Positions 1 through 64,000 of a stretch of DNA of 64,000 nucleotides are shown here, one piece after another; position 1 is the first letter of the stretch; every line of letters begins with the position of its first letter. The position numbers and the translations under genes were made by a program. The notes beneath the pieces were generated by a model. That model worked only from the letters and a program-made list of their open reading frames with translations. It did not search any database and was not told where the DNA came from. The stretch comes from Streptomyces iranensis (GTDB lineage: Bacteria > Actinomycetota > Actinomycetes > Streptomycetales > Streptomycetaceae), in NCBI RefSeq assembly GCF_017874715.1, contig NZ_JAGGLR010000026.1, positions 124,001-188,000 of the forward strand. Direction: 5' to 3'.

Positions 1-806
1 ATGGCCTTCTCGGCCCGCCGGTCGGTGAAGGTCAGCACGGCGCCCACGAGTTGGTCGCCGTCGCGGACGGGCGCGGTGGTCAGATCGACCGGGACCTGGC
101 TTCCGTCCTTCGCCCACAGCACCTGGCCGCGCACCCGGTGTTTGCGGCCGGAGCGCAGGGTGTCGGCGAGGGGCGATTCCTCGTAGGGGAAGGGGGAACC
201 GTCCGGGTGCGAGTGGTGTACAAGAGAGTGAAGCTCCTGACCGCCCATGTCGCTGGCCCGGTAGCCGAGGATCTGCGCGGCGGACGGGTTGACGAGGACC
301 ACCTTGCCCTCGGTGTCCACGCCGACCACGCCTTCCGCCGCCGCGCGCAGGATCATCTCGGTCTGGCGCTGCTGACGGGCGAGTTCGGCCTCGGTGTCGA
401 GCGTCCCGGTCAGGTCGCGCACGATGAGCATCAGCAGCTCATCGCCGGTGTAGCTGTACTGATCGGCGTAAGGAGTCCGCCCGTCCTCCAGATTCGCGCT
501 GGTCACCTCGACGGGGAACTGCGCCCCGTCGGTGCGCCGGGCCATCATCCGGGTCGGCTTGCTGCCGTCCCCCTGCGTCTCGTCGGGGCGCCGCATCGAC
601 CCGGGAATGCGATTGGGATCGAAGGAGGGGAGCAGATCGAGCAGACCACGGCCGACCAGGGCGGTGCCCGGAGCCTCGAAGGACTCCAGCGCGTGGTGGT
701 TGGCGTTGACGATCGTGCCGTTGCAGTTGACCAGCAACAGCGCGTCCGGGAGGGCGTCGAGTATCGCCGCGAGGCGAGCAGCGCCTCGGGATGGCCTGCT
801 GCTCAC
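1..806 (-). CDS. PAS-domain sensor protein (3' part outside window)
   Basis: The reading frame is open from a GTG at 806 to the window edge, about 268 residues with no stop. A GGGAGGA ribosome site lies upstream of the GTG. Two PAS-like repeats can be read: the first around residues 14-125 (ILDALPDALLLVNCNG), the second around 140-265 (RAAAEGVVGVDTEGKVVLVN, then a TDR-type end). PAS modules bind ligands or sense redox state and light in cytoplasmic signalling proteins. The output domain lies beyond the window; in Streptomyces this arrangement usually leads to a histidine kinase or a PP2C phosphatase, but that cannot be seen here. Confidence 0.8.
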   Translation of the reverse strand, partial: MSSRPSRGAARLAAILDALPDALLLVNCNGTIVNANHHALESFEAPGTALVGRGLLDLLPSFDPNRIPGSMRRPDETQGDGSKPTRMMARRTDGAQFPVEVTSANLEDGRTPYADQYSYTGDELLMLIVRDLTGTLDTEAELARQQRQTEMILRAAAEGVVGVDTEGKVVLVNPSAAQILGYRASDMGGQELHSLVHHSHPDGSPFPYEESPLADTLRSGRKHRVRGQVLWAKDGSQVPVDLTTAPVRDGDQLVGAVLTFTDRRAEKA

Positions 807-1019
807 GACGACGCTTCCTCCCTGACTACCGCACCTTGCTGACACCCGCGGTCATTCTGCCGTCCCATCTGCGGAGTGTCTCTAGGGGAGTCTACGGGCA
901 CCAGCGCCGGACGCGACGGCGGATGAGAGGGAGGTCGCAGCGCGACGTACGCGTCTCGACGCACGCCCGGACAAACTTCACCGAGCTCTTCTCCTCTCAC
1001 TCCCGGCCCAATCCCCAGG

Positions 1020-1469
1020 TCAGCTCCCAGGCGTGCGCAAAACGACGGAGAACCGATTCCATCGGGCGATTTCACACCCGTTGGTGCGGTTGAACCAGGC
1101 GTTGACGGGACGCCCCGCCCAGTGGCCCGTCACCCGAGCCGTGGCCGACCCGCCGTACTGCCCGGTGCACATCGCGTCCGGCGACACCGGCGCGAACGGA
1201 TCCCGGCCCCATACGGTCTGCGAGTCCAGCTGTGCACACGCGGCCCGCGCCCGGGGGTGCGTACCGCCGGTCGGGTGGCAGTTCAGCAGAAAGGTCGCGG
1301 CGTCGTCGGCCTCACCGGTCTCACTCACGGTGATCACAAGCCGATCGGCGCTCTCCCCGTCGAACGGCAGGGGCAGCGGCAGCGGCGTGGCCGCGGCGGG
1401 GGCCAGCGCGCCCGCGGTGGCGGCGGTCGTCAGCGCGGCGGTGACGGCTAGGCGGTGCAGCAGGGCCAT
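1020..1469 (-). CDS. SSI-family secreted protease inhibitor-like protein
   Basis: The protein has 149 residues with a signal peptide at about 1-27 (hydrophobic Ala/Thr/Leu core, APAAA cleavage region). The mature part matches the Streptomyces subtilisin inhibitor family: CHPTGGTHPRARAAC, then MCTGQYGG, then GHWAGRPV and NRTNGCEIARWNRF. The four cysteines (64, 78, 101, 132) fit the two disulfides of SSI. Family members block extracellular subtilisin-like or trypsin-like proteases through a reactive loop after the third cysteine. Here the residue aligned with P1 is Gly103 instead of the usual Met or Lys, so target choice or activity is uncertain. It appears to be a single gene; four 19-bp repeats lie upstream. 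Confidence 0.85.
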   Translation of the reverse strand: MALLHRLAVTAALTTAATAGALAPAAATPLPLPLPFDGESADRLVITVSETGEADDAATFLLNCHPTGGTHPRARAACAQLDSQTVWGRDPFAPVSPDAMCTGQYGGSATARVTGHWAGRPVNAWFNRTNGCEIARWNRFSVVLRTPGS

Positions 1470-1549
1470 GGGGGCACTCCTGGTGTGATCAGTCGGGGGC
1501 GCGCTGCCCCCGCCCCGTCTAACGCGCCGCCGCCGCGCGCGTTGCTCCG

Positions 1550-1625
1550 CCGTAAGGGGCTGTGCTCGCCGTAAGGGCTCCCCTCGGCCGTAAGGAGTGC
1601 GCTCCGCCGTACGGGCCGAGCTCCC
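1550..1625. repeat. Four 19-bp units starting CCGTAAGG
   Basis: CCGTAAGG occurs at 1550, 1569 and 1588 and CCGTACGG at 1607, exactly 19 bp apart. The array lies 81-156 bp upstream of the SSI-like gene and upstream of tRNA-Ser. The strict spacing suggests protein-binding sites or a small tandem duplication. Confidence 0.8.
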
Positions 1626-1755
1626 CCGCCCCCTATTAGGGCTTTGCGATGGGCCCCGCCCGCCGAGTACCGTAGTCCGCGATTGGTGACATCCCGCTGG
1701 GCTGTGACATCATCTGCACACGCCACCTCGCGCTCACGCGAGCGACCGGTGTGTT

Positions 1756-1846
1756 GGAGGCTTCGCCTAGTCTGGTCTATGGCGCCGCACTGCTAATGCG
1801 GTTTGGGCCCTAAAGCCCATCGAGGGTTCAAATCCCTCAGCCTCCG
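1756..1846 (+). tRNA. tRNA-Ser(GCT)
   Basis: This is a class II tRNA of 91 nt with acceptor stem GGAGGCT/AGCCTCC, anticodon loop CTGCTAA (anticodon GCT), a long variable arm (GGGCCC..) and a T-loop GGTTCAAATCC. CCA is not encoded. Confidence 0.97.
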
Positions 1847-1853
1847 CTCTCCG

Positions 1854-1888
1854 ACAGGGGGCCCGCGCCTAAGGCGCGGGCCCCCTGT
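1854..1888 (+). terminator. Intrinsic terminator after tRNA-Ser
   Basis: A perfect 16-bp G+C-rich stem (ACAGGGGGCCCGCGCC with its complement) surrounds a TAA loop and starts 8 bp after the tRNA. Confidence 0.85.
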
Positions 1889-2173
1889 GTCGTTCCCGGA
1901 CCCGCCGCGAATGATCACGCAACCGCACCGCTGGTGGAGGTGGCACACAGTGACTCTCCAGTGGCTTTCCGTAGTATCCACCCCCGCTCCTCAAGTACCT
2001 CGCGACGCGAAGACGAGTTCTCAGAGGCCTCGCAGGGGCGACTCCGCGAGCCCCCGAAAATCGAGTTTTCGCAGGTCAGTGGGGGTGAGGGAAACGGATT
2101 TCGCCTGACGGCGCAGGTCATGTAATGTTGTCCCCGCAACGCCGACCGGCAAGAAAAACCGCCGAGAAGCCAA

Positions 2174-2246
2174 GCGCTCGTAGCTTAACGGATAGAGCAC
2201 TTGACTACGGATCAAGAGGTTGCAGGTTCGAATCCTGCCGAGCGCG
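2174..2246 (+). tRNA. tRNA-Arg(ACG), integration target
   Basis: The tRNA has 73 nt, acceptor stem GCGCTCG/CGAGCGC, and anticodon stem CTTGA/TCAAG around loop CTACGGA (anticodon ACG). Its 3' part from the anticodon loop on recurs downstream as att cores. The tRNA stays intact because the left-end core of the first element restores its 3' half. Confidence 0.97.
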
Positions 2247-2248
2247 CA
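2205..2248 (+). repeat. att core copy 1 (attL, inside tRNA-Arg)
   Basis: This 44-bp core runs from the anticodon loop (CTACGGATC) to just past the tRNA 3' end (CGAGCGCGCA). It is identical at 16456, 27379 and 33390. Confidence 0.95.
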
Positions 2249-2251
2249 GCT

Positions 2252-2287
2252 CAGAGGCCCCTTTCCATTAATGGAAAGGGGCCTCTG
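2252..2287 (+). terminator. Terminator after tRNA-Arg / att copy 1
   Basis: A perfect 36-bp palindrome (18 + 18) starting CAGAGGCCCCTTTCCAT. Equivalent hairpins follow each other att copy. Confidence 0.85.
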
Positions 2288-2294
2288 TCGTTGC

Positions 2295-2319
2295 TGAGTG
2301 ACTAACTGCGTGACTACGG
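2295..2319. repeat. Candidate integrase arm site, E1 left end
   Basis: TGAGTGACTAACTGCGTGAC plus ACGG here matches 22 of 25 bases of the sequence at 16338-16362, just inside the other end of E1. Repeated motifs flanking both att cores are what tyrosine recombinase arm domains bind. The assignment is inferred. Confidence 0.5.
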
Positions 2320-2327
2320 GCCCGAGA

Positions 2328-3482
2328 TTACCCCTCGAAGATGCGATCCATGGCGACGGCGCCGGTCTGGACCACCGGGCGGATCTGCTTCCGGTAGACC
2401 TCTTCCGTCACGGCCGTACCGGAGTGCCCGACGAGTCGGGAGATCTCTTCGAGCGGTACGCCGCTGTCCGACAGCAGCGACACGAAGCTGTGCCGCAGCT
2501 CGCGCGGAGTCCACTCCTCAGGGGCCATCCCCTTCACCTCGCCGAGGACCCGCCGGAAGTAGAGCCGGACGTTCGCCGCGTCCAACGCGGTACCGACGTC
2601 GGACGTGAAGACCAGCCCCTGTTCCTTCCACCGCGCTCCCGCTGCCTTGCGCTGGTGTGCCTGCTGCTCCCGGTGCTCCACCAGGGCAGCGACGCACCGA
2701 CCGGGCAGAGCGAGCGTTCTGCGGGACTTCCGGGTCTTGGTCTCCCCTCCCGCCCGCACGGAGCGCCATACGGCGATGTGCGGCGGGATCACCGGAACGG
2801 CGTCCGGTGATCCGTCCAGGTCCACGTGATCCCACGTGAGGGGCCGCAACTCTTCGGTACGGGCGCCGGTGAGCAGCGCGACCACGATGTAGGCGTGCAG
2901 CCGGGAGTCCTCCGCCGCATTCAGTACCGCCTCGGCCTGGGCGAGGGTGAGCGCCTTGGACGGGCGGCCCTCCCGCCCCTTCGGGATGGAGCACAGCTCC
3001 ACCACGTTGCGCTTCACCTTGTCCCGGGCCATGGCCCGCCGGATGGAGCGGTTGAGGAGTGAGTGCAGCAGTCGCAGTGTGCGGGTGCTGAGTTCCGGTG
3101 CCTTGGACGTGAGCCACCGGTCCACGTCGTCCGCGCTGAGGTCGCGAAGCTTCCGGGCGCCCAGCGCCGGTATCACGTGCTTCCCACAGAGGTTGGTGTA
3201 GTTGGCCACGGTCGCCGCGTCGACCTCGGTGAGGCCGTAGGTCAGCCAGTCGGTCACGGCCTTTTCGACGGTGTAGCCGGTGGGTGCGATGGCGAGACCG
3301 TCCTCATGGTCGCGGAGGACTTCCTTGAGCTTGTTCTTGGCCTCGGTCTTGGTCTTGCCGCTGCCGCGCTTCACGATCCGCTTGCCGCTGGGGTCGTAAC
3401 CGAGACTGGCGGTGGCGATCCAGCGCTGTCGCTTGTCGTCCCAGTGAAGTCCACCGTCGCCCCTGCTGCGGCGCTTGGTCAC
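2328..3482 (-). CDS. int: Tyrosine recombinase integrase of E1
   Basis: The integrase has 384 residues from a GTG at 3482 that overlaps the xis stop (GTGA). A longer open frame upstream is the shadow of the ATPase gene. The N-terminal part is an arm-binding and SAM-like core-binding region (WIATASLGYDPSGKR; VEKAVTDWLTYGL). The catalytic part contains TGARTEELRPLTW (first Arg), KTRKSRRTLALP (Lys), RELRHSF (second Arg; the usual box II His is Arg, as in many actinobacterial integrases), LVGHS (His) and EEVYRK (Tyr). It should catalyse integration at the tRNA-Arg core. It is the last gene of the leftward operon, next to attL, as expected. Confidence 0.95.
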   Translation of the reverse strand: MTKRRSRGDGGLHWDDKRQRWIATASLGYDPSGKRIVKRGSGKTKTEAKNKLKEVLRDHEDGLAIAPTGYTVEKAVTDWLTYGLTEVDAATVANYTNLCGKHVIPALGARKLRDLSADDVDRWLTSKAPELSTRTLRLLHSLLNRSIRRAMARDKVKRNVVELCSIPKGREGRPSKALTLAQAEAVLNAAEDSRLHAYIVVALLTGARTEELRPLTWDHVDLDGSPDAVPVIPPHIAVWRSVRAGGETKTRKSRRTLALPGRCVAALVEHREQQAHQRKAAGARWKEQGLVFTSDVGTALDAANVRLYFRRVLGEVKGMAPEEWTPRELRHSFVSLLSDSGVPLEEISRLVGHSGTAVTEEVYRKQIRPVVQTGAVAMDRIFEG

Positions 3483-3694
3483 TGCTGCTCTCCTGCCTCG
3501 CGCTCCAGGAGCGCGACGTACTCGCGAAGGGCGGACATGGGGATGAGGCGTGCGCGCCCCTCCTTGACGGAGCGCAGACGACCGGTGCGCATCAGGTCGT
3601 AGATGGTGTTCTTCGATTTGATGCCGAGAACCTTCATGGCGTCCGGCACGCGGTAGAGAAGGGGTGCGTCGCGTTCGGGTATGGCCAGCGTCAT
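3479..3694 (-). CDS. xis: Excisionase (HTH, Xis-like) of E1
   Basis: A 71-residue MerR/excisionase-type helix-turn-helix protein: YRVPDAMKVLGIKSKNTIYD followed by LRSVKEGRARLIP and a short helix. It lies directly upstream of int with a 4-bp overlap and overlaps the ATPase gene by 4 bp. Xis proteins bend DNA at the att arms and steer the integrase towards excision. Function is inferred from size, HTH and position. Confidence 0.85.
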   Translation of the reverse strand: MTLAIPERDAPLLYRVPDAMKVLGIKSKNTIYDLMRTGRLRSVKEGRARLIPMSALREYVALLEREAGEQQ

Positions 3695-4851
3695 GACGTC
3701 CTCCGGTTCGCGTGGGTGGGGCCGTCGGAATCGGACAGTCGGACACCCCGGGTTTCGGGCTGTCCGGGTAGTTCTGGCTGGTCAGCGGGGGTAACCGGAC
3801 AGTCGGACAGCTGGGACACCTCCGGGGTGCCCTCGTCCTGTGTCCGGTTTTCCGGTGGGAAGTACCGTCCGGCGCTGCCCTTGGTGAGCTGGCCGTCTGC
3901 GGCCATACGGGAGCAGGTGCGGCGGACGGTGTCGGCGTCGACCTCCGGGAGCGCCTGGACGATGTCCTTCGGCTTGGCACCGGGGTTGTTGCGGACGGCT
4001 CGGAGGATGGCGGCGCGGGTGTCGCCGATGGTGTGGTCGGTGACCGGGCCGTCCAGCATCTGCCAGGCGCCGGACGCCTGGTGGAGCGAGAGCGCGTATT
4101 CGGCTTCCTCCACGTCGCGGCCGGTGACGTGCAGAACCCCGTCCGCCTGCCCCCGGGAGCGCTTGAGCACCAGCGTGGCGTCAGCGGCGCCCGCGAGACC
4201 GTTGGTACCGGAGACCTCTGTGAGGAAGTCGTCCGAGCCTGCCTTGCGGACGTGGTGGACCAGGACGACGGCCACGCCGTAGTGGTCGGCGAGCCGCTTG
4301 GCGTGTCCGACAGCGGCGTAGTCGGCGTCGTAGGCGGAGGCACCTTGCGGGGAGGGGCCGCGCATCTTGGCGAACACGTCGATGACGACCATGCGGGCGT
4401 CCGGGTTGCGGTCGAGCCATCCGGCGATCGCCTCGTTCCCGCCCTGGGGCAGCGGCGGGCACTCGGTCACCAGGGTCAGCCCGGCCGGGGCGGGCTGACC
4501 GCCCAGCAGCTTGCCCATGCGGTTCTGGAGGCGGCGCGGGGTGTCCTCGAGTGCGAGGTAGAGCACGGGGCCGCCGTCCACGGGCACGCTGTCGAACGCC
4601 CTGCCCCCGGACGCGACCGCGAGCCCCAGGCCGAGGGACATCCAGGACTTGCCCACCTTCGGCGGTCCGGCGAGTAGGTTCACGCCTTCGGAGAGGAGTC
4701 CGGGCACGGCCCACTTGGGTTCGGGAAACTCGGTGGCCATGAGCTGATCGGCCGTCCACGCGGTGCGCGGCCGGGGCGGCGGTGGCGGCTGCTCGGGGTC
4801 CTGCTCGCGGGGGACGGAGTACAGGTGGAGCGGGGGGATGGGGTTGGTCAT
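3691..4851 (-). CDS. RecA/DnaB-like replication ATPase (RepA type)
   Basis: 386 residues from an ATG at 4851 that overlaps the prim-pol stop (ATGA). Walker A is AGPPKVGKSWM (about residue 60) and Walker B MVVIDVF. VLVHHVRKAG and SGTNGLAGAADATL match RepA/RSF1010-type hexameric ATPases used as replicative helicases. The C-terminal part (GDTRAAILRAVRNNPGAKP) looks like a winged helix. It forms a replication pair with the prim-pol protein. The last 50 codons contain repeated GGACAGTCGGACA motifs, so the 3' end may double as part of an origin. Confidence 0.85.
   Translation of the reverse strand: MTNPIPPLHLYSVPREQDPEQPPPPPRPRTAWTADQLMATEFPEPKWAVPGLLSEGVNLLAGPPKVGKSWMSLGLGLAVASGGRAFDSVPVDGGPVLYLALEDTPRRLQNRMGKLLGGQPAPAGLTLVTECPPLPQGGNEAIAGWLDRNPDARMVVIDVFAKMRGPSPQGASAYDADYAAVGHAKRLADHYGVAVVLVHHVRKAGSDDFLTEVSGTNGLAGAADATLVLKRSRGQADGVLHVTGRDVEEAEYALSLHQASGAWQMLDGPVTDHTIGDTRAAILRAVRNNPGAKPKDIVQALPEVDADTVRRTCSRMAADGQLTKGSAGRYFPPENRTQDEGTPEVSQLSDCPVTPADQPELPGQPETRGVRLSDSDGPTHANRRTS
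3731..3847. repeat. Iteron-like GGACAG/CTGTCC cluster inside the ATPase 3' end
   Basis: TCGGACAGTCGGACAC (3731), TGTCCGG (3760), CCGGACAGTCGGACAG (3795) and TGTCCGG (3840) are clustered. The 27 bp at 3792-3818 recur inverted and identical at 16132-16158. A role as origin or transfer locus is inferred. Confidence 0.6.
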
Positions 4852-5732
4852 GCCGCCACCTGCCGGGGGCGCCGGGCACCGGCCCGCAGACCGGAGGCGA
4901 TGGTGCGCCGTGCCTCGCGGTCGCTCTGGCCGACCTGGGCGGCGGCAGCGGCGAGCCATTCGGTCACGTCGTGCTCCGCCAGCTCGCCTCCGGCAACGAG
5001 CTGCCCGAGGGCGACGGACGCGAGGTACAGGGCGTTGTTGTGGCCGTCGTCCGGGGAGCGGGTGACCCTGGCGAGTTCGTCCTTGACCGCGCGGCGGAGG
5101 TAGGCGCCGTGCCGGTCGGTGGCCAGCGGGACGGTGACGGGTTGTTGCGGGGGCAGTGGTGCCGGGCGGAGCAGTTGCGCGAGCCAGCCCGGGAGCGGGG
5201 CTGCCGGGGCGTCATGGATGACGGTGTAGGTGCGGCCGTTGACGATGCTGCCCGCGCCGACGACGTAGCCGCCTGCCGCGCGGGTGTCGACCTTCCAGCC
5301 GAGTTTGCCCGCCGTGTTCCGCATCTCCTCCCCGGCCGGGGAGGTCAGGTACAGATGAATGCCGCCGCGTCCGGTGCGGACGGTGTGCGTCTGGTGCGGG
5401 TAGGGCTGCGCGTGCTGCTCGCACACCGCGCCCAGCACGTCCTCCCCGGTGGAGATACCCCGGGAAGCCCACTCGGCCGGCGGGGTGTCCTGCTCGCCTT
5501 TGGGGGTGTCGAGGTCGAGGACGACCAGCCCGGACGGGCCGGTGGCCACGCCGATGTTGTACGGGCCGGATGCCCAGCAGTGCGTGATGCGCTCGGGGTC
5601 CGTGGTCGCGCGCTCCTCCCACGCGCGGACCGCCGGGCGCTTGTCACCGGGGATGAGAGGGAAGACGTGCCAGCCGCGAGCGGCGGCGTCCAGCGCGGAC
5701 GCCATCTGTGCGGGTCGTGCGGGTTGCGGCAT
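4848..5732 (-). CDS. Bifunctional DNA primase/polymerase (prim-pol)
   Basis: 294 residues. The N-terminal prim-pol domain (archaeo-eukaryotic primase superfamily) shows GWHVFPLIPGDKRP, LVVLDLD (Asp73, Asp75), TVRTGRGGIHLY (His126) and GWKVDTRAAGGYVVGAGS (Asp149), the expected metal- and nucleotide-binding residues. A helical region follows (HNNALYLASVALGQLVAGG). Such proteins synthesise primers and extend them during replication of AICEs that lack RepSA. The ATPase gene follows with a 4-bp overlap. ATG start at 5732. Confidence 0.9.
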   Translation of the reverse strand: MPQPARPAQMASALDAAARGWHVFPLIPGDKRPAVRAWEERATTDPERITHCWASGPYNIGVATGPSGLVVLDLDTPKGEQDTPPAEWASRGISTGEDVLGAVCEQHAQPYPHQTHTVRTGRGGIHLYLTSPAGEEMRNTAGKLGWKVDTRAAGGYVVGAGSIVNGRTYTVIHDAPAAPLPGWLAQLLRPAPLPPQQPVTVPLATDRHGAYLRRAVKDELARVTRSPDDGHNNALYLASVALGQLVAGGELAEHDVTEWLAAAAAQVGQSDREARRTIASGLRAGARRPRQVAA

Positions 5733-5776
5733 GCTTGGGGTCTCCTGTTCTGTCTGCGGACGGATGGGGTAGGGCT

Positions 5777-5814
5777 GGGGCGGTCGCGGTCTTTGGCGAG
5801 AGGGCGACCGCCCC
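5777..5814. repeat. Hairpin containing a 27-bp repeat shared with 11940
   Basis: GGGGCGGTCGC and its complement form an 11-bp stem. The 27 bp at 5781-5807 are identical to 11940-11966, the other long gap in this operon. It could be a processing, attenuation or terminator signal on the leftward transcript. Confidence 0.6.
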
Positions 5815-5841
5815 GGTGCAGTGCGGTGGTGAGGGTTGTGG

Positions 5842-6099
5842 TCAGGCCGCGTTGCGGCGGTTGGCGGGGAAGTCGATGACCTGGGCGAGGCGGGCGGGCG
5901 TGGTCTGGGGCTTGCCCTTCATGCGGCCCTTGGGCGGCGGTTCGGGGGCCTCATCGGGCGGGCCGGGCCGGTAGGCGGCGCATACCGCGGCTTCGATGGC
6001 GTCGCGGCGGCGGGCGCGGCGGTGTCCGGCGAGGCACACCGGGCCGAGGATCGCGCCGGGCGCCAGCAGCGCGGCGGCGGTGATCAGTTCGGGGGTCAC
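5842..6099 (-). CDS. Small membrane-anchored hypothetical protein
   Basis: 85 residues from a GTG at 6099 overlapping the upstream stop (GTGA). One N-terminal hydrophobic helix (about residues 4-26, LITAAALLAPGAILGPVCLA) is followed by an Arg-rich stretch and a basic, Pro-rich tail. It is the last small gene before the prim-pol gene. I do not recognise the family; small membrane proteins are common in the spread/replication operons of AICEs. Confidence 0.7.
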   Translation of the reverse strand: MTPELITAAALLAPGAILGPVCLAGHRRARRRDAIEAAVCAAYRPGPPDEAPEPPPKGRMKGKPQTTPARLAQVIDFPANRRNAA

Positions 6100-6296
6100 G
6101 GGGTTTCTCCTCGGAGAGCGGCGAGGACGTCGGGGAGGTTGCCGCCGAGGGAGGCAAGGCGGCGTTCGATGGCCTGCCAGGACTCGGGATCGATACTCAT
6201 CAGCGCCCCGAGAGTCGCGGGCACATCGCCGCGCTGGTGGGCAGCGAGCGCATCGCGGAGTTCGCCAGCGGCCATGAGCGTGATGCGCTCGTTCAC
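6096..6296 (-). CDS. Hypothetical protein, 66 aa
   Basis: GTG start at 6296; the stop overlaps the next gene by 4 bp. Soluble, helical and acidic (ELRDALAAHQRGDVPATLGA, PESWQAIERRLASL). No recognised domain. The overlap and codon usage support it as a real operon member. Confidence 0.65.
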   Translation of the reverse strand: MNERITLMAAGELRDALAAHQRGDVPATLGALMSIDPESWQAIERRLASLGGNLPDVLAALRGETP

Positions 6297-6316
6297 GTGG
6301 ACCGGCCCCCTGAAGC

Positions 6317-6511
6317 TCAGTTGCCGATGCCGGTGATGGCGTCGGTGATGGAGGTGACGGTCTTGTTCACTGACGGGGCCGCGTCGGTGTTGGCGAGGTA
6401 GAAGCCGAACAGCACGGCGACGACAGCGGCCCCGGTGCGCAGGTGCCCGCCCTTGAACAGAGCACCCAGGCCGAGGGCGAGCAGCAGCACCAGGGAGACG
6501 GTGACGGTCAT
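6317..6511 (-). CDS. Two-TM small membrane protein
   Basis: 64 residues from an ATG at 6511 with GAAAGGGG upstream. Two hydrophobic helices (VSLVLLLALGLGALF; TGAAVVAVLFGFYLA) are followed by a polar tail (SVNKTVTSITDAITGIGN). A longer frame that begins upstream has no ribosome site and overlaps the zinc-finger gene. It resembles the small membrane proteins often found near transfer genes in Streptomyces elements; role unknown. Confidence 0.7.
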   Translation of the reverse strand: MTVTVSLVLLLALGLGALFKGGHLRTGAAVVAVLFGFYLANTDAAPSVNKTVTSITDAITGIGN

Positions 6512-6539
6512 GGGCGTGAGCCCCTTTCTGGGAGCAGGG

Positions 6540-6791
6540 TCAGCGGGTGCCGTCGCGGTGGATGCGAGCGGCGCGGTTGTAGAACCAGCGACCGGCGCGT
6601 ATGCGCTTGCCGTGGCCCTTGCAGCGGCGGCAGTCCTTGCCGCGCTTGGGACGTCCCTTGCGGTCGGTGGTCGTGGCGAAGCCGAAGCCATTGCACCTGC
6701 GGCAGGTTCCGAACGGGCTCGCCGCACACACCGATGCATAACCGAGCGTGACGACCAGCAGGCAGGCGATAGCGAGGAGGATCAGGGTCAC
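6540..6791 (-). CDS. DnaJ-type zinc-finger small protein
   Basis: 83 residues from a GTG at 6791 with GGAGG 7 bp upstream. An N-terminal membrane helix (LILLAIACLLVVTLGYASV) is followed by paired CRRCNGFGF and CRRCKGHGK motifs, the CxxCxGxG arrangement of DnaJ zinc fingers, then a basic tail. It is the first gene after the palindrome cluster, so it probably opens the replication/excision part of the operon. Similar proteins recur in Streptomyces plasmids and AICEs; function unknown. Confidence 0.75.
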   Translation of the reverse strand: MTLILLAIACLLVVTLGYASVCAASPFGTCRRCNGFGFATTTDRKGRPKRGKDCRRCKGHGKRIRAGRWFYNRAARIHRDGTR

Positions 6792-6833
6792 GAAGTGCCT
6801 CCGAGGGCGGGTTTCAGGGGTTTCCGCAGGTGG

Positions 6834-6925
6834 GCCGCTAGCGGCTAGCAGCCTGATCAGCCCCTATACGGGGCGCTAGCGGGGTCTCTAGCGCTAGAGG
6901 GTTGGCCCCCTAGCGCTAGAGACCC
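6834..6925. promoter_or_regulatory. Cluster of CTAGCGCTAG-type palindromes
   Basis: In the 141-bp gap between the FtsK stop and the replication genes lie GCCGCTAGCGGC (6834), CGCTAGCG (6874) and an inverted repeat of two 20-bp arms (6882-6901 and 6906-6925, 19 of 20 matching), each arm centred on TAGCGCTA. It could be an operator, a cruciform or an origin. Confidence 0.7.
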
Positions 6926-6932
6926 ATCCGAG

Positions 6933-9215
6933 TCAGCCCGCGTCGCGGTTTCGGTCACGCTCCGCAATCGCGGTGACGATGTGGGCGCGCTCGAAGCCGG
7001 TCCGGTTGACGGTCTTGCCGTTGATCCGCCGGGCCACCTGTCCGGTGGCCACGCCGTACGGCTTGAGCGCGGTGGTCAGCTGCCGCGCCTTGTCCGCCGG
7101 GGCCATCTCGCCCCACGCGCCGTATTTCTCCGGCCGCAGCTCGGCGAGGCGGTCGACGGTGACGTCGTTCCACGGCTTGGCCTCATCCGCCGGGACGACG
7201 GCGAGGATGTCCTCAAGCAGCGGATCCGCCACCTCGCGCCGCTCCGGCGTCTGACCGGCGGCGATACCGCGCAGCGTGCCCGCGTCGGCGCGTGCCTTGC
7301 GTGCGCGCTCGCAGATGGCGTCAGCTTCCTCGTTGTCCATGTAGTAGCCGCGCACGATCTGCGGTTCGTCGGCCGCGCCGACCAGGTAGCCGATGCCCTT
7401 GTCGGACCTGGTGAACGAGGTGGCGCGGATGCCGCTCTTGTACAGCGACGTGCCCAGGATCATGTCGTTCTCCAGCTGGCCCATGACTCGCAGGCAGAAG
7501 CGGGTGCCCACGTTCGCGCTGATTGCGGTGGGCAAAGAGTCCTTGTCCGGGCGCTGCGTGGCCAGCAGCAGGATCACCCCGAGCGCTCGGCCGCGCTTGA
7601 TGATGCCGGTGCACAGGGTCCCGGCTTCCTTGCCGTACTTCTCGTGGCTGAACAGTTCCTGGCATTCGTCGATGGCGAGCACCAGGGGGTGCAGTCCGAG
7701 GGAGCGGTTCGCGGCCAGTTCCGGGGTGACCTTGTTCTCCGGGCACTTGTCCTTGGGCAGGGAGCTGATGACCTTGGCCCGGCGCTCCAGGTCTTTGTAG
7801 ACGTAGCGGATGCAGTCCAGAGTTGCCGCGGCCGTTTCGTCGTCCGCGCCGGAACCGTAGTCGGCTGCCACCCGCTTGAGCGGGTCCAGGTCGCCGGTGC
7901 CCTTCAGCTCCCACACCAGCAGCTCAGCGAGCACATCCAGGGCCGAGGCCAGCAGCGCGGTACGCAGGCTGAACGTCTTGCCCATGCCGGGCATGGCGCC
8001 GATGAGGACGTTGTCGTACATCAGCGTGATGTCGACGTTCCGGCCGCGCTGGTCGGTGCCGAACGGCAGCGGCCTGAACAGCGATGCCGCCCCGGTCCTG
8101 GCCAGCGGCCATGCGGGCTTGGGCACCTTGTTCAGCGGCCGGTCGCCGACCCACAGCATCATCCGTCCGGCGTGCTCATCGGTGACCGGCTCGGGCCACA
8201 CGCAACCCAGCGGGCGGCGCAGGCCGGACGCGAGCTTTTCGCGCCGGTCGAGGATGTCCGGCACGGTTACGCCGTAGGGCAGGTCGACATCCGCGCGCCA
8301 GCCGGGGCCGTCGCGAGTGATCGGGGCAGGAAACCTGATGCCCTCCCCGCCCTTGGCGAGTGCCTTGTTGATCTCGGCGATGCCGAGTGCGCCCAGAGCG
8401 CGTTCCACGATGCCGCTCGTCAGTCGCTCGACTTCGGTCGTGACGACCGCGCGGGAGATGACGGGCTTGTCGGAGGGGGCGCCCAGGAAGCCGAATCCGG
8501 CTGTCAGCAGTGCCAGCACCAGCACCTCCAGCCAGGTGGGGGCGAGCACGAACAGCACGATGGCGAGTACCGGGCCGACGATCAGGCCGAGCAGCATGAG
8601 GATGCCGCGCAGCTTGACCCGGTGGTCGCGCTGCCGCGACAGCTTCAGGTACTCCTCGACGTTCTCGCGTCGGGCGGCGACCTGCCGCAGCGGCTCCCCC
8701 TCGGTGTCGGCGACCCACCGCAGGGTGCCGCCGACGAACTTCGCCAGCCCGGCCGGGGCCTGGAAGGCGAGTCGGGCGGAGTACCAGGGCAGGCGCACCG
8801 CGTGGAAGGCGGTGGTGTGCCAGGCGTAGCCGCCGAGCCAGCCGATCGCGTTGACGAACTCCGGTTTGGATGTCGCCCAGGCCGGGATCACCTCGCGCCG
8901 CTGCCCGGCCCGGAGTCGGTCCATCAGACCCGGACCGGACGGGGCCGGACCGTCGACCATCACGACCGACGCGTCATCCGACTCACCGTCTCCCGAGTCG
9001 TCCGACCGGTCGGCATCCGCAGGAGTCGACTCGGTCGGCTCGGAGTCGGGCGACGCGTCGGCGTCGGGTCGGGTGGTGGGGTTGGCCGACTCGGCACGGG
9101 CGGACCGGGCCTTGCTGAAGTCGACCACCTCGCCCCCGGGGCCGGGCGAAAAGTCGGCGGCTATCTCAGCTTCGAGCCGGTCGAAGAATTCGTTGTCGTC
9201 GTCGGGGTGGTTCAC
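6933..9215 (-). CDS. FtsK/SpoIIIE-type conjugal DNA translocase of E1
   Basis: 760 residues from a GTG at 9215 preceded by GGAAGGAACC; an ATG at 9260 is possible but has no ribosome site. An acidic, Asp/Ser-rich N-terminus (about 1-110) precedes a membrane-associated region, then two TM helices around residues 205-250 (GLIVGPVLAIVLFVLAP). The motor domain has Walker A GAMPGMGKTFS (about 406) and Walker B LAIDECQEL (about 510), plus LLATQRPDKDS. This is the TraB/TraSA-type protein that pumps double-stranded plasmid DNA between mycelia. It sits mid-operon between accessory transfer genes and replication genes. Confidence 0.93.
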   Translation of the reverse strand: MNHPDDDNEFFDRLEAEIAADFSPGPGGEVVDFSKARSARAESANPTTRPDADASPDSEPTESTPADADRSDDSGDGESDDASVVMVDGPAPSGPGLMDRLRAGQRREVIPAWATSKPEFVNAIGWLGGYAWHTTAFHAVRLPWYSARLAFQAPAGLAKFVGGTLRWVADTEGEPLRQVAARRENVEEYLKLSRQRDHRVKLRGILMLLGLIVGPVLAIVLFVLAPTWLEVLVLALLTAGFGFLGAPSDKPVISRAVVTTEVERLTSGIVERALGALGIAEINKALAKGGEGIRFPAPITRDGPGWRADVDLPYGVTVPDILDRREKLASGLRRPLGCVWPEPVTDEHAGRMMLWVGDRPLNKVPKPAWPLARTGAASLFRPLPFGTDQRGRNVDITLMYDNVLIGAMPGMGKTFSLRTALLASALDVLAELLVWELKGTGDLDPLKRVAADYGSGADDETAAATLDCIRYVYKDLERRAKVISSLPKDKCPENKVTPELAANRSLGLHPLVLAIDECQELFSHEKYGKEAGTLCTGIIKRGRALGVILLLATQRPDKDSLPTAISANVGTRFCLRVMGQLENDMILGTSLYKSGIRATSFTRSDKGIGYLVGAADEPQIVRGYYMDNEEADAICERARKARADAGTLRGIAAGQTPERREVADPLLEDILAVVPADEAKPWNDVTVDRLAELRPEKYGAWGEMAPADKARQLTTALKPYGVATGQVARRINGKTVNRTGFERAHIVTAIAERDRNRDAG

Positions 9216-9296
9216 TGAAGGTTCCTTCCAATCGGGAGGGATAGGCGGGGCCCGGTGCATCGCTTTGGTCGGTTGAGGACCGGGCCCCGTGTGGGG

Positions 9297-9665
9297 TTAT
9301 GCGGCGAGTGCTTGAGTGGCGGCGCACGTGGTGCACACGCCGAGTGAGGTGGGGAGGGTGTAGCCCGCGTCGCGTCGGCACTGCGGGCAGAAGCGGCGGG
9401 CCGCGTTTGCCTTCGCCAGCGCGGCCCATTTCGCCGCTGTCATCGGGCGCACGGGCTTGGCGAGGTCGAGGCGGTACAGGTACGCGGTCCGTACCCGACG
9501 GCCGTAGCGGCGGGAGCGCCACATGAGTTGGGCAGCGATCTCCTGCCCGCCCGGCCGGAGCCCCCTGGCACGCAGCTGCCGACGGGTGGCCAAGCCATCC
9601 GGGGCCAGACGCCATGGGTAGGTCGGGACGCCGTACCGCTTGCCGGTCGGGTCGTAGAACCTCAA
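9297..9665 (-). CDS. RRQRL-motif-like zinc-binding protein
   Basis: 122 residues with a TTG start at 9665 that overlaps the DUF2637 stop (TTGA). It contains YPWRLAPDGLATRRQLRARG and LRPGGQ, close to the RRQRL motif of a small actinobacterial family, and two Cys pairs near the C-terminus (FCPQCRRDAG; CTTCAA) that probably bind zinc. Members are common in AICE transfer operons, between DUF2637 and FtsK genes as here. The molecular function is not known. Confidence 0.75.
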   Translation of the reverse strand: MRFYDPTGKRYGVPTYPWRLAPDGLATRRQLRARGLRPGGQEIAAQLMWRSRRYGRRVRTAYLYRLDLAKPVRPMTAAKWAALAKANAARRFCPQCRRDAGYTLPTSLGVCTTCAATQALAA

Positions 9666-10699
9666 GCGGCTTCACCCTCGGTCTGGCCGGTCCCCTCCTC
9701 CGGCTCGTCCACGGCGTGCAGCGGGCGCCCGCCAGAGGCACGCTCGGCCTTCAGCGCGTCGCGCAGTGAGCGGGCGTGCTTCGCGCTACAGCGGAGCTCC
9801 TGGCGGATCGGTTCGGCCTTCAGCCGCTCCTCGGGCCAGTTGGCCGTGACCTTGCGGGCCTCGGTGAGCAGCTCATCGAAACCGCGGGCCTTCCGGCTGG
9901 GCTTGGCTGCCCTGCCCGGCCGCCGTCGCGGCTTCGGTTCGGCCTTGGGCTCCTCGGCCTGGTGCTGCTTCTGCTTCGGCTCCTCCGGGGGCGGGGGTGC
10001 CGGCACCGGGTCCGGCTCGGCTGCGCTGGCGGGGGCCTGGTCGCCGAGCTTGAGCAGCACGCGTTCCCGGCGGGGGGTCTTCGAGCGCCATCGCCACCCG
10101 TGCTGTTCACGCAGCTCGGCGCGGGCCAGCTGCCGCTCGCGCTCGCGGGCGAGTGCGTCGGCGTAGGAGGTGATCTCCCACAGAGTCATGCGGCGCCACA
10201 GAGCGAACGTCGACAGCGGAGCGAGCAGCCAGCGCGAACGCCGGATCCGCTCCATGCGGCTGCCGATCGCCGCGCCGATCCGCACCGCGTAGACATGCGC
10301 GGCCACCTCGGAGAGCACCACCCACAGCAACGGCATCGTCCCGTGCGCGACCTTGGCCGAGAGCGAGTGCCCGGACGCGATGTTCAGCCAGCAGGTGACC
10401 AGCGTCAGCGCCCACGGCACGAAGCGGACCCACGCGAGCGGCATGTTCATCCGGATCAGCAGCAGGTTCGCCACGGTGAACACCGGCACGGCAGCGTCGA
10501 TGCCCACCGGCAGCATCCACGGATACCGGAAGCCCCAGCGGGCCCCGGCCGCCGATACCGCGTCGAACGATGCCGCGAACCCCAGTCCGCCCACGCCGAT
10601 GCCCGCAGCACCGACCACGAGCAGCAGAATCCTTTCCATGCGGGACAGCGGCGGTACCTGCGGAGCGGTGGCCTGGTCGGTCTCGGCCGCGATGGTCAT
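9662..10699 (-). CDS. DUF2637 membrane protein with long charged tail
   Basis: 345 residues from an ATG at 10699 that shares its A with the GGDEF stop (TGATG). The N-terminal half (about 20-150) has four TM helices typical of DUF2637 (LLLVVGAAGIGVGGLGFAAS; YPWMLPVGIDAAVPVFTVAN; WALTLVTCWLNIASGH; LLWVVLSEVAAHVYA). The C-terminal half is cytoplasmic, with Pro/Lys/Glu-rich linkers and a helical segment (IRQELRCSAKHARSLRDALK) like a DNA-binding helix-turn-helix. DUF2637/SpdB-like proteins are thought to help intramycelial spread. Confidence 0.85.
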   Translation of the reverse strand: MTIAAETDQATAPQVPPLSRMERILLLVVGAAGIGVGGLGFAASFDAVSAAGARWGFRYPWMLPVGIDAAVPVFTVANLLLIRMNMPLAWVRFVPWALTLVTCWLNIASGHSLSAKVAHGTMPLLWVVLSEVAAHVYAVRIGAAIGSRMERIRRSRWLLAPLSTFALWRRMTLWEITSYADALARERERQLARAELREQHGWRWRSKTPRRERVLLKLGDQAPASAAEPDPVPAPPPPEEPKQKQHQAEEPKAEPKPRRRPGRAAKPSRKARGFDELLTEARKVTANWPEERLKAEPIRQELRCSAKHARSLRDALKAERASGGRPLHAVDEPEEGTGQTEGEAA

Positions 10700-11583
10700 C
10701 ACGAGGCCCCTTCCGCATCGTTGTCCGGGGCAGGGCCGCAGACGCAGTTCTCCGGGGCGGCGCCCTGGCCGATCGAGCAGGCGCAGCACAAGCCAAGCGG
10801 CTCGATGACCTCGCCCGGCGCCATCGTGCAGTGGTCGCACTGGCCGGTGTCCGGCTGCCACTCCTGCGCGTCCTCGAACTCTTCGTCTTCGAAGTCGTCG
10901 TAGTCGTCGGCCTCTTCGAAGAGGTCGTAGCCGTCGTAGCGGGAGCTCATGGGGTCCTCGTTGCTGGTGCCGGGGCGGCCGTCGCGGCGGCCGTTGACCG
11001 TGCGGTAGACGGGCGCGGTGTTGTCGGTGATGGCCCAGCCGCCACCGGCCTGCTTGGCCTGGTACATCGCCTCATCCGCCCGGCGAAGCGCGACGGACAG
11101 GGCGGGGGCGGGATGGGGGCCGTGGTAGGCGCCGATCGAGGCACGCAACGGGATCACGCGGCCGTCGAGCTCCACCGGCTCACAGATCATCCGGTGCAGC
11201 GTTGACAACTCCACGGGCAGATCCGACGGGTGCGGCATGCTGACGACGGCGGCGAACTCATCCCCGCCCAACCGGCCAACGGCTCCGTTCTGCACGTGCA
11301 CCCAGACACCCAGGCGCTCACCGACCGCGCGGATGGTCGCGTCCCCGGCCGCGTGGCCCATCGTGTCGTTCAGAGCCTTGAAGCCGTCCAGATCGATGAG
11401 CAGCACCGCGCACCGCTCCTTGCGCAGCAGCTGCGCGGCGTGCTTCTCGAACGCGGCCCGGGTGGGCAGGCCGGTGAGCGGGTCGCGGCGGGCCCGGTCG
11501 AGGCTGCGGCGGAACCACAGCCCATGGGCGGCCCATCCGGTGGCCAGCGGGGCGGCGGCGGCCACGGTGTGCAGGGCGCTCAT
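10699..11583 (-). CDS. GGDEF (diguanylate cyclase) protein of E1
   Basis: 294 residues from an ATG at 11583 overlapping the previous stop (ATGA). A short N-terminal hydrophobic stretch is followed by a GGDEF domain (about 30-185): DPLTGLPTRAAF, LLIDLDGFKALND, GRLGGDEFAA (active site 106-110) and LRRADEAMYQAKQ. The active-site motif is intact. The inhibitory RxxD site is absent (VQNG at that position), so product feedback is not expected. The C-terminal 90 residues are acidic and end in a Cys-rich part (CDHC, CCAC, CVCG) that may bind zinc. It should make cyclic di-GMP, which in Streptomyces controls BldD and development. Confidence 0.85.
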   Translation of the reverse strand: MSALHTVAAAAPLATGWAAHGLWFRRSLDRARRDPLTGLPTRAAFEKHAAQLLRKERCAVLLIDLDGFKALNDTMGHAAGDATIRAVGERLGVWVHVQNGAVGRLGGDEFAAVVSMPHPSDLPVELSTLHRMICEPVELDGRVIPLRASIGAYHGPHPAPALSVALRRADEAMYQAKQAGGGWAITDNTAPVYRTVNGRRDGRPGTSNEDPMSSRYDGYDLFEEADDYDDFEDEEFEDAQEWQPDTGQCDHCTMAPGEVIEPLGLCCACSIGQGAAPENCVCGPAPDNDAEGAS

Positions 11584-11894
11584 GCCGCCGCCTTCCTCGA
11601 GGAATGGCGGGTGCGTGCGGTGGACCGCAGCAGCGGGACCGCCTTGGTCAGCTCCTGGGCGTAGAGCGCGTCCCATCCGGCGATCTCATCGCCAGCGGCA
11701 GCAACCTCACGCAGGTCGCGCAAGACCTCCCGCGCCACGGCCAGCCGTGCCCGGCGGTCCTTGGCCGACTCCGGGTGCGGCGGACCGACGAACAAGTCAC
11801 GGTCCAGGCCAACGGGCCCCTCATCGAAGCCGAAAGCCAACTCCTCGAACTCAGAGGCAGTGACAGCCTCTTGATCTCCTATGTATGTACGCAT
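11580..11894 (-). CDS. Hypothetical protein, 104 aa
   Basis: ATG at 11894 with AGGAG upstream; the stop overlaps the GGDEF gene by 4 bp. Acidic N-terminus (ASEFEELAFGFDEGPVGLD), then a helical region rich in Arg/Ala/Glu (RRARLAVAREVLRDLREVA). Soluble, no family recognised. The tight overlap suggests co-translation with the GGDEF protein. Confidence 0.7.
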   Translation of the reverse strand: MRTYIGDQEAVTASEFEELAFGFDEGPVGLDRDLFVGPPHPESAKDRRARLAVAREVLRDLREVAAAGDEIAGWDALYAQELTKAVPLLRSTARTRHSSRKAAA

Positions 11895-11939
11895 CGTGGA
11901 ACTCCTGCTGCCTGATCAGGCAGGGGGTAGGACCCGGGA

Positions 11940-11966
11940 CGGTCGCGGTCTTTGGCGAGAGGGCGA
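11940..11966. repeat. 27-bp repeat shared with 5781-5807
   Basis: Identical to the copy in front of the prim-pol gene. This copy lies 46 bp upstream of the 104-aa gene, in a gap of about 150 bp, and also sits in a G+C-rich imperfect hairpin. Confidence 0.7.
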
Positions 11967-12045
11967 GCCGCCCCGGGCATCAAGGGAAGTGGCAGGGCGG
12001 CCGCACACCGCTCGCGGAATGCGGCCGCCCTGACACAAGCGGGGA

Positions 12046-12168
12046 CTACTTCTTGCCGCCCTTGAAGACCTGGAAGGCCCCGTTCTTCGGGGTCGGCGGG
12101 TTGGTCGCACCGGGGTCACGGCGCGGCAGCGGCGGAGGCGGCGTCTGGGGCTTTTCCTTATGAGCCAT
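12046..12168 (-). CDS. Small basic proline-rich protein, 40 aa
   Basis: ATG at 12168; the frame overlaps the end of the 45-aa gene by 11 bp. The sequence is Lys/Pro-rich (KEKPQTPPPPLPRRDPG) and ends GGKK. No family recognised. It follows two other overlapping micro-genes, which supports translation. Confidence 0.5.
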   Translation of the reverse strand: MAHKEKPQTPPPPLPRRDPGATNPPTPKNGAFQVFKGGKK

Positions 12169-12295
12169 GGCGCTGCCCCCGGATGGCTTCGGCGGCCCGT
12201 CGCGCCGCTTCGGCCGCCGCGGCGGCCTGGCGGGCAGACTCGATCCGCTGCTGGGCGAGCGCGTCAGCGGCCTGCTGCTCGGCAATCTCGCTCAT
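12158..12295 (-). CDS. Ala-rich coiled-coil micro-protein, 45 aa
   Basis: ATG at 12295 with GGGAGG 6 bp upstream; it overlaps the stop of the 34-aa frame (ATGA). The sequence is one predicted amphipathic helix (DALAQQRIESARQAAAAAEA, then ARRAAEAIRG). No family recognised. Confidence 0.5.
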   Translation of the reverse strand: MSEIAEQQAADALAQQRIESARQAAAAAEAARRAAEAIRGQRHGS

Positions 12296-12396
12296 CGGGA
12301 GCCTCCCGCCCGGACGAGCCGCGGGGCCTCGTCCATGTCCGGGTCGCTGTTGCCGGGGTTCGCGGCGAGGACGCCGCGTGTCATGCTGGTGATCAC
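12292..12396 (-). CDS. Micro-protein, 34 aa
   Basis: GTG at 12396 with GAGG 7 bp upstream. The stop overlaps the start of the next frame by 4 bp, the coupling pattern seen in the larger genes of this operon. The peptide (TRGVLAANPGNSDPDMDEAP) has no recognised motif. The length is marginal, so the call rests mainly on the overlap and ribosome site. Confidence 0.4.
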   Translation of the reverse strand: MITSMTRGVLAANPGNSDPDMDEAPRLVRAGGSR

Positions 12397-12521
12397 AGGT
12401 TGCCTCTCATGCAGGTGCCTGTCGCGGTCCCTGGGGTGCCACCCGGGGGCCGCTTTTCGTTGAAGTCGGGGGGTCCCGGCTCCCCTCACCGCCCGTGCGA
12501 GATGGGCGGATCGGGCAACCG

Positions 12522-12728
12522 TCAGCGGGCGTCAGGCAGGCGCCGCCACCGGGGCAGCTGCTTCTCAGCGGCGTTCACCTTGCTGTTGGCGGCCACGAAC
12601 TCATCGGTCTCGTCGTGCAGCCCGGCACGACGATCGCGGTCACTGACCTCGGCCAGCTCCTGCCTCGCGGCGCGGTGTGCGGCACGCGCCTCCCGTGTGC
12701 CAATCAGCCTGTCGATACGTGCACCCAT
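12522..12728 (-). CDS. Charged helical small protein, 68 aa
   Basis: ATG at 12728 with GGGAGGAGCC upstream. Highly charged and helical (EARAAHRAARQELAEVSDRD; DEFVAANSKVNAAEKQLPRW). Soluble; no family recognised. It lies within the chain of small genes upstream of the GGDEF and DUF2637 genes. Confidence 0.6.
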   Translation of the reverse strand: MGARIDRLIGTREARAAHRAARQELAEVSDRDRRAGLHDETDEFVAANSKVNAAEKQLPRWRRLPDAR

Positions 12729-12767
12729 CAGGGCTCCTCCCGGATTAGTGGTGCGAGACGGTCCGTC

Positions 12768-12801
12768 CCGGCTCCCCTCGACCCCGCCCATACGGCACCG
12801 C
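12768..12801. repeat. 34-bp intergenic repeat, copy 1
   Basis: Starts CCGGCTCCCCTCGACCCCGC and matches 13608-13641 at 33 of 34 positions, exactly 840 bp away. Both copies lie just upstream of small leftward genes. A shortened version begins near 12476. Confidence 0.7.
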
Positions 12802-12850
12802 GCAGAAGCGTCCCGGGCGGGCGGATCGGGCAGTTGTCAGTCGGGGCGGG

Positions 12851-13030
12851 TCACGGGCTCCTGAGTTCGCCGAGCTGGTCGAGCTCTCGGTTGATCTCGG
12901 AGTGGACGAGGTTGGCCATCCGGGTGTCGCCCCGGTTCTCAGCGGCCTGTGCGACCTGCGACAGGGCGGTGATCTCCTCTTGGGTGTTCTGCTGGTTGAC
13001 CGGTTCGTTGCGGCGGAAGTCCCACGCCAT
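12851..13030 (-). CDS. Small hypothetical protein, 59 aa
   Basis: ATG at 13030 with GAGAGGACTCC upstream, stop at 12851. The protein starts MAWDFRRNEPVNQQNTQEEI and continues with a helical segment (ALSQVAQAAENRGDTR, ANLVHSEINRELDQLGEL). Soluble. I do not recognise the family, but coding character and ribosome site are good. Confidence 0.6.
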   Translation of the reverse strand: MAWDFRRNEPVNQQNTQEEITALSQVAQAAENRGDTRMANLVHSEINRELDQLGELRSP

Positions 13031-13121
13031 GACGGAGTCCTCTCGATTCGTTCAGCCGGACTGTCCGGCCACCGCCCCCCGTAGCGACGCTCAGCCGCTA
13101 CGGGGGACAGAAGCGGGGCGG

Positions 13122-13580
13122 TCAGCGGTAGTCGTAGACGAAGGAAGCGGCAGACTCCCGCAGCGCGGTGTGTGCCTTCCGGGCCTGCAGACCCGCCGCA
13201 TCCAACTCGGCCTCGGGGACATCCCCGAGCGCCATCGCCGCGTCAACTGCCTCCTGCGCAACCGCGAGCAGGGCACGGTCCTGCGTGGCCATGAACAAGC
13301 TGTCCATGGCGCTGGTGACCGCCGTCCGTGCCGCATAGCGGGTCTGCCGCGCCTCGGCGGTATCGGGCTGCCCTTCACGGCGCGCCACGATCTTCAGGTA
13401 CTGCTGTTCACGGTGGCGGGCCAGTCCGGCCAGCAAGGCCGGGATCGCTTCGGCGAGCGCCTGACGACGACGCTCAGCGGCAGCAGAACGGGCGGTACGC
13501 GTGGCCGTCAGGTGCTGCATGAACCCAGCGACCACGGCCCCGGCGAGCGTGCCCAATACAGCGATGAGTGTTGTGATCAC
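13122..13580 (-). CDS. Membrane-anchored coiled-coil protein, 152 aa
   Basis: GTG at 13580 with TGGGAG upstream. One N-terminal TM helix (ITTLIAVLGTLAGAVVAGFM) is followed by a long Ala/Arg/Glu-rich helical region (ARSAAAERRRQALAEAIPAL; EAVDAAMALGDVPEAELDAA). It is the first gene after the operator/boxA-like leader, so it heads the leftward transfer operon. Similar TM-plus-helix proteins occur in Streptomyces elements; no function known to me. Confidence 0.7.
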   Translation of the reverse strand: MITTLIAVLGTLAGAVVAGFMQHLTATRTARSAAAERRRQALAEAIPALLAGLARHREQQYLKIVARREGQPDTAEARQTRYAARTAVTSAMDSLFMATQDRALLAVAQEAVDAAMALGDVPEAELDAAGLQARKAHTALRESAASFVYDYR

Positions 13581-13607
13581 GTGATCTCCCAAGCGGTGAG
13601 ATGGTGT

Positions 13608-13641
13608 CCGGCTCCCCTCGACCCCGCCCGTACGGCACCGC
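13608..13641. repeat. 34-bp intergenic repeat, copy 2
   Basis: Second copy of the repeat at 12768, upstream of the 152-aa gene; one mismatch (A to G). Confidence 0.7.
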
Positions 13642-13776
13642 ATACAGCGGCCCGGACGGGCGGAGGAGGCAACCGGCCGCCGCGAGTCACGCGGCGGAAG
13701 GGTCGAAGAGTGCGCGGGTCGTGCTCCGCGCGGGCCGCCTTCTTTGAGCTGAGGACAGGCGGTAGATCCTCGGTCC

Positions 13777-13801
13777 GCTGTTGAGTTCTCAAGGAACGAG
13801 C
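13777..13801 (-). promoter_or_regulatory. boxA-like antitermination sequence in operon leader
   Basis: On the minus strand the leader reads CGTTCCTTGAGAACTCAACA, which I recall from the boxA region of actinobacterial rRNA leaders and spacers. It lies between the operator-covered promoter near 13.9 kb and the first gene at 13580. Role inferred. Confidence 0.5.
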
Positions 13802-13874
13802 ACTTCCTTAAACCCCCTTGTGAAGGGCTTCCGGGCGCCGTTCAGCACCGCTGAGGGGAGCGACTCCCGCCCAT

Positions 13875-13913
13875 CTGGTGCGCACCAGTAGGACAACATC
13901 TGGTGCGCACCAG
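13875..13913. promoter_or_regulatory. Two CTGGTGCGCACCAG operators
   Basis: Perfect 14-bp palindromes at 13875-13888 and 13900-13913, 25 bp apart and each preceded by AT. A minus-strand TTGACT (13919-13914) abuts the second one. The same half-sites occur in TGGTGCGTACCA at 16026, in front of the GntR-Nudix gene, so that protein is the likely repressor. Confidence 0.8.
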
Positions 13914-14032
13914 AGTCAAGCTCATTCGCCGAATCGGGTGGTGATCGCCCTCGGTGGTGCATCTCCAGAAGACCGGTCCAAGGGGGTGATCCGGTAGCCA
14001 ACAGGGCTTAACTTCGGCACTGTTAACCCCTG

Positions 14033-14061
14033 TTGACCTGCGGAAATGTGAGGCATGCTGT
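14033..14061 (+). promoter_or_regulatory. Possible promoter of the XRE-TPR gene
   Basis: TTGACC at 14033-14038 is followed after 17 bp by TGCTGT (14056-14061), about 37 bp before the GTG start. Weak match to consensus. Confidence 0.35.
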
Positions 14062-14097
14062 GAGGGTCAGTCAGTTGCCCATGCCGGACGGTGAGCA

Positions 14098-15228
14098 GTG
14101 AGCACGGGACTTCGAAGCGCGCGGTCTGCCCGAGGCTGGTCCCAAGAACGCCTGATACGCGAGATCGAGCGGTACGCCAGAGAGCACATCCTTGATGTCG
14201 CGTCGACAGCGAGTCTTCGCGTCTACGTCTCCGAGTGGGAGAACGGCAAGCGCGCCATTTCCGACCGCTATGCGGCCATTCTGCGGCCGCTTCTCGGCAT
14301 CACGGACTCAGAACTGAGAGACGTCCCGACCGCCGCCGCTCCGGCCGTAGCCGACGGGTATGACGAACTCCTGCTTCGCATCGACTCAGCGAGCAGCGTC
14401 AGCCCGTCCATGGTCAAGGCGTTCTATGACCAGACGGAGTTGTTCCGAACGATGGACCGGGAGAAGGGCGCTGGCCGCCTCATCGACCAGATGGCGGAAC
14501 ACCTGAGTTCCCTCGAAGAGGCCCTCAACTTCACTGTGTTGCCCGACACGCGTCAGCCCGTGGCCGTCGCGCTGGCCGGGGCCTCCACGCTCGCAGCGTG
14601 GCAGGCGCTCGATTCAGGAGCGGTCGAACGCGCGTGGAGGCACTACGAGCTTGCCAAGAGGGCCGCACGTGACGCTGACGCGCCGATGTACCTCGCCCAT
14701 GCGATGGCGGAGCAGGCGTACGTGCTGAGCGAGGCTGGTCGGCCGGCACTCGGCGTCTCTCTCGTTCGGGACGCACAGCGCAGCCTTGGAAAAGCTGGCT
14801 CGCCAAGGCTCCGGGCGTGGCTGCATGCCGCAGAAGCGGAACTCTGCGCCCATGCCGACTTGCCTGACGATGCCCTTCGCGCGCTTGAGGTAGCTGACGC
14901 AGCGATCCCGTCCGGGCCGGAGGACCGCGACCCGGACATGCTGAGCATCTTCCTGAACACCTCCCACCTCACGCGGTGGCGCGGAAACGTCTTGGCCATG
15001 CTGGGCGACGGCGAAGCAGTGAGCAGTCTTTACGAGGCTCTCGGTACCGCAGACCCGACGTTCGTGCGTGCCAAAGCAGGGCTGCACTGCGATCTGGTTA
15101 AGGCACACCTGGCCCGCGCCGAGTACGACGACGCGCAGACGCACTTGCGGCAGGCGCGACTACTGGCGAGCCGTGCGGGGTCCGTGCGGCAGCGTCGCCG
15201 CGTCGATCTCCTCAGTTCGAGGCTGTAA
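14098..15228 (+). CDS. XRE-type HTH regulator with TPR-like repeats (E1)
   Basis: 376 residues from a GTG at 14098. An N-terminal helix-turn-helix (about 1-70: RSARSARGWSQERLIREIER, VYVSEWENGKRAIS) is followed by a long all-helical region with TPR-like repeats (MAEQAYVLSEAGRPALGVSL; LRARAEYDDAQTH-type helices near the end). Such proteins in Streptomyces couple DNA binding to peptide or partner sensing. It is transcribed away from the transfer operon across the operator region and ends tail to tail with the GntR-Nudix gene (17-bp overlap). It could act as activator of the operon, as Pra does in pSAM2, but it is not a Pra homologue. Confidence 0.8.
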   Translation: MSTGLRSARSARGWSQERLIREIERYAREHILDVASTASLRVYVSEWENGKRAISDRYAAILRPLLGITDSELRDVPTAAAPAVADGYDELLLRIDSASSVSPSMVKAFYDQTELFRTMDREKGAGRLIDQMAEHLSSLEEALNFTVLPDTRQPVAVALAGASTLAAWQALDSGAVERAWRHYELAKRAARDADAPMYLAHAMAEQAYVLSEAGRPALGVSLVRDAQRSLGKAGSPRLRAWLHAAEAELCAHADLPDDALRALEVADAAIPSGPEDRDPDMLSIFLNTSHLTRWRGNVLAMLGDGEAVSSLYEALGTADPTFVRAKAGLHCDLVKAHLARAEYDDAQTHLRQARLLASRAGSVRQRRRVDLLSSRL

Positions 15229-16018
15229 CGCCCTGCTTCCGGCGGGTCGCCAGGATGTGGAGCAGGGCCACAAGGGTGCCGGAGCCCATGAGGTCACCGC
15301 GGGCCATCAGCGCGGGGATGTCCGCCAATGGCACCCACTCGATTTGCCCTGCCTCTTCCAGGTCCGTGGGCGAGCCGACCTGTTCGGCTCCATGCGCCAC
15401 GAAGATCTCATGCGGTGAGTCGACCATGCCCACCATGGGCTGATAGGTGACGACGTGCTCCACAGACTTCGGGCGCCAGCCGGTCTCCTCCTCGACTTCC
15501 CGGACCGCCGTAGCGGCAGGGCTCTCGCCCTCGTCCACAATGCCGCCGGGGAGCTCCCATCCGAACTGCTGGGGAACGAAGCGGTACCGCCACATCATGA
15601 GCACGCGGTCTTGGTCGTCTAGCACAGCGACGATGGCTACGTGGTGCAGCTTCACCACGTGATGCTCGAAGCGCTCCACACCGGGCGGCTCGACGTCCCA
15701 GACGTCGAGTTTTACCCAGCGGTTGTCATAGATGGTCCGCTCACCGTGGATGCGCCAGGGCTCCGGCCCTTCGGGAGTCTCCACGCTCACACCGCCAGGG
15801 ACGCGGTACGAGCTTCGGCCGCGCACCTCCAGGGCTCCCTCAGCCACCAGTCGCGCCAGCACCTGCCGGAGCGCAGTACGGCCGATGCCGAGTTGCTCCA
15901 CGAGAGCACGCTCAGACGGCAGCTTCTCTCCGGGCTCAAGTTCGCCGGACGCGAGCCACTCACGAATCGTCTCGTAGACCTTGGTCGTCTTCGGTCCCAT
16001 CCGGGGCGCACTCTCCAT
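15212..16018 (-). CDS. GntR-Nudix fusion (KorSA-Pif-like regulator/immunity protein)
   Basis: 268 residues from an ATG at 16018 (a second ATG at 16000 is also possible). Residues 8-75 form a GntR winged helix (VYETIREWLASGELEPGEKL, SERALVEQLGIGRTALRQVL). Residues 100-260 form a Nudix hydrolase with a perfect Nudix box at 159-181 (Gly159, Glu165, REVEEETG). In pSAM2 a GntR repressor (KorSA) controls transfer and a Nudix protein (Pif) gives conjugal immunity; here the two functions appear joined. The gene starts 8 bp from an operator that matches the pair at 13875-13913, which suggests autoregulation and repression of the transfer operon. Confidence 0.85.
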   Translation of the reverse strand: MESAPRMGPKTTKVYETIREWLASGELEPGEKLPSERALVEQLGIGRTALRQVLARLVAEGALEVRGRSSYRVPGGVSVETPEGPEPWRIHGERTIYDNRWVKLDVWDVEPPGVERFEHHVVKLHHVAIVAVLDDQDRVLMMWRYRFVPQQFGWELPGGIVDEGESPAATAVREVEEETGWRPKSVEHVVTYQPMVGMVDSPHEIFVAHGAEQVGSPTDLEEAGQIEWVPLADIPALMARGDLMGSGTLVALLHILATRRKQGVTASN

Positions 16019-16025
16019 TCTGAGG

Positions 16026-16037
16026 TGGTGCGTACCA
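16026..16037. promoter_or_regulatory. Operator TGGTGCGTACCA in front of korSA-pif-like gene
   Basis: A 12-bp near-palindrome 8 bp upstream of the start codon, matching the two operators at 13875 and 13900 except for one central base. Confidence 0.7.
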
Positions 16038-16131
16038 GCGTAGCGGCCAGATGCCACACCTCCTCCAGTCGTGAGTCTGATCAATGAGCAGTGCCACAGC
16101 AGAGTGAAAGGCTGGTGGGCCGGTATGGACA

Positions 16132-16256
16132 TGTCCCAGCTGTCCGACTGTCCGGTTAAGCCTCTCACCTGCGGAAACGAGCCGGACAGCCGTTTTCGGC
16201 GCTGTCCGGCTGTCCGGTTTCCAAGGCTCTTCCCTCTCTTACTGTCCGGGTGTCCC
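16132..16256. repeat. Iteron-like CTGTCCG cluster (candidate origin)
   Basis: CTGTCCGACTGTCCGG (16140), GCCGGACAGC (16181), GCTGTCCGGCTGTCCGG (16201) and CTGTCCGGGTGTCCC (16242) lie in a gene-free stretch. The 27 bp at 16132-16158 are the exact reverse complement of 3792-3818. The stretch 16019-16455 has no gene. Confidence 0.65.
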
Positions 16257-16284
16257 GTACCCGCTCGTCGAGGTTGCGGTACAT

Positions 16285-16316
16285 GCGGCTGCAACACACG
16301 GGGATGTTGCAGCCGC
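16285..16316. repeat. Hairpin beside the iterons
   Basis: GCGGCTGCAAC and its exact complement (11 bp) with a 10-nt loop. It could be a terminator or part of an origin. Confidence 0.6.
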
Positions 16317-16337
16317 GTCGCCCAAGGCGGCCCGCAG

Positions 16338-16403
16338 TGAGTGACGAACTGAGTGACAACGGGGGTGGACGACTACGGACTTCCACGGACTTCAGCGGAC
16401 TCC
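16338..16403. repeat. Candidate integrase arm sites, E1 right end
   Basis: 16338-16362 matches 2295-2319 (22 of 25). Then three 10-bp units follow head to tail: TACGGACTTC (16374), CACGGACTTC (16384) and AGCGGACTCC (16394). Likely Int or Xis binding sites. Confidence 0.5.
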
Positions 16404-16455
16404 TACCGCAGGTCAGATCATGCGCCTGAGCTGGCCAAACGGCGCTCTTAATTGC

Positions 16456-16499
16456 CTACGGATCAAGAGGTTGCAGGTTCGAATCCTGCCGAGCGCGCA
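16456..16499 (+). repeat. att core copy 2 (E1/E2 junction)
   Basis: Identical over 44 bp to the core in tRNA-Arg; the 5' half of the tRNA is absent. Confidence 0.95.
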
Positions 16500-16506
16500 C
16501 CAGCTC

Positions 16507-16538
16507 AGAGGCCCCTTCCAGTGATGGAAGGGGCCTCT
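16507..16538 (+). terminator. Hairpin after att copy 2
   Basis: AGAGGCCCCTTCCA and its complement around GTGA; equivalent to the tRNA-Arg terminator. Confidence 0.75.
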
Positions 16539-16548
16539 TGCGTTGCCC

Positions 16549-16573
16549 GTTGACGGCGGTCGTTGACGGCAAC
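16549..16573. repeat. Candidate integrase arm sites, E2 left end
   Basis: GTTGACGGC occurs at 16549 and 16562. TGACGGCAAC repeats recur at the other end of E2 (27271-27300). Confidence 0.5.
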
Positions 16574-16588
16574 CGCCGCGCGCCTCGA

Positions 16589-17863
16589 TCAGACGGCGAC
16601 CAGGGCGCCACCCGCGCCGTTGTCATCGTCCGGGCCATCGCCGTCACGCAGGGCATCGCCGACGCGGTCGAAGGCGGAGCGCTGCGAGTCCAGCCGGACG
16701 AAGGTGTAGATGTCCATCGTGACGCGGATCGAGCTGTGCCCGAGCACTTCCATGATCATCCGAGCGTCGGCTCCCTGCTCGTGGAGCAGCGACGCGCAGG
16801 TATGCCGGAGGTCATGGAAGCGGACGCGCCGGACCTCGGCCTTGTCGCACAGGAGGGTGAAGGCGCGGTTGAGGTTGCGCGGCTCGATCGGTGTCCCCTT
16901 CTTCGTGGTGAAGACAAGATCGCTGCCGCTGCCCTTCCAGGTGTCTCCTGCCGCGAGCCGGTCCCCGCGCTGCTGGGCACGGCGCGCCCGGAGCGCCGTC
17001 ACGCACTCGGCGGGCAGCGCCACCCGCCGGGCCGACCTCTGAGTCTTCGGGGCGGCGATCAGCAGTTCACCGCCAACGCGCTGGAGCGTCTGCCGGATAG
17101 TGACCGTCCCGTCGGCCAGGTCCACGTCCTTCCACCGGAGGCCCAGGACCTCACCGCGCCGCAGACCGATCCGTACGGCCAGCTCGTACACCGCCCAGAG
17201 CCGGTTACCTCGCGCCGCCGTCAGGAGCTGACGCCCTTCCTTCACGGTCAGCGGCTCTATCTCGCGCTTCGTGCCCATGCCCAGCTCCACGTTCTTGGCC
17301 ACGTTGCGCGGCAACTCGTCCTCCCGCACCGCGTGCTCCAGCGCGGCCCGCAGCAGCACGAGGAGGAACCGCACGGTCCGATCGGACGGGTACGACTTAC
17401 AGCACTTGGCCAGCGCACAGCAGCGGCGTTTCCGTTCCGGGCGCGCCTTGTCCTTCCCCTGAGCGCAGCACTGGCACGTACGCGCCGTCGCGGCGAGGAA
17501 GGCCCGGATGTCCCGTGCGGTGAGCCGCGTCAGCTTCTTCTTCCCGAGGCCGGGAGCGAGGTAGTTCCGCACGAGGGAGTCATAAGCGGCGTACGTGGCC
17601 GGACGGACCTTGATGCGTGCGACGTTGGCCAGCCAGTACGTCAGGAAGTCGCCCAGGCTCTGTTTGCTCGTGGCGACGGGAAGTCCGTTGTTGGAGTCGG
17701 CCTTGAGCCTGGTCAGCTTGTCGTGGGCGTCATCCCAGGTCTTCCCGTAGACGCTGCGCCGCTTGTGCGTGCCATCGGTCGTCAGGACGTACGCGATGCC
17801 CTCCCAACGCCCGTCCTTGCGCTGGTAGATGCTTCCTCCGCCGTTCGCGTTCTTCTTGCCCAT
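16589..17863 (-). CDS. int: Tyrosine recombinase integrase of E2 (pSAM2 type)
   Basis: 424 residues, ATG at 17863. N-terminal arm-binding region (GGGSIYQRKDGRWEGIAYV), then a SAM-like domain with an unusual Cys-rich insertion (TCQCCAQGKDK, RRCCALAKCCKSY, about residues 128-155) that may bind metal. The catalytic set is complete: GLRRGEVLGLRW, APKTQRSARRV, FHDLRHTCASLL, VLGHSS and MDIYTF. The C-terminus is acidic. It shares the tRNA-Arg target with the E1 integrase although the two proteins differ strongly, which indicates convergence on one site. Confidence 0.95.
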   Translation of the reverse strand: MGKKNANGGGSIYQRKDGRWEGIAYVLTTDGTHKRRSVYGKTWDDAHDKLTRLKADSNNGLPVATSKQSLGDFLTYWLANVARIKVRPATYAAYDSLVRNYLAPGLGKKKLTRLTARDIRAFLAATARTCQCCAQGKDKARPERKRRCCALAKCCKSYPSDRTVRFLLVLLRAALEHAVREDELPRNVAKNVELGMGTKREIEPLTVKEGRQLLTAARGNRLWAVYELAVRIGLRRGEVLGLRWKDVDLADGTVTIRQTLQRVGGELLIAAPKTQRSARRVALPAECVTALRARRAQQRGDRLAAGDTWKGSGSDLVFTTKKGTPIEPRNLNRAFTLLCDKAEVRRVRFHDLRHTCASLLHEQGADARMIMEVLGHSSIRVTMDIYTFVRLDSQRSAFDRVGDALRDGDGPDDDNGAGGALVAV

Positions 17864-18045
17864 CAGGCGGCCTCTCGTTCGGTCTGGCGTGCGATGTAGT
17901 CGTGCAGTGCGGATTCGGTGATGCGTCGGCAGCGGCCGATGGTCAGGGAGGCCAGCTCGCGGGAACGGATGAGGTTGTAGACCGTCCAGCGGCTCACCTG
18001 GAGCCGGGCGGCGACCTGGTCCACGTTGAGCAGTCCCGGAGTCAC
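17863..18045 (-). CDS. xis: Excisionase (HTH, Xis-like) of E2
   Basis: 60 residues from a GTG at 18045 overlapping the rep stop (GTGA); a GTG at 18051 is an alternative. The HTH excisionase fold is visible (LLNVDQVAARLQVSRWTVYN, then SRELASLTIGRCRRI). It abuts int (the xis stop and int start overlap). A longer upstream open frame is a shadow of rep. Confidence 0.85.
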   Translation of the reverse strand: MTPGLLNVDQVAARLQVSRWTVYNLIRSRELASLTIGRCRRITESALHDYIARQTEREAA

Positions 18046-19505
18046 AGCCACAGGTCCCCTTCTGTCTTGCGGCGGTCGGCGTGGTCGCGTGCTTGGGCGA
18101 TGTCGTGGCGTACCTGGGCGGCGAGGAGTTCTTCGCCGGGGCTGTAGCCGGAGGCCAGGTATTGCCAGTGGGAGACGACGAGGGTGGTTTCCTCGTCCAC
18201 CTCGGGCCGGTCGTCTGCCGTGCGGGCTTGCTCGGTGCGCCAGGTGCGGCGGACGTCGCGGAGTGCGCTGAGGGTGGTGGAGTAGCGGCGGGATTTGCTG
18301 GAGAAGTGGCCTCGGAAGCCGAGCATGTGGGCCCACTTCCAGAGCTTGAGTTCGGCGAACTCGGGCAGGTGGCCGAGGTTCCAGGCGGTGCGGATCATCT
18401 GCCGGACGTGGCTGTGCACGGGCAGGTCCGCGATGGGTTCGGACTGGCCGGTGCCCTCGCACTGGTCGCACAGGTCGCGGAAGCCGTCGGGGCCGCGCTG
18501 GTAGCCGTGTCCGGTGCAGTGGGGGCAGCGCAGGGAGCGGTCTACCGTTCCGGAGTCCTCGGCGCTCTTGGTGGCGTACTTGGCGACGTAGGCGGCGACC
18601 TTCTGATCGGTCAGTTCGCCGTCGCCTAGGGCCGCGATCTCGCGGATGTCGAGCTGAGAGCCCCAGGTGAGTCGGCGTTCGCCGATGGCGTCGGAGGTGA
18701 CCGTTAGTACGGCGCGTTCGGCCGCCTCGGTGACCGCGTGAGTGAGGGCGTCGGCGGTGGCCCACGGGGGCGGGGGCTCGTTGCTGCCCTCGGGGCCGTC
18801 GAGGCGGATTACGGCATGGAAGTGGACCAGGCCGCGCCGCTGGTACTCGGCGACCTTCGCGAAGGAGACTCGCAGCGCCGCGTTCAGCGCCTTCTGGGTC
18901 ATGCCGAGGTGGGCGGCCAGCTCACGGCGCAGGTAGGTGGTGAAACGTGCCCACAGAGCTCCCGCGTGGGCGTTCCACAGCACGGCGCCGGTGTAGTCGT
19001 AGGTAGCCGGGGACAGCGGGGTGCCCAAGGCGGGGTCATCGGCGGGGTGGCGGGTGCCGCAGCGGCAGGCCAGGTTCTCGCCCGCGTCGGTGGTGCGGCG
19101 GTTGTGGACCGGCCCGAACGACGGAGCGGTGAGGGTGACGAACAGGCGCGGGTGTGTGCGTACGGTCTCCGGCACGCTCTTGCCGCCGGAGAGTCCGGCC
19201 TTGATCAGGTGGTAGGTGTCAGCGGCATACAGGCGCGAGCAGGCCGGGCAGCGGGAGGAGCGGCGGTTACCGCAGGCCGTCAGCAGTCGCCCGGTCGGTT
19301 CGTCGGCGGTGCTGTACGAGCGGACGATGGTGTCCGTCGCTGTGTCGCGGGTTTCGGTGGAGCCGACGAGCTGAACCGGTCGGGTGCAACCGCGGATTCG
19401 GCTGATCTGGTCTTGGACGCGGTCGAAGTCGGGGTGGTGGGCGAGGTGGATGAGGTCCCGCAGGGCCAGGCTCGCCACGTGGCGCAGGTCCAGGGGGGAT
19501 TTCAC
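18042..19505 (-). CDS. repSA: RepSA-type rolling-circle replication initiator
   Basis: 487 residues, GTG start at 19505. Conserved motifs of HUH initiators are present: FVTLTAPSFGPVH (motif 1, about residue 121), GLVHFHAVIRLDG (HFH metal-binding motif 2, about 225) and YVAKYATKSAE (catalytic Tyr motif 3, about 305). CRCG, CPHC and CDQCEGTG pairs suggest zinc binding. The enzyme nicks the double-stranded origin and primes replication of the excised element, as RepSA does in pSAM2. Confidence 0.93.
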   Translation of the reverse strand: MKSPLDLRHVASLALRDLIHLAHHPDFDRVQDQISRIRGCTRPVQLVGSTETRDTATDTIVRSYSTADEPTGRLLTACGNRRSSRCPACSRLYAADTYHLIKAGLSGGKSVPETVRTHPRLFVTLTAPSFGPVHNRRTTDAGENLACRCGTRHPADDPALGTPLSPATYDYTGAVLWNAHAGALWARFTTYLRRELAAHLGMTQKALNAALRVSFAKVAEYQRRGLVHFHAVIRLDGPEGSNEPPPPWATADALTHAVTEAAERAVLTVTSDAIGERRLTWGSQLDIREIAALGDGELTDQKVAAYVAKYATKSAEDSGTVDRSLRCPHCTGHGYQRGPDGFRDLCDQCEGTGQSEPIADLPVHSHVRQMIRTAWNLGHLPEFAELKLWKWAHMLGFRGHFSSKSRRYSTTLSALRDVRRTWRTEQARTADDRPEVDEETTLVVSHWQYLASGYSPGEELLAAQVRHDIAQARDHADRRKTEGDLWL

Positions 19506-19638
19506 GGGTGGCGCATCCTTTCAAGGAAGGGGCCCCGGGCAGCACTGGGCCAGGGGTGCGGGTGCTGCTCGGGGCATGGCGAATCCGGGCCCGGTCAGGG
19601 GCGGGGGTTTCTGGATTGCCGGGACGGCCGGCACGTGG

Positions 19639-20319
19639 TCAGAGCTGGGCGTGCGCGGCGGTGGCCAGCGGCAGTGCGACGCCGAGGCGCGTCCGGAGCT
19701 GGGCCGGAGTGATGGGCTCGCCGTGCTCGGCCCGGTAGGTGTCGGCGATGGCGCGGGCCGCGTTCAGCAGCGGCACGGGCACCACGACCGCCGGAGAGGG
19801 CTCCGGCTTCAGCGCGACCGGCGGCGAGACCGGCTTGGCGGTCGGAGCAGGCTCGGGTGCGAGGGCCGGAGCCTTCTCAGCCGAAGGGTCGGGCGCGGCC
19901 GGTGCCGGGGTGGTGTGGGCGACGGTGTGGAAGTGGCGCAGGAGTTGCGGGCCGACGGCTCCCCAGCCCAGGAGGAGGAGCGGGGCGACCGCGTCAACGG
20001 CAGCCCGGCCGTAGTGCCCGGCCACGATCGGTTCGGCGACGTTGAGGGCCAGGGTCAGCAGCCCGGACACGTGCATCAGCCGAGTGGCGCCCTTGATCTG
20101 CTCGGCCGGGACACCGCGCAGGGACAGGTACCGCAAGGCCACCAGGAGGCCGACGACGGACAGGTCCACCATCGGCGCGATCAAGGGAGCGATGGGGCCG
20201 GGGACGCCGAGGCGCAGGGCCAGAGCCCAGACGTTGCCGAAGGAGAAGACGAAGGCCAGAGCCGCGATGATGCCCATGACCACGGTCACCGTGCGCTGAG
20301 TGATCCGATCCTCAGACAT
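19639..20319 (-). CDS. DUF2637 membrane protein of E2
   Basis: 226 residues from an ATG at 20319 with GGAGGTG upstream. Four TM helices (VVMGIIAALAFVFSFGNVWA; LIAPMVDLSVVGLLVALRYL; SGLLTLALNVAEPIVAG; VAPLLLLGWGAVGPQLL) precede an Ala/Pro-rich linker and a C-terminal helical segment (LNAARAIADTYRAEHGEPIT). It is the E2 counterpart of the E1 protein at 9662, but shorter. It probably aids plasmid spread with the FtsK protein just upstream. Confidence 0.85.
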   Translation of the reverse strand: MSEDRITQRTVTVVMGIIAALAFVFSFGNVWALALRLGVPGPIAPLIAPMVDLSVVGLLVALRYLSLRGVPAEQIKGATRLMHVSGLLTLALNVAEPIVAGHYGRAAVDAVAPLLLLGWGAVGPQLLRHFHTVAHTTPAPAAPDPSAEKAPALAPEPAPTAKPVSPPVALKPEPSPAVVVPVPLLNAARAIADTYRAEHGEPITPAQLRTRLGVALPLATAAHAQL

Positions 20320-20368
20320 AGGGGATTCACCTCCTTCCAGATCTCGTGACGAGCGGGCCGGGAGTGGG

Positions 20369-21760
20369 TCAGGCCGCATCCCTCTTGGTGAACGGGTCGT
20401 CCACCCGCATCGCCGAGGAAGCCAGCTCTTCGAGCAGTTCGGCGGGGTCGCGGGTCAGGTGCGCGGTGTCGGTGGCGATGCGGGCCGCGTCGGCATCGGC
20501 GACGTAGGGGGTGCGGATGCGGGCGAAGCCGGGGCGGCCCTGGTGAGCCATGGCGGCCACGCCGACGTAGGCGGGGTCCTGGAGAGCGGTGGGGCTGGCG
20601 TCCGGCCAGTTCCGGATGTCCTCCCCCAGCGCGACGACGGCCGCTTCGGCGGTCTTCTGGGCGAAGGACAGGCCCACCGGGCACACGTCCCGGATGAAGG
20701 TGGGGATGGCGTCCCCGGTCGCCTTCTGCGTCGCGATGATCACCAGGATGCCGACGTTGCGGCCCTTCTTCACCAGGTCCTCCACCAGCCGCGCGTTCTC
20801 CGCCGCCAGCGCGGCGAGCTTCTTCGTCCGCGTGTCCGACCCCTTGTAGTCGCGGAAGTAGGTGTGCGCTTCGTCCACGATGAGCACGGCCAACGGCCAG
20901 GTGGCCGAGGGCCCGACGTGCCACATGTTCTTCACGCCCAGCAGGGCCCGGATCGACGCCGACCGGTCCCGCCGCAGCTTCACCAACCGCGTGAACAGCG
21001 CATTCGCCTCTTCGAGATCGTCACCGACGAACGCGAAGATCCGCTCTGTCAGATCGGCGTAGTCACCCTCATGGGAGGAGGTCACCTTCCCATCGGCCAC
21101 CGCGTACTGCACCGCATCAGACGGCGCCGTATCGCACATGAACCGGTTGACCAGGGACGTCTTACCGAACCCGGGCAGCCCGGCCACGGTGACGCCGGGC
21201 ACGTTGGCCAGGCTGACGCTCACCGGCAGCGCGTACTCGTCCAGGCCCAGATCCCACACCGCCAGATCCTCCGGCACGGCCCCGGTCGGGGTGTGCTCGG
21301 TGGGGACGATCAGCGGATCAACCCGCACCCCACGGATCACCAACTGCCCCGGCTTGTCCGGCAGCACCGAAACCCGCGTGCACCGCCACGCATCAGCCAG
21401 ATACGGCGCCGCCCGCTGGAACTCCGCCAGACCCACCTTCGGCAGGCACACCGCGTGCACCAGCACCCCGTACCGGTCGGCCGCGACCCTGATCTTCGGG
21501 ATCAGGACCCGTGGCTTGGGGACCTTCCCGTCCGGCGCCACGATCACGGCCGGAGGCGTCTTGTCGGTCACCGACAGCCCGACCATCGGAGCGAGCCGCC
21601 GCCAGCGACGCCGTACGCCGATGGCCTGCCGCATGCTCGCCCGCGTCATCTTGTCGGCACGCACGTAGCGCACCAGCCACCACAGGGCCCATATGCCGAT
21701 CAGGGCCAGGGCCGCCCCGGCAACAGCCGGGGCAGACCCAAAGATATCTCCCACAGTCAC
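20369..21760 (-). CDS. traSA: FtsK/TraSA-type conjugal DNA translocase of E2
   Basis: 463 residues, ATG at 21760 overlapping the upstream stop (ATGA). One N-terminal TM helix (AVAGAALALIGIWALWWLV), then the motor domain with Walker A GLPGFGKTSLV (about residue 190) and Walker B VLIVDEAHTYF (about 288), and IIATQKATGDAIP. It should be the sole machinery needed to move double-stranded element DNA between cells. It is much shorter than the E1 translocase. Confidence 0.93.
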   Translation of the reverse strand: MTVGDIFGSAPAVAGAALALIGIWALWWLVRYVRADKMTRASMRQAIGVRRRWRRLAPMVGLSVTDKTPPAVIVAPDGKVPKPRVLIPKIRVAADRYGVLVHAVCLPKVGLAEFQRAAPYLADAWRCTRVSVLPDKPGQLVIRGVRVDPLIVPTEHTPTGAVPEDLAVWDLGLDEYALPVSVSLANVPGVTVAGLPGFGKTSLVNRFMCDTAPSDAVQYAVADGKVTSSHEGDYADLTERIFAFVGDDLEEANALFTRLVKLRRDRSASIRALLGVKNMWHVGPSATWPLAVLIVDEAHTYFRDYKGSDTRTKKLAALAAENARLVEDLVKKGRNVGILVIIATQKATGDAIPTFIRDVCPVGLSFAQKTAEAAVVALGEDIRNWPDASPTALQDPAYVGVAAMAHQGRPGFARIRTPYVADADAARIATDTAHLTRDPAELLEELASSAMRVDDPFTKRDAA

Positions 21761-21963
21761 AGCGCGTCCTTGTTCGTGTAGAGGAATCGGTAGAGAGATA
21801 TCCGCAGTTCCAGCAGGTCACGGCCGGATGCGAGCTTGGGGTAGCCGTGCGACTCGATCACCTTGGCCACGTCGAAAAGCAGGCCGTTCGTGAACCGCGA
21901 GTCGTCATCCCCACTCTCCGGCGCCACCGGATACACCGGGTCCGGTCCGGCCGGGGCGGTCAC
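21757..21963 (-). CDS. Small hypothetical protein upstream of traSA
   Basis: 68 residues from a GTG at 21963; it overlaps both neighbours by 4 bp. Acidic N-terminus, then a helical part (NGLLFDVAKVIESHGYPKLA, LELRISLYRFLY). Soluble. It lies in the position held by small Spd/regulatory proteins in pSAM2-like elements; function unknown. Confidence 0.75.
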   Translation of the reverse strand: MTAPAGPDPVYPVAPESGDDDSRFTNGLLFDVAKVIESHGYPKLASGRDLLELRISLYRFLYTNKDAL

Positions 21964-22298
21964 TTGACCAGCTCCAGCGCCGCCGCCCGGTAAGCCACCC
22001 CATCGGACAGCTGCCCGTTGAAGAGCCGCGCCCACGGAGTGGCGAACAGCTCCGCCACCCGCACCGGCATCCCCGGCTGGAGCCCACCCGGCAGACCGCT
22101 CTCCGGCACGGTGATCTTCATCTGCTCCGCCCGGCCCTCCTCCATGAGGAAGACGGTCAGGGTGTGCAGGGTCTCCCCGGTGTCACGGTCGGTGGCGACC
22201 TCACCCGTGTTGGGGTCCTTCACCTTCGGCACCGGGAGGGTGCCAGCGATGAACTGAGTGGAGGGCAGCAGCCCCACGCGGATACGGGTCATAGCCAT
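21960..22298 (-). CDS. SCO3933-family-like regulatory protein
   Basis: 112 residues from an ATG at 22298 with AAGGGAG upstream. Beta-rich: VGLLPSTQFIAGTLPVPKV, DPNTGEVATDRDTGETLHTL, ITVPESGLPGGLQPGMPVRV. This pattern matches my recollection of the small SCO3933-type proteins that head AICE transfer operons. It is the first gene of the leftward E2 operon, divergent from the GntR gene, and so probably under its control. Confidence 0.7.
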   Translation of the reverse strand: MAMTRIRVGLLPSTQFIAGTLPVPKVKDPNTGEVATDRDTGETLHTLTVFLMEEGRAEQMKITVPESGLPGGLQPGMPVRVAELFATPWARLFNGQLSDGVAYRAAALELVK

Positions 22299-22348
22299 GG
22301 TTGAACTCCCTTTCGTGGCCGACCGCTTGTGCGATCGGGCCACCACTA

Positions 22349-22424
22349 TGACCTAGCCAGGCTAGCTAGGTCAAGTGAGCTAGATGTGGGAGTTCAGGGG
22401 TCCGGGTGTGTTAGGTGAGCTAAC
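22349..22424. promoter_or_regulatory. GntR operator region between divergent E2 operons
   Basis: TGACCTAGC (22349) and GCTAGGTCA (22365) form an inverted repeat. GAGCTAG lies at 22377, and the near-palindrome GTTAGGTGAGCTAAC at 22410-22424. All share a CTAG/GAGCTA core and lie between the SCO3933-like gene and the GntR gene. Confidence 0.65.
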
Positions 22425-22441
22425 CCGGCTACCCTTGGACC

Positions 22442-22882
22442 ATGACGCCGTCGACGCACGACGCCCGCCCGCCGTATCAACAGGCGGCCGAGGCCATCCG
22501 GAGCGAGATCAAGGCGGGCAAGCTCAAGCCGGGGGAACAGCTCCCCTCGCACCGCGAGCTGCAAGAGCGGTTCGGCATCGCCAACATGACCGCCCGCAGC
22601 GCCCTGCGCGTGCTCCGCGAAGAGGGCTTGATCTACACCGTGCAGGGGCGCGGCAGCTACGTAGCCGACGTGATCGGCCCCGGCGGCGAGCTGATCGAGC
22701 CCAAGCGCTACACGCCTCCCCAGACGACGGCCGGACCGAGCGAAGCCCCGGCGAGCACAGAACCCACCGGGACCATCACCGAAGCACTCCTAGAGGTCCG
22801 GGACCAGCTCCGCACCTTGAACGCGGAGGTCCAGACCCTCAAGCAGGAAGTCGCCGAACTGAAGTCGCGGCAGCACCCGTAG
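22442..22882 (+). CDS. GntR-family repressor (KorSA-like) of E2
   Basis: 146 residues, ATG at 22442. GntR winged helix at about 8-75 (QAAEAIRSEIKAGKLKPGEQ, QERFGIANMTARSALRVLRE, VQGRGSYVAD). There is no ligand domain; the C-terminus is a linker followed by a coiled coil (ITEALLEVRDQLRTLNAEVQ). It faces the transfer operon across a set of CTAG-containing inverted repeats and probably represses it and itself. Confidence 0.88.
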   Translation: MTPSTHDARPPYQQAAEAIRSEIKAGKLKPGEQLPSHRELQERFGIANMTARSALRVLREEGLIYTVQGRGSYVADVIGPGGELIEPKRYTPPQTTAGPSEAPASTEPTGTITEALLEVRDQLRTLNAEVQTLKQEVAELKSRQHP

Positions 22883-23042
22883 CCCGCTCCTCCTGGATCT
22901 CCATCACCTCCGCGCGAATCTCCTCCAGCTCACCGCGCAGGCGCTCAGCCATAGCCGCGATCTCGGCCAACAGCGCCTGCTCCTGCTCGGTCAGCACCAG
23001 TTCCCCCTTGTCGTCTGCGCGTTGGTCGCGCGCACCCTGCAT
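22839..23042 (-). CDS. Coiled-coil small protein convergent with GntR gene
   Basis: 67 residues from an ATG at 23042 with an excellent GGAGGATC site. Nearly all helix (LTEQEQALLAEIAAMAERLR, LEEIRAEVMEIQEE). It overlaps the 3' end of the GntR gene by 44 bp on the other strand, so both coiled coils are encoded in antiparallel DNA. Could be a partner of the GntR protein; unrecognised. Confidence 0.5.
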   Translation of the reverse strand: MQGARDQRADDKGELVLTEQEQALLAEIAAMAERLRGELEEIRAEVMEIQEERATGAAATSVRRLPA

Positions 23043-23798
23043 TGCGATCCTCCGGCGATCTTCTGGTGTGCGCTGTTCAGAGTTTCCTTACTGGATCAAG
23101 GCGGCCCGCTTGCGCGGGCCGCGCGCGCTGGCGGCCCGTGGCCGCCGCCCACTCCTGTCTACCGCCCCGCTCAGCGGCGCCCCCGTGCCACTCAGCGCGC
23201 CACCCCACACCAGCAGCCCACCGACCGCAGTCAGCACTCGGAACAGCTCCCGCGGAGCGCCTGACGATCGCTGCGAACCCGCCGACGCAGCGGCACGCCC
23301 AGGACCATGGGCCCGACCTGCCAGCCGTCGAGGGACGGCTACGCAGAGCGGTTTACATGACTGGCCATCTGCCGACTGCGGCCATCGTCGTTGTGCGCGT
23401 AGCAACGGCCAGCGGGGAGGGGAGGGGTGCCCGGCCGGGGGCATGTCGGTCGTCAGCCCCGGCCCGATATGGCCGGCCGCCGTACTGCCGTCGTCACGGG
23501 TGCGGGCGCGTGAGCAGACCGAACTGCCCGGTCCTGGCGGGCGGGGAGCAGCTGCTGCCGCGCGGTGGCTCAGGCCGTCGTGGTCGCTCCGCGTCGGTTT
23601 CCGTATCACGGTGTTTGACCAGCGTGTCGTAAGCGCTGTGACTCTGGTGTCCGCGACCATCGGGCCCACCACCCCGCAACTCCCTCGCACTCGTCACCCT
23701 CCCTTTCCTTGAACTCATCTGGGAACGGGCGGTGTCGAAGCGAGTACGACAACCACCCCGGTACCATCGGCACCGGGGTCCTGATCATGGACTTCCCA

Positions 23799-23846
23799 CC
23801 GGGCTACCCCTTGGCCTGCCAGGGTTTTGAGGGGTAGCCCGGTTTT
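23799..23846 (+). terminator. Intrinsic terminator in E2
   Basis: 13-bp perfect stem CCGGGCTACCCCT/AGGGGTAGCCCGG with an 18-nt loop, followed by TTTT. Confidence 0.7.
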
Positions 23847-24034
23847 GCGTATGCGGTTGTTGTGCTGTGCGGTCCGACTCCCGGCCTCGCGGATCGTCTG
23901 TTGGGCGCGGGCATGGGGAGCCGGACCGCTGACGGCGGATGGTGCAGATCCGCCGCTCCTGGACGTGGTGGGTGACATCCGCAAGGCGAACGGGGCGATG
24001 TCCGCCGCGCAGTCACCACGCCCAGGAGGTAGGA

Positions 24035-24078
24035 GGGCGGGAGCTGCGGGTCCTTCCCATGGGCAGCAGCTCCCGCCC
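24035..24078 (-). terminator. Terminator after the 123-aa gene
   Basis: 13-bp perfect stem GGGCGGGAGCTGC/GCAGCTCCCGCCC, 10 bp beyond the stop of the leftward gene. Confidence 0.65.
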
Positions 24079-24088
24079 GGTCTCTAGG

Positions 24089-24460
24089 TCACCGGTCGTG
24101 CTCCTGGTCAAGACCGGAGTTGTTGAGCAGGAACTGACACGTGTAGCCCAGACTCCGAACGTGCCAGTCAGCTGATTGCAGGCCGTGGCCGAGCCCTTGA
24201 GCCACCTCATGCGGGATGGTGTTCAACCTGCTGCGCTTCGAGTACCAGGCCACAGTGCCCCGGTCCAGACGGTCGATCCGCTTCTCTGCCAGCGGCATCA
24301 TCGTCTGGATGTGCCCCAGCAATGCCTTGTGCAGGTCGCACAGTTCTTCGTACGGCGGCAGTACCGTCCGCGTCACTAAGGCGCTGACGATCGCCTTCTT
24401 GATCTCCTCGACGTCAACTTCGTCTTGCTGCTCATCCGCGCGTTGGACCGCCGCGCTCAT
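24089..24460 (-). CDS. DUF6415-like hypothetical protein
   Basis: 123 residues from an ATG at 24460. Helical: EVDVEEIKKAIVSALVTR, LCDLHKALLGHIQTMMPLAE, GLGHGLQSADWHVRSLGYTC. The pattern (a helix, LxGHI, then a terminal helical pair) resembles small Streptomyces proteins grouped as DUF6415 that lie beside XRE-TPR genes, as here. Function not known. Divergent from the XRE-TPR gene at 24665. Confidence 0.6.
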   Translation of the reverse strand: MSAAVQRADEQQDEVDVEEIKKAIVSALVTRTVLPPYEELCDLHKALLGHIQTMMPLAEKRIDRLDRGTVAWYSKRSRLNTIPHEVAQGLGHGLQSADWHVRSLGYTCQFLLNNSGLDQEHDR

Positions 24461-24664
24461 GGCCTTCACCCCGCATGCTTGCTGTCTGTTCGGCCTTAGA
24501 CATGGTGGGGTCACAGGACGTCCCAATGAAGGCCGCTTAGAGGACTCAAAGAGGACTTTCATGGGCCTTACTGGCAGAGTCAGGGAGGCGAGGGTCCCCA
24601 AACCGGCCCTCAAAAGCTACCGTGGGCTGAGCTGACCAGCCCGTCGAGACTGTGAGGAAGTCCA

Positions 24665-25948
24665 GTGCCCAGGCCCGTGGGAAACGTTCGGCTCAAGGCC
24701 GCCCGGCAGGCGGCGGGATACGCGTCTCAGGAAGCGTTGGCGGAGGCGGTCCGCAACACCGCTCCTCAGCTCGGCATACGGTCGTTGCAGATCAGCGTGC
24801 GCCAAGTCCGCCGCTGGGAGTCAGCGAATCCGCCATGGCCGCAGCCTGACGTTCAGCGGGTATTGACGCATCTACTGGGACAGTCCATCGAGGAACTGGG
24901 CTTCACCGCGCCGTGGAGCGAGACGAGTTCGACGCGGGATGGCTCCAGTCGGCGGCCCGTCGCAGCATCGGGAGCACCCGCGATCGGCCCCGTCCCCGGA
25001 CCATTTCCCAGCGCAAGCAATGCCACGCAACCAGCCACGGTAGGCAGCGACTTCGCCGCGATCACCGCTGCTCATCGACGCATGTACTGGTCCGTGCAGC
25101 CCTCCCAACTCCACGCCACCGTGGTGGAGCACACCCGTCTGGGCACAGCGCTCATCGGTGAGACAACCGGCCGCTGCCGTACCGCCCTCGCTGCCGCACT
25201 CGCTGAGTCCTACCTTCTTGCCGGACGTATCGACTTCTTCGACCTCCAGCAGCCCAACGCCGCGAACAACGCGTTTGTGCGCGGCCTCCAGGCCGCCGGG
25301 GAAGCCGATGACGCGCTGCTAGGGGCGGCGATCCTGGCTCACACAGCGTTCATCCCAGGCTGGGAGGGCCATAGGGAAGACGCCGAAGAGCGCATGTCTG
25401 CCGCCCGTGCGTACGCCCGCAGGGGCAACGCCCCCGCGATGATGCTGGCTTGGCTTGACGCCGTCGAGGCCGAATGCATGACGCGGTGCAACGACACCCG
25501 CACGGCGCTGCGCCTGATCTCCCACGCCGAAGGAGTACTGGCCGAGGGCGATACGGACGAGCCATGCCCGGTGTGGATGGACTGGTTCAGCCCCGTCCGA
25601 CTCGCCGCGTTCAAAGGCAACACCCAACTGATAGCCGGACACACGGCCCAGGCTCGGGCCACGCTGATGGGAGTCCTCGACAACCTACCCGCCGACGACG
25701 GCAAGCAGCGGACCATCATCCTCGGCGACCTGGCCGCGGTGGAGGCCGCAGCCGGTAGGCCAGAAAAAGCCTGCCGATGGGCCAACGAAGCGCTCGATCA
25801 GCTCAGCGTGACCTGGTACGCCGTCGGCATGGACCGGATACGCGACGTCCGTAAGCGGCTGCACGCATGGCGTGACGAACCGTACGTGCGCAGTCTGGAC
25901 GACCGGATGTACGGCTGGGGAACGACCGTCAGCGCTCTTCAGCGCTGA
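24665..25948 (+). CDS. XRE-type HTH regulator with TPR-like repeats (E2)
   Basis: 427 residues from a GTG at 24665. N-terminal HTH (LKAARQAAGYASQEALAEAV, ISVRQVRRWESANPPWPQPD), a Pro/Ser-rich linker, then an alpha-helical TPR-like part (TALAAALAESYLLAGRIDFF; GDLAAVEAAAGRPEKACRWA). Same architecture as the E1 protein at 14098 and the E3 protein at 28967, but different sequence. It ends tail to tail with the HAD gene (20-bp overlap). Confidence 0.8.
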   Translation: MPRPVGNVRLKAARQAAGYASQEALAEAVRNTAPQLGIRSLQISVRQVRRWESANPPWPQPDVQRVLTHLLGQSIEELGFTAPWSETSSTRDGSSRRPVAASGAPAIGPVPGPFPSASNATQPATVGSDFAAITAAHRRMYWSVQPSQLHATVVEHTRLGTALIGETTGRCRTALAAALAESYLLAGRIDFFDLQQPNAANNAFVRGLQAAGEADDALLGAAILAHTAFIPGWEGHREDAEERMSAARAYARRGNAPAMMLAWLDAVEAECMTRCNDTRTALRLISHAEGVLAEGDTDEPCPVWMDWFSPVRLAAFKGNTQLIAGHTAQARATLMGVLDNLPADDGKQRTIILGDLAAVEAAAGRPEKACRWANEALDQLSVTWYAVGMDRIRDVRKRLHAWRDEPYVRSLDDRMYGWGTTVSALQR

Positions 25949-26588
25949 GACTGGCGACCAGCCCCGGCAACTCGGCGAGGCTGTGCACACGGAAGGTGGG
26001 CACCGCGACGGCTTCCGGGTCATCCCACTGGATCGTGGCCCACGGCCCGCGCCGGATCAGCGCCGTCTTCATGCCCACCTTGTCCGCCGGGCGGATGTCG
26101 TTGTCCAGCCGATCACCCACGTAAAGGATCTCCTCGGCCGGGCAGGGAGCCGCGTCCGCCACATGAGAGAAGAACGCCGGATCGGGCTTGGACACGCCCC
26201 AGTCATCGGACGTGGCGATGAAGTCGGCCGGGAGGTCGAGCGAACGCAGTATGCCCCCGGCCCGTACCGTCTGGTTGCCCGCGATGCCCACCCACAGACC
26301 AGCGTCCCGCAGCGCCGCCAGCGTCGGACGGACATCCGCGTACAGATCGCTGTCATCGAAGTGCTCGGGCTGGCCCGCCTGAGCCCGCTTCTCCCGCTCC
26401 TCGTACAGATCGAACCCGGGGCGGAGGACTTGAAACGTCTCGCGGTAGTCCCGGCCCTGAGCGATCACGGCGCCGAACATCGCCGCGAACGTGTGCCGGG
26501 GCACTCCCAACCAGTCCGCCCACGTGCCGTACTCTCGCGTCTCGTCGACCAGGCACTCACCGACATCGAAAACCACAGCTCGGATCAT
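25929..26588 (-). CDS. HAD-superfamily hydrolase
   Basis: 219 residues, ATG at 26588. Motif I is VVFDVGECLVDE, with Gly in place of the second Asp; motif II IAGNQT; motif III ATSDDWGVSKPDPAFF; motif IV YVGDRLDNDIRPA. Proteins of this type are common in Streptomyces next to small regulators; substrate unknown. The loss of the acid/base Asp suggests activity other than classical phosphatase. Likely cargo of E2. Confidence 0.85.
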   Translation of the reverse strand: MIRAVVFDVGECLVDETREYGTWADWLGVPRHTFAAMFGAVIAQGRDYRETFQVLRPGFDLYEEREKRAQAGQPEHFDDSDLYADVRPTLAALRDAGLWVGIAGNQTVRAGGILRSLDLPADFIATSDDWGVSKPDPAFFSHVADAAPCPAEEILYVGDRLDNDIRPADKVGMKTALIRRGPWATIQWDDPEAVAVPTFRVHSLAELPGLVASLSAEER

Positions 26589-26710
26589 GATGAGCAGGGT
26601 AGGACAATCGGAGCGCGCGATGTTGCAGCGCACCCCGGCGGCGATCATGCGGCAGCTTTGGTGATGGCAACGCAAAATCGGCGGGCCGGGGTCTACGAGC
26701 CGCACGCTCG

Positions 26711-27184
26711 CTACTCATTCCCGCCGCGTATGGCCGCCGGACTCGGTTGGCCCGGTCCCGCCTCATGCGGAACGACGACGATTTGGTACTCGTCCTCGTA
26801 GACGATCCTCCCTGGATCTGACGATCGCATCATGTGGCACCCGATCTCGTGAGCAGCAAGGATCTCCAAGTAGCCGTCCACTCGCTTGATCAGGTCCTGC
26901 GACGTGGACTTGAACCAGGCCGCTGCCCCGGGGTGAAGCTCGCGGTCGTAGACCTTCGGATCGACGGAGGAGGGGTCAGGATAGGCCATGTTGTACCAGC
27001 CATTGTTGGCCCGCCTGAAGCGCTCCCGCTCATCGGTCAGCTTCCCGTCCCGCGCCAGCCCATTGATCAGTCCGAACACTCCGGTGAAGTATCCGCGCTC
27101 ATTTCGGACCGTGCTCTGGAACCGTACGTATGGCGCTACGTATGGCGCTTCGTCCACAAGCCCTCTTGCCTCGCCGATCTCCAT
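26711..27184 (-). CDS. Hypothetical protein, 157 aa
   Basis: ATG at 27184 is the most plausible start; the longer frame upstream reads through the E2 arm-site region. Sequence features: VAPYVRFQSTVRNERGYFTG, VFGLINGLARDGKLTDERER, LHPGAAAWFKS, and HEIGCHMMRSSDPGRIVYED. Soluble, mixed alpha/beta. I do not recognise the family. Last gene of E2, transcribed towards the HAD gene. Confidence 0.65.
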   Translation of the reverse strand: MEIGEARGLVDEAPYVAPYVRFQSTVRNERGYFTGVFGLINGLARDGKLTDERERFRRANNGWYNMAYPDPSSVDPKVYDRELHPGAAAWFKSTSQDLIKRVDGYLEILAAHEIGCHMMRSSDPGRIVYEDEYQIVVVPHEAGPGQPSPAAIRGGNE

Positions 27185-27270
27185 GGCGAAGATGCTAGGG
27201 CTCCGGCTGATCACGTGTCCCGGAGACAGCGTAGGAGCTACGCCGATGGCTGGCGGATCTGACAGCGGAT

Positions 27271-27300
27271 GGTGACGGCAACGCTGACGGCAACGACGGC
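27271..27300. repeat. Candidate integrase arm sites, E2 right end
   Basis: Two TGACGGCAAC repeats (27273, 27285) and ACGACGGC, with an inverted CCCGTCAAC at 27309. They match the GTTGACGGC motifs at the left end of E2. Confidence 0.5.
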
Positions 27301-27378
27301 GCACGACGCCCGTCAACGGCTCACCACGGTCCCCAGGCCGGACCGGTGCCGAGGTCCACACCAGGCCCCTGCCCGAAC

Positions 27379-27422
27379 CTACGGATCAAGAGGTTGCAGG
27401 TTCGAATCCTGCCGAGCGCGCA
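27379..27422 (+). repeat. att core copy 3 (E2/E3 junction)
   Basis: 44 bp identical to the tRNA-Arg core. Confidence 0.95.
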
Positions 27423-27429
27423 GCAGCTC

Positions 27430-27462
27430 AGAGGCCCCTTCCGATCATCGGAAGGGGCCTCT
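27430..27462 (+). terminator. Hairpin after att copy 3
   Basis: AGAGGCCCCTTCCGATCATC with its complement; equivalent to the tRNA-Arg terminator. Confidence 0.75.
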
Positions 27463-27494
27463 TGCGTATGCGGTGACATCAGCTCTCGGCGTGA

Positions 27495-27893
27495 TCACTC
27501 TGCTGGTGCGGTGGGATGGAACAGTGCCAGGAAGCCGCCAAGCAGAGCGAACGCGAGAAGGAACAGCTCCGTTTCGATCCTGCTGACGCCGCCCTCGGTC
27601 ATCTGGGTCCCGAGAATGATCCAGGTCGCTGATCCCATGCCCACCAGCAGCTGGTTGTCTCGCTCCCGCAGCAATCGCATCCCTGTCCACAGCAGCAGGG
27701 GCACCAGTGTCAACCAGGCGAGTGTGGCCAGCGCCCCTTCGATGAACCCTGCGCCGATACCCCCGTCCGGATTGGCCTGTTGCGCCTCCGACCCCCACCG
27801 CTCGGCGGATTCCCAGACCCAGTACGTCGCATGGGCCGCGGCCGCCGAGACGACGATGCCCTTTGCCCAGCGGCCCAACCTGTTGCTCAACAT
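27495..27893 (-). CDS. Membrane protein at the E3 left end
   Basis: 132 residues from an ATG at 27893 (GGTGAAG upstream; longer starts are possible). About four TM helices: AKGIVVSAAAAHATYWVW, TLAWLTLVPLLLWTGMRLL, LLVGMGSATWIILGT and LFLLAFALLGGFLALF. The stop codon lies in the 173-bp repeat, and part of the last helix is repeated in inverted form in the E4 remnant. Family unknown; the gene may have been trimmed by recombination. Confidence 0.6.
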   Translation of the reverse strand: MLSNRLGRWAKGIVVSAAAAHATYWVWESAERWGSEAQQANPDGGIGAGFIEGALATLAWLTLVPLLLWTGMRLLRERDNQLLVGMGSATWIILGTQMTEGGVSRIETELFLLAFALLGGFLALFHPTAPAE

Positions 27894-28088
27894 GGCTTCA
27901 CCATGCACAGCACAGCCCTCGCATGCCTGAGTACCCATACTCAAGGAGGACCAGAAGGTGCACAGAAGGGGGCCTGGCGATCACCACTGCCGACTACTTT
28001 GGGGGTGGTCCGGCTTCAGGTCCGAAGTTGTTGAGGGCGGGAGCCGCCGGTCCCTCCACGACTGCGACCCCCGCCCAGCCTTGAGGGG

Positions 28089-28373
28089 CTACGCGTCAGG
28101 CGTCGCCGTTCGGCCTCGCGCAGCCGTCGCGGAAGAGCCCACGTTCGCCGTGGACGCGCGGAAGAAGCTCGTGATGATCATCCGGAATCCCGTGTGGCCT
28201 GTCTGGCTCGCGTGACGCAGGCACCACACCTCCGGCTGCTTGGCCTCTTCAGTCGCCCCGGATGAGTTGTCACACGTCGTGCATTCGGCCTCCAAGATCG
28301 GCGGACTCCCGGTGACGTCTGCGCTCAGGGTCCAATCGCCCTGCCGTATCACGGAGTCTCCGGCGGTCGTCAC
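28089..28373 (-). CDS. DUF7848-like small protein
   Basis: 94 residues from a GTG at 28373 overlapping the previous stop (GTGA). ILEAECTTCDNSSGATEE, then WCLRHASQTGHTGFRMIITS, matches the small Streptomyces proteins grouped as DUF7848 (a CxxC pair and a WCLRH...HTGFR block), likely zinc-binding. These are usually found beside XRE-TPR and HATPase genes, as here. Function unknown. Confidence 0.75.
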   Translation of the reverse strand: MTTAGDSVIRQGDWTLSADVTGSPPILEAECTTCDNSSGATEEAKQPEVWCLRHASQTGHTGFRMIITSFFRASTANVGSSATAARGRTATPDA

Positions 28374-28837
28374 GACTGCCCCTCTCTACGCTCTCCATCG
28401 GCCAGTGAGGCCCGTTCGTCGGCAGGAAGTGCGAGGACCGCCCATACCGCCTTGCCCACCGCTGGCCGTGGGGTGACGCCCCACTGATCGGCGAGCGTTT
28501 CCACCAGGACCAGCCCTCGGCCGCGTACTGATTCGGGGGTCGGAGCCCTCAGCTTGGGCAACTGGTCGGCCGCGTCGTGAACCTCGATCCGCACCTTGTC
28601 GCCCTGGTGCAGATAGCGCGTCTCGATCTGGCGCCCCGGCACCCGCGCATGCCGCACGGCGTTCGTTATCAATTCGGACAGCACCAACAGCGCGACCTCT
28701 TCGACCGCGACCAGCCCCCAACCAGCCAGAGCCTTTCGCAAGTCGGCTCGGGCCAGGGCGACACAACGGGGGTGGCGGGTCCAGCGCCTCACCACCACGC
28801 GTCCATCCGGGCCTGTCAGCTCTGGCTTCATGGCCAT
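28370..28837 (-). CDS. HATPase_c anti-sigma-like ATP-binding protein
   Basis: 155 residues, ATG at 28837 (second Met at 28831). The GHKL fold is visible: ELITNAVRHA (N box), VRIEVHDAADQLPKL (G1 region), and GRGLVLVETLADQWGV (G2). Streptomyces has many such RsbW/SpoIIAB-like proteins encoded beside XRE regulators. It is divergent from the XRE-TPR gene and shares an operator region with paired GGGGTACCCC palindromes. Confidence 0.88.
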   Translation of the reverse strand: MAMKPELTGPDGRVVVRRWTRHPRCVALARADLRKALAGWGLVAVEEVALLVLSELITNAVRHARVPGRQIETRYLHQGDKVRIEVHDAADQLPKLRAPTPESVRGRGLVLVETLADQWGVTPRPAVGKAVWAVLALPADERASLADGERREGQS

Positions 28838-28875
28838 AAGCGTGCAGGTGAGACGCCATCATCGGGACAGCCAAC

Positions 28876-28907
28876 GGGGTACCCCGTGCGGTGAAATGGG
28901 GTACCCC
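28876..28907. promoter_or_regulatory. Two GGGGTACCCC palindromes
   Basis: Perfect 10-bp palindromes at 28876-28885 and 28898-28907, 22 bp apart, in the divergent promoter between the ATPase and XRE-TPR genes. A related AGGGTACCCC lies inside the XRE-TPR gene near 29272. Confidence 0.75.
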
Positions 28908-28966
28908 AGAACACGGCGCGCTCTACGTTGGACTTGACGCACGTCCCTACACCTCGTGAGCGGCCG

Positions 28967-30514
28967 ATGAGTGAACGTGAAGCCAGGCGCAGCGGATACC
29001 CCCTCACCATCCCGGACCGCTTGCTCCTGAGCGAGGACATGAAACGGGCGTGCAGGCGACGGGACTTCGGGGAGATCTTCCGTCTCGTCAACAGACGAGC
29101 CCCAGCGAGCTACGCGGCAATCGCCGCCGCCGTCACCAAGATGACCAGCGCGCGCGTCGGCGACGTCATCCGAGGCGATCGGGGCATTCGCAGCGTCGCC
29201 GTCATGGAACGCATCGCTGATGGTCTGGGCATTCCTGGCCACATGCTCGACCTCCCCGAGCGGCCGTGGGAGGGTACCCCGTCACCGGCCGCCACTGCCC
29301 AGAACCAGGCTTACGCTCGCAGTAGCCCAGACGGCTCGAACGAATCCCCGTCCTTACCCACAGCGGGGGCGATTCCTGGTCTGCCGATTGTGCACGTGGA
29401 CCCCTCGAATTCGGCCGACGCGGATGCGCTACCCGAAATCGTTCTGGTTTCGGTGTACGTCGATGGAAGGGAGCAGATCGTGCCGATAAATCGCCGAGCC
29501 CTTCTGGGGCACGCAATTGGTGTCGCCCTGCAAGGAAGCGGACCCCTCCGTGCCGTCAACGCTTCCGCTGAGACCGTGAGTCCCAAGCCCACCAGACCAC
29601 ACCGACTCCCCGCCGGACGAGGTGAAGCAGCGATCGAGCACTTCCGCGACATGTGGCACACCCTGGTTAGGGCCGATAACCTCTTTGGCCCGCGTCAAGC
29701 CCTCGCGGGAGTCCATCAGCAGCTCGACATGTTGCAAGGTCTTCTGGAGGACAGCAGGGGCGAGCACCGGCAGGAGCTGCTGAAGCTTTCGGCCCAGTAC
29801 GCCGAGTCGGCCGCATGGCTCCACGAAGACTCCATGGACGTGTCCGGCGCGGAGACGTGGACGAGCCGTGCCATGGAATGGGCCATGGAGGCCGGAGACG
29901 AAGCCATGCTCTCGTGGACCCTGTTCCGTCGCAGCCAGCTCGCGGCCGGGAAGAAGAACGCAGGCCAGGCAATCGGCCTCGCGCAGGCCGTCCAGCGCCA
30001 CGAACGAGCACTCACCCATCCGATGAAGGCGGCCGCCATCCAGCAGGAGGCGCAGGGCCTTGCGCTCGATGGGGATGAGATCGCCTGTCATCGGAAGCTG
30101 GACGAGGCCCACGAGTTCGCCGCCATTGCCGAATCCTCCGGTGACGCCCGATCCGGCCACGGGGATTTCTGCACGTCCAGCTACATCGAAATCCAGCGCG
30201 CGAATTGCTGGCTCAACCTCTCCCGGCCCGATCGGGCAGTCTCCACCTTCCAAACCGCGCTGGCCGAACTCCCGGACGTCTACCAGCGCGACCGGGGATT
30301 CGCCCAGGCGCGACTCGCCATGGCCTACGTCGGAATCCAGGAGTACGAGCAAGCCGCCGCCGAGGCCGCAGCCGTTCTCGACATGGCCCGCGGCTCCGGT
30401 TCCGGCCGCACTCTGCAAGAGGCCGTCACGGCGGTCAACGCTCTCGCGGCGGCGAGTAATGTTCCCGCTGTGCGGGAGCTACTCGACGCAGTCAAGGAGA
30501 ATGCGGGGTTCTGA
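28967..30514 (+). CDS. XRE-like regulator with TPR repeats (E3)
   Basis: 515 residues from an ATG at 28967; a TTG at 28928 is possible. An HTH-like region ([55 protein letters not shown]) precedes a linker and a long helical TPR-like region ([40 protein letters not shown]). Same general plan as the regulators in E1 and E2. Its stop overlaps the start of the RibD-like gene (TGATG), so the two are translated together. Confidence 0.8.
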
Positions 30515-31398
30515 TGGCCACGCCGAACGAACTGACGGCCTTGCGGCGAGCAATCGCCATCTCTGCCCAGGGCCTCGGGACCACGAGTCCCAACCCGCCC
30601 GTCGGGTGCGTGATCCTCGACCGCGACGGCGTACCGGTCGGCGAGGGCTACCACCTCCGCAAGGGCGACCACCACGCCGAGGTGAACGCGCTCACCGCAG
30701 CGGGAGAGCGGGCCGAGGGCGGCACGGCCGTCGTGACCCTGGAGCCCTGCAACCACCACGGCCGGACCCCGCCCTGCCGACAGGCCCTGATCGACGCCAA
30801 GGTGTCCCGCGTCCTGATGGCCGTCATGGACCCCACCTCACGCGGGGAGGGCGGCGCGGTGATGCTGGAACAGGCCGGCATCGAGGTAGAGCGGGGCGTC
30901 CTGGAGCAAGAAGCGCTGCTCGTTCTCGGCCCCTGGCTGCACTCACTGCGTACGGGAAGGCCGCACATCACCTGGGCGTACACCGCCGGTGCCGATGAAG
31001 ACCACGGCGACCAGGTCGTGACCGAGCTCCGCCGCACGCACGATCTGGTGATACGGCGAGACGGGGGGATTGAGGAAGGCGTGCCAGGCGGTCACGGTGA
31101 AGATGCCTTCCGGGTCCCGGTTCGCCCACTCGGCGGCGAGCCCGCGAAGGCTTTGATCGCTTTGGCGGAGGCGGGGGCGCGAACAGTGCTGATGGGAGGT
31201 AGCTCAAACAAAGTAGCGCGATTGTTGGCGGACGCTGTGGACCGTCTGATCATAGATGTGCCCGGCACTCAGCCGTCGTTCAGTCTGACGGATCCAGGAG
31301 CGGAATCGGTCGTCCCGGGCGGGTTTTGGCTGACTGACGTGAAGCCTTCTGGCTCTCATGTGCGCCTAACCGCAGAGCGGGTCACCCAAGATCAGTAG
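30514..31398 (+). CDS. RibD-like deaminase/reductase
   Basis: 294 residues. The N-terminal half is a zinc deaminase: GTTSPNPPVGCVILD, HHAEVNAL (His54, Glu56) and LEPCNHHGRTPPC (Cys79, Cys88), the residues of the RibD deaminase used in riboflavin synthesis. The C-terminal half (about 150-290) resembles a RibD reductase domain only weakly (WAYTAGADEDHG; VLMGGSSNKVARLLADAVDR). It is not in a rib operon but is coupled to an XRE-TPR regulator, so a role other than riboflavin supply is likely. Confidence 0.8.
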   Translation: MATPNELTALRRAIAISAQGLGTTSPNPPVGCVILDRDGVPVGEGYHLRKGDHHAEVNALTAAGERAEGGTAVVTLEPCNHHGRTPPCRQALIDAKVSRVLMAVMDPTSRGEGGAVMLEQAGIEVERGVLEQEALLVLGPWLHSLRTGRPHITWAYTAGADEDHGDQVVTELRRTHDLVIRRDGGIEEGVPGGHGEDAFRVPVRPLGGEPAKALIALAEAGARTVLMGGSSNKVARLLADAVDRLIIDVPGTQPSFSLTDPGAESVVPGGFWLTDVKPSGSHVRLTAERVTQDQ

Positions 31399-31677
31399 AC
31401 AGCCGTTGCCCCAGGCCAGAGCGGTGCGAGGTCAGTTACCCATGGGTGCCCTTTGTCATCGTCGGCCACCCGCACGGCCCGGAGACGACCCAGGTGGCCG
31501 TTCGGCCGTCGTCGTGATCACTTCTTGGCGCGGCGGTCAGCCCCAAGCCGAAGTTTCAGAGGTTTCTGGTTTTGCCCCCGTTGGTCGCGGATGTCGGAGT
31601 ACGCTACGCCAAGGTCCAGGTAAGGCGATCGAGCCGGAGTCGACTGGTTCAGATCGTCGGCATTGAAAGGGGGAGCC

Positions 31678-32118
31678 ATGGCCCGTCGTACTTTCTTCAG
31701 CTTCCACTACGAGCGCGACGTTTGGCGCTCGGCGGTAGTACGGAAGAGTGCCGCTCTCAAGACGGACATCGCTCCGGAGTTCATCGATGCCTCCCTGTGG
31801 GAGGAGTCGAAGCTCAAAGGTGACGATGCACTGCGCAAACTAATCGACGACGCTCTGTATGGAACCACAGTCACCGCCGTACTCATCGGGGCCGAGACCC
31901 ACAAGAGACGCTGGGTGAAGTACGAGATTTCCCAGAGCATTGCGCGAGGAAACGGCCTGTTCGGGATCTACATTCATAACATCCGCGATCAGTATGGCAA
32001 CAAAGACACCAAGGGCACCAATCCGCTCGATCCGCAGTATGCGACCTACGACTGGGTCAACGATGACGGGTACAACAATCTGAGCAAGTGGGTAGAGGCG
32101 GCTTATGATCAGAGGTGA
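31678..32118 (+). CDS. TIR-like (ThsB/MTH538-type) protein
   Basis: 146 residues from an ATG at 31678 with AAAGGGGGAG upstream. The sequence RRTFFSFHYERDVWRSAVVR, ASLWEESKLKGDDALRKLI, TTVTAVLIGAETHKRRWVKY and GNGLFGIYIHNIRDQYG is the TIR-like fold (DUF1863) found in ThsB of the Thoeris anti-phage system. Glu83 in VKYEISQS is at the position of the catalytic glutamate. Such proteins cleave NAD to make ADP-ribose signals. It is coupled to the HIT gene (GTGA) and has lower G+C than its surroundings. No ThsA (SLOG/macro) gene is present nearby. Confidence 0.85.
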   Translation: MARRTFFSFHYERDVWRSAVVRKSAALKTDIAPEFIDASLWEESKLKGDDALRKLIDDALYGTTVTAVLIGAETHKRRWVKYEISQSIARGNGLFGIYIHNIRDQYGNKDTKGTNPLDPQYATYDWVNDDGYNNLSKWVEAAYDQR

Positions 32119-32540
32119 CTGTGCAGGAATGTGATTTCTGCACTATCGGAGCGGGGAGAGCGCCAGCAACGATCGTCTGGGAAGACGAAGGCAACATGGC
32201 TTTCTTCCCGCTCCGGCCTGCAGTTGTGGGTCATACTCTCGTAATCCCGAAGACCCACTATGGCGACCTCTTTGAGGTGCCTGATCCGACCCTGTCTAGC
32301 TTGATGCGAGCAGTAGCCACAGTAGGTCGAGGTCTACGCGCAGCCCTACACCCAGATGGGATGAACGTGATCAATTCATCTGGCAAGGCTGCTTCGCAGT
32401 CGGTTTACCACGTGCACGTCCATCTGGTGCCCCGATGGACTGGTGATCGCTTCGGCGACATATGGCCCCCGAGCGAGCCCTGGGCAGAAAAGGCTAAGGC
32501 AGAAATTGCCGAAAGAGTGAGACGCCAGTTCAACCGCTAG
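32115..32540 (+). CDS. HIT-family nucleotide hydrolase/transferase
   Basis: 141 residues from a GTG at 32115 overlapping the TIR stop. FCTIGAGRAPATIVWED, VVGHTLVIPKTHYGDLF, GMNVINSSGKAASQSVYHVH and the triad HVHVHLVPR (His99, His101, His103) are typical HIT motifs; CDFC may bind zinc. HIT enzymes cleave or transfer nucleoside monophosphates. Coupling with a TIR-like gene suggests it handles a nucleotide made or consumed by the TIR protein; inference only. Its 3' end overlaps the convergent membrane gene by 11 bp. Confidence 0.88.
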   Translation: MTVQECDFCTIGAGRAPATIVWEDEGNMAFFPLRPAVVGHTLVIPKTHYGDLFEVPDPTLSSLMRAVATVGRGLRAALHPDGMNVINSSGKAASQSVYHVHVHLVPRWTGDRFGDIWPPSEPWAEKAKAEIAERVRRQFNR

Positions 32541-32976
32541 CGGACCTAACGATCCCACCCACAATAAAGGCGATGTCGACCAGCGCTATCGCTCCATAGA
32601 AGTTGACCATGGTGTGCGAGCTAATAACCCGACCCCAGGGCACGGCGGCATGGTACGGCTGCACATTCATTGAAAAAAACTCGACAGCGACCGTAGGCCT
32701 TCGAACGTCGTCATAAAGCTTGCGGAACAACCGCTCTTGCCTCAGGAAGTAGCTGTCCAGTAGCCAAAATCCCACGATAGGAATCATCCCAGCCGCAGCA
32801 ATCTTCCAGCTAGGACTGGTCGCCGAGACTCCGAAGAATGCACCCGCAACCGTCATTGTCCAGCCTTTGATAAGGAATGACCCGTTACCGAGCCGGGCAA
32901 CGATTGCCTGAATGAACTCAAGATGCTTTATTTCTTCGTGGGTGATTGAAGGGTCGCCCGAGCTTCCTGATGACAC
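32530..32976 (-). CDS. Two-TM membrane protein (candidate effector)
   Basis: 148 residues from a GTG at 32976 with AGGGGAC upstream. Amphipathic N-terminus (ITHEEIKHLEFIQAIVARLG), then FLIKGWTMTVAGAFFGVSA and AAAGMIPIVGFWLLDSYFLR as a TM hairpin, LRQERLFRKLYDDVR, and a C-terminal hydrophobic stretch (INFYGAIALVDIAFIVGG-like). I recall this EIKHLEFIQ...IKGW...LDxYFLxQER family from genomes where it sits beside TIR-like genes. It could be a membrane effector triggered by a TIR product; unproven. Confidence 0.7.
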   Translation of the reverse strand: MSSGSSGDPSITHEEIKHLEFIQAIVARLGNGSFLIKGWTMTVAGAFFGVSATSPSWKIAAAGMIPIVGFWLLDSYFLRQERLFRKLYDDVRRPTVAVEFFSMNVQPYHAAVPWGRVISSHTMVNFYGAIALVDIAFIVGGIVRSASG

Positions 32977-33389
32977 GTAGTCCCCTGGGTCTGTGCTGAC
33001 AACGCTACGGACCTAAATAAATAGCTCACGAAATGCTTGATGCACAAGGACGCCGATCGGCCCTAGTCAGAGAGGGTTTTCTGCTCAGCCCGCTGCACGC
33101 GGCGCGCGCTGGGCGCGGCCAGCCAGGGAAGTAAGGAAGCAGGCCGCGCCGCAGAGGCGGCGTGTGCCCACGCCGTGCGCAGGCCTTGAAGAGGCAGAGA
33201 AGATTGGATCGCTCGGACTGGTTCGTACGCCAATCTCTGAACGGCAAGCGCTGCATGCAGTTCGGGCCACTGGCGGCGACAGTTGACATCAACGCTGACA
33301 TCAACGAGGGCACACACGACCGGTCAGCCGCTTGCCGTGACTCCCTGCCGGAGAGGTCACCCGGCGCCCCACCAGCCCCCTGCCCGAAC
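32977..33389. other. Gene-free right end of E3
   Basis: No convincing gene. The stretch holds the promoter region of the membrane gene and, near 33282, arm-like repeats; the open frames are shadows. Confidence 0.5.
33282..33305. repeat. Candidate arm sites, E3 right end
   Basis: GTTGACATCAACGCTGACATCAAC holds two TGACATCA units 12 bp apart. A matching TGACATCA lies at 27474, just inside the E3 left end, and again in the E4 remnant. Confidence 0.5.
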
Positions 33390-33433
33390 CTACGGATCAA
33401 GAGGTTGCAGGTTCGAATCCTGCCGAGCGCGCA
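33390..33433 (+). repeat. att core copy 4 (E3/E4 junction)
   Basis: 44 bp identical to the tRNA-Arg core. Confidence 0.95.
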
Positions 33434-33440
33434 TCAGCTC

Positions 33441-33473
33441 AGAGGCCCCTTCCGATCATCGGAAGGGGCCTCT
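33441..33473 (+). terminator. Hairpin after att copy 4
   Basis: Same hairpin as after att copy 3. Confidence 0.75.
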
Positions 33474-33576
33474 TGTGTATGCGGTGACATCAGCTCTCGG
33501 CGTGATCACTCTGCTGGTGCGGTGGGATGGAACAGTGCCAGGAGGCTGTTCCTTCTCGCGTTCGCTCTGCTTGGCG

Positions 33577-33738
33577 TGGGGGGTGAACTCCCTGGGGCAG
33601 ATCTACCGTTACACGGGCTACGACGCCAGCCCGTGGATCGGCATCCCGGGTAGTGCGGTTGACAACGGTGTTGCCGCTGATGGGACCGTGTGGCACGTCA
33701 ACTCCGTCGGAGCTGTCTACCGCTACACCGGAGTCTGA
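33577..33738 (+). pseudogene. Fragment of a tectonin-like beta-propeller protein
   Basis: The C-terminal 50 codons or so read LGQIYRYTGYDASPWIGIPG, then ADGTVWHVNSVGAVYRYTG and a stop. This is the repeat pattern of tectonin/tachylectin-type propellers (IYRYTG ... W ... IPG). There is no start and no upstream domain; the 5' part was lost at the recombination junction near 33544-33576. Confidence 0.6.
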
Positions 33739-33794
33739 TCCGGAAGGACCGGGTCTCTTCCTAGGGATTGACGTGTCCAACTGGCACGTCAGTG

Positions 33795-33816
33795 CCTGCC
33801 GAGTGCGCACCAGCTC
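33795..33816 (+). repeat. att trace copy 5 (decayed)
   Basis: CCTGCCGAGTGCGCACCAGC continues to CTC and matches the 3' end of att copy 2 with one change; the 5' part of the core is gone. It marks the right border of the array. Confidence 0.7.
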
Positions 33817-33817
33817 G

Positions 33818-33851
33818 GAGAGGCCCCTTCCGGTTATCGGAAGGGGCTCTC
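33818..33851 (+). terminator. Hairpin at the right border of the array
   Basis: GAGAGGCCCCTTCCG pairs with CGGAAGGGGCTCTC (one bulge); equivalent to the tRNA-Arg terminator. Confidence 0.65.
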
Positions 33852-33908
33852 GTCGTGACTTGCGCCTTGCTCTCGATGGTCACTCAGGTCGTAGGGCCTG
33901 CTTACGCC

Positions 33909-35360
33909 CTACCTCGGGGCCTGGAAGCCGCCTATCTTCTGCTCGAGGAGTTCGGCCAGCCGTAGTGGGGTGCGGTCCTCGTGCATCGGGCCGATGAGCT
34001 GTACTCCCACCGGCAGGCCCTCGGGGGACCCGCCCGTTGGTATGGCGGTGGCGGGTAGGCCGGGCATGGTGGCCAGGCCGGCCCAGACGAGCTGGTCGAG
34101 GTACGGGTAGTCGGTGCCGTCGATGTCGATCCGGCGTGCCCTCAGGTCGGGGTTGTGGTCGTGGGGGAACGCGGGAGTGGGCGTGATGGGGCACACCACG
34201 GCGTCGAACTCGGCGAAGAGCCGGCGCCAGCCGTGGCGGTGGAGCTCGCGACGGCTGTCCGCCTGGATCCAGTCGCGGTGGCTGAACGCCATGCCGCGCA
34301 GCAGCGCCGCATCGAGACTGTGGTCGTCCGCGTCCAGTCCGGCGGCGTGGGCCCGCAGCTGCTCGTACGCTTCGAGGGGGAAACGTCCGCTGAAGCCCGA
34401 GAACAGCAACTGTGTGTAGAGGATCGCGGCTTCGCTCAGGTCCGGCAGGAGCGGGCTGTGGCGTTCGATGCGGGCGCCGCCGTCGGTGAGTGCGTCGGCC
34501 ACCCGGTGCACGCCCGCCCGCACAGCGGAGCTGGTCGGAATGAGCGGATGGTCGTCGAGGACCAGGACTCGGAAGTCGCGGAGTCGTTCGTGGCGCGCGG
34601 GCGGCAGTGTCACCTCGTGCGCCACACCGAGCGTCAGCGGGTCCGGTCCGGCCATGATGTCGAGCAGGAGTGTGAGGTCGCGGGCGGTGCGTGCCATCGG
34701 GCCGACGACGGCGAGGTCGGGTTCGGCCGGCAGGGCCGGTGCGGTCGGCGGGACCATGCCGCGGCTCGCCGCCAGTCCGAGTGTCGGCTTGTGTGCGTAG
34801 ACACCGCAGAAATGTGCGGGGGTGCGCAATGAACCGGCGATATCGGAGCCGATGGACAGCGCGCCGAATCCGGACGCCAGGGCCGCCGCCGATCCGCCGG
34901 AGGAACCGCCCGACGTACGACCGTGATCCCAGGGGTTATTAGTGGTGCCGTAGATCTCGTTGAAGCTCTGTATATCTTGCAGCCCCATGGGCACGTTGGT
35001 CTTACCGAGCACCACGGCGCCCGCGGCCTTGAGGCGCGATACCTGTACCGCGTCCTCGGCCGGCAGGTAGTTCCGGTGCGGCGGCATGCCCCAGGTCGTG
35101 GGCAGTCCGGCGATGTCGTAGGACTCCTTGACCGTCACCGGAATGCCGAGCAGCGGCCGGTCCTCACCGCGGGCGCGCGCCTGGTCGGCATCGCGCGCGG
35201 CGGACCGTGCACGGTCGAAGTCCGGCACACAGATCGCGTTGATCGCCTTGTCGTCCCGCTCGATACGGGCGATCGCCTCGTCGGTCAGTTCCGCCGAGGT
35301 CACTTCACCGGCGCGCAAAGCAGCCGTGAGTTTTTCTGCCGTCAGAAAATTCCACTCCAT
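33909..35360 (-). CDS. Amidase signature family hydrolase
   Basis: 483 residues from an ATG at 35360 (a start at 35411 would add 17 residues). The amidase catalytic triad is complete: VTVKES (Lys78), GRTSGGSSGGSAAA (cis-Ser154) and GSDIAGSLRTP (Ser177). The rest has normal length and the C-terminal GLPVGVQLIGPMHED block. It hydrolyses an amide of unknown identity in the cytoplasm. First chromosomal gene right of the element array; likely monocistronic. Confidence 0.93.
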   Translation of the reverse strand: MEWNFLTAEKLTAALRAGEVTSAELTDEAIARIERDDKAINAICVPDFDRARSAARDADQARARGEDRPLLGIPVTVKESYDIAGLPTTWGMPPHRNYLPAEDAVQVSRLKAAGAVVLGKTNVPMGLQDIQSFNEIYGTTNNPWDHGRTSGGSSGGSAAALASGFGALSIGSDIAGSLRTPAHFCGVYAHKPTLGLAASRGMVPPTAPALPAEPDLAVVGPMARTARDLTLLLDIMAGPDPLTLGVAHEVTLPPARHERLRDFRVLVLDDHPLIPTSSAVRAGVHRVADALTDGGARIERHSPLLPDLSEAAILYTQLLFSGFSGRFPLEAYEQLRAHAAGLDADDHSLDAALLRGMAFSHRDWIQADSRRELHRHGWRRLFAEFDAVVCPITPTPAFPHDHNPDLRARRIDIDGTDYPYLDQLVWAGLATMPGLPATAIPTGGSPEGLPVGVQLIGPMHEDRTPLRLAELLEQKIGGFQAPR

Positions 35361-35893
35361 GAATCCGACCGTATCGGCCTCTGGAACAGGCCATAAAATG
35401 CCGCTTCGCACAATGGGGTGGATGCCTCAATGCTCATCATGTTCCGCTGCGCCACAGGCGATTCGCCCGACCGTCGGCCGCCCCCGGCCAGCCGGCGGGC
35501 TGTTCGCCGACCAGGTCACCGACGATGGCGAGGAACTCGTCCTGGGTGCGTTCCGCCGCGTGGATCACGGCCGGGGCGCCGGTCGGTGAAAACCTGGCAG
35601 GCCCGCCGACGACGCGGCGTGGGTGATCGCGAAGGCCGTGACCGCCGGAAGGCCTCGTATCCGCTGCACCGTCGGCCGTGACGCGGCCCTGATCACCCGC
35701 CTGTCGCGGGTACGCCACGGCATGAGACCCCAGTGGGGTCCTGACCTCGGGGTCACTGGAGGAGCGGCGGCTGAACAGTATTAGTTGTCCGTTAGCAGAA
35801 CGCCAACGCGATCTTAGTAGAACGCCAACGCGATCTTCGAAGCTGATTGTCGTCCGGGAGCGAGACGACAGAACACAGCAACGCGAGGTCACG
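35361..35893. other. About 530 bp without a convincing gene
   Basis: Several frames are open but none has good coding character or a ribosome site. A minus-strand frame near 35440-35600 (HAAERTQDEFLAIVGDLVGE) could be a decayed gene. The right part holds a 22-bp tandem repeat and the promoter of the lipoprotein gene. Confidence 0.5.
35794..35837. repeat. 22-bp tandem repeat upstream of lipoprotein gene
   Basis: Two units of TAGYAGAACGCCAACGCGAT + CTT in a row, ending 56 bp before the start codon at 35894. Likely regulator sites or a duplication. Confidence 0.75.
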
Positions 35894-36472
35894 ATGAACA
35901 CCACCACCACCAACCGCTTCCGCGGCCGCGCCGGCCGCCGTATCGCCGCCGCCCTTGTCGCGGCCGCGGCACTGAGTCTGGGAGCCACGGCCTGCGGGCC
36001 GGACGACTCCGGGGCCGACTCCTCCGGCTCCTCGGCCTCGGCCCAGCCCACCAGCGGCTCCTCCTCGGACGGCTCGGGTTCGCAGGGCCAGGGCGGCGGC
36101 AACGGTGGCGGCGGCAACGGCAACGGCGGCGGCAACGGCGGCGGCAACGGCGGCGGCGCCAACGCGGGGAACCACCGCATGTACGTCGGCACGCTGAAGT
36201 ACCTCGCGCCCGGCAAGATGACCATCAAGCCCGAGAGCGGCGGCATGGAGCAGGCGTTCCTGGTCTCCAACGCCACGCGGATCCTCGGCGCGGCCTCGAT
36301 CTGCTCCGACGACGGCGGCACCGTGTCCGTCGGCGACGACGGCTACGGCACCTCCAAGTGCACCGTGGAGCAGTTGGAGAAGGCCGCGAAGACCAACAGC
36401 GTGACCGTCCGCGTCACCATGAACCCCAAGTCCGGCGCTGCCGAGACGGTCGAGGAGAAGTACCACCCGTAA
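35894..36472 (+). CDS. Lipoprotein with Gly/Asn-rich linker
   Basis: 192 residues. Signal peptide with Arg-rich start (FRGRAGRRIAAALVAAAALS) and lipobox LGATAC (Cys34). A Ser-rich then Gly/Asn-rich low-complexity linker (about 40-92) leads to a small beta-rich domain (RMYVGTLKYLAPGKMTIKPE; CTVEQLEKAAKTNSVTVRV) with two Cys. The domain resembles DUF5666-like beta barrels but I cannot confirm it. Exported and anchored on the membrane surface. Confidence 0.8.
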   Translation: MNTTTTNRFRGRAGRRIAAALVAAAALSLGATACGPDDSGADSSGSSASAQPTSGSSSDGSGSQGQGGGNGGGGNGNGGGNGGGNGGGANAGNHRMYVGTLKYLAPGKMTIKPESGGMEQAFLVSNATRILGAASICSDDGGTVSVGDDGYGTSKCTVEQLEKAAKTNSVTVRVTMNPKSGAAETVEEKYHP

Positions 36473-36513
36473 GCCACGGAACTCCGCACTCCGCACTCCG
36501 CAGTCCGCACTCC

Positions 36514-36547
36514 GCGCGCCCGGCAGGCCTCCGCCCGCCGGGCGCGC
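36514..36547 (+). terminator. Terminator after lipoprotein gene
   Basis: 11-bp perfect stem GCGCGCCCGGC/GCCGGGCGCGC with a 12-nt loop. It is preceded by short ACTCCGC tandem repeats (about 36480-36513). Confidence 0.7.
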
Positions 36548-36611
36548 GTGCCTGCGCGATCACGCACGCCGGAAATGCTGTATCGGTTCTTGGCGGCGCG
36601 GCCGGGCCGCG

Positions 36612-36926
36612 TCAATTCCTGCGGCGACGCCTTTGTCCGTAGGGGCCGCTGCGATCGTGTGCCCGCCACTCCTCCTCATGGATATCGCGCTCTTCGCTGC
36701 CCGCCCTGCTTCCGGGAGTGGGGATTTCCTCCCCCCTGTCGATCTTGGCCTGCAGCGAGTGGGAGTGGTCGCGTTGCTCATCCCCGAAACCCCCGCGGCC
36801 GCGCTCGGGCAACGGCGCCTGCGAGGCCGGTATGAGCGCGATCTGTTTTACCTTCGGACGCTCCGGCTCAGGCGCGGTGTCCCCTGCCTCCGTGCCGTTC
36901 TGATCTGACCGTGACGTACCGCTCAT
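36612..36926 (-). CDS. Hypothetical polar protein, 104 aa
   Basis: ATG at 36926 with a G-rich ribosome site. Hydrophilic and probably disordered: TAPEPERPKVKQIALIPASQ, RGGFGDEQRDHSHSLQAKID, ending in a run of Arg. No TM segment, no recognised domain. Monocistronic. Codon pattern is reasonable but homology is not evident to me. Confidence 0.55.
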   Translation of the reverse strand: MSGTSRSDQNGTEAGDTAPEPERPKVKQIALIPASQAPLPERGRGGFGDEQRDHSHSLQAKIDRGEEIPTPGSRAGSEERDIHEEEWRAHDRSGPYGQRRRRRN

Positions 36927-37132
36927 GAGAGGCCCCCCATCTCACGGAAATAGTCCCGCACTGTTAAAGATCATTCCCCTGGAAGGGCCGCGAGAAACAG
37001 AATTCGGCGAGGACCCGGGCGGGTGTGTCGTACCAGCGGTGGATCCGATCGGCCGGTAGGTACTGCGTTCTCAGTAGCGCGAAATGTCGGCAGGCGCACG
37101 ACGACAGGGCGGCCCGCTCCCGGAGAGCCTGG

Positions 37133-37172
37133 GCGGACAGTCGGCACCAGATGCGGACAGTCGGCACCAGAT
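37133..37172. repeat. Perfect 20-bp tandem repeat in front of MMPL gene
   Basis: GCGGACAGTCGGCACCAGAT occurs twice without spacing, ending 16 bp before the chosen GTG start. Its position suggests an operator over the promoter or ribosome-binding region. Confidence 0.8.
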
Positions 37173-37188
37173 GTGGAGACCTCCTGTC

Positions 37189-39516
37189 GTGGCTACATTC
37201 CTTTACCAAGTGGGCCGTCTGGCCTTCCGGCGACGCTGGTACGTCGCCCTGGTCTGGGCGGCCGTCCTGGCCGCCGTCGGGCTGGGCGCCCTCAAGGCCT
37301 CGGGGGCTTCCGACGAGGAGTTCTCGATGCCGGGCATCGAGTCCCAGAAGGCGTTCGACCTGATGGAACAGCGCTTCCCCGGAGCCTCCGCCGACGGCGC
37401 GACCGCCCGGGTCGTCTTCGTCGCGCCGGGCGGTGAGAAGGTCACCGCCACCGAGAACAGGCAGGCCGTCGAGAAGGCCGTGGCCAACCTGGGCGACGGG
37501 GCTCAGGTCGCGAGCGCCGTCGATCCGTTCCAGGCGAAGGCCGTCAGCAAGGACGGCACGACGGCGTACGCGACGGTCACCTACAAGGTCGCCGCCAACG
37601 ACCTCACCGACGCCAGCAAGAGCCGGCTGGAACGGGCCATTCACACGGCCCAGGAGTCCGGGCTGACCGTCGAGGCCGGTGGAAGCGCGATGGACGACGG
37701 CGGCGGGCCCGGCGGTGCGGCCGAGGTGATCGGTGTCGCGATAGCCGCCGTCGTGCTGCTGATCACCTTCGGTTCGCTGGCCGCCGCCGGGCTGCCGCTG
37801 CTGACCGCCATCATCGGCGTCGGCGTGAGCATGGCCACCATCCTGACCCTGTCCGAGGCGCTGGGCCTGTCCACGACGACCGGCACCCTGGCGATGATGC
37901 TGGGTCTCGCGGTCGGCATCGACTACGCCCTGTTCGTCGTCTCCCGCTACCGCGAGGAGCGGGCCAAGGGCCGGGTGCCGCAGGAGGCGGCCGGTCTGGC
38001 GGTCGGCACGGCCGGTTCCGCGGTCGTGTTCGCCGGGCTCACCGTCGTGATCGCGCTGGCCGGACTCGCGGTGGTCGGCATCCCGATGCTCACCAGGATG
38101 GGCCTGGCCGCGGCGGGCGCGGTCGTCGTCGCCGTACTGGTCGCGCTGACGCTGGTCCCGGCGTTCCTCGGCCTCTGGCCGAACGCCGTGCTCCGGCGGC
38201 GGGCCCGCAGGAGCGGACGGATCGAGGAGGAGGGCACCCGGGACAACGGGGGCAGCCGCTGGGCACGGTTCGTGCTGCGGCGTCCGCTGCCCGTGCTGCT
38301 GCTCGGCGTGGTGGGCCTCGGGGCCCTCGCGATGCCGATGACGGATCTGCAGCTCGGCATGCCCGGTGACGAGGCCAAGTCGACCTCCACCACCGAGCGG
38401 CGGGCCTACGACGCGCTCGCCGAGGGCTTCGGGCCGGGCTTCAACGGGCCGCTGACCGTCGTCGTGGACGCGAAGGCAGTGGACGCGAAGGCCGTGGACG
38501 CGAAGGGGGACACCGACCCGAAGGACGCCGCCGACGCGGTCGCGAAGGAGATCGGCGGCACCGAGGGTGTCGTCTCCGTCTCCCCGGCCCGCTTCAACGA
38601 AGCCGGTGACACGGCCGTCTTCCAGGTCGTGCCGTCCACGGCGCCGACCGACGAAAGGACCAAGGACCTGGTCACGACCATCCGGGGTGAGCGGCCCGGG
38701 GTCGAGTCCGAGACCGGGGCGACCTTCGAGGTCACCGGTACCACCGCGCTGAACATCGACGTCTCCGACAAGGTGCAGGCCGCGCTGGTCCCCTACCTGG
38801 TGGTCGTGGTGGGCCTCGCGATCGTGCTCCTGCTGGTGGTCTTCCGGTCCCTGTTCGTCCCGCTGAAGGCGGCCCTCGGCTTCCTGCTGTCGGTGCTGGC
38901 CTCCCTCGGCGTGGTCGTCCTCGTCTTCCAACAAGGCCACGGCGCCGGACTCCTGGGCGTGGAGCAGACCGGCCCGATCATGAGCCTGATGCCGATCTTC
39001 CTGGTGGGCATCATCTTCGGCCTGGCCATGGACTACGAGGTGTTCCTCGTCTCGCGGATGCGGGAGGCGTACGTCCACGGCGAGGGGCCCGGCCAGGCGA
39101 TCACATCCGGGTTCCGGCACAGCGCGCGCGTGGTGGTGGCCGCCGCGCTGATCATGATCGCGGTGTTCGCCGGGTTCGTCGGCGAGAGCGACTCCATGGT
39201 CAAGATGATCGGGTTCGGGCTCGCCTCCGCCGTCCTGTTCGACGCCTTCGTCGTACGGATGGCGATCGTGCCCGCCGTGCTCGCCCTGCTCGGCGACAAG
39301 GCCTGGTGGCTGCCGAAGTGGCTGGACCGGCTGCTGCCCAGGGTCGATGTGGAGGGCGAGGCGCTCGGCCGCGGGGCGGGATCCGGATCGGATTTGGGAT
39401 CGGGATCGGATTCGGGGTCGGGACCGAATTCGGGGTCGGGATCGGGATCGGGATCGGGATCGGGATCGGGATCGGAACCGGCCGGGACGACCGGCCTGGA
39501 AGTGGCCCGCACCTGA
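37189..39516 (+). CDS. MMPL/RND-family transporter
   Basis: 775 residues from a GTG at 37189 (GGAG 9 bp upstream, protein starting MATFLYQVGRLAFRRRW as in homologues); an in-frame ATG lies at 37171. Two MMPL halves, each a large external loop followed by five or six TM helices (GGGPGGAAEVIGVAIAAVVL; GTLAMMLGLAVGIDYALFVV; VPYLVVVVGLAIVLLLVVFR; LAMDYEVFLVSRMRE). The intramembrane Asp-Tyr motifs are present. It exports lipids or small molecules using proton motive force. The C-terminal tail is a Gly/Ser/Asp repeat encoded by a GGGATC hexamer run. Confidence 0.92.
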   Translation: MATFLYQVGRLAFRRRWYVALVWAAVLAAVGLGALKASGASDEEFSMPGIESQKAFDLMEQRFPGASADGATARVVFVAPGGEKVTATENRQAVEKAVANLGDGAQVASAVDPFQAKAVSKDGTTAYATVTYKVAANDLTDASKSRLERAIHTAQESGLTVEAGGSAMDDGGGPGGAAEVIGVAIAAVVLLITFGSLAAAGLPLLTAIIGVGVSMATILTLSEALGLSTTTGTLAMMLGLAVGIDYALFVVSRYREERAKGRVPQEAAGLAVGTAGSAVVFAGLTVVIALAGLAVVGIPMLTRMGLAAAGAVVVAVLVALTLVPAFLGLWPNAVLRRRARRSGRIEEEGTRDNGGSRWARFVLRRPLPVLLLGVVGLGALAMPMTDLQLGMPGDEAKSTSTTERRAYDALAEGFGPGFNGPLTVVVDAKAVDAKAVDAKGDTDPKDAADAVAKEIGGTEGVVSVSPARFNEAGDTAVFQVVPSTAPTDERTKDLVTTIRGERPGVESETGATFEVTGTTALNIDVSDKVQAALVPYLVVVVGLAIVLLLVVFRSLFVPLKAALGFLLSVLASLGVVVLVFQQGHGAGLLGVEQTGPIMSLMPIFLVGIIFGLAMDYEVFLVSRMREAYVHGEGPGQAITSGFRHSARVVVAAALIMIAVFAGFVGESDSMVKMIGFGLASAVLFDAFVVRMAIVPAVLALLGDKAWWLPKWLDRLLPRVDVEGEALGRGAGSGSDLGSGSDSGSGPNSGSGSGSGSGSGSGSEPAGTTGLEVART
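39436..39475 (+). repeat. Hexamer microsatellite (ATCGGG) in MMPL tail
   Basis: At least six consecutive ATCGGG units, encoding Gly-Ser repeats, at the 3' end of the transporter gene, with looser copies from about 39380. Confidence 0.85.
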
Positions 39517-39540
39517 TCGACCGCCCGCCCCGCCCCCACC

Positions 39541-39574
39541 GGGGCCGCCCGTGGCGAACGACACGGGCGGCCCC
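39541..39574 (+). terminator. Terminator after MMPL gene
   Basis: 13-bp stem GGGGCCGCCCGTG/CACGGGCGGCCCC with an 8-nt loop, 24 bp past the stop. Confidence 0.75.
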
Positions 39575-39594
39575 GGCGGCGGTCCGCGCGGGAA

Positions 39595-39710
39595 CGGTCA
39601 CGGTGGCCCACGGAGCACCGAAACGGTCACGGTGTCTCACGGAGTGCCGAATCCGTCATGGTGGCCCACAGAGCGCCGAATCGGTCACGATGGCCCACAG
39701 CAGCGAGCGG
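39595..39710. repeat. Four 29-bp tandem units upstream of sensor kinase gene
   Basis: Units begin at 39595, 39624, 39653 and 39682, exactly 29 bp apart, each of the form CGGTCACGGTGGCCCACGG with decreasing similarity. They end 12 bp before the kinase ATG. Confidence 0.85.
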
Positions 39711-39722
39711 AGAGCCCAGCCG

Positions 39723-41060
39723 ATGAGCACCAGCCTTGAGCGTTATACGGACCGTTTCGAGCAGTACGCCGACCGCTACCCCCACGTCATCGACGTGGTG
39801 CTCGTCCTGTCGCTGATGGGCTGTGCGGCCCTCGGCAGCAACCTCACCCTGCCCGGCGCCGACCCACCCGACCAGGACAGGACCGCCACCGCCCTCATGG
39901 GCGTGTCCTGCCTCGCCCTGCTGAAGTACCGCAGCCATCCGCGCACCGCGGTCGTCGTGACCGCGGTCTGCACCGTGATCGCGATCTCGCTGGGGTACCT
40001 GCTGACCCCCCTGCTGCTGGGGCCCGTCATGGCGGCGCTCTACTGGTTGGCCACGCTCACCGACCGCAAGACCACACGAGTCTTCGGCGTCACCAGCATG
40101 GCGGCGCTGATGGTCGCGTCAGCGGTCTCCGACTCCATGGACAGCCTGTCCCTGGTGCTCCGGACGATCGGCCCCTTCTTCTGGCTGCTGCTGCCGCTCG
40201 CCGCCGGCAACATGACCCGGCTGCGGCGCGCCTACCTGGCATCGGTGCAGGCCCGCGCCGAACACGCCGAGCGCACCCGGGAGGAGGAGGCACGGCTGCG
40301 CGTCACCGAGGAGCGCATGCGCATCGCCCGCGAGTTGCACGACGTCGTGGCCCACCACATGGCCCTGGCCAACGCGCAGGCCGGTACGGCCGCTCACCTC
40401 GCGCTCACCAGTCCGCAGCAGACGAAGAAGATACTCACCGATCTGACCGGCACCACGTCCTCCGCGCTGCGCGAGCTGAAGGCCACGCTGGGACTGCTGC
40501 GCCGATGCGACGACCCGGCCTCCGCGTCGCTGGAGCCGTCTCCCGGCCTCGCTCGGCTGCCCGAGCTCGTCTCGGCGTGCGCGTCCGCGGGACTCGCCGT
40601 CACGGTCAGTACGACAGGGGAGCCCCGCCCGCTCTCCCCCGGGGTGGACCTGACCGCGTTCCGGATCGTGCAGGAGGCGCTCACCAACGTCTCCAAGCAC
40701 GCCGCCGTGGACTCCGCACAGGTACGTCTGGCCTACTCCGGATCACGCCTGCTGATCACGGTCAGCAATGACGGTCCGGACACCGACGGCACCGCCGATG
40801 CCGCCGATGCCGCCGACGCCGCCAAGGCTGTGCCGGGCCGGGGCTTCGGCGTCATGGGCATGCGTGAACGCGCCCGCACCATCGGCGGCGAACTCTGCGC
40901 GGGACCCCGCCCGGAAGGCGGCTTCGAGGTCACCACCGCGCTGCCGCTCCAGCCCTCGGCATCCGAAGCATCCGAAGCGCCCGAAGCACCTGAAGCGTCC
41001 GAAGCGGCGGAAGCGTCCGTAGGCGCCACGGACGCTCCCGCGGGAGGAGAGAAGTCATGA
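39723..41060 (+). CDS. NarL-type sensor histidine kinase
   Basis: 445 residues from an ATG at 39723 (GGAGAG upstream); the longer frame reads through the repeat array. Four or five TM helices at about 20-165 (VIDVVLVLSLMGCAALGS; AVVVTAVCTVIAISLGYLLT; IGPFFWLLLPLAAG). HisKA_3 motif ARELHDVVAHH (His206). HATPase with FRIVQEALTNVSKHA and GRGFGVMGMRERA. The C-terminal tail is a Ser/Glu/Ala/Pro repeat (SEASEAPEAPEASEAAEAS). It pairs with the response regulator whose start overlaps its stop (ATGA). Confidence 0.93.
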   Translation: MSTSLERYTDRFEQYADRYPHVIDVVLVLSLMGCAALGSNLTLPGADPPDQDRTATALMGVSCLALLKYRSHPRTAVVVTAVCTVIAISLGYLLTPLLLGPVMAALYWLATLTDRKTTRVFGVTSMAALMVASAVSDSMDSLSLVLRTIGPFFWLLLPLAAGNMTRLRRAYLASVQARAEHAERTREEEARLRVTEERMRIARELHDVVAHHMALANAQAGTAAHLALTSPQQTKKILTDLTGTTSSALRELKATLGLLRRCDDPASASLEPSPGLARLPELVSACASAGLAVTVSTTGEPRPLSPGVDLTAFRIVQEALTNVSKHAAVDSAQVRLAYSGSRLLITVSNDGPDTDGTADAADAADAAKAVPGRGFGVMGMRERARTIGGELCAGPRPEGGFEVTTALPLQPSASEASEAPEAPEASEAAEASVGATDAPAGGEKS

Positions 41061-41737
41061 CCATCAGGGTGCTGCTCGCCGACGACCAGACCTTGCTGCG
41101 GGCCACCTTCCGGATTCTGATCGACTCCTGCGAGGACATGACGGTGGTCGGCGAGGCATCGGACGGCGCGGAGGCGCTGGAGCTGACCCGCGCCCACCAC
41201 CCCGACATCGTCCTCATGGACATCCGGATGCCGGGCACGGACGGTCTCGCCGCCACCTCCGCGATCTGCGCCGCCCCGGAGCTGGCCGCCACCCGCGTCC
41301 TCATCCTGACGACGTTCGAGACCGAGGACTACGTCGCCCAGGCGCTGCGCGCCGGTGCCAGTGGCTTCCTCGGCAAGGACGTCACCGCCGACACCCTGCT
41401 GGCCGGGCTGCGCACCGTCGCCTCCGGCGAGGCGCTGCTGTCACCCGCCGCGACCCGCACCCTCATCACGAACTTCCTCATGTCTCCCGCCCCCGACGCC
41501 CACCTCGCGCCTCCGCAACGCCTGTCGGAGCTCACCGTCCGCGAGCGCGAGGTGATGGGCCTGGCCGCCGAGGGCCGGTCCAATACCGAGATCGCCGAGG
41601 TCCTCACGCTCAGCCCGCTGACCGTGCGCACCCACGTTCACCGAGCGATGACGAAACTGGGCGCCCGCGACCGCGCCCAACTGGTGGTCATCGCCTACCA
41701 GACGGGCCTGGTACGGGCGACTCCGCCCACACCGTGA
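41057..41737 (+). CDS. NarL/LuxR-type response regulator
   Basis: 226 residues. Receiver domain with Asp9-Asp10 and phosphoacceptor Asp55 (IVLMDIRMPG), Thr and Lys switch residues (VLILTTFE; SGFLGKDV), and a C-terminal LuxR HTH (LTVREREVMGLAAEGRSNTE, LSPLTVRTHVHRAMTKLGA). Overlaps the kinase gene by 4 bp. The pair lies directly after the MMPL transporter, which may be its target. Confidence 0.95.
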   Translation: MTIRVLLADDQTLLRATFRILIDSCEDMTVVGEASDGAEALELTRAHHPDIVLMDIRMPGTDGLAATSAICAAPELAATRVLILTTFETEDYVAQALRAGASGFLGKDVTADTLLAGLRTVASGEALLSPAATRTLITNFLMSPAPDAHLAPPQRLSELTVREREVMGLAAEGRSNTEIAEVLTLSPLTVRTHVHRAMTKLGARDRAQLVVIAYQTGLVRATPPTP

Positions 41738-41787
41738 CCGTGGCCGTGACGGTGGCCGTGGCCGCCGACCGGCGTCACGGCAGGAGC

Positions 41788-42267
41788 TCACTTCTCGATC
41801 GGCGGGCAGTAGCCGGTGTCGTTGCCGATGGAGTTGATCGTGGCGTTGTCCCTGTGGTCGTCCGCGTAGTTGATCTGGTCCGTGCACTTCATGTCACCCT
41901 TCCTGAGGGTGCCCTTGGAGGATTCCTCCTTCTGGATCGGCGGGCAGTAGCCGGTGTCGTTGCCGATGGAGTTGATCGTGGCGTTGTCCCTGGAGTCCCC
42001 GGCGTAGTCGATCTGGTTCGTGCACCTCATGCCAGGCTTCCTGGGGGTGCCCTTGGCGGTGTCCTTGGCCTGGTCCTGGTCCTTCGCCGTGGGTGCGGAG
42101 GACTGCGGGGCGCTCGCCGAGGCGGAGGGTGAGGACGGGGACGAGGACGAGGAGTCCGTCTCGCCGTCCTGGCACGCCGTGAGCCCGAGCGCGGCGACCG
42201 CGATGATCATGGCGGCGGCGGCCTTGCGGGCGTGGCGGTTGTGGCGGAGGGCGGTGCGGTGCGACAT
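41788..42267 (-). CDS. Lipoprotein with two 46-residue Cys repeats
   Basis: 159 residues from an ATG at 42267 (GGGGAAG upstream). Basic signal region (HRTALRHNRHARKAAAAMII) and lipobox LGLTAC. A Ser/Pro-rich linker precedes two near-identical modules of the form CTxQIxYAxDxRDNATINSI, then GNDTGYCPPI, repeated with a 138-bp DNA period. Each has two Cys that may pair. Family unknown; extracytoplasmic. Confidence 0.8.
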   Translation of the reverse strand: MSHRTALRHNRHARKAAAAMIIAVAALGLTACQDGETDSSSSSPSSPSASASAPQSSAPTAKDQDQAKDTAKGTPRKPGMRCTNQIDYAGDSRDNATINSIGNDTGYCPPIQKEESSKGTLRKGDMKCTDQINYADDHRDNATINSIGNDTGYCPPIEK

Positions 42268-42431
42268 GGTCTTCCCCGTTCTCGCATGGTGTCTCGCGAC
42301 GTGGTGGTTCCGGCTCGTGAGAACAAGGCTGTCGGTCACCGCTGTTGATCCACCGCCGTACGGCTAACGCTCCGCTAATGCCCGGACGGGCCGTCGGAGT
42401 GGAGTGGTTGCGGAGTGGCTTCCGACCGCGG

Positions 42432-42450
42432 TTAGGTTAGGCAAGCCTAA
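42432..42450. promoter_or_regulatory. DmdR/IdeR iron box
   Basis: TTAGGTTAGGCAAGCCTAA is 19 bp and nearly identical to the actinobacterial iron-box consensus TTAGGTTAGGCTAACCTAA. It lies 25 bp before the start of the membrane gene at 42475. Confidence 0.88.
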
Positions 42451-42474
42451 TTTTCTGCCCTATGCTGCGGTGCC

Positions 42475-43008
42475 ATGAGCTGGTGGCAGCTGGTCGGGGT
42501 GAGTCTTTCCTGCGCTCTTGTGCTGGTGGTGCTGTTCGCCGCAGTGATCGTCGGCGGACTGCTGGTGGCCAGGGACGCGCTGGTCGACGACTATCCGACC
42601 GCGATCCGGGAGCGCTATGGCGCGCAAAGTGCGCGGGGGAAGCGGACGGCCGGGGTCATGGGGGCGTTGAACGCGGTGGTGTTCATCGCTGTGCCGGTCG
42701 CCGGGATGGTCGATCTGCACGGTCGGACCGACGGCGGGCTCGGCTTCTGGCGCGCGTTCGTCTTCGGGGGTCTGATCTGGCTCGCCCTCATCCTCTTTGA
42801 CCTGGTGGTTCTGGACTGGTGGCTGTTCTGCACGGTCCAGCCCCGGTTCATGGTGCTGCCCGGGACGGAGGGCATGGCCGAGTACCGGGACTACGGCTTC
42901 CACTGGCGGGTGCTCGTTCCCCGTCCCGTTCCCTGGCCGCTGCTGACGGTCCTTGGGTACGGGGCGGTCGTCGGTGCTGTTTCGGCCCTGGTCGAGGCGC
43001 TTTTCTGA
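42475..43008 (+). CDS. Iron-regulated four-TM membrane protein
   Basis: 177 residues, ATG at 42475. TM helices: WWQLVGVSLSCALVLVVLFA, GVMGALNAVVFIAVPVAGMV, AFVFGGLIWLALILFDLVVL and PWPLLTVLGYGAVVGAVSAL. RYGAQSARGKR and YRDYGFHWRVLVPRPV lie between. I do not recognise a named family. The iron box in its promoter indicates repression by the DmdR1/IdeR-type regulator when iron is sufficient, so a role under iron limitation is likely. Confidence 0.85.
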   Translation: MSWWQLVGVSLSCALVLVVLFAAVIVGGLLVARDALVDDYPTAIRERYGAQSARGKRTAGVMGALNAVVFIAVPVAGMVDLHGRTDGGLGFWRAFVFGGLIWLALILFDLVVLDWWLFCTVQPRFMVLPGTEGMAEYRDYGFHWRVLVPRPVPWPLLTVLGYGAVVGAVSALVEALF

Positions 43009-43077
43009 GTGGTCGGCCGGAGGCGGCGGTATGGATTTCCCTTAGCGGGGAGAACGACGTACAGTTACGTCTACCGA

Positions 43078-43151
43078 CGCGGGGTGGAGCAGCTCGGTAG
43101 CTCGCTGGGCTCATAACCCAGAGGTCGCAGGTTCAAATCCTGTCCCCGCTA
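43078..43151 (+). tRNA. tRNA-fMet(CAT), initiator
   Basis: 74 nt with anticodon loop CTCATAA. The anticodon stem carries three G-C pairs (CTGGG/CCCAG) and the first acceptor position is unpaired (C1-T72), both initiator hallmarks. CCA is not encoded. Confidence 0.95.
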
Positions 43152-43160
43152 CTCAGGTAT

Positions 43161-43194
43161 CGAGGGCCCGGCACTCTTCAGTGCCGGGCCCTCG
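43161..43194 (+). terminator. Terminator after tRNA-fMet
   Basis: 15-bp perfect stem CGAGGGCCCGGCACT with its complement, CTTC loop. Confidence 0.88.
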
Positions 43195-43226
43195 GTCGTT
43201 CGGTCACGCCGAGGGCCCCGCCGCCA

Positions 43227-43853
43227 TCAGCGCGTGGCCTTCCAGCCCACCGGGCGCTTGGTGTCATCGCCTGTGCTGTACGTCACCACCGACGGGCGTA
43301 TGCCGTTGGGCACCAGGAACACCTTGCACAGGGAGATCTTCGCCCCCACCGCGAAGTCGTCCGGGTCCTTCCCCGGGCAGGCCGTCACCTCGGTGTCGCC
43401 GGTGATGAGCGGCTGGTCGTCCACACCGCCTGTGTCCTCGAGCCCGGTGGGGGTGTTGAGGAAGGGGTAGTGGAGGGAGCTCTCGCCGATGTTCTCGAAG
43501 GTCATGGTGACGTAGTACGGCTGGGTGGTCCGTACGTCGGACGGTTCCACACCCGCCGTCCTCAGCTCGGCACGGGTGCCCTTGCGCACGCTCACCGCCG
43601 TGACCCGCAGGGCGCCGCGCATATGGTCCGAGCCGCGCTTGTAGGTGACCGAGGTGGGCTCGCCGAGCCGGAGGGTCTTGCCGCCGTCGCTGTCGGCCGC
43701 CATGTCGGCGCGGGTCGCGGGCTGCCGTCGGCCGGACGCGGCGGTGTCGTCCTCGCAGCCGGCGGTGGCGAGGGCGAGGAGGGTGACGCCGAGGGCGCAG
43801 ACGAGAGCGGTCCCGGATCGGGCGGCGGCGCGAGGCGGGCGGCGGTTGAGCAT
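43227..43853 (-). CDS. Secreted lipoprotein, 208 aa
   Basis: ATG at 43853 (GGGGGACC upstream); earlier in-frame starts lack a ribosome site. Signal peptide SGTALVCALGVTLLALATAG with lipobox Cys. The mature part has a beta-sandwich look (DVRTTQPYYVTMTFENIGES; NTPTGLEDTGGVDDQPLITG), as in DUF4352-like telokin-type domains, and two Cys (TACPGKD, SLCKVF). Anchored outside the membrane; function unknown. Confidence 0.75.
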   Translation of the reverse strand: MLNRRPPRAAARSGTALVCALGVTLLALATAGCEDDTAASGRRQPATRADMAADSDGGKTLRLGEPTSVTYKRGSDHMRGALRVTAVSVRKGTRAELRTAGVEPSDVRTTQPYYVTMTFENIGESSLHYPFLNTPTGLEDTGGVDDQPLITGDTEVTACPGKDPDDFAVGAKISLCKVFLVPNGIRPSVVTYSTGDDTKRPVGWKATR

Positions 43854-44095
43854 GGACGGTCCCCCGGTGGTTGGTGATGGTGGGTCGGTGACGACGTCGA
43901 GCGGGTGGTGACTGCCGTAGATGGATACGCCGGTCACGGAGCGTCAGTTCACCCTCTCGGTTCCCCTTGTGGTGATCTTGCTACCGCAGATCATCATGGG
44001 CGTGACAAAACCACTGGTCGAGGCTGTGATCAACTCGGGGCTCGAGCTTGGGACGAGGCTGTAGCAATACGCCCGGGGCAACTACCGTGATCCGT

Positions 44096-44962
44096 ATGGA
44101 CGATCCCGCCGTGGTGTCGGTGCAGCGGTTCTGGCAGGAGCTCGGGCTGCCCGGACTCATCGATGTGCACACCCACTTCATGCCCCAGCGCGTACTGGAC
44201 AAGGTCTGGGCCTTCTTCGACGCCGTCGAGCCCCGCTGGCACATCACCTACCGCGAGGAGGAGGACGAACGCCTCGCGGTGCTACGGGCGTTCGGGGTGC
44301 GGGCCTTCACCTCGATGCTCTACCCCCACAAGCCCGACATGGCGCGGTGGCTGAACGACTGGGCGGCCGATTTCGCCGCCCGTACGCCCGACTGTCTGCA
44401 CACCGCGACCTTCTTCCCCGAGCCCGGGGTGGAGGGGTACGTGCGCACGGCGCTCGAGGGCGGGGCGCGGGTGTTCAAGGCCCATGTGCAGGTGGGGGCG
44501 TATGACCCGGGCGACCAGCTGCTCGACCCGGTGTGGGGCATGCTCGCCGAGAGCGGGACGCCCGCCGTCATCCACTGCGGCTCGGGGCCCCACCCGGGCA
44601 AGTACACCGGACCGGAGCCGGTGGGGCGGGTGCTGGCCCGGCATCCTCGGCTGCGCCTGGTCATCGCGCATATGGGGCTGCCGGAGTACGCGGACTTCCT
44701 GGGGCTGGCGGAGCGGTACGAGGAGGTCCACCTGGACACCACGATGGCCTTCACCGACTTCACCGAGAGCCGATGGCCGTTTCCGCGGTCGGAGCGGGAG
44801 CGGCTGGCCGCTCTGGGGGACCGGGTGCTGTTCGGGAGCGACTTCCCCAACATCCCCTACGGATACCGGCATGCGCTGGACGCGCTGACGCGGGTCGGGC
44901 AGGGCGAGGAGTGGCTGCGCGGGGTGTGTTACGGGAACGCGGCGCGGCTGTTCGGGATATGA
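44096..44962 (+). CDS. Amidohydrolase family 2 (metal-dependent) protein
   Basis: 288 residues from an ATG at 44096; a start at 44048 is possible. The TIM-barrel motifs are present: LIDVHTHFMP (His25, His27), FKAHVQVGAYDP, VIHCGSGPHPGKYTG, LVIAHMGLPEYADF and LFGSDFPNIPYG (metal Asp). Relatives decarboxylate or hydrolyse small aromatic or cyclic compounds. Monocistronic, cytoplasmic. A 12-bp tandem repeat follows it. Confidence 0.88.
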   Translation: MDDPAVVSVQRFWQELGLPGLIDVHTHFMPQRVLDKVWAFFDAVEPRWHITYREEEDERLAVLRAFGVRAFTSMLYPHKPDMARWLNDWAADFAARTPDCLHTATFFPEPGVEGYVRTALEGGARVFKAHVQVGAYDPGDQLLDPVWGMLAESGTPAVIHCGSGPHPGKYTGPEPVGRVLARHPRLRLVIAHMGLPEYADFLGLAERYEEVHLDTTMAFTDFTESRWPFPRSERERLAALGDRVLFGSDFPNIPYGYRHALDALTRVGQGEEWLRGVCYGNAARLFGI

Positions 44963-45010
44963 CGGGTTGTGTATATGACGGGTTGTGTATGACGGGTCGT
45001 GGCTGCTCCG

Positions 45011-45082
45011 GATGCGCCCATTGATGCGCCTATTGATGCGCCTATTGATGTGCCTATTGGCGCGCCCATTGATGCGCCCCTT
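45011..45082. repeat. Six 12-bp tandem units (GATGCGCCYATT)
   Basis: Six contiguous 12-bp units, four matching GATGCGCCYATT closely, between the amidohydrolase and the F420-type oxidoreductase genes. Confidence 0.88.
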
Positions 45083-45163
45083 GTGGACAGAGCGCGGCTG
45101 TCCTGGATATGGGGCTCGCCCGGTGCCCGCGTCGGCGCCGGGCGAGGAGGCTGCTGGGATCGG

Positions 45164-46036
45164 TCAGCTCTTGTCCAGCGGCAGCGCCTCGGCCAGCGTG
45201 CGCCACTGCTCGCGGGGGAGGCCCTGGCCGTCGCTCACCACCTGGATCGCGATGTGGTCCGCACCCGCGGCCAGGAACTCGTCCACGCGCGCCCGGATCG
45301 TCTCCGCGTCGCCGAGCGCGTACATGGCGGCGAGGAGACGGTCGCTGCCGCCGTCCGCGAAGTCCGCGTCCTCGAAGCCCAGCCGCTTGAAGTTGTTGGT
45401 GTAGTTGGGCAGCGCCAGGTAGCGGCCGAGGTAGTCGCGGGCGGTGGCGCGGGCGCGCTCGAGGTCCGTGTCGAGGACGACCTTCAGCTCGGGCGCGAGC
45501 ACGGCCTCCTTGCCCAGGGCGTCGCGGGCCTTGGCGGTGTGCTCCGGGGTGACGAGGTACGGATGCGCGCCGGCCGCGCGGTCGCGGGACAGCTCGAGCA
45601 TCTTGGGGCCGAGCGCGGCCAGGACCCGCTGGGCGGCGGGGACGGGGGCGGGGGCGGAGTCCAGCGCGGTCAGGTACTCCTTCATCGCCGTGTACGGGCG
45701 CTTGTAGCGCTCACCGGCGAGCGCGCTGTGGCTCACGCCGAGGCCGAGGAGGAAGCGGCCGTCGTGGGCGGCGTTGAGCGCGGTGTGCCGCTCGGCGACG
45801 TAGGCCGCCTCGTGGTCCCAGATGCTCAGGATTCCGGTCGCGACGGTGATCCGGGAGGTGGCGTCCAGCAGGACTCCGGCCTGATCCGGGCTGGGACTGC
45901 CACCGAGCCAGACGGCGCCGTACCCCAGCTCGTCCAGCTCGGCCACTGCCTCGCTGACCTGCTCTGATGGGGCGACATCCAGCTTCAGGGCCGCGGTCCA
46001 GATGCCGATCTTGCCAAGTGCGGGACGAGAAGTCAT
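45164..46036 (-). CDS. LLM-class F420-dependent oxidoreductase
   Basis: 290 residues from an ATG at 46036. Luciferase-like TIM barrel: KIGIWTAALKLDVAPSEQVS, LDELGYGAVWLGGSPSPDQA, ITVATGILSIWDHEAAYVAE, GRFLLGLGVSHSAL and PKMLELSRDRAAGAHPYLVT. This matches F420-type family members of Streptomyces and Mycobacterium, which reduce or oxidise small substrates with coenzyme F420 or FMN; the substrate is unknown. Divergent from the OmpR-type regulator. Confidence 0.88.
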   Translation of the reverse strand: MTSRPALGKIGIWTAALKLDVAPSEQVSEAVAELDELGYGAVWLGGSPSPDQAGVLLDATSRITVATGILSIWDHEAAYVAERHTALNAAHDGRFLLGLGVSHSALAGERYKRPYTAMKEYLTALDSAPAPVPAAQRVLAALGPKMLELSRDRAAGAHPYLVTPEHTAKARDALGKEAVLAPELKVVLDTDLERARATARDYLGRYLALPNYTNNFKRLGFEDADFADGGSDRLLAAMYALGDAETIRARVDEFLAAGADHIAIQVVSDGQGLPREQWRTLAEALPLDKS

Positions 46037-46209
46037 ACAGGGGGAAGCCGGAGAGTCCTTCCGGTTATTCCGTGGCCCCCGCAGCTGTTCCCCGGTTTTC
46101 CGCTGTTCCGCCTCCCGGCCGGTCTCGTCCCGCCTCCACAGGATTCTCAGGTAATTCACAGGCGGCCGAAAGGGACCTCTCAGGGCCCGATCCGAGGGTG
46201 GAGGTCATG

Positions 46210-46944
46210 ATGCCGACCTCGCCTCATGGGCGTACCGAGCTGCTGCGCCCCGACGGGAGCCCCGTCCGGGTGCTGGTTGTGGACGACGAGTCGGCGCTCG
46301 CCGACCTGTTGTCGATGGCACTGCGCTACGAGGGGTGGGAGGTGCGCACCGCTGGTGACGGCGCGGAGGCGATCCGGATCACCCGAGAGCTGCGCCCGGA
46401 CGCGGTGCTCCTGGACATCATGCTGCCCGATATGGACGGGCTCGCGGTGCTGGGGCGGCTGCGCCGCGAACTGCCCGATGTCCCGGTGCTGTTCCTGACC
46501 GCGCGGGACGCGGTGGAGGACCGGATCGCGGGGCTGACGGCGGGCGGCGACGACTACGTCACCAAGCCGTTCAGCCTGGAGGAGGTCGTCGCCCGGCTGC
46601 GCGGGCTGCTGCGCAGGTCGGGGGCGGCGGCCGCGCGCAGTGAGTCGGTGCTGGCCGTCGGCGATCTGATCCTGGACGAGGACAGCCACGAGGTGTCGCG
46701 CGGTGGACAGGAGATCCATCTCACCGCGACCGAGTTCGAGCTGCTGCGCTATCTCATGCGCAATCCGCGCCGGGTGCTCAGCAAGGCGCAGATCCTCGAC
46801 CGGGTCTGGAGCTATGACTTCGGCGGCCAGGCCAACGTGGTCGAGCTCTACATCTCGTATCTGCGGCGCAAGATCGACGCCGGGCGCAGCCCGATGATCC
46901 ACACCCGGCGGGGCGCCGGGTATCTGATCAAGCCTGGGGAGTAG
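46210..46944 (+). CDS. OmpR/PhoB-type response regulator
   Basis: 244 residues from the second ATG at 46210, which has the better spacing from GGTGGAGG; an ATG at 46207 is in frame. Receiver domain (VLVVDDESALADLL, phosphoacceptor Asp69 in VLLDIMLPD, LTARD, KPFSLEEV) and winged-helix output (TATEFELLRYLMRNPRRVLS, VELYISYLRRKIDAG). Forms a two-component pair with the next gene, 5 bp downstream. Confidence 0.95.
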   Translation: MPTSPHGRTELLRPDGSPVRVLVVDDESALADLLSMALRYEGWEVRTAGDGAEAIRITRELRPDAVLLDIMLPDMDGLAVLGRLRRELPDVPVLFLTARDAVEDRIAGLTAGGDDYVTKPFSLEEVVARLRGLLRRSGAAAARSESVLAVGDLILDEDSHEVSRGGQEIHLTATEFELLRYLMRNPRRVLSKAQILDRVWSYDFGGQANVVELYISYLRRKIDAGRSPMIHTRRGAGYLIKPGE

Positions 46945-46949
46945 ACACC

Positions 46950-49016
46950 GTGGCGCATCCCCCGCCCCGGCCGCCCTGGGGCCCCGACATGCCCGGCACC
47001 GACGGCATGCCTGACGTCCCCGAGTCGTCCGGCGCCTCCGGGATGCCCGGTGCCGCCGGTCCCCCCGGGGTACCCGGCGCCTCCCAGCCGCCCCAGGGCG
47101 CGGGAGCGGCGCGGGGGCGCGCGCACGCCCGGCGCGCCCAGCGGTCGGGACGCGCTCAGCGGTCGGGACGCGCTCAGCGGGCGGGGAACGCTCAGCGGGC
47201 CGGGCGCGCTCAGCGGGCCGGGCGCCGCCCCTGGTCCCTGCGGACCCGCCTGGTCGTCTCGGCCGTCGCGCTGATCGCGGTGGTCTGCGCGGTGATCGGC
47301 TCGGTCACGACCCTCGCCCTGCAGTCGTACCTCCAGGGCCAGGTGGACGACGATCTGCGCGCGTCCGTCGGGCGGTTCCTGAACAAGCCGGGACCGGAGC
47401 GCGAGCTCCCCCGGGACGATGTGCTCTTCGTCGCCTCGCCCGGTCAGCCCATCGGCACGGTCGGGGCGCGGTTCGGCCAGGACGGCGAGATCTCCAGGTC
47501 GGGCAAGAGCAATGACTCGCCCATGACGAACGAGATCGACGCCGAGAGCCGGGTGGACCCCCTGACCAGCGGTCAGCAGAAGGCGATCGCCGCCGTCCCC
47601 CTGGACGGAGACGTGCACACCATCGATCTGCCCGGCCTCGGCGGCTATCGGGCGGTGGCCCAGCCGGACCACCGGGATGGCGGCATCATCCTCGCCTTCC
47701 CGCTCGACCAGACGCAGGAGACGGTCAACACCCTCATCCTCGTGGAGGTCTGTGTGGCCGCGGCCGGGCTGGTCGCGGCCGGGATCGCCGGGGCCGCGAT
47801 GGTCGGCATCTCGCTGCGCCCGCTGCGCCGGGTGGCGGCGACCGCGACCCGGGTCTCCGAACTCCCCCTGCACAGCGGCGAGGTGGCGCTGCGCGAGCGC
47901 GTCCCGGCCTCGGAGGCCGATCCGCGCACCGAGGTCGGCCAGGTGGGGGCGGCGCTGAACCGCATGCTCGGCCATGTGGAGTCGGCGCTCGCGGCCCGAC
48001 AGGAGAGCGAGACGCGGGTGCGGCAGTTCGTCGCCGACGCCAGCCATGAGCTCCGTACGCCGCTCGCCTCGATCCGCGGCTACGCCGAGCTGACCCGGCG
48101 CGGCCGGGAGGAGATCGGGCCCGACACCCGGCATGCCCTCGGCCGGGTCGAGTCCGAGGCCGGGCGGATGACCGGGCTGGTCGAGGATCTGCTGCTGCTG
48201 GCCCGGCTGGACGCGGGACGGCCGCTGGAATGCGCGGAGGTCGATCTGTCCCCGCTGGTCGTGGACGCGGTCAGCGACGCGCGGGCGGTCGGCTCGGACC
48301 ACGAGTGGCGGCTGGAGCTGCCCGATGAACCGGCGGTCGTCTTCGGCGACGACGCCCGGCTGCGCCAGGTGCTGGTGAACCTCCTCGCCAACGCGCGGAC
48401 GCACACCCCGGCCGGTACCACGGTCACGGCGCGGGTGCTGTGGGGCGGGCCGCAGGCGTCGCCGTACCCCTCGCCGTATCCGGCGCCGTACGGCCTGTCC
48501 TACGGCGTCTCCTACCGGGTGCCCTCAGGGGCGTCCCCCGGGATGCCCTACGGACCTCCCCCTGGGGCCGCCGGGCCCGGTGGGCCCCATGGGCACCGTA
48601 AGGGGCGCGGCTCGCCGTACGCCCAGGCGTCCGCCGAGCCGTACGTCCCGCCCTACGCCCCGCCCTACGGCTCCCCGTACGCGGCCGCCCGCGCCGCCGG
48701 GGCCTTCGGCCCGCCGCAGCCGCCCTCGTACGTCTCGCTGGAGATCGAGGACGACGGTCCTGGCATCCCGCCCGAGCTGCTGCCGCATGTCTTCGAGCGG
48801 TTCGCGCGCGGCGACGCCTCGCGCTCCCGCGCCGCGGGCAGTACGGGGCTCGGCCTGGCCATCGTGCACGCGGTCGTGGCCGCGCACGACGGACGGGTGA
48901 CGGTGGACAGCGTGCCAGGACGCACCGTGTTCGGCGTCCACCTGCCCGTGCACCGGGTCGTTCACCGGGGCGTAACGGACTCACAGGCAGGCCACAGGCT
49001 GACCACACAGCCGTGA
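46950..49016 (+). CDS. Sensor histidine kinase with Pro/Tyr-rich insertion
   Basis: 688 residues, GTG start at 46950. N-terminal Pro/Gly-rich and Arg/Ala repeat region (RAQRSGRAQRSGRAQRAG), a TM helix (RLVVSAVALIAVVCAVIGSV), an extracytoplasmic part, a second TM (VCVAAAGLVAAGIAGAAMVG), HAMP, HisKA (DASHELRTPLASIRGYAE, His366) and HATPase (NLLANARTHTPAGT; DDGPGIPPELLPHVFERFAR; GSTGLGLAIVHAV). A low-complexity block of about 95 residues (about 497-591, PYPSPYPAPYG; PPYAPPYGSPYA) splits the ATPase domain. Overlaps the glycosyltransferase start. Confidence 0.93.
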   Translation: MAHPPPRPPWGPDMPGTDGMPDVPESSGASGMPGAAGPPGVPGASQPPQGAGAARGRAHARRAQRSGRAQRSGRAQRAGNAQRAGRAQRAGRRPWSLRTRLVVSAVALIAVVCAVIGSVTTLALQSYLQGQVDDDLRASVGRFLNKPGPERELPRDDVLFVASPGQPIGTVGARFGQDGEISRSGKSNDSPMTNEIDAESRVDPLTSGQQKAIAAVPLDGDVHTIDLPGLGGYRAVAQPDHRDGGIILAFPLDQTQETVNTLILVEVCVAAAGLVAAGIAGAAMVGISLRPLRRVAATATRVSELPLHSGEVALRERVPASEADPRTEVGQVGAALNRMLGHVESALAARQESETRVRQFVADASHELRTPLASIRGYAELTRRGREEIGPDTRHALGRVESEAGRMTGLVEDLLLLARLDAGRPLECAEVDLSPLVVDAVSDARAVGSDHEWRLELPDEPAVVFGDDARLRQVLVNLLANARTHTPAGTTVTARVLWGGPQASPYPSPYPAPYGLSYGVSYRVPSGASPGMPYGPPPGAAGPGGPHGHRKGRGSPYAQASAEPYVPPYAPPYGSPYAAARAAGAFGPPQPPSYVSLEIEDDGPGIPPELLPHVFERFARGDASRSRAAGSTGLGLAIVHAVVAAHDGRVTVDSVPGRTVFGVHLPVHRVVHRGVTDSQAGHRLTTQP

Positions 49017-50341
49017 CAGCGCGGCTCGCGACCGTCGACCGCATGCGAACCGACACCCCTCTCGGGGCTCCGCCCGAGACACCTCTCCAAACCTTGCCCG
49101 TGCGCGGGCCGGTGACGGTCGTCCGCGGCCGTCCGGTGCTGGACGTCGTCATCCCCGTCTACAACGAGGAAGCGGACCTCGAGCGGTGCGTACGACGGCT
49201 GCACGACCATCTGGCCCGCACTTTCCCGTACGGCTTCCGGATCACCATCGCCGACAACGCCAGTACGGACCGCACGCCCGACCTCGCGGCCTACCTGGAC
49301 GAGAGCATCGAGGAGGTGACGGCGGTCCGGCTGGAGCAGAAGGGGCGGGGGCGGGCGCTGCGCACCGTGTGGTCGCTGTCCGAGGCGCCCGTGCTCGCCT
49401 ATATGGACGTCGATCTGTCCACGGACCTCAAGGCGCTGCTGCCGCTGGTGGCCCCGCTGATCTCCGGGCACTCCGACCTGGCGATCGGATCGCGGCTGTC
49501 CCGCAGCTCACGGGTGGTGCGCGGGCCCAAGCGGGAGTTCATCTCACGGGCGTACAACCTGATTCTGCGGGGCAGCCTGGCCGCCCGCTTCTCCGACGCC
49601 CAGTGCGGATTCAAAGCCATCCGTAAGGACGTCGCGGAGCGGCTGCTGCCACTGGTCGAGGACACCGGGTGGTTCTTCGACACCGAGATGCTGGTGCTGG
49701 CCGAGCGGGCCGGGCTGCGCATCCACGAGGTGCCGGTGGACTGGGTGGACGACCCCAACAGCACGGTCCACATCGTGAAGACGGCCGCCGAGGACCTCAA
49801 GGGTGTGTGGCGGGTGGGGCGCGCGCTGGCCACCGGTGCGCTGCCGCTGGACCGGGTGCGCCGTCCGTTCGGCGACGATCCGCGCGACCGGGAGCTGAGC
49901 GGGGTGCCGAAGGGCCTGGCCCGCCAGCTGGTCGGGTTCTGTGTGGTCGGCGCGCTGAGCACACTGGTCTATCTGCTGCTGTACTCCCTCTTCCGGATGG
50001 GCACCGGCCCGCAGGTGGCCAACGCGCTGGCGCTGCTGCTGTCGGCGCTCGGCAACACCGCGGCCAACCGGAGACTCACCTTCGGCGTACGCGGCCGGGA
50101 CCGCGCGATGCGCCACCAGGCCCAGGGGCTGGTCGTCTTCGGCATCGGCCTCGTGCTGACCAGCGGCTCCCTCGCCGCCCTGGACGCCGTCCCCGGCACC
50201 GCCTCGCACGGCACCGAACTGGCCGTGCTGATCGCGGCGAACCTCGCCGCCACCGTTCTGCGCTTCCTGCTCTTCCGGGCCTGGGTCTTCCCGTCGGACA
50301 GCGGGGCCACGACCGCCCACGACCCGAGGACCGATCGATGA
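49013..50341 (+). CDS. Glycosyltransferase family 2 with GtrA-like domain
   Basis: 442 residues; GTG at 49013 overlaps the kinase stop (GTGA), and an ATG at 49043 is an alternative. GT2 domain at about 45-270: LDVVIPVYNEEADLERCVRR, YMDVDLSTDLKALLPLV (DxD), CGFKAIRKDVAERLLPLVED, LAERAGLRIHEVPVDWVDDP. C-terminal GtrA-like four-TM region at about 295-430 (LVGFCVVGALSTLVYLLLYS; VLIAANLAATVLRFLLFRAW). It probably makes a polyprenyl-phosphate sugar for the GT39 enzyme encoded next. Confidence 0.92.
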   Translation: MTARLATVDRMRTDTPLGAPPETPLQTLPVRGPVTVVRGRPVLDVVIPVYNEEADLERCVRRLHDHLARTFPYGFRITIADNASTDRTPDLAAYLDESIEEVTAVRLEQKGRGRALRTVWSLSEAPVLAYMDVDLSTDLKALLPLVAPLISGHSDLAIGSRLSRSSRVVRGPKREFISRAYNLILRGSLAARFSDAQCGFKAIRKDVAERLLPLVEDTGWFFDTEMLVLAERAGLRIHEVPVDWVDDPNSTVHIVKTAAEDLKGVWRVGRALATGALPLDRVRRPFGDDPRDRELSGVPKGLARQLVGFCVVGALSTLVYLLLYSLFRMGTGPQVANALALLLSALGNTAANRRLTFGVRGRDRAMRHQAQGLVVFGIGLVLTSGSLAALDAVPGTASHGTELAVLIAANLAATVLRFLLFRAWVFPSDSGATTAHDPRTDR

Positions 50342-52650
50342 CCACCTACGACTACGGCACCCGCGAGGCCGGACCGCCGCCGACCCCCGCCGCCGCTCCC
50401 CGGCCGGGGCCGCGGGTGCCCGGTGGCTCGCGCCTGGCGCGGGCCTGGAGAGGACGGCCGGAGGACCCGCGCTGGGCGCGGCCCGCCCTGTGGGCCCTGC
50501 TGGCCGCCACCACCGTGCTCTATCTGTGGAGCCTGGGCGCGTCCGGCTACGCCAACCAGTTCTACTCGGCCGCCGTGCAGGCGGGCGGCGAGAGCTGGAA
50601 GGCGTTCTTCTTCGGCTCCTCCGACGCCGCGAACTCCATCACCGTCGACAAGCCCCCGGCCGCGCTGTGGCCGATGGCCCTGTCGGTGCGGCTCTTCGGC
50701 CTCTCCTCCTGGGCGGTCCTCGCCCCCGAGGCGCTGATGGGCGTCGCGACGGTCGGGGTGCTGTACGCGGCCGTACGGCGCAGGTTCGGCGCGGCCGCCG
50801 GGCTTATCGCGGGCGCGGCGCTCGCGGTGACCCCGGTCGCGGCGCTGATGTTCCGCTTCAACAACCCCGACGCGCTGCTGTGCCTGCTGATGGTCTCGGC
50901 CGTCTACTGCGTGCTGCGCGCCCTGGAGGACGCGCGCACCAAGTGGCTGGTGCTGGCCGGGGTCTGCTTCGGCCTCGGCTTCCTCACCAAGACGCTTCAG
51001 GCGTGGCTGATCCTGCCGCCGCTCGCGGTGGTGTACGCGGTGTGCGCCCCGGCGAAGTTCGGCCGGCGGATCGGGCAGCTGCTGCTCGCGGGGCTCGCGA
51101 TGGTGGTCTCCGGCGGCTGGTGGGTCGCGATCGTCGAGCTGTGGCCGGAGTCCTCGCGCCCGTACATCGGCGGTTCGCAGCACAACAGCTTCCTGGAGCT
51201 GACCTTCGGCTACAACGGTCTGGGCCGGATCAACGGCGATGAGACCGGCAGCGTCGGCGGGGGCGGTCCGGGCGGTCCGGGCGGTCGCGGTGGCGGCCGG
51301 TGGGGCGATACCGGGATCGACCGGCTCTTCGGCTCCGACATGGGCGGTCAGATCGCCTGGCTGCTGCCCGCGGCGTTCATCCTGCTGGCGGCGGGGATCT
51401 GGCTGACCTGGCGGGCGAAGCGCACCGACACCCGGCGCGCGGCCTTCCTGGTGTGGGGCGGGGCGCTGCTGATGACGTTCGCCACCTTCAGCTTCATGTC
51501 CGGGATCTTCCACCAGTACTACAACATCGCGCTGGCGCCCTATATCGCGGCGCTCGTGGGCATGGGCGCGGCCCTGCTGTGGGAGCGGTGGAGCGAAGGC
51601 GGCCGGGCGGGGGCGGCGGCCTCGGCGGTGCTGGCCGTGACGGTCGCGGTCACCGCGTACCTGTCGTACGTCCTGCTGGGACGGTCGCCGGACTGGTACC
51701 CCTGGCTGCGCTGGGCGGTGCTGATCGGCGGGCTCGCGGCGGCGGCCGGGCTGCTGCTGACGGCGCGCCTGGGCCGGAGGGCGGCGCTGGCCGCGGCGGG
51801 ACTCGGGCTCGCGGCGGGGCTGGCCGGGCCGGTCGCGTACACGCTCAACACGGTGGACACCCCGAAGCACGGTTCCATCGTGACGGCCGGTCCGTCGGTG
51901 GCGGGCGGTATGGGCGGCCCCGGTGGCGGCTTCCCGGGCGGCGGCCGGGGCGGTCCGCCGGGGATGCAGAACGGACGCCAGGGCGCGGGCCAGCAGGGGC
52001 AGGGCAGCCAGGGTGGTCAGGGCCAGCAGGGACAAGGCCAGCAGGGTCAGGGCCAGGGCGGTCCGCAGGGCATGCCGGGCGGTGGCACCGGCGGTGGCAC
52101 CGGTGGCGGTCAGCCGGGTGGTGGCCAGAACGGCTTCCCCGGCGGGGGCTTCCCGGGCGGTGGCCAGTCCCCGCGCAACGGCACGGGCAACTCCCAGGGC
52201 GGCCAGGGGCAGAACGGCCGGCCGGGCATGCTGCCCGGCGGCGGCATGGGCGAGGGCGGTCGCCGTGGCGGCGGTATGGGCGGACTGCTCGACGGTCAGC
52301 AGGTCGACGCCGACGTGGAGGCGAAGCTGGAGAAGAACGCCGACGATTACACCTGGGCGGCCGCGGCGATCGGCTCCCAGAACGCCGCGAGCTACCAACT
52401 CGCCACCGAGAAACCCGTGATGGCCATCGGTGGCTTCAACGGCAGCGACCCGTCCCCGACGCTCGCCCAGTTCAAGGAGTATGTGAAGCAGGGCAGGATC
52501 CACTACTTCATCTCCTCGGGCACCGGCATGGGCGGCGGGCCGGGTGGCGGCCAGGGGACCTCGTCCCAGATCACCTCCTGGATCGAGGCCACCTACAAGA
52601 AGGTCACCGTGGGCGGCTCCACGCTCTATGACCTGACTCAGAAGGCGTAG
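50338..52650 (+). CDS. ArnT/PMT-like glycosyltransferase 39 with Gly/Gln-rich insert
   Basis: 770 residues, ATG at 50338 (ATGA overlap). About eleven TM helices with the family motif NSITVDKPPAALWPMALSVR in the first external loop (catalytic Asp), then FRFNNPDALLCLLMVSAVYC and GLGFLTKTLQAWLILPPLAV. A Gly/Gln/Pro-rich tract of about 130 residues (about 523-650, GQGSQGGQGQQGQGQQGQG) separates the TM core from a C-terminal extracytoplasmic domain (YTWAAAAIGSQNAASYQLAT, FKEYVKQGRIHYFISSG). It transfers sugar from a lipid carrier at the outer face of the membrane. Confidence 0.92.
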   Translation: MTTYDYGTREAGPPPTPAAAPRPGPRVPGGSRLARAWRGRPEDPRWARPALWALLAATTVLYLWSLGASGYANQFYSAAVQAGGESWKAFFFGSSDAANSITVDKPPAALWPMALSVRLFGLSSWAVLAPEALMGVATVGVLYAAVRRRFGAAAGLIAGAALAVTPVAALMFRFNNPDALLCLLMVSAVYCVLRALEDARTKWLVLAGVCFGLGFLTKTLQAWLILPPLAVVYAVCAPAKFGRRIGQLLLAGLAMVVSGGWWVAIVELWPESSRPYIGGSQHNSFLELTFGYNGLGRINGDETGSVGGGGPGGPGGRGGGRWGDTGIDRLFGSDMGGQIAWLLPAAFILLAAGIWLTWRAKRTDTRRAAFLVWGGALLMTFATFSFMSGIFHQYYNIALAPYIAALVGMGAALLWERWSEGGRAGAAASAVLAVTVAVTAYLSYVLLGRSPDWYPWLRWAVLIGGLAAAAGLLLTARLGRRAALAAAGLGLAAGLAGPVAYTLNTVDTPKHGSIVTAGPSVAGGMGGPGGGFPGGGRGGPPGMQNGRQGAGQQGQGSQGGQGQQGQGQQGQGQGGPQGMPGGGTGGGTGGGQPGGGQNGFPGGGFPGGGQSPRNGTGNSQGGQGQNGRPGMLPGGGMGEGGRRGGGMGGLLDGQQVDADVEAKLEKNADDYTWAAAAIGSQNAASYQLATEKPVMAIGGFNGSDPSPTLAQFKEYVKQGRIHYFISSGTGMGGGPGGGQGTSSQITSWIEATYKKVTVGGSTLYDLTQKA

Positions 52651-52656
52651 ACGTAG

Positions 52657-52703
52657 GTACGGGCCGGTGGTCGCGGGTTCACCCCGCGGCCACCGGCCCG
52701 TAC
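52657..52703 (+). terminator. Terminator after the glycosyltransferase operon
   Basis: About 21-bp stem (GTACGGGCCGGTGG with its complement, extended through one G-T pair) with a short loop, 6 bp after the stop. Confidence 0.85.
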
Positions 52704-52751
52704 GCGTATGCGACGCGCGCACATAATTCGCTGTACAGCGTACAGCGCCAC

Positions 52752-52793
52752 TTGTACGGTGTAAGGCCCAGCTCATCGTCATACACCGTATAA
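52752..52793. promoter_or_regulatory. Inverted repeat TTGTACGGTGTA/TACACCGTATAA
   Basis: Half-sites at 52752-52763 and 52782-52793 in the promoter of the DHA2 exporter. A GTACAGCGTACAG repeat lies just upstream (52732). Likely sites for the TetR protein encoded after the exporter. Confidence 0.6.
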
Positions 52794-52810
52794 GCCCGCC
52801 TGGAGTCCCC

Positions 52811-54334
52811 ATGACGGTCTCGACCGCTGACGCCGCCTCCGCGCCACTCGATCAGTCCCCGGGTGGCCATCCTCAGCGCTGGCTGATCCTCGCCGTGATC
52901 TGCCTGGCCCAGCTCACCGTGTTGCTGGACAACACGATCCTCAATGTGGCGGTCCCCTCGCTGGCCAGGGAGATGGATGCCCGCACGGCCGAGATCCAGT
53001 GGATGATCAATGCCTATTCGCTGGTCCAGTCGGGGCTGCTGCTCACCGCGGGCAGCGCCGCCGACCGCTATGGGCGGAAGAAGCTGCTGGCCGCCGGGCT
53101 CGCCCTGTTCGGCATCGGCTCGTTCGCGGCGTCGATGGCGCAGGATCCCGGCCAGCTGATCGCCGCCCGCGCGGGTATGGGCATCGGCGGGGCGCTGCTG
53201 ATGACCACGACGCTCGCCGTCGTGGTGCAGGTCTTCGACGAGGGCGAACGGGCCAAGGCCATCGGGCTGTGGGGTGCGGTCGGCTCGCTCGGCTTCGCGG
53301 CGGGGCCGCTGATCGGCGGCGCGCTGCTGGAGCACTTCTGGTGGGGTTCGATCTTCCTGATCAATATCCCGGTGGCGCTGCTCGGGCTGGTGGCCGTGGT
53401 CTGGCTGGTGCCGGAGTCGAAGGCGCCGACCAGCGACCGCCCCGATCTGCTCGGCGCGCTGCTGTCCACGGTCGGCATGACCGGCATCGTCTTCGCGATC
53501 ATCTCCGGGCCGGAGCACGGCTGGACCTCCAGCCGGGTGCTGCTGTCCGCCTTCATCGGCATCACCGTGATGACCGGATTCGCGCTGTGGGAGCGTCATA
53601 TTCCGTATCCGATGCTGGATATGCACTTCTTCCGCGACCGCCGGTTCGTGGGCGCGGTGGCGGGCGGCATCCTGGTGGCCTTCGGGATGGGCGGTTCGCT
53701 CTTCCTGCTCACCCAGCACCTGCAGTTCGTGCTCGGCTATGACGCGCTGGACGCGGGGCTGCGCACCGCGCCGCTCGCGCTGGTGATCGTCGTGCTCAAT
53801 CTCACCGGTGTCGGCGCGCGGCTGCTGCCCAAGCTCGGGACCCCGGTGACCATCGTCGGTGGGATGGTGCTGCTCTCGGCCGGTCTCGCCGCCATCGCGA
53901 CGCTCGGTGCGGATGGCTATGGCGGAATGCTCTTCGGGCTGGTGGTGATGGGGGCCGGTATCGCGCTGGCCATGCCCGCGATGGCGAACGCCATCATGTC
54001 GGCCATCCCACCGGAGAAGGCTGGGGTGGGCGCGGGGGTCAACGGCACGCTCACCGAATGCGGCAACGGGCTCGGTGTCGCGGTCCTCGGCGCCGTGCTC
54101 AACTCCCGCTTCGGCTCGCTGCTGCCCGCCGTCGCCACCGGAGCGGGCTCGCTCCCGGCCGCTCTCGCCGCCGCCCGTACCCCCGAGGACCGCGAGGCCG
54201 TCGCGGACGCCTTCGCCTCGGGTGTGGAGACCAGCCAGCTGGTCGGCGCGGCGGCCGTGCTGGCGGGTGGAGTGCTGGCCGCACTGCTGCTCAGCAGGGC
54301 TGAACGATCTTCACAGGAGGCCCCGGCGGCATAG
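52811..54334 (+). CDS. MFS transporter, DHA2 (EmrB/QacA) family
   Basis: 507 residues, ATG at 52811, 14 TM helices. Family motifs: LTVLLDNTILNVAVPSLARE (motif D1), GRKKLLAAGLALFGIGSF (motif A), GMGIGGALLMTTTLA, and GFAAGPLIGGALLEHFWWGS (motif C). It exports drugs or secondary metabolites by proton antiport. Followed after 81 bp by a TetR regulator; promoter with inverted repeats. Confidence 0.93.
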   Translation: MTVSTADAASAPLDQSPGGHPQRWLILAVICLAQLTVLLDNTILNVAVPSLAREMDARTAEIQWMINAYSLVQSGLLLTAGSAADRYGRKKLLAAGLALFGIGSFAASMAQDPGQLIAARAGMGIGGALLMTTTLAVVVQVFDEGERAKAIGLWGAVGSLGFAAGPLIGGALLEHFWWGSIFLINIPVALLGLVAVVWLVPESKAPTSDRPDLLGALLSTVGMTGIVFAIISGPEHGWTSSRVLLSAFIGITVMTGFALWERHIPYPMLDMHFFRDRRFVGAVAGGILVAFGMGGSLFLLTQHLQFVLGYDALDAGLRTAPLALVIVVLNLTGVGARLLPKLGTPVTIVGGMVLLSAGLAAIATLGADGYGGMLFGLVVMGAGIALAMPAMANAIMSAIPPEKAGVGAGVNGTLTECGNGLGVAVLGAVLNSRFGSLLPAVATGAGSLPAALAAARTPEDREAVADAFASGVETSQLVGAAAVLAGGVLAALLLSRAERSSQEAPAA

Positions 54335-54415
54335 CATCTTCAAGTAGTGAGGTGCCGCGTGCCCGGTCCCGGGTCATATGTGGCGCCAGCGCACCGGAGA
54401 AAGAGAGGCGCCGCC

Positions 54416-55234
54416 ATGGCAACCGGCAGCCGCACCGTTCCCCCACGGTCCAGCGTCTGGCTCTCCGAGCGTAAAACCCCCAAGCGCAAGGGCGACCAGC
54501 AGCCCGTCGGGCTCGACCATCTGAAGATCGTCGCGGCGACGATGCGGCTGCTGGACGCCGAGGGTCTTTCGGGCTTCTCGATGCGACGGCTCGCGGCGGA
54601 GCTCGGGGTGACCGCCATGTCGGTCTACTGGTACGTGGAGACCAAGGATCATCTGCTCGAACTCGCCCTCGACGCGGCCATGGGCGAGATAGCGCTGCCC
54701 ATCGAGGCCGTCAGCTCCGTCGAGGCCGTCGGCTCCGTCGAGGCCGTCGGCTCCATCGAAGGCCTTGAGTACGCCCCGGCCGAGCCGCGGGACTGGCATG
54801 AGCAGTTGCGCCAGGTCGCCTCCGAGTACCGGCGGGTGCTGGTGCGCCACCCCTGGCTGGCGGCGCTGCTGGGGGAGTACCTCAACATCGGGCCCAACGC
54901 GGTGGTCTTCAACAACGCCGCGCTGGCCGTGATGCGCAACAGCGGGCTGCCGGACGACAGGATCACCAGCGCGCTGGCCCTCGTCTACCAGTTCGTCTAC
55001 GGCTTCGGCACGATCGAGGGCCGCTTCTTCGCCCGCTGCCGGGCGGCGGGAGTCACCCAGGACGAGCTGTTCCACGAGATGATGGGCACGGTCGAGGACC
55101 GTATGGAGTTCGACGAGGCGCGGAAGATCATGGAGGCTCGCGGCGGCACCACGGTCCAGGAGATGCAGGACCGCGACTTCACCTTCGCCCTGGACCTCGC
55201 GATCGCCGGTATCGAAGCCCTGAGGGACCGATAG
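54416..55234 (+). CDS. TetR-family regulator (TetR_C type)
   Basis: 272 residues from an ATG at 54416 (AGAGAGG upstream). HTH at about 35-80 (IVAATMRLLDAEGLSGFSMR, RLAAELGVTAMSVYWYVETK), then a TetR_C-like ligand domain (EYRRVLVRHPWLAALLGEYL; LVYQFVYGFGTIEGRFFARC). Between them lie three short repeats (SVEAVGSVEAVGSIEG) from an 18-bp tandem duplication. Likely represses the exporter gene upstream. Confidence 0.88.
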   Translation: MATGSRTVPPRSSVWLSERKTPKRKGDQQPVGLDHLKIVAATMRLLDAEGLSGFSMRRLAAELGVTAMSVYWYVETKDHLLELALDAAMGEIALPIEAVSSVEAVGSVEAVGSIEGLEYAPAEPRDWHEQLRQVASEYRRVLVRHPWLAALLGEYLNIGPNAVVFNNAALAVMRNSGLPDDRITSALALVYQFVYGFGTIEGRFFARCRAAGVTQDELFHEMMGTVEDRMEFDEARKIMEARGGTTVQEMQDRDFTFALDLAIAGIEALRDR

Positions 55235-55252
55235 CGCGCGGTGGCGGGCAGG

Positions 55253-56104
55253 TCAGGCCGTGGGGAGCTGCTCGCCCTGCACCGCCTGTATGTCCAGCTC
55301 CACCCGCAGGGTGGTGCCGATCGCCGCGATGCCCGCCGCGACCACCTGGTTGTAGTTCATCGCGAAGTCCTCGCGGCGCAGCTCGGCGACGGCCCGGAAG
55401 GCCGCCCGCACCCCGCCCCAGGGGTCGGGGCCCGTGCCCAGGTACGTCAGGTCCAGGTCCACGTCCCGGACCACGCCGTGCATCGACAGCTCGCCATGGA
55501 CCGTCCAGCGGTCGGCCCCGGCCGCGCTCAGATGCGTGCTTCGGTACGTCAGCTCCGGGAACTCCTCCACATTGAGGAAGTCGGGCGACTTCAGATGGCC
55601 GTCCCGCATCGTGTTGCCGGTGTCGATGCTGGCGGCCCGCATGACCGCCTCGACGCGCGACTTCTCGATGTCCTCGGCGACCTCGATCCGCCCGCCGAAC
55701 TCGGTGAACCGGCCGTGGACGCTGGAGATCCCCAGGTGCTGGGCGACCGCGGCCACCGTCGAATGCGCCGGGTCGATCGTCCACGCCCCGGGCGGCGGAA
55801 GCTCCACCCCGCCCTGGCGCGCCAGTACCACCGTGCCCACGTCGGCCCGCCCGGAGGCCGTGACGATCGCCGTGGACGCGACCGGGGCATAGCCGACCGC
55901 GGTGGCGATGATCGTGTACGGCCCCGGCGGCAGCGGCCCGTCGGTCCGCACGGCGCCGTCCGTGTCGGCCTGCGCGCGCAGCACCTGGGCACCCGTCATA
56001 TCGGTGACGGTCAGCACCGCGTGCTGGACCGCCCAGCCGTCGCGGGTGTGGATCCGGGCCCGCAGCCCCGCTCCCCCGCCTGCTCCTGCTCCTGTGGTCG
56101 TCAT
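55253..56104 (-). CDS. YceI-family protein with N-terminal Ig-like module
   Basis: 283 residues, ATG at 56104. Residues 10-98 form a carboxypeptidase-regulatory-like beta module (DGWAVQHAVLTVTDMTGAQV, GPLPPGPYTIIATAVGYAPV). Residues 105-283 are YceI (GAWTIDPAHSTVAAVAQHLG, IDTGNTMRDGHLKSPDFLNV, ELSMHGVVRDVDLDL), a lipocalin-like barrel that binds isoprenoid lipids. No signal peptide. The N-terminal module resembles those at the C-terminus of the neighbouring MFS protein. Confidence 0.9.
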   Translation of the reverse strand: MTTTGAGAGGGAGLRARIHTRDGWAVQHAVLTVTDMTGAQVLRAQADTDGAVRTDGPLPPGPYTIIATAVGYAPVASTAIVTASGRADVGTVVLARQGGVELPPPGAWTIDPAHSTVAAVAQHLGISSVHGRFTEFGGRIEVAEDIEKSRVEAVMRAASIDTGNTMRDGHLKSPDFLNVEEFPELTYRSTHLSAAGADRWTVHGELSMHGVVRDVDLDLTYLGTGPDPWGGVRAAFRAVAELRREDFAMNYNQVVAAGIAAIGTTLRVELDIQAVQGEQLPTA

Positions 56105-56433
56105 GCCGCGTTTCGCTCCCGCTCGGGTGTCGCCGTGTTGCTCGTGTCGCTCATGTCGCCCGGCGCGCTGGTCGTGCGCGTCGCGCTGTTCGTACTCGTG
56201 GTGCTGGTCGTGCTTGCCGTGCTGGTGGTCGTGCTTGCCGTGCTCGTGGTACTTGCCGTGCTGGTGGTACTCGTCGGGTCTGTGCGCCGGATCCGGGCGG
56301 CGGTGTCAGGCCGTCCCCTGCCTTCACTACACCGCCGCCGGGATCCGGGTTCCGGGTCCGGCTGAGAAATCCGCCGCCCGGACCGGGGCCGGGGCGCGAC
56401 TCCGCTCTTGCGCGCCCCGGGCCCGGGGTTCCG
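56105..56433. repeat. Gene-free stretch with GTGCTSGTGGTRCTTGCCGT-type repeats
   Basis: Imperfect short tandem repeats rich in GTGCT and GTACTCGTGG, mainly 56170-56290. On the minus strand 67 codons are open in frame with the YceI gene and would encode a His-rich leader, but no start codon is present there. Confidence 0.6.
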
Positions 56434-59064
56434 TCACTCGCCCGGGTGGGCGAGCTCCACGTCGTGGCCGTCGACGCCGGGCCCGGAGACCGTCAGCGCC
56501 CCCGCGACCGGCGGGTAGCCGCTCGCGATGACCGTGTAGTCGCCCGCGTCCAGGTCGGTGAAGGCGTACGCGCCGTCCTCACCGGTGGTGGCGGTGGCGA
56601 CCACGTTCCCGGCCGAGTCCACGAGGGTGACCCGCGCGTCGGGCAGCGGCCGCCGGTCGGCACCGGCCCGGACTATGCCCTGCACCCGGGCGCCGGCCTG
56701 CAGCGCTATCTCCACCCGGGTCAGCCCCTGGGCCCCCACCTCGACGGGCAGGGCCGCGGGCCGGTAGCCCGGCGCGTTCACCGCGACCGTGAAGGTCCCG
56801 GAGACCAGTTCCTCGAAGCCGAAGTCGCCCTGTTCACCGGTCTTCCCGGTGGCCAGCACCTCACCGCGGACATCGGTGACCACGACCATCGCCGCTTCCA
56901 CCGGCCGGCCGTCGGCGGCACCGCGCACGCTGCCCACCAGACCGCTGGTGGCCGACAGGACGATGTCGAAGCCGAGCGGCTCGTCCCCGACCACGACCGT
57001 GGACGCCTGCGGCTGGTGGCCGTCGGCCGCCGCGATCAGGACGTACGAGCCGGAACCCGGCGCGTCCAGGGCGTACGAGCCGTCGGGGTGCGCCACCGAT
57101 CGGCCCAGCTGCCGCCCGGCGAGCGAGATCAGCGTCACCGCGGCGCGGGCGACGGGGCCGCCCTCCGCGTTCCGCACGAAGCCGTGCACACCCTGCCGGG
57201 GCTGACGGTCCGCGCCGTCGCCCCCGGCGGAGGCGAAGGCCGTAAGGCGCTGCGGAGCGGTGGCCGTCTGCGGGGCGGTGGCCGCGAGGGCACCGGCGGC
57301 GTCCGGCTCGGCGGCCGGGGCGCCCACGAGGGCGGGCTCGAGGTCGGCGACCTGCCCGAGGGTGGCCGTGGCCGCCACCGTGTCGGCCGGGGCCGCGTCG
57401 GCGGCCGGGGTGTCCGAGGTGGCCCCGGCGGCCTGCTGGGTGCCGGAGTTGGTCTTCAGGGCGACCTCCTTGATGAACAGGGTCAGCAGGAAGGCGAGGA
57501 ACGCGGCCGGGGCGGCGAAGAGGAAGACGTCCGCGACACCATGCCCGTAGGCGCTCTCCATGATCGTGCGCATCGGCTCGGGCAGCGCCCGCACGTCGGG
57601 GATGCCACCGCCGCCGGTGCCGCCGTGACCCAGCGCGGCGCCCTTGGGGCCGAGTTCCGCCAGGCCGTCCTTGACGTAGTGGGTGACCCGGTTGGCGAGC
57701 ACCGCGCCGAGCGCCGAGACGCCGACCGCACCGCCCAGGGAGCGGAAGAAGGTGACGACGGAGCTGGCCGCGCCGAGATCCTGCGGGGCCACCTGGTTCT
57801 GGGCGGCCAGCACCAGGTTCTGCATCATCATGCCGATGCCGAGGCCCATGAGCGCCATGTAGATCGCCATGTGCCAGTACGGGGTGTCGTACCGGATGGT
57901 GCCCAGCAGACCGAGGCCCGCCGTCACCAGCACACCGCCGCAGACCAGCCATGCCTTCCAGCGACCGGTCTTGGTGATGACCTGACCGGAGACGGTCGAG
58001 GAGATGAACAGGCCGCCGATCATCGGGATGGTCATGACGCCGGACATGGTGGGCGACTTACCGCGCGCCAGCTGGAAGTACTGGCTGAAGAAGACGGTTC
58101 CGGCGAACATCGCGATACCGACGAAGAGCGACGCCAGAGAGGCGAGGGTGATCGTCTTGTTGCGGAACAGCCGCAGCGGGATGATCGGCTCGCTCGCCTT
58201 GGACTCGATCAGCAGGAAGATCAGACCGAGTGCGATCGAGCCGCCGACCATCGCGTAGGTCTGCCACGAGATCCAGTCGTACTTGTCGCCCGCGAAGGTC
58301 ACCCAGATCAGCAGCAGCGAGACCGCGGCGCTGATGAAGAAGGCGCCGCCCCAGTCGACCTTGACGTCCCGCTTCACCACGGGGAGCTTCAGGGTCTTCT
58401 GAAGGACGATCAGCGCGATGACGGCGAACGGCACGCCGACGTAGAAGCACCAGCGCCAGCCCAGCCACTCGGTGTCGGTGATCACGCCGCCCAGCAGCGG
58501 ACCGCCGACGGTCGCGACGGCGAAGGTCGCGCCGAGGTAGCCGCTGTACCGGCCGCGCTCCCGGGGGGAGATCATCGCGGCCATGACGATCTGGGCGAGG
58601 GCGGACAGACCGCCGACGCCGACGCCCTGCACCACGCGGCAGGCGATCAGCATGCCGGGGTTCTGCGACAGACCGGCCACCACGGAGCCCGCGACGTAGA
58701 TCACCAGGGCTATCTGGACCAGCAGCTTCTTGCTGAAGAGGTCGGCGAGCTTGCCCCACAGCGGCGTGGTGGCCGTCATGGCCAGCAGGGTGGCGGTGAC
58801 GACCCAGGTGTAGGAGGACTGGCTGCCGTTGAGGTCAGCGATGATCTTGGGCAGTGCGGCGGAGACGATCGTCGACGACAGGATCGCGACGAACATCCCC
58901 AGCAGCAGCCCGGAGAGCGCCTCCATGATCTGCCGGTGGGTCATCGGCGTCGATGCGTCCGCGTCGTGGCCGTGCTGGCCTCTGTGGCCTCCTCCGCCGT
59001 GCTTGGCGTGGGCGGGGTGCCCCGCGGGTCCCCGCACACCGCCGTCCGGTGTGGTCGTTGCCAT
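56434..59064 (-). CDS. DHA2 exporter fused to three Ig-like (CarboxypepD_reg) modules
   Basis: 876 residues, ATG at 59064. His-rich N-terminus (HAKHGGGGHRGQHGHD), then 14 TM helices of the DHA2 family (GMFVAILSSTIVSAALPKII; RVVQGVGVGGLSALAQIVMA; GGPLLGGVITDTEWLGWRWC) to about residue 540. An Ala-rich linker follows, then three beta modules of about 80 residues (QGVHGFVRNAEGGPVARAAV; GLVGSVRGAADGRPVEAAMV; ARVQGIVRAGADRRPLPDAR). Such modules usually act in protein or sugar contacts; on an exporter tail they are unusual. Regulated by the adjacent MarR gene. Confidence 0.92.
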   Translation of the reverse strand: MATTTPDGGVRGPAGHPAHAKHGGGGHRGQHGHDADASTPMTHRQIMEALSGLLLGMFVAILSSTIVSAALPKIIADLNGSQSSYTWVVTATLLAMTATTPLWGKLADLFSKKLLVQIALVIYVAGSVVAGLSQNPGMLIACRVVQGVGVGGLSALAQIVMAAMISPRERGRYSGYLGATFAVATVGGPLLGGVITDTEWLGWRWCFYVGVPFAVIALIVLQKTLKLPVVKRDVKVDWGGAFFISAAVSLLLIWVTFAGDKYDWISWQTYAMVGGSIALGLIFLLIESKASEPIIPLRLFRNKTITLASLASLFVGIAMFAGTVFFSQYFQLARGKSPTMSGVMTIPMIGGLFISSTVSGQVITKTGRWKAWLVCGGVLVTAGLGLLGTIRYDTPYWHMAIYMALMGLGIGMMMQNLVLAAQNQVAPQDLGAASSVVTFFRSLGGAVGVSALGAVLANRVTHYVKDGLAELGPKGAALGHGGTGGGGIPDVRALPEPMRTIMESAYGHGVADVFLFAAPAAFLAFLLTLFIKEVALKTNSGTQQAAGATSDTPAADAAPADTVAATATLGQVADLEPALVGAPAAEPDAAGALAATAPQTATAPQRLTAFASAGGDGADRQPRQGVHGFVRNAEGGPVARAAVTLISLAGRQLGRSVAHPDGSYALDAPGSGSYVLIAAADGHQPQASTVVVGDEPLGFDIVLSATSGLVGSVRGAADGRPVEAAMVVVTDVRGEVLATGKTGEQGDFGFEELVSGTFTVAVNAPGYRPAALPVEVGAQGLTRVEIALQAGARVQGIVRAGADRRPLPDARVTLVDSAGNVVATATTGEDGAYAFTDLDAGDYTVIASGYPPVAGALTVSGPGVDGHDVELAHPGE

Positions 59065-59072
59065 GAAGTTCC

Positions 59073-59561
59073 TTAACGTTGCGAAGGTGTACGGGTGATG
59101 CTGGTCTCCGCCTGTTGCGGCAGAGCCCGGGAACGGGTGTCCCCGAAGCTCGACCGCAACCGGGCGAGAAGTTCATTGAGGCGGTCGACGTCCTCGTCCG
59201 ACCAGTCGCTCAGACAGCTGGCGAGCGCGTCTGTGTAGCGCTCGGAGACCTGACCGAGCAGTGTTCGACCGCTGGGGTTGATGCTCAGCAGCCGCGACCG
59301 CCGGTCGAGCGGGTCGGGCGTGCGGTCCACCCAGCCGCGGTTCGCGACATGCGCCACATGCCGGCTGGTCACCGACATGTCGATGTCGAGCAGCTCGGCG
59401 AGCTTGCTCATGCGCATCTCGCCGTAGCGGTCGAGGAGCATCAGGACGACGGCGGAGCCCGACGGGCAGTCGGCCGGCAGGACGCGCCCGAGCCCGCGCT
59501 TGACGGTGCCGATGCCGCTGAGCTGCCGGGCCAGCTCCTCATAGTGGCGCTGCGCGGCCAC
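59073..59561 (-). CDS. MarR-family regulator of the exporter
   Basis: 162 residues from a GTG at 59561. The frame is open to an ATG at 59636, but that ATG overlaps a palindromic operator, so the shorter form is preferred. Winged helix: MLLDRYGEMRMSKLAELLDI, MSVTSRHVAHVANRGWVDR and DPLDRRSRLLSINPSGRTLL (wing). It lies 8 bp upstream of the exporter gene in the same operon and is probably autoregulated. Confidence 0.9.
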   Translation of the reverse strand: MAAQRHYEELARQLSGIGTVKRGLGRVLPADCPSGSAVVLMLLDRYGEMRMSKLAELLDIDMSVTSRHVAHVANRGWVDRTPDPLDRRSRLLSINPSGRTLLGQVSERYTDALASCLSDWSDEDVDRLNELLARLRSSFGDTRSRALPQQAETSITRTPSQR

Positions 59562-59594
59562 GGCACCCCCAGTGGGATTGGTCGGAATGGTCAG

Positions 59595-59636
59595 TTGCTT
59601 AAGGCAACCATAGAAGAAGTTAGTTGCTACAGGCAA
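59595..59636. promoter_or_regulatory. Two MarR-type operators TTGCTTAAGGCAA / TTGCTACAGGCAA
   Basis: A perfect 13-bp palindrome at 59595 and a variant at 59624, 29 bp apart, in front of the MarR-exporter operon. Confidence 0.75.
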
Positions 59637-59772
59637 ATGAAAGGGTGGTCTGGGCGGTAAATTGCCGTTAAAGAGTCGCCCTGGAGTCGGTCAAGCGGGG
59701 CGGCTGAGGTGCAAGGGGCTGCTGAGACCCGGGGGTGTCCCGGAATCCGCTCGTTCGCTAGGGTCGGGGCTC

Positions 59773-59973
59773 ATGGCGAACAACCCCCAGAGCCCCAACG
59801 GGAACCAGGACCCGTCCGGCTCCACCCAGATGTTCCGCGCCTTCGTCGACGAGGGCACCCGGCAGCCTCAGACGTCCACCGGATCGGGCGGCGGTTCGCG
59901 CGTCGGCCTGATCGTCGGTGTGATCGCGGCGGTCGTGATCGTCGCGGCGGTGGCCTGGCTGGCGCTGGGCTGA
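59773..59973 (+). CDS. Small single-TM protein, 66 aa
   Basis: ATG at 59773. A polar, Asn/Gln/Ser-rich N-terminal half (PQSPNGNQDPSGSTQMFRAF) is followed by one C-terminal TM helix (VGLIVGVIAAVVIVAAVAWL). Typical conserved small Streptomyces membrane protein; function unknown. Monocistronic; divergent from MarR. Confidence 0.75.
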   Translation: MANNPQSPNGNQDPSGSTQMFRAFVDEGTRQPQTSTGSGGGSRVGLIVGVIAAVVIVAAVAWLALG

Positions 59974-60061
59974 GCCACGAAGCCCTGACGCTTACCGCGG
60001 GGGTCTGAGCTCCCGCGGGGAGCCCTGAGCTCCCGCGCCCCTTACGGCTGCCGGGCCGGCC

Positions 60062-60889
60062 TTACGGCTTCCAGCTGACCGAGATGTCCTGTGTCTCGAT
60101 ATGCATGCCCAGCGGCACCCGCCAGTCGTCCACGCACACCGTCCAGGTCTTCTCCTTCTTCTGACCCGCGCCGATCGGCGCGGGCAGCTCTTCCTTGGAC
60201 TCCAGCGTGGCCCAGTCGATGCCGAGCGCGTCGATCACATGCGTCCCGAAGGTGACGGTGCCTGAGGCGACCGGCGCTCCCCCGGTGTTACGGAACTCGA
60301 CCTTCACCTTCTCGCACCAGCGCTCATCGGTCGCCGTGCGCTCCGGCTTGCCGACCTTGAGGGCGGCCGGTCCGGTGGGCGTGGGGGTGCCGGAGGGGTC
60401 CGAACCGGAGCCGGAGGGCGAGGGCTTGCCGGGTTCGTCGCCCTTGGGTCCGCCGCCGCCCTTGGGGCCGTCGTCCGTACGTCCCGGGGCCCCGGAGCCG
60501 CTCTTCCCGCCGTCCGGGCCGTCCGGGCCGTCCGCGCGGTCGGGGGCCTTCGCGGATGCCGAGGGCGCCCGCGAGGCCGGTCCGTCCGTTCTGCCGTCCG
60601 TGGTGGCGGTGGGTCCGGCCGCGCCCCGATCGCGCTGCCCGTCCGTGCCGTCCTTACCGTCGCGATCGTTGTCCGTGCCGCCCTCGTCCAGGGGCACCAG
60701 GTCGACGTCGCCCTTGGGCGGCACGGCGTTCGCGGTCCGCTGGCCGTCGGGTCCGGCCGCACCGGCGGCCACATAGCCGTCGCCGCCACCGCCGCAGCCG
60801 CTGAGGAGTGCCCCCAGGCACAGCGCGGCCGCCGAGGAGGCGATTGCCGTGCCTCGGCGGCCCGTTGTCCGGCTCCATGCGTATCGCAT
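60062..60889 (-). CDS. Secreted lipoprotein with Gly/Asp/Pro-rich spacer
   Basis: 275 residues, ATG at 60889. Signal peptide and lipobox (ASSAAALCLGALLSGC). A long disordered spacer (about 40-180: DGPDGPDGGKSGSGAPG and similar) leads to a C-terminal beta domain of about 85 residues (RWCEKVKVEFRNTGGAPVAS; KEKTWTVCVDDWRVPLGMHI) that looks like a cellulose-binding or Ig-like sandwich with a Cys pair. Surface exposed. Function unknown. Confidence 0.8.
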   Translation of the reverse strand: MRYAWSRTTGRRGTAIASSAAALCLGALLSGCGGGGDGYVAAGAAGPDGQRTANAVPPKGDVDLVPLDEGGTDNDRDGKDGTDGQRDRGAAGPTATTDGRTDGPASRAPSASAKAPDRADGPDGPDGGKSGSGAPGRTDDGPKGGGGPKGDEPGKPSPSGSGSDPSGTPTPTGPAALKVGKPERTATDERWCEKVKVEFRNTGGAPVASGTVTFGTHVIDALGIDWATLESKEELPAPIGAGQKKEKTWTVCVDDWRVPLGMHIETQDISVSWKP

Positions 60890-60955
60890 CGGGCCAGTGT
60901 GGCTGACGGCCCGTCAGGTGTACAGGGATCCGGCAGGGGACCGGCCAGTGGCGGC

Positions 60956-61786
60956 TCAGTCCGAGATCAGGCCCTCACGCAGCTGGGCCAGGGTCCGGGT
61001 GAGCAGCCGGGAGACATGCATCTGGGAGATCCCGACCTCTTCGCCGATTTGCGACTGCGTCATATTGGCGAAGAAGCGCAGCATGATGATCTGGCGCTCG
61101 CGCGGCGGCAGTTTGGCCAGCAGGGGCTTGAGCGACTCGCGATACTCCACCCCCTCCAGCGCGCTGTCCTCGTACCCCAGCCGGTCGGCGAGCGACCCCT
61201 CGCCGCCGTCGTCCTCGGGGGACGGGGAGTCCAGCGAGCTGGCCGTGTAGGCGTTGCCCACCGCCAGCCCGTCGACCACGTCCTCCTCGGAGACGCCCAG
61301 CGCCGTGGCGAGCTCGGTGACGGTCGGGGAGCGGTCGAGCTTCTGCGACAGCTCGTCACTGGCCTTGGTGAGGGCCAGGCGCAGCTCCTGCAGCCGCCGC
61401 GGGACCCGCACCGACCAGCTGGTGTCGCGGAAGAACCGCTTGATCTCGCCCACGACGGTCGGCATGGCGAACGTCGGGAACTCCACGCCGCGTTCGCAGT
61501 CGAAGCGGTCGATCGCCTTGATCAGGCCGATGGTGCCGACCTGGACGATGTCCTCCATCGGCTCGTTACGGCTGCGGAACCGGGCCGCCGCGTAACGGAC
61601 GAGCGGGAGGTTGAGCTCGATGAGGGTGTCACGGACGTAGCCGGCCTCCGCACTGACCTTGTCGAGTGTGGCGAGCCGCAGGAAGAGGGAGCGGGAGAGG
61701 GTGCGGGTGTCGATGGCGTCGCAGTCGTCAGGCATGAGCGGTGCGTCGTTGTTGAGCACCTTCGAGCTGCCCAGTTCTACGGACAT
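60956..61786 (-). CDS. SigB/SigF-family sigma factor (paralogue 1)
   Basis: 276 residues from an ATG at 61786. Regions 2 to 4 are clear: [94 protein letters not shown] and [20 protein letters not shown]. Group 3 sigma factors of this type control stress response and sporulation in Streptomyces, usually restrained by an anti-sigma factor; none is adjacent. It lies 188 bp downstream of a close paralogue. Confidence 0.93.
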   Translation of the reverse strand: MSVELGSSKVLNNDAPLMPDDCDAIDTRTLSRSLFLRLATLDKVSAEAGYVRDTLIELNLPLVRYAAARFRSRNEPMEDIVQVGTIGLIKAIDRFDCERGVEFPTFAMPTVVGEIKRFFRDTSWSVRVPRRLQELRLALTKASDELSQKLDRSPTVTELATALGVSEEDVVDGLAVGNAYTASSLDSPSPEDDGGEGSLADRLGYEDSALEGVEYRESLKPLLAKLPPRERQIIMLRFFANMTQSQIGEEVGISQMHVSRLLTRTLAQLREGLISD

Positions 61787-61974
61787 GCCACCCCCTAGAG
61801 GTCGCGGACGGATCCCAGCTGCGCGGTTCGCGTCCGACGCAGCCTCCCCCTGAATACCGGAGGTCGGGCCGCGCCAAACGCGGTTCCTGCAGAATGTCAC
61901 ATGTCGGCAACACGCTGTAGCGCCATGTCGACATTACAGCCTTGAGGCCCCGGGGCGGAGGTCCCTCGCAAGGA

Positions 61975-62808
61975 TCAGGACTCGATCCGGTTCGCGGATC
62001 TCAGCCGGGCGAAGCTCCGGGACAGCAGCCGGGACACATGCATCTGGGAGACACCGAGCTCGGCGCTGATCTGAGATTGCGTCAAGTTGCTGTAGTAACG
62101 GAGCAAAAGGATACGCTGCTCGCGCTCGGGCAGTTGTACGAGCAGATGGCGCACCAGATCGCGGTGCTCGACTCCGGCGAGCGCGGGATCCTCGTAGCCG
62201 AGCCGGTCGACGAGACCGGGCAGTCCGTCGCCCTCCTGGGCGGCCTCCAGGGAGGTGGCGTGATACGAACGGCCCGCCTCGATGCAGGCCAGCACCTCCT
62301 CCTCGCCGAGCTTGAGCCGTTCGGCGATCTCGGCCGTCGTAGGGGAGCGGCCGTGCAGCACGGTCAGATCCTCGGTCGCGCCGTTGACCTGTACCCATAG
62401 CTCGTGCAACCGGCGCGGGACATGGACGGTGCGGACGTTGTCGCGGAAGTAGCGCTTGATCTCGCCCACGACGGTCGGCATGGCGAAGGTCGGGAACTGC
62501 ACCCCGCGGTCCGGGTCGAATCGGTCGATCGCGTTGATCAGGCCGATGGTGCCGACCTGGATCACGTCCTCCATGGGCTCGTTGCGGCTGCGGAAGCGGG
62601 CCGCGGCGTAGCGGACCAGCGGCAGATTGGCCTCGATGAGCGCGGCGCGCACGCGGGCGTGCTCGGGGGTTCCGGGGGTGAGGTCAGAGAGCTCGGCGAA
62701 GAGCACCTGGGTGAGCGCTCTGGCGTCAGCCCCGCGGCTTCTGCCGCTTTCGCTGCCGCCATCGCCCTGGGGCGGGGTTCTGGGCGCGGTACGGGCCGAC
62801 ACGGTCAC
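61975..62808 (-). CDS. SigB/SigF-family sigma factor (paralogue 2)
   Basis: 277 residues from a GTG at 62808 with AAGGGGTGG upstream. Same regions as the neighbour: [100 protein letters not shown]. The two genes are tandem duplicates that have diverged in the region 3 and linker sequences. In S. coelicolor sigF and sigN form a similar tandem pair, but I cannot say whether these are the orthologues. Confidence 0.93.
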
Positions 62809-62970
62809 GCCACCCCTTCACGATGTACTCACCCGGCAAAAGCGGTCATAGCATCACAAGACATGTGCACTGTGTGCAAGCACCGCTTTACCACGTGTTG
62901 GTGGAGAAATCGCCCGATAAGGGACCAATGAGGGCATGGGTTCGAGGGCGGGAACGGGAGGGGCGCGAGG

Positions 62971-63135
62971 CTAGTTGGTCAGTTCCGTCATGAACTCGCC
63001 GACGCTCTTGGCGGCGTCCGATATGCCCTCGAAACCGACCTGGACGAGGTCGGCTGCCCGAGCCGGCGTCTTGATGATCGTGTACAGCACGAAGACGATC
63101 AGCATATAGAGCACGATTTTCTTCGCCTGGGCCAT
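62971..63135 (-). CDS. Conserved small membrane protein, 54 aa
   Basis: ATG at 63135 (GAGAGG upstream); the longer frame from 63243 has no ribosome site. One N-terminal TM helix (KIVLYMLIVFVLYTIIKTPA), then an amphipathic helix (LVQVGFEGISDAAKSVGEFM). I recall near-identical short proteins in many Streptomyces. Function unknown. Confidence 0.78.
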   Translation of the reverse strand: MAQAKKIVLYMLIVFVLYTIIKTPARAADLVQVGFEGISDAAKSVGEFMTELTN

Positions 63136-63365
63136 CTGTGCTGCCTCTCCCCGCTGTGCCCTTGTGCAGTTGCGAGAGTCTATCCACACCTCTGGCGCAT
63201 CAGTCGTATCAGTCGGATGAACAGACCGGTGTTGTGGGGACACCCCTACGCCGCTGTGGGCACCGCGCTACATATGGGTGGATTCTGGAGAAAGGGGGGT
63301 GGCAAGAGTGGCGCCGGAAGGAGCGGCGACGGCAGCGGCTCGCGCCGTCGGCGGAGGGAGCGGAA

Positions 63366-64000
63366 ATGCGTGTCGGTGTGCTGACCGGCGGCGGTGACTG
63401 CCCCGGGCTCAACGCCGCGATCCGCGGCATCGTCCGGAAGGGCGTGGAGGTCCACGGCTTCGAGTTCGTCGGAGTGCGGGACGGCTGGCGCGGCGCGCTC
63501 GAAGGAGCCATCGTGCCGCTGGACGTCCCGGCCGTGCGCGGCATCCTGCCGCGCGGCGGCACCATCCTCGGCTCCTCCCGGACCAACCCCCTGGCCGGCG
63601 AGGGCGGGGCCGACCGGGTGCGGCGGACGCTCGCCGAGTACGAGGTGGACGCGCTCATCGCGATCGGCGGCGAGGACACGCTCGGGGTCGCCGCGGCGCT
63701 GGCGGACGAGGGCATCCAGGTGGTCGGGGTGCCCAAGACGATCGACAACGATGTGGCGGGCACCGACTACACCTTCGGCTTCGACACCGCCGTCAATATC
63801 GCCACCGAGGCGATCGACCGGCTGCACACCACCGCCGAATCCCACACCCGCACCCTGGTCGTCGAGGTCATGGGGCGGCACTCCGGCTGGATCGCCCTCC
63901 ACTCGGGCATCGCGGGCGGTGCCAACGTCATCCTGATCCCCGAGCAGCCCTTCGACATCGACCAGGTCTGCGCCTGGGTGGAGAACCGCTTCACGATCAG
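63366..64000 (+). CDS. pfkA: 6-phosphofructokinase, pyrophosphate type predicted (partial)
   Basis: 211 residues to the window edge, ATG at 63366 after a GGAGGGAGCGG ribosome site. PFK motifs: GVLTGGGDCPGLNAAIRG, PRGGTILGSSRTNP, AIGGEDTLGVAAALAD, VPKTIDNDVAGTDYTFGFDT and VVEVMGRHSGWIALHSG. It phosphorylates fructose 6-phosphate in glycolysis. Asp104 and Lys124 (E. coli numbering happens to coincide) are the residues found in pyrophosphate-dependent enzymes such as that of Amycolatopsis, whereas ATP enzymes have Gly104. The C-terminus lies outside. Confidence 0.9.
   Translation, partial: MRVGVLTGGGDCPGLNAAIRGIVRKGVEVHGFEFVGVRDGWRGALEGAIVPLDVPAVRGILPRGGTILGSSRTNPLAGEGGADRVRRTLAEYEVDALIAIGGEDTLGVAAALADEGIQVVGVPKTIDNDVAGTDYTFGFDTAVNIATEAIDRLHTTAESHTRTLVVEVMGRHSGWIALHSGIAGGANVILIPEQPFDIDQVCAWVENRFTI

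Follow-up and report, generated by a model that had tools for sequence, protein, structure and literature searches.

The window analysed here, a 64,000-nucleotide stretch of the Streptomyces iranensis genome, encodes a stand-alone GGDEF protein of the CdgD type inside a conjugative element, and genes of this type recur near transfer genes across Streptomyces. While the gene itself belongs to a known family, the recurrence of that family in conjugative elements of several kinds appears to be new. Pocks, formed by late-sporulating recipient mycelium during the spread of a plasmid or AICE, are the classic visible sign of conjugation in Streptomyces, and an element-borne cyclase in the transfer and spread region would link this delay to the developmental signal that is best understood in the genus. 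Such a link could be tested by one inactivating change, and the family's recurrence in conjugative elements makes the pock question testable.

The first-pass annotation had placed the gene in a conjugation operon, and the boundaries of the surrounding DNA bear this out. A tRNA-Arg gene lies at positions 2174-2247 and its 3' end (2201-2248) is repeated, with 98% identity, at 16452-16499; these copies place the GGDEF gene within a 14.25-kb conjugative element (AICE) that spans 2201-16499 and carries tRNA-Arg repeats at its ends (Table 1). Besides these att repeats we found the other features of an AICE, namely an integrase, replication genes and a TraB translocase, even though the last matched the NCBIfam plasmid_TraB model only weakly (2.9e-8, far under its cut-off) and no Pfam family at 0.1. 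Our own profile of this translocase found matches near CdgD-type genes elsewhere. The RepSA protein that characterizes the pSAM2 family proper is replaced by the PF13481 and PF09250 proteins. Further copies of the tRNA-Arg 3' end at 27375 and 33386 delimit two more stretches in tandem; the second element in tandem is of the pSAM2 type by its RepSA (PF20199, 528 bits), and the integrase at 16589 is part of this adjacent element, not of the one carrying the GGDEF gene. Genes in this and all other loci were called with our own coding-score script rather than a standard gene finder. The sizes of the four small ORFs between the TraB and primase genes recur in loci of like layout, and further small ORFs lie between the 11580..11894 gene and the gene for an NsdA-family regulator. 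NsdA is a negative regulator of differentiation, and its relative in the same element is a second hint of a developmental link, albeit no evidence of function.

Table 1. Features of the GGDEF-carrying element, with positions in the window
Feature	Position	Strand	Basis
att repeat, one end of the element (tRNA-Arg 3' end)	2201..2248	+	repeat comparison
Integrase of the element, adjoins tRNA-Arg	2328..3482	-	gene call and match to own INT profile
Excisionase-like small protein	3479..3694	-	position and size only
AAA-domain, replication-type protein	3691..4851	-	PF13481 7.7e-39
Bifunctional primase/polymerase	4848..5705	-	PF09250 1.3e-46
Four small ORFs (85, 66, 64, 83 aa) between TraB and primase gene	5842..6791	-	coding-score gene calls
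TraB/FtsK-type DNA translocase, 760 aa	6933..9215	-	phrog_1358 FtsK/SpoIIIE-like 1.8e-30
RRQRL motif-containing zinc-binding protein	9297..9665	-	NF041638 9.6e-46
DUF2637 protein, downstream overlap	9662..10699	-	PF10935 1.6e-16; TGATG
CdgD-type GGDEF diguanylate cyclase (predicted), 294 aa	10699..11583	-	PF00990 2.7e-31, motif and family alignment
Small conserved protein, 104 aa, upstream overlap	11580..11894	-	profile matches in 27/93 loci including the window
Divergent regulator, NsdA-family TPR-like protein	14098..15228	+	NF053720 5e-43, 148 bits, cut-off 75
GntR-Nudix protein, Pif-like by domain make-up	15212..16000	-	PF00392 and PF00293
att repeat, other end of the element, 98% identical	16452..16499	+	repeat comparison

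The GGDEF gene starts with ATG, and residues 32-181 of its product (..LIDLDGFKALNDTMGHAAGD..VGRLGGDEFAAV..) match PF00990 (2.7e-31). The position of the RxxD site reads VQNG, which upholds the earlier claim of an intact active site lacking the inhibitory one; as RxxD is the product-inhibition site, the protein would lack self-shut-off by that route. Among solved proteins, bacterial diguanylate cyclases come nearest to it in sequence (4zmm, 8.1e-20), and alignment to solved cyclases and to the family shows the metal, substrate and catalytic residues of the GGDEF domain to be present. The CdgD type is described as a stand-alone GGDEF domain that lacks RxxD and is preceded by a short N-terminal segment; the window protein additionally has a C-terminal tail, acidic and rich in Cys, that starts at about residue 212.

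These properties were retained throughout the family. The GGDEF motif was kept in all 93 frames, including that of the window, and RxxD occurred in none of the 93. The motif was present in 92 of the 93 gene calls, the exception being L135, which our gene caller had truncated along with L132 and L212; the open frames of these three contain GGDEF and no RxxD. All 89 members of the alignment, from which these three and L213 were left out, match PF00990, and the aligned relatives share 38-89% identity with the window protein. Twenty-one columns were invariant, including D64, K69, N72, D73, G76, H77, G80, D81, R104 and G106-F110, and among them are metal, substrate and catalytic positions (roles in PleD as given in PMC7911125, with the mapping being our own). 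The family is under purifying selection, with dN/dS values of 0.07-0.55 in 17 chosen close pairs. On these grounds, the window protein is very probably an active cyclase. The opposite reading, a GGDEF protein devoid of cyclase activity that serves a binding or structural role, could appeal to the insolubility of the S. ghanaensis homolog CdgDgh, which prevented an in vitro activity assay (PMC7911125); we consider it very unlikely, given the invariant catalytic and substrate positions and because CdgD of S. coelicolor, according to the same paper, is reported to synthesize c-di-GMP.

The suggestion that the Cys-rich tail tethers the protein to the transfer site did not hold up. The tail occurs in just 2 of the 93 loci (that of the window and L123, whose protein is 89% identical to it) and was not found as a separate ORF in the 93 loci; we rejected it as a common tether, and it is a local oddity. 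Membrane anchoring via the N-terminus is likewise a weak candidate: the N-terminal segment is weakly hydrophobic, reaching a mean hydropathy of at least 1.6 in only 18 of 87 proteins, with a value of 1.04 in the window.

The coupling of the gene to both of its neighbours, in turn, proved real. The upstream ORF, whose product has no Pfam or NCBIfam match, overlaps the start of the GGDEF gene by 4 nt (ATGA), and the final base of the GGDEF gene's TGA stop doubles as the first base of the downstream DUF2637 gene's ATG (TGATG). Overlap on both sides was seen in 27 of the 90 loci with usable gene calls, 26 of which have layouts A, B or E, while pSAM2-type loci showed it downstream in 0/16, upstream in 1/16 and on both sides in 0/16. 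Co-expression of the GGDEF gene with the transfer genes is thus quite likely, and a gene overlapped on both sides by transfer-region genes can be expected to be expressed during excision and spread of the element. The predicted rise in c-di-GMP when the transfer genes are on is something we infer from the gene overlap only. BldD boxes were not in excess in the window (6 matches versus 5.4 expected from shuffles). A reading as a defence system was discarded, as PADLOC matched neither the GGDEF gene nor the genes on either side of it.

A survey of AICEs for the gene, as proposed in the first-pass annotation, was carried out by a protein search of 199 Streptomyces genomes, including the window's own. 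Relatives were hand-picked among the matches listed, the criterion being an alignment that reaches the N-terminus of the query (one relative, G103, starts at residue 26), which yielded at least 92 relatives in at least 69 of the 198 other genomes among those matches. Up to 20 kb around each relative were then searched with iterated profiles built from the window's proteins. A TraB-type gene lay within about 10 kb of 70 of the 92 relatives, DUF2637 was present in 33 loci, RRQRL in 40 and an integrase in 49, so that the gene clearly recurs in such surroundings. At least one of TraB, DUF2637 and RRQRL was found in 79 loci and none of the three in 13. In the first tree, seven of these 13 (L159, L166, L173, L186, L188, L190 and L206) belong to the plasmid clade and L210 clusters with a plasmid row; an integrase lies near L212. 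No transfer gene was seen near L138, L144, L156 and L160; the contig of L160 also carries, 14 kb away, a copy that resides in an element. We then applied the finished profiles from the first set to a second set of 34 loci, of which 25 came from sister genera in the family and 9 from additional Streptomyces genomes; TraB was present in 29 of them, and 32 had one or more of TraB, DUF2637 and RRQRL.

For comparison, TraB-type genes were found near none of 63 generic GGDEF loci, which make a weak control because they come from other taxa; they are those longer than 15 kb among 80 loci (L043-L122) from a single-protein contig scan that returned generic GGDEF proteins. By chance, roughly 0.4% of 20-kb windows would be expected to hold a TraB gene, given a total of 123 such genes in 70 genomes with a size of about 8.6 Mb; the true figure is higher, since the TraB profile of the survey was looser than the two queries that yielded these 123 genes. 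Seen from the side of the elements, a relative was located within 10 kb of at least 11 of the 27 window-type TraB genes (E up to 1e-60) and at least 4 of the 96 pSAM2-type TraB genes (E up to 1e-40) in these 70 genomes, among the matches listed. The GGDEF gene is accessory to the elements, which evidently manage without it.

The surroundings of the gene followed several layouts. It was located before DUF2637, as in the window, after DUF2637, or on linear plasmids, several of which have RRQRL genes nearby; in pSAM2-type elements it lies between the spd genes and RepSA, and in three loci of the second set (L270, L271 and L273) between TraB and the primase gene. The pSAM2-type locus L208, for example, reads FtsK/TraB, DUF2637, SpdB (PF05122, 7.5e-30), 52 aa, 103 aa, GGDEF, 60 aa, RepSA (equivalog, 790 bits), helix-turn-helix gene and integrase, with the DUF2637 Pfam family of the window recurring between TraB and SpdB. 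Many pSAM2-type loci share the size order of about 105, GGDEF, about 60, about 465, about 65 and integrase. The circular 18.45-kb record NZ_CP107792.1 combines annotated integrase, FtsK, RRQRL, GGDEF and DUF2637 genes, the last two overlapping by 4 nt, which indicates that an element of like kind also exists as a circle.

Phylogenetically, 91 members formed one clade against six other GGDEF proteins of the window's own genome (SH-aLRT 99, quick tree). The trees were built without L132, L135 and L212, and the quick tree also excludes four odd rows (L209, L210, L214 and L012) that had grouped with three outgroup rows in the first tree (support 87) and may be foreign to the CdgD-type family. Layout labels clustered on the gene tree, with 27 changes compared to a shuffled mean of 65 and none of 200 shuffles as low, suggesting that the gene is mostly inherited together with the element type and not acquired anew. 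The family profile separated members (at least 207 bits) from other proteins (at most 175 bits). When 10 candidates were scored per genome across the class, we obtained 16 matches in 11 of 28 genomes of the window's own genus and no full member in 268 genomes of other genera, while a scan within Streptomycetaceae found members in 18 of the 51 genomes from sister genera. Among the genomes sampled, CdgD-type genes are thus restricted to Streptomycetaceae, in which c-di-GMP governs development. This range fits a developmental role without proving it; the gene was absent from every sampled genome outside Streptomycetaceae, mycelial or not, so that the range alone is no test.

The family probably includes a protein that has so far been studied as a host enzyme. 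SCO5345 of S. coelicolor is cdgD (PMC7911125, Table 1 therein), SCO5336-5349 are described as an integrated plasmid similar to pSAM2 (PMC3017869), the adjacent SCO5344 is SpdD2 with 107 aa (PMC3087755), and an AICE Sco5349 is named in PMC3218068. As the pSAM2-type size order also fits SCO5344-5349, we conclude from the published gene ranges and this order that S. coelicolor CdgD is an AICE gene. Compared by description, the window gene matches the named CdgD proteins (SCO5345, SVEN3999 of S. venezuelae and SSFG_02343 of S. ghanaensis), which likewise have a stand-alone GGDEF domain, an intact active site and no RxxD; PMC6205966 sets the limit for CdgD at 45% or more identity to the S. venezuelae protein. 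Like the window gene, the gene for CdgDgh is part of an operon, which comprises genes of unknown function (PMC7911125). The window gene differs in its layout, UP1-GGDEF-DUF2637-RRQRL-TraB-PrimPol as opposed to the pSAM2-type layout that we infer for SCO5345, and in the extra Cys-rich tail, which the description of CdgD does not include. An AICE-encoded GGDEF protein, again compared by description, is also known from pSAM2 itself (S. ambofaciens RS19305), whose element replicates by RepSA instead of the AAA protein and primase/polymerase of the window. It was identified as an sRNA target in a study that recalls the control of BldD by c-di-GMP (PMC8388888), which means that part of the link is already in print, although the passages on this protein name neither CdgD, spread nor pocks. 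The literature that we searched, which left most subscription papers out of reach, contained no paper linking CdgD to mobile elements or c-di-GMP to pocks.

Cyclic di-GMP is a signal against sporulation in Streptomyces. Overexpression of CdgD reportedly blocks development in S. coelicolor, judging by the title of Liu 2019. Similarly, cdgD overexpression arrests development in S. ghanaensis (PMC7911125), and the spread of an element delays development and sporulation of the recipient (PMC9513070). The texts on pocks that we covered give this delay without a molecular cause. We hypothesized that the CdgD-type cyclase might act as a mobile element's gene, outside the host's own c-di-GMP network. 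In the absence of RxxD the enzyme would be unrestrained by product inhibition, the surplus of c-di-GMP would hold BldD and RsiG-WhiG of the host in the state that blocks sporulation, and the newly invaded mycelium would stay in vegetative growth during the passage of the element, with the blocked sporulation contributing to the zones of delay seen as pocks. Expression with transfer, a c-di-GMP rise in recipients and a benefit to spread are predictions of this model. We regard the chances as even that an element-borne, feedback-insensitive cyclase, made together with the spread genes, raises c-di-GMP and delays sporulation during spread, and as slightly short of even that the development of the recipient is delayed in favour of spread. 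More tentatively, and with some doubt, the elements might be equipped with a specialised means of taking over the developmental signal of the host: a cyclase insensitive to feedback, turned on together with the spread genes in the freshly invaded mycelium, would flood it with c-di-GMP, lock BldD and RsiG-WhiG in the state that prevents sporulation and thus produce the pock or increase its size. In that case CdgD, known from work on it as a host enzyme, would truly be the parasite's gene.

The developmental idea of the first-pass annotation thus agrees with the overexpression phenotypes, yet it is at odds with most TraB loci lacking the gene and with the cdgD deletions, which had no developmental phenotype in pure culture in S. 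venezuelae (PMC6205966) or S. ghanaensis (PMC7911125). CdgD-FLAG was moreover barely detectable in S. venezuelae (PMC6205966). The published descriptions of these knockouts mention no matings, and the transfer genes may be off in such cultures; the negative result still stands. A silent knockout would also be compatible with local signalling, in which the cyclase is placed close to the Spd/TraB complex and its c-di-GMP targets part of the transfer machinery or a receptor encoded by the element, with little effect on development or on global c-di-GMP. In window-type layouts the gene overlaps DUF2637 and further genes of the transfer region, which points the same way, as does a GW..H segment near the N-terminus that is conserved in 81 of 93 CdgD-type proteins, and PMC7911125 speculates on a local c-di-GMP micro-compartment for CdgDgh. 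Nevertheless, we consider such local action unlikely, because overexpression affects development as a whole, the neighbours of the gene differ between element types, the N-terminal segment is only weakly hydrophobic, and no c-di-GMP receptor domain was recognised among the 11 of 20 element gene calls scanned.

The deletion of cdgDgh also raised the moenomycin yield to 136% (PMC7911125), which implies a role outside spread. This could mean that the cyclase is a passenger in the operon that benefits the host by tuning the carrier's antibiotic output or stress physiology, in line with the accessory nature of the gene and with cyclases being known cargo of Vibrio ICEs (PMC10672970). We find this improbable, as both neighbours in the transfer region are overlapped in 27/90 loci and the clustering of layouts on the gene tree is unlike that of freely exchanged cargo. 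Compared with the delay of sporulation during spread that we favour, the mobile-element cyclases DgcK and DgcL (SXT/R391 ICEs) and Dgc137 (a Vibrio island), which also alter the physiology of their carrier (PMC10672970), differ according to their literature descriptions in that they belong to Gram-negative elements with biofilm and motility as output and no sporulation programme. A plasmid-borne stand-alone GGDEF protein is known in pCdgG of S. venezuelae (pvnz37430; PMC6205966). The sole GGDEF match on the plasmid record NZ_CP018075.1, which we take to be the pCdgG gene, falls in the plasmid clade of the CdgD-type family; its context is that of a linear plasmid, where the 8-kb flanks lack an annotated TraB and genes for WhiB and Lsr2 are present, as opposed to the TraB-type operon of the window.

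At a single tRNA-Arg, three stretches stand in tandem (window 2201-33433), their borders formed by four copies of a 48-nt att repeat (at 2201, 16452, 27375 and 33386). Its RepSA marks the second of these, element 2, as pSAM2-type. The integrase profile made in this analysis matched nothing between the att copies of the third stretch (27375-33433), and three of its genes are listed below together with a regulator of the GGDEF-bearing element 1; this third stretch is possibly non-autonomous defence cargo.

Features of element 1 and the third stretch
Feature	Position	Strand	Location	Profile match
NsdA-family TPR-like regulator	14098-15228	+	element 1	NF053720, 5e-43
Thoeris ThsB TIR-like gene	31678-32118		third stretch	PDLC00431, 3.8e-57
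Deaminase-domain gene	within 27375-33433		third stretch	
Gene for 515-aa protein	within 27375-33433		third stretch	

Four relatives of the GGDEF gene (L138, L144, L156 and L160) had no transfer genes within the stretch fetched around each, and are perhaps domesticated copies. They formed one clade beside the element-borne L141 in a first tree, in which three of six outgroup rows were translated on the wrong strand. One Streptomyces plasmid (L012, NZ_CP108072.1) has a gene annotated as Pycsar-effector family (400-879) two genes upstream of its GGDEF gene.

C-terminal to the GGDEF domain, a GRRxGRxG tail is conserved in 63 of the 93 members, including the window protein, and in 0 of the 16 pSAM2-type members. 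The Cys-rich, acidic tail (coding region 10699-10950, minus strand) was seen only in the window protein and its relative L123.
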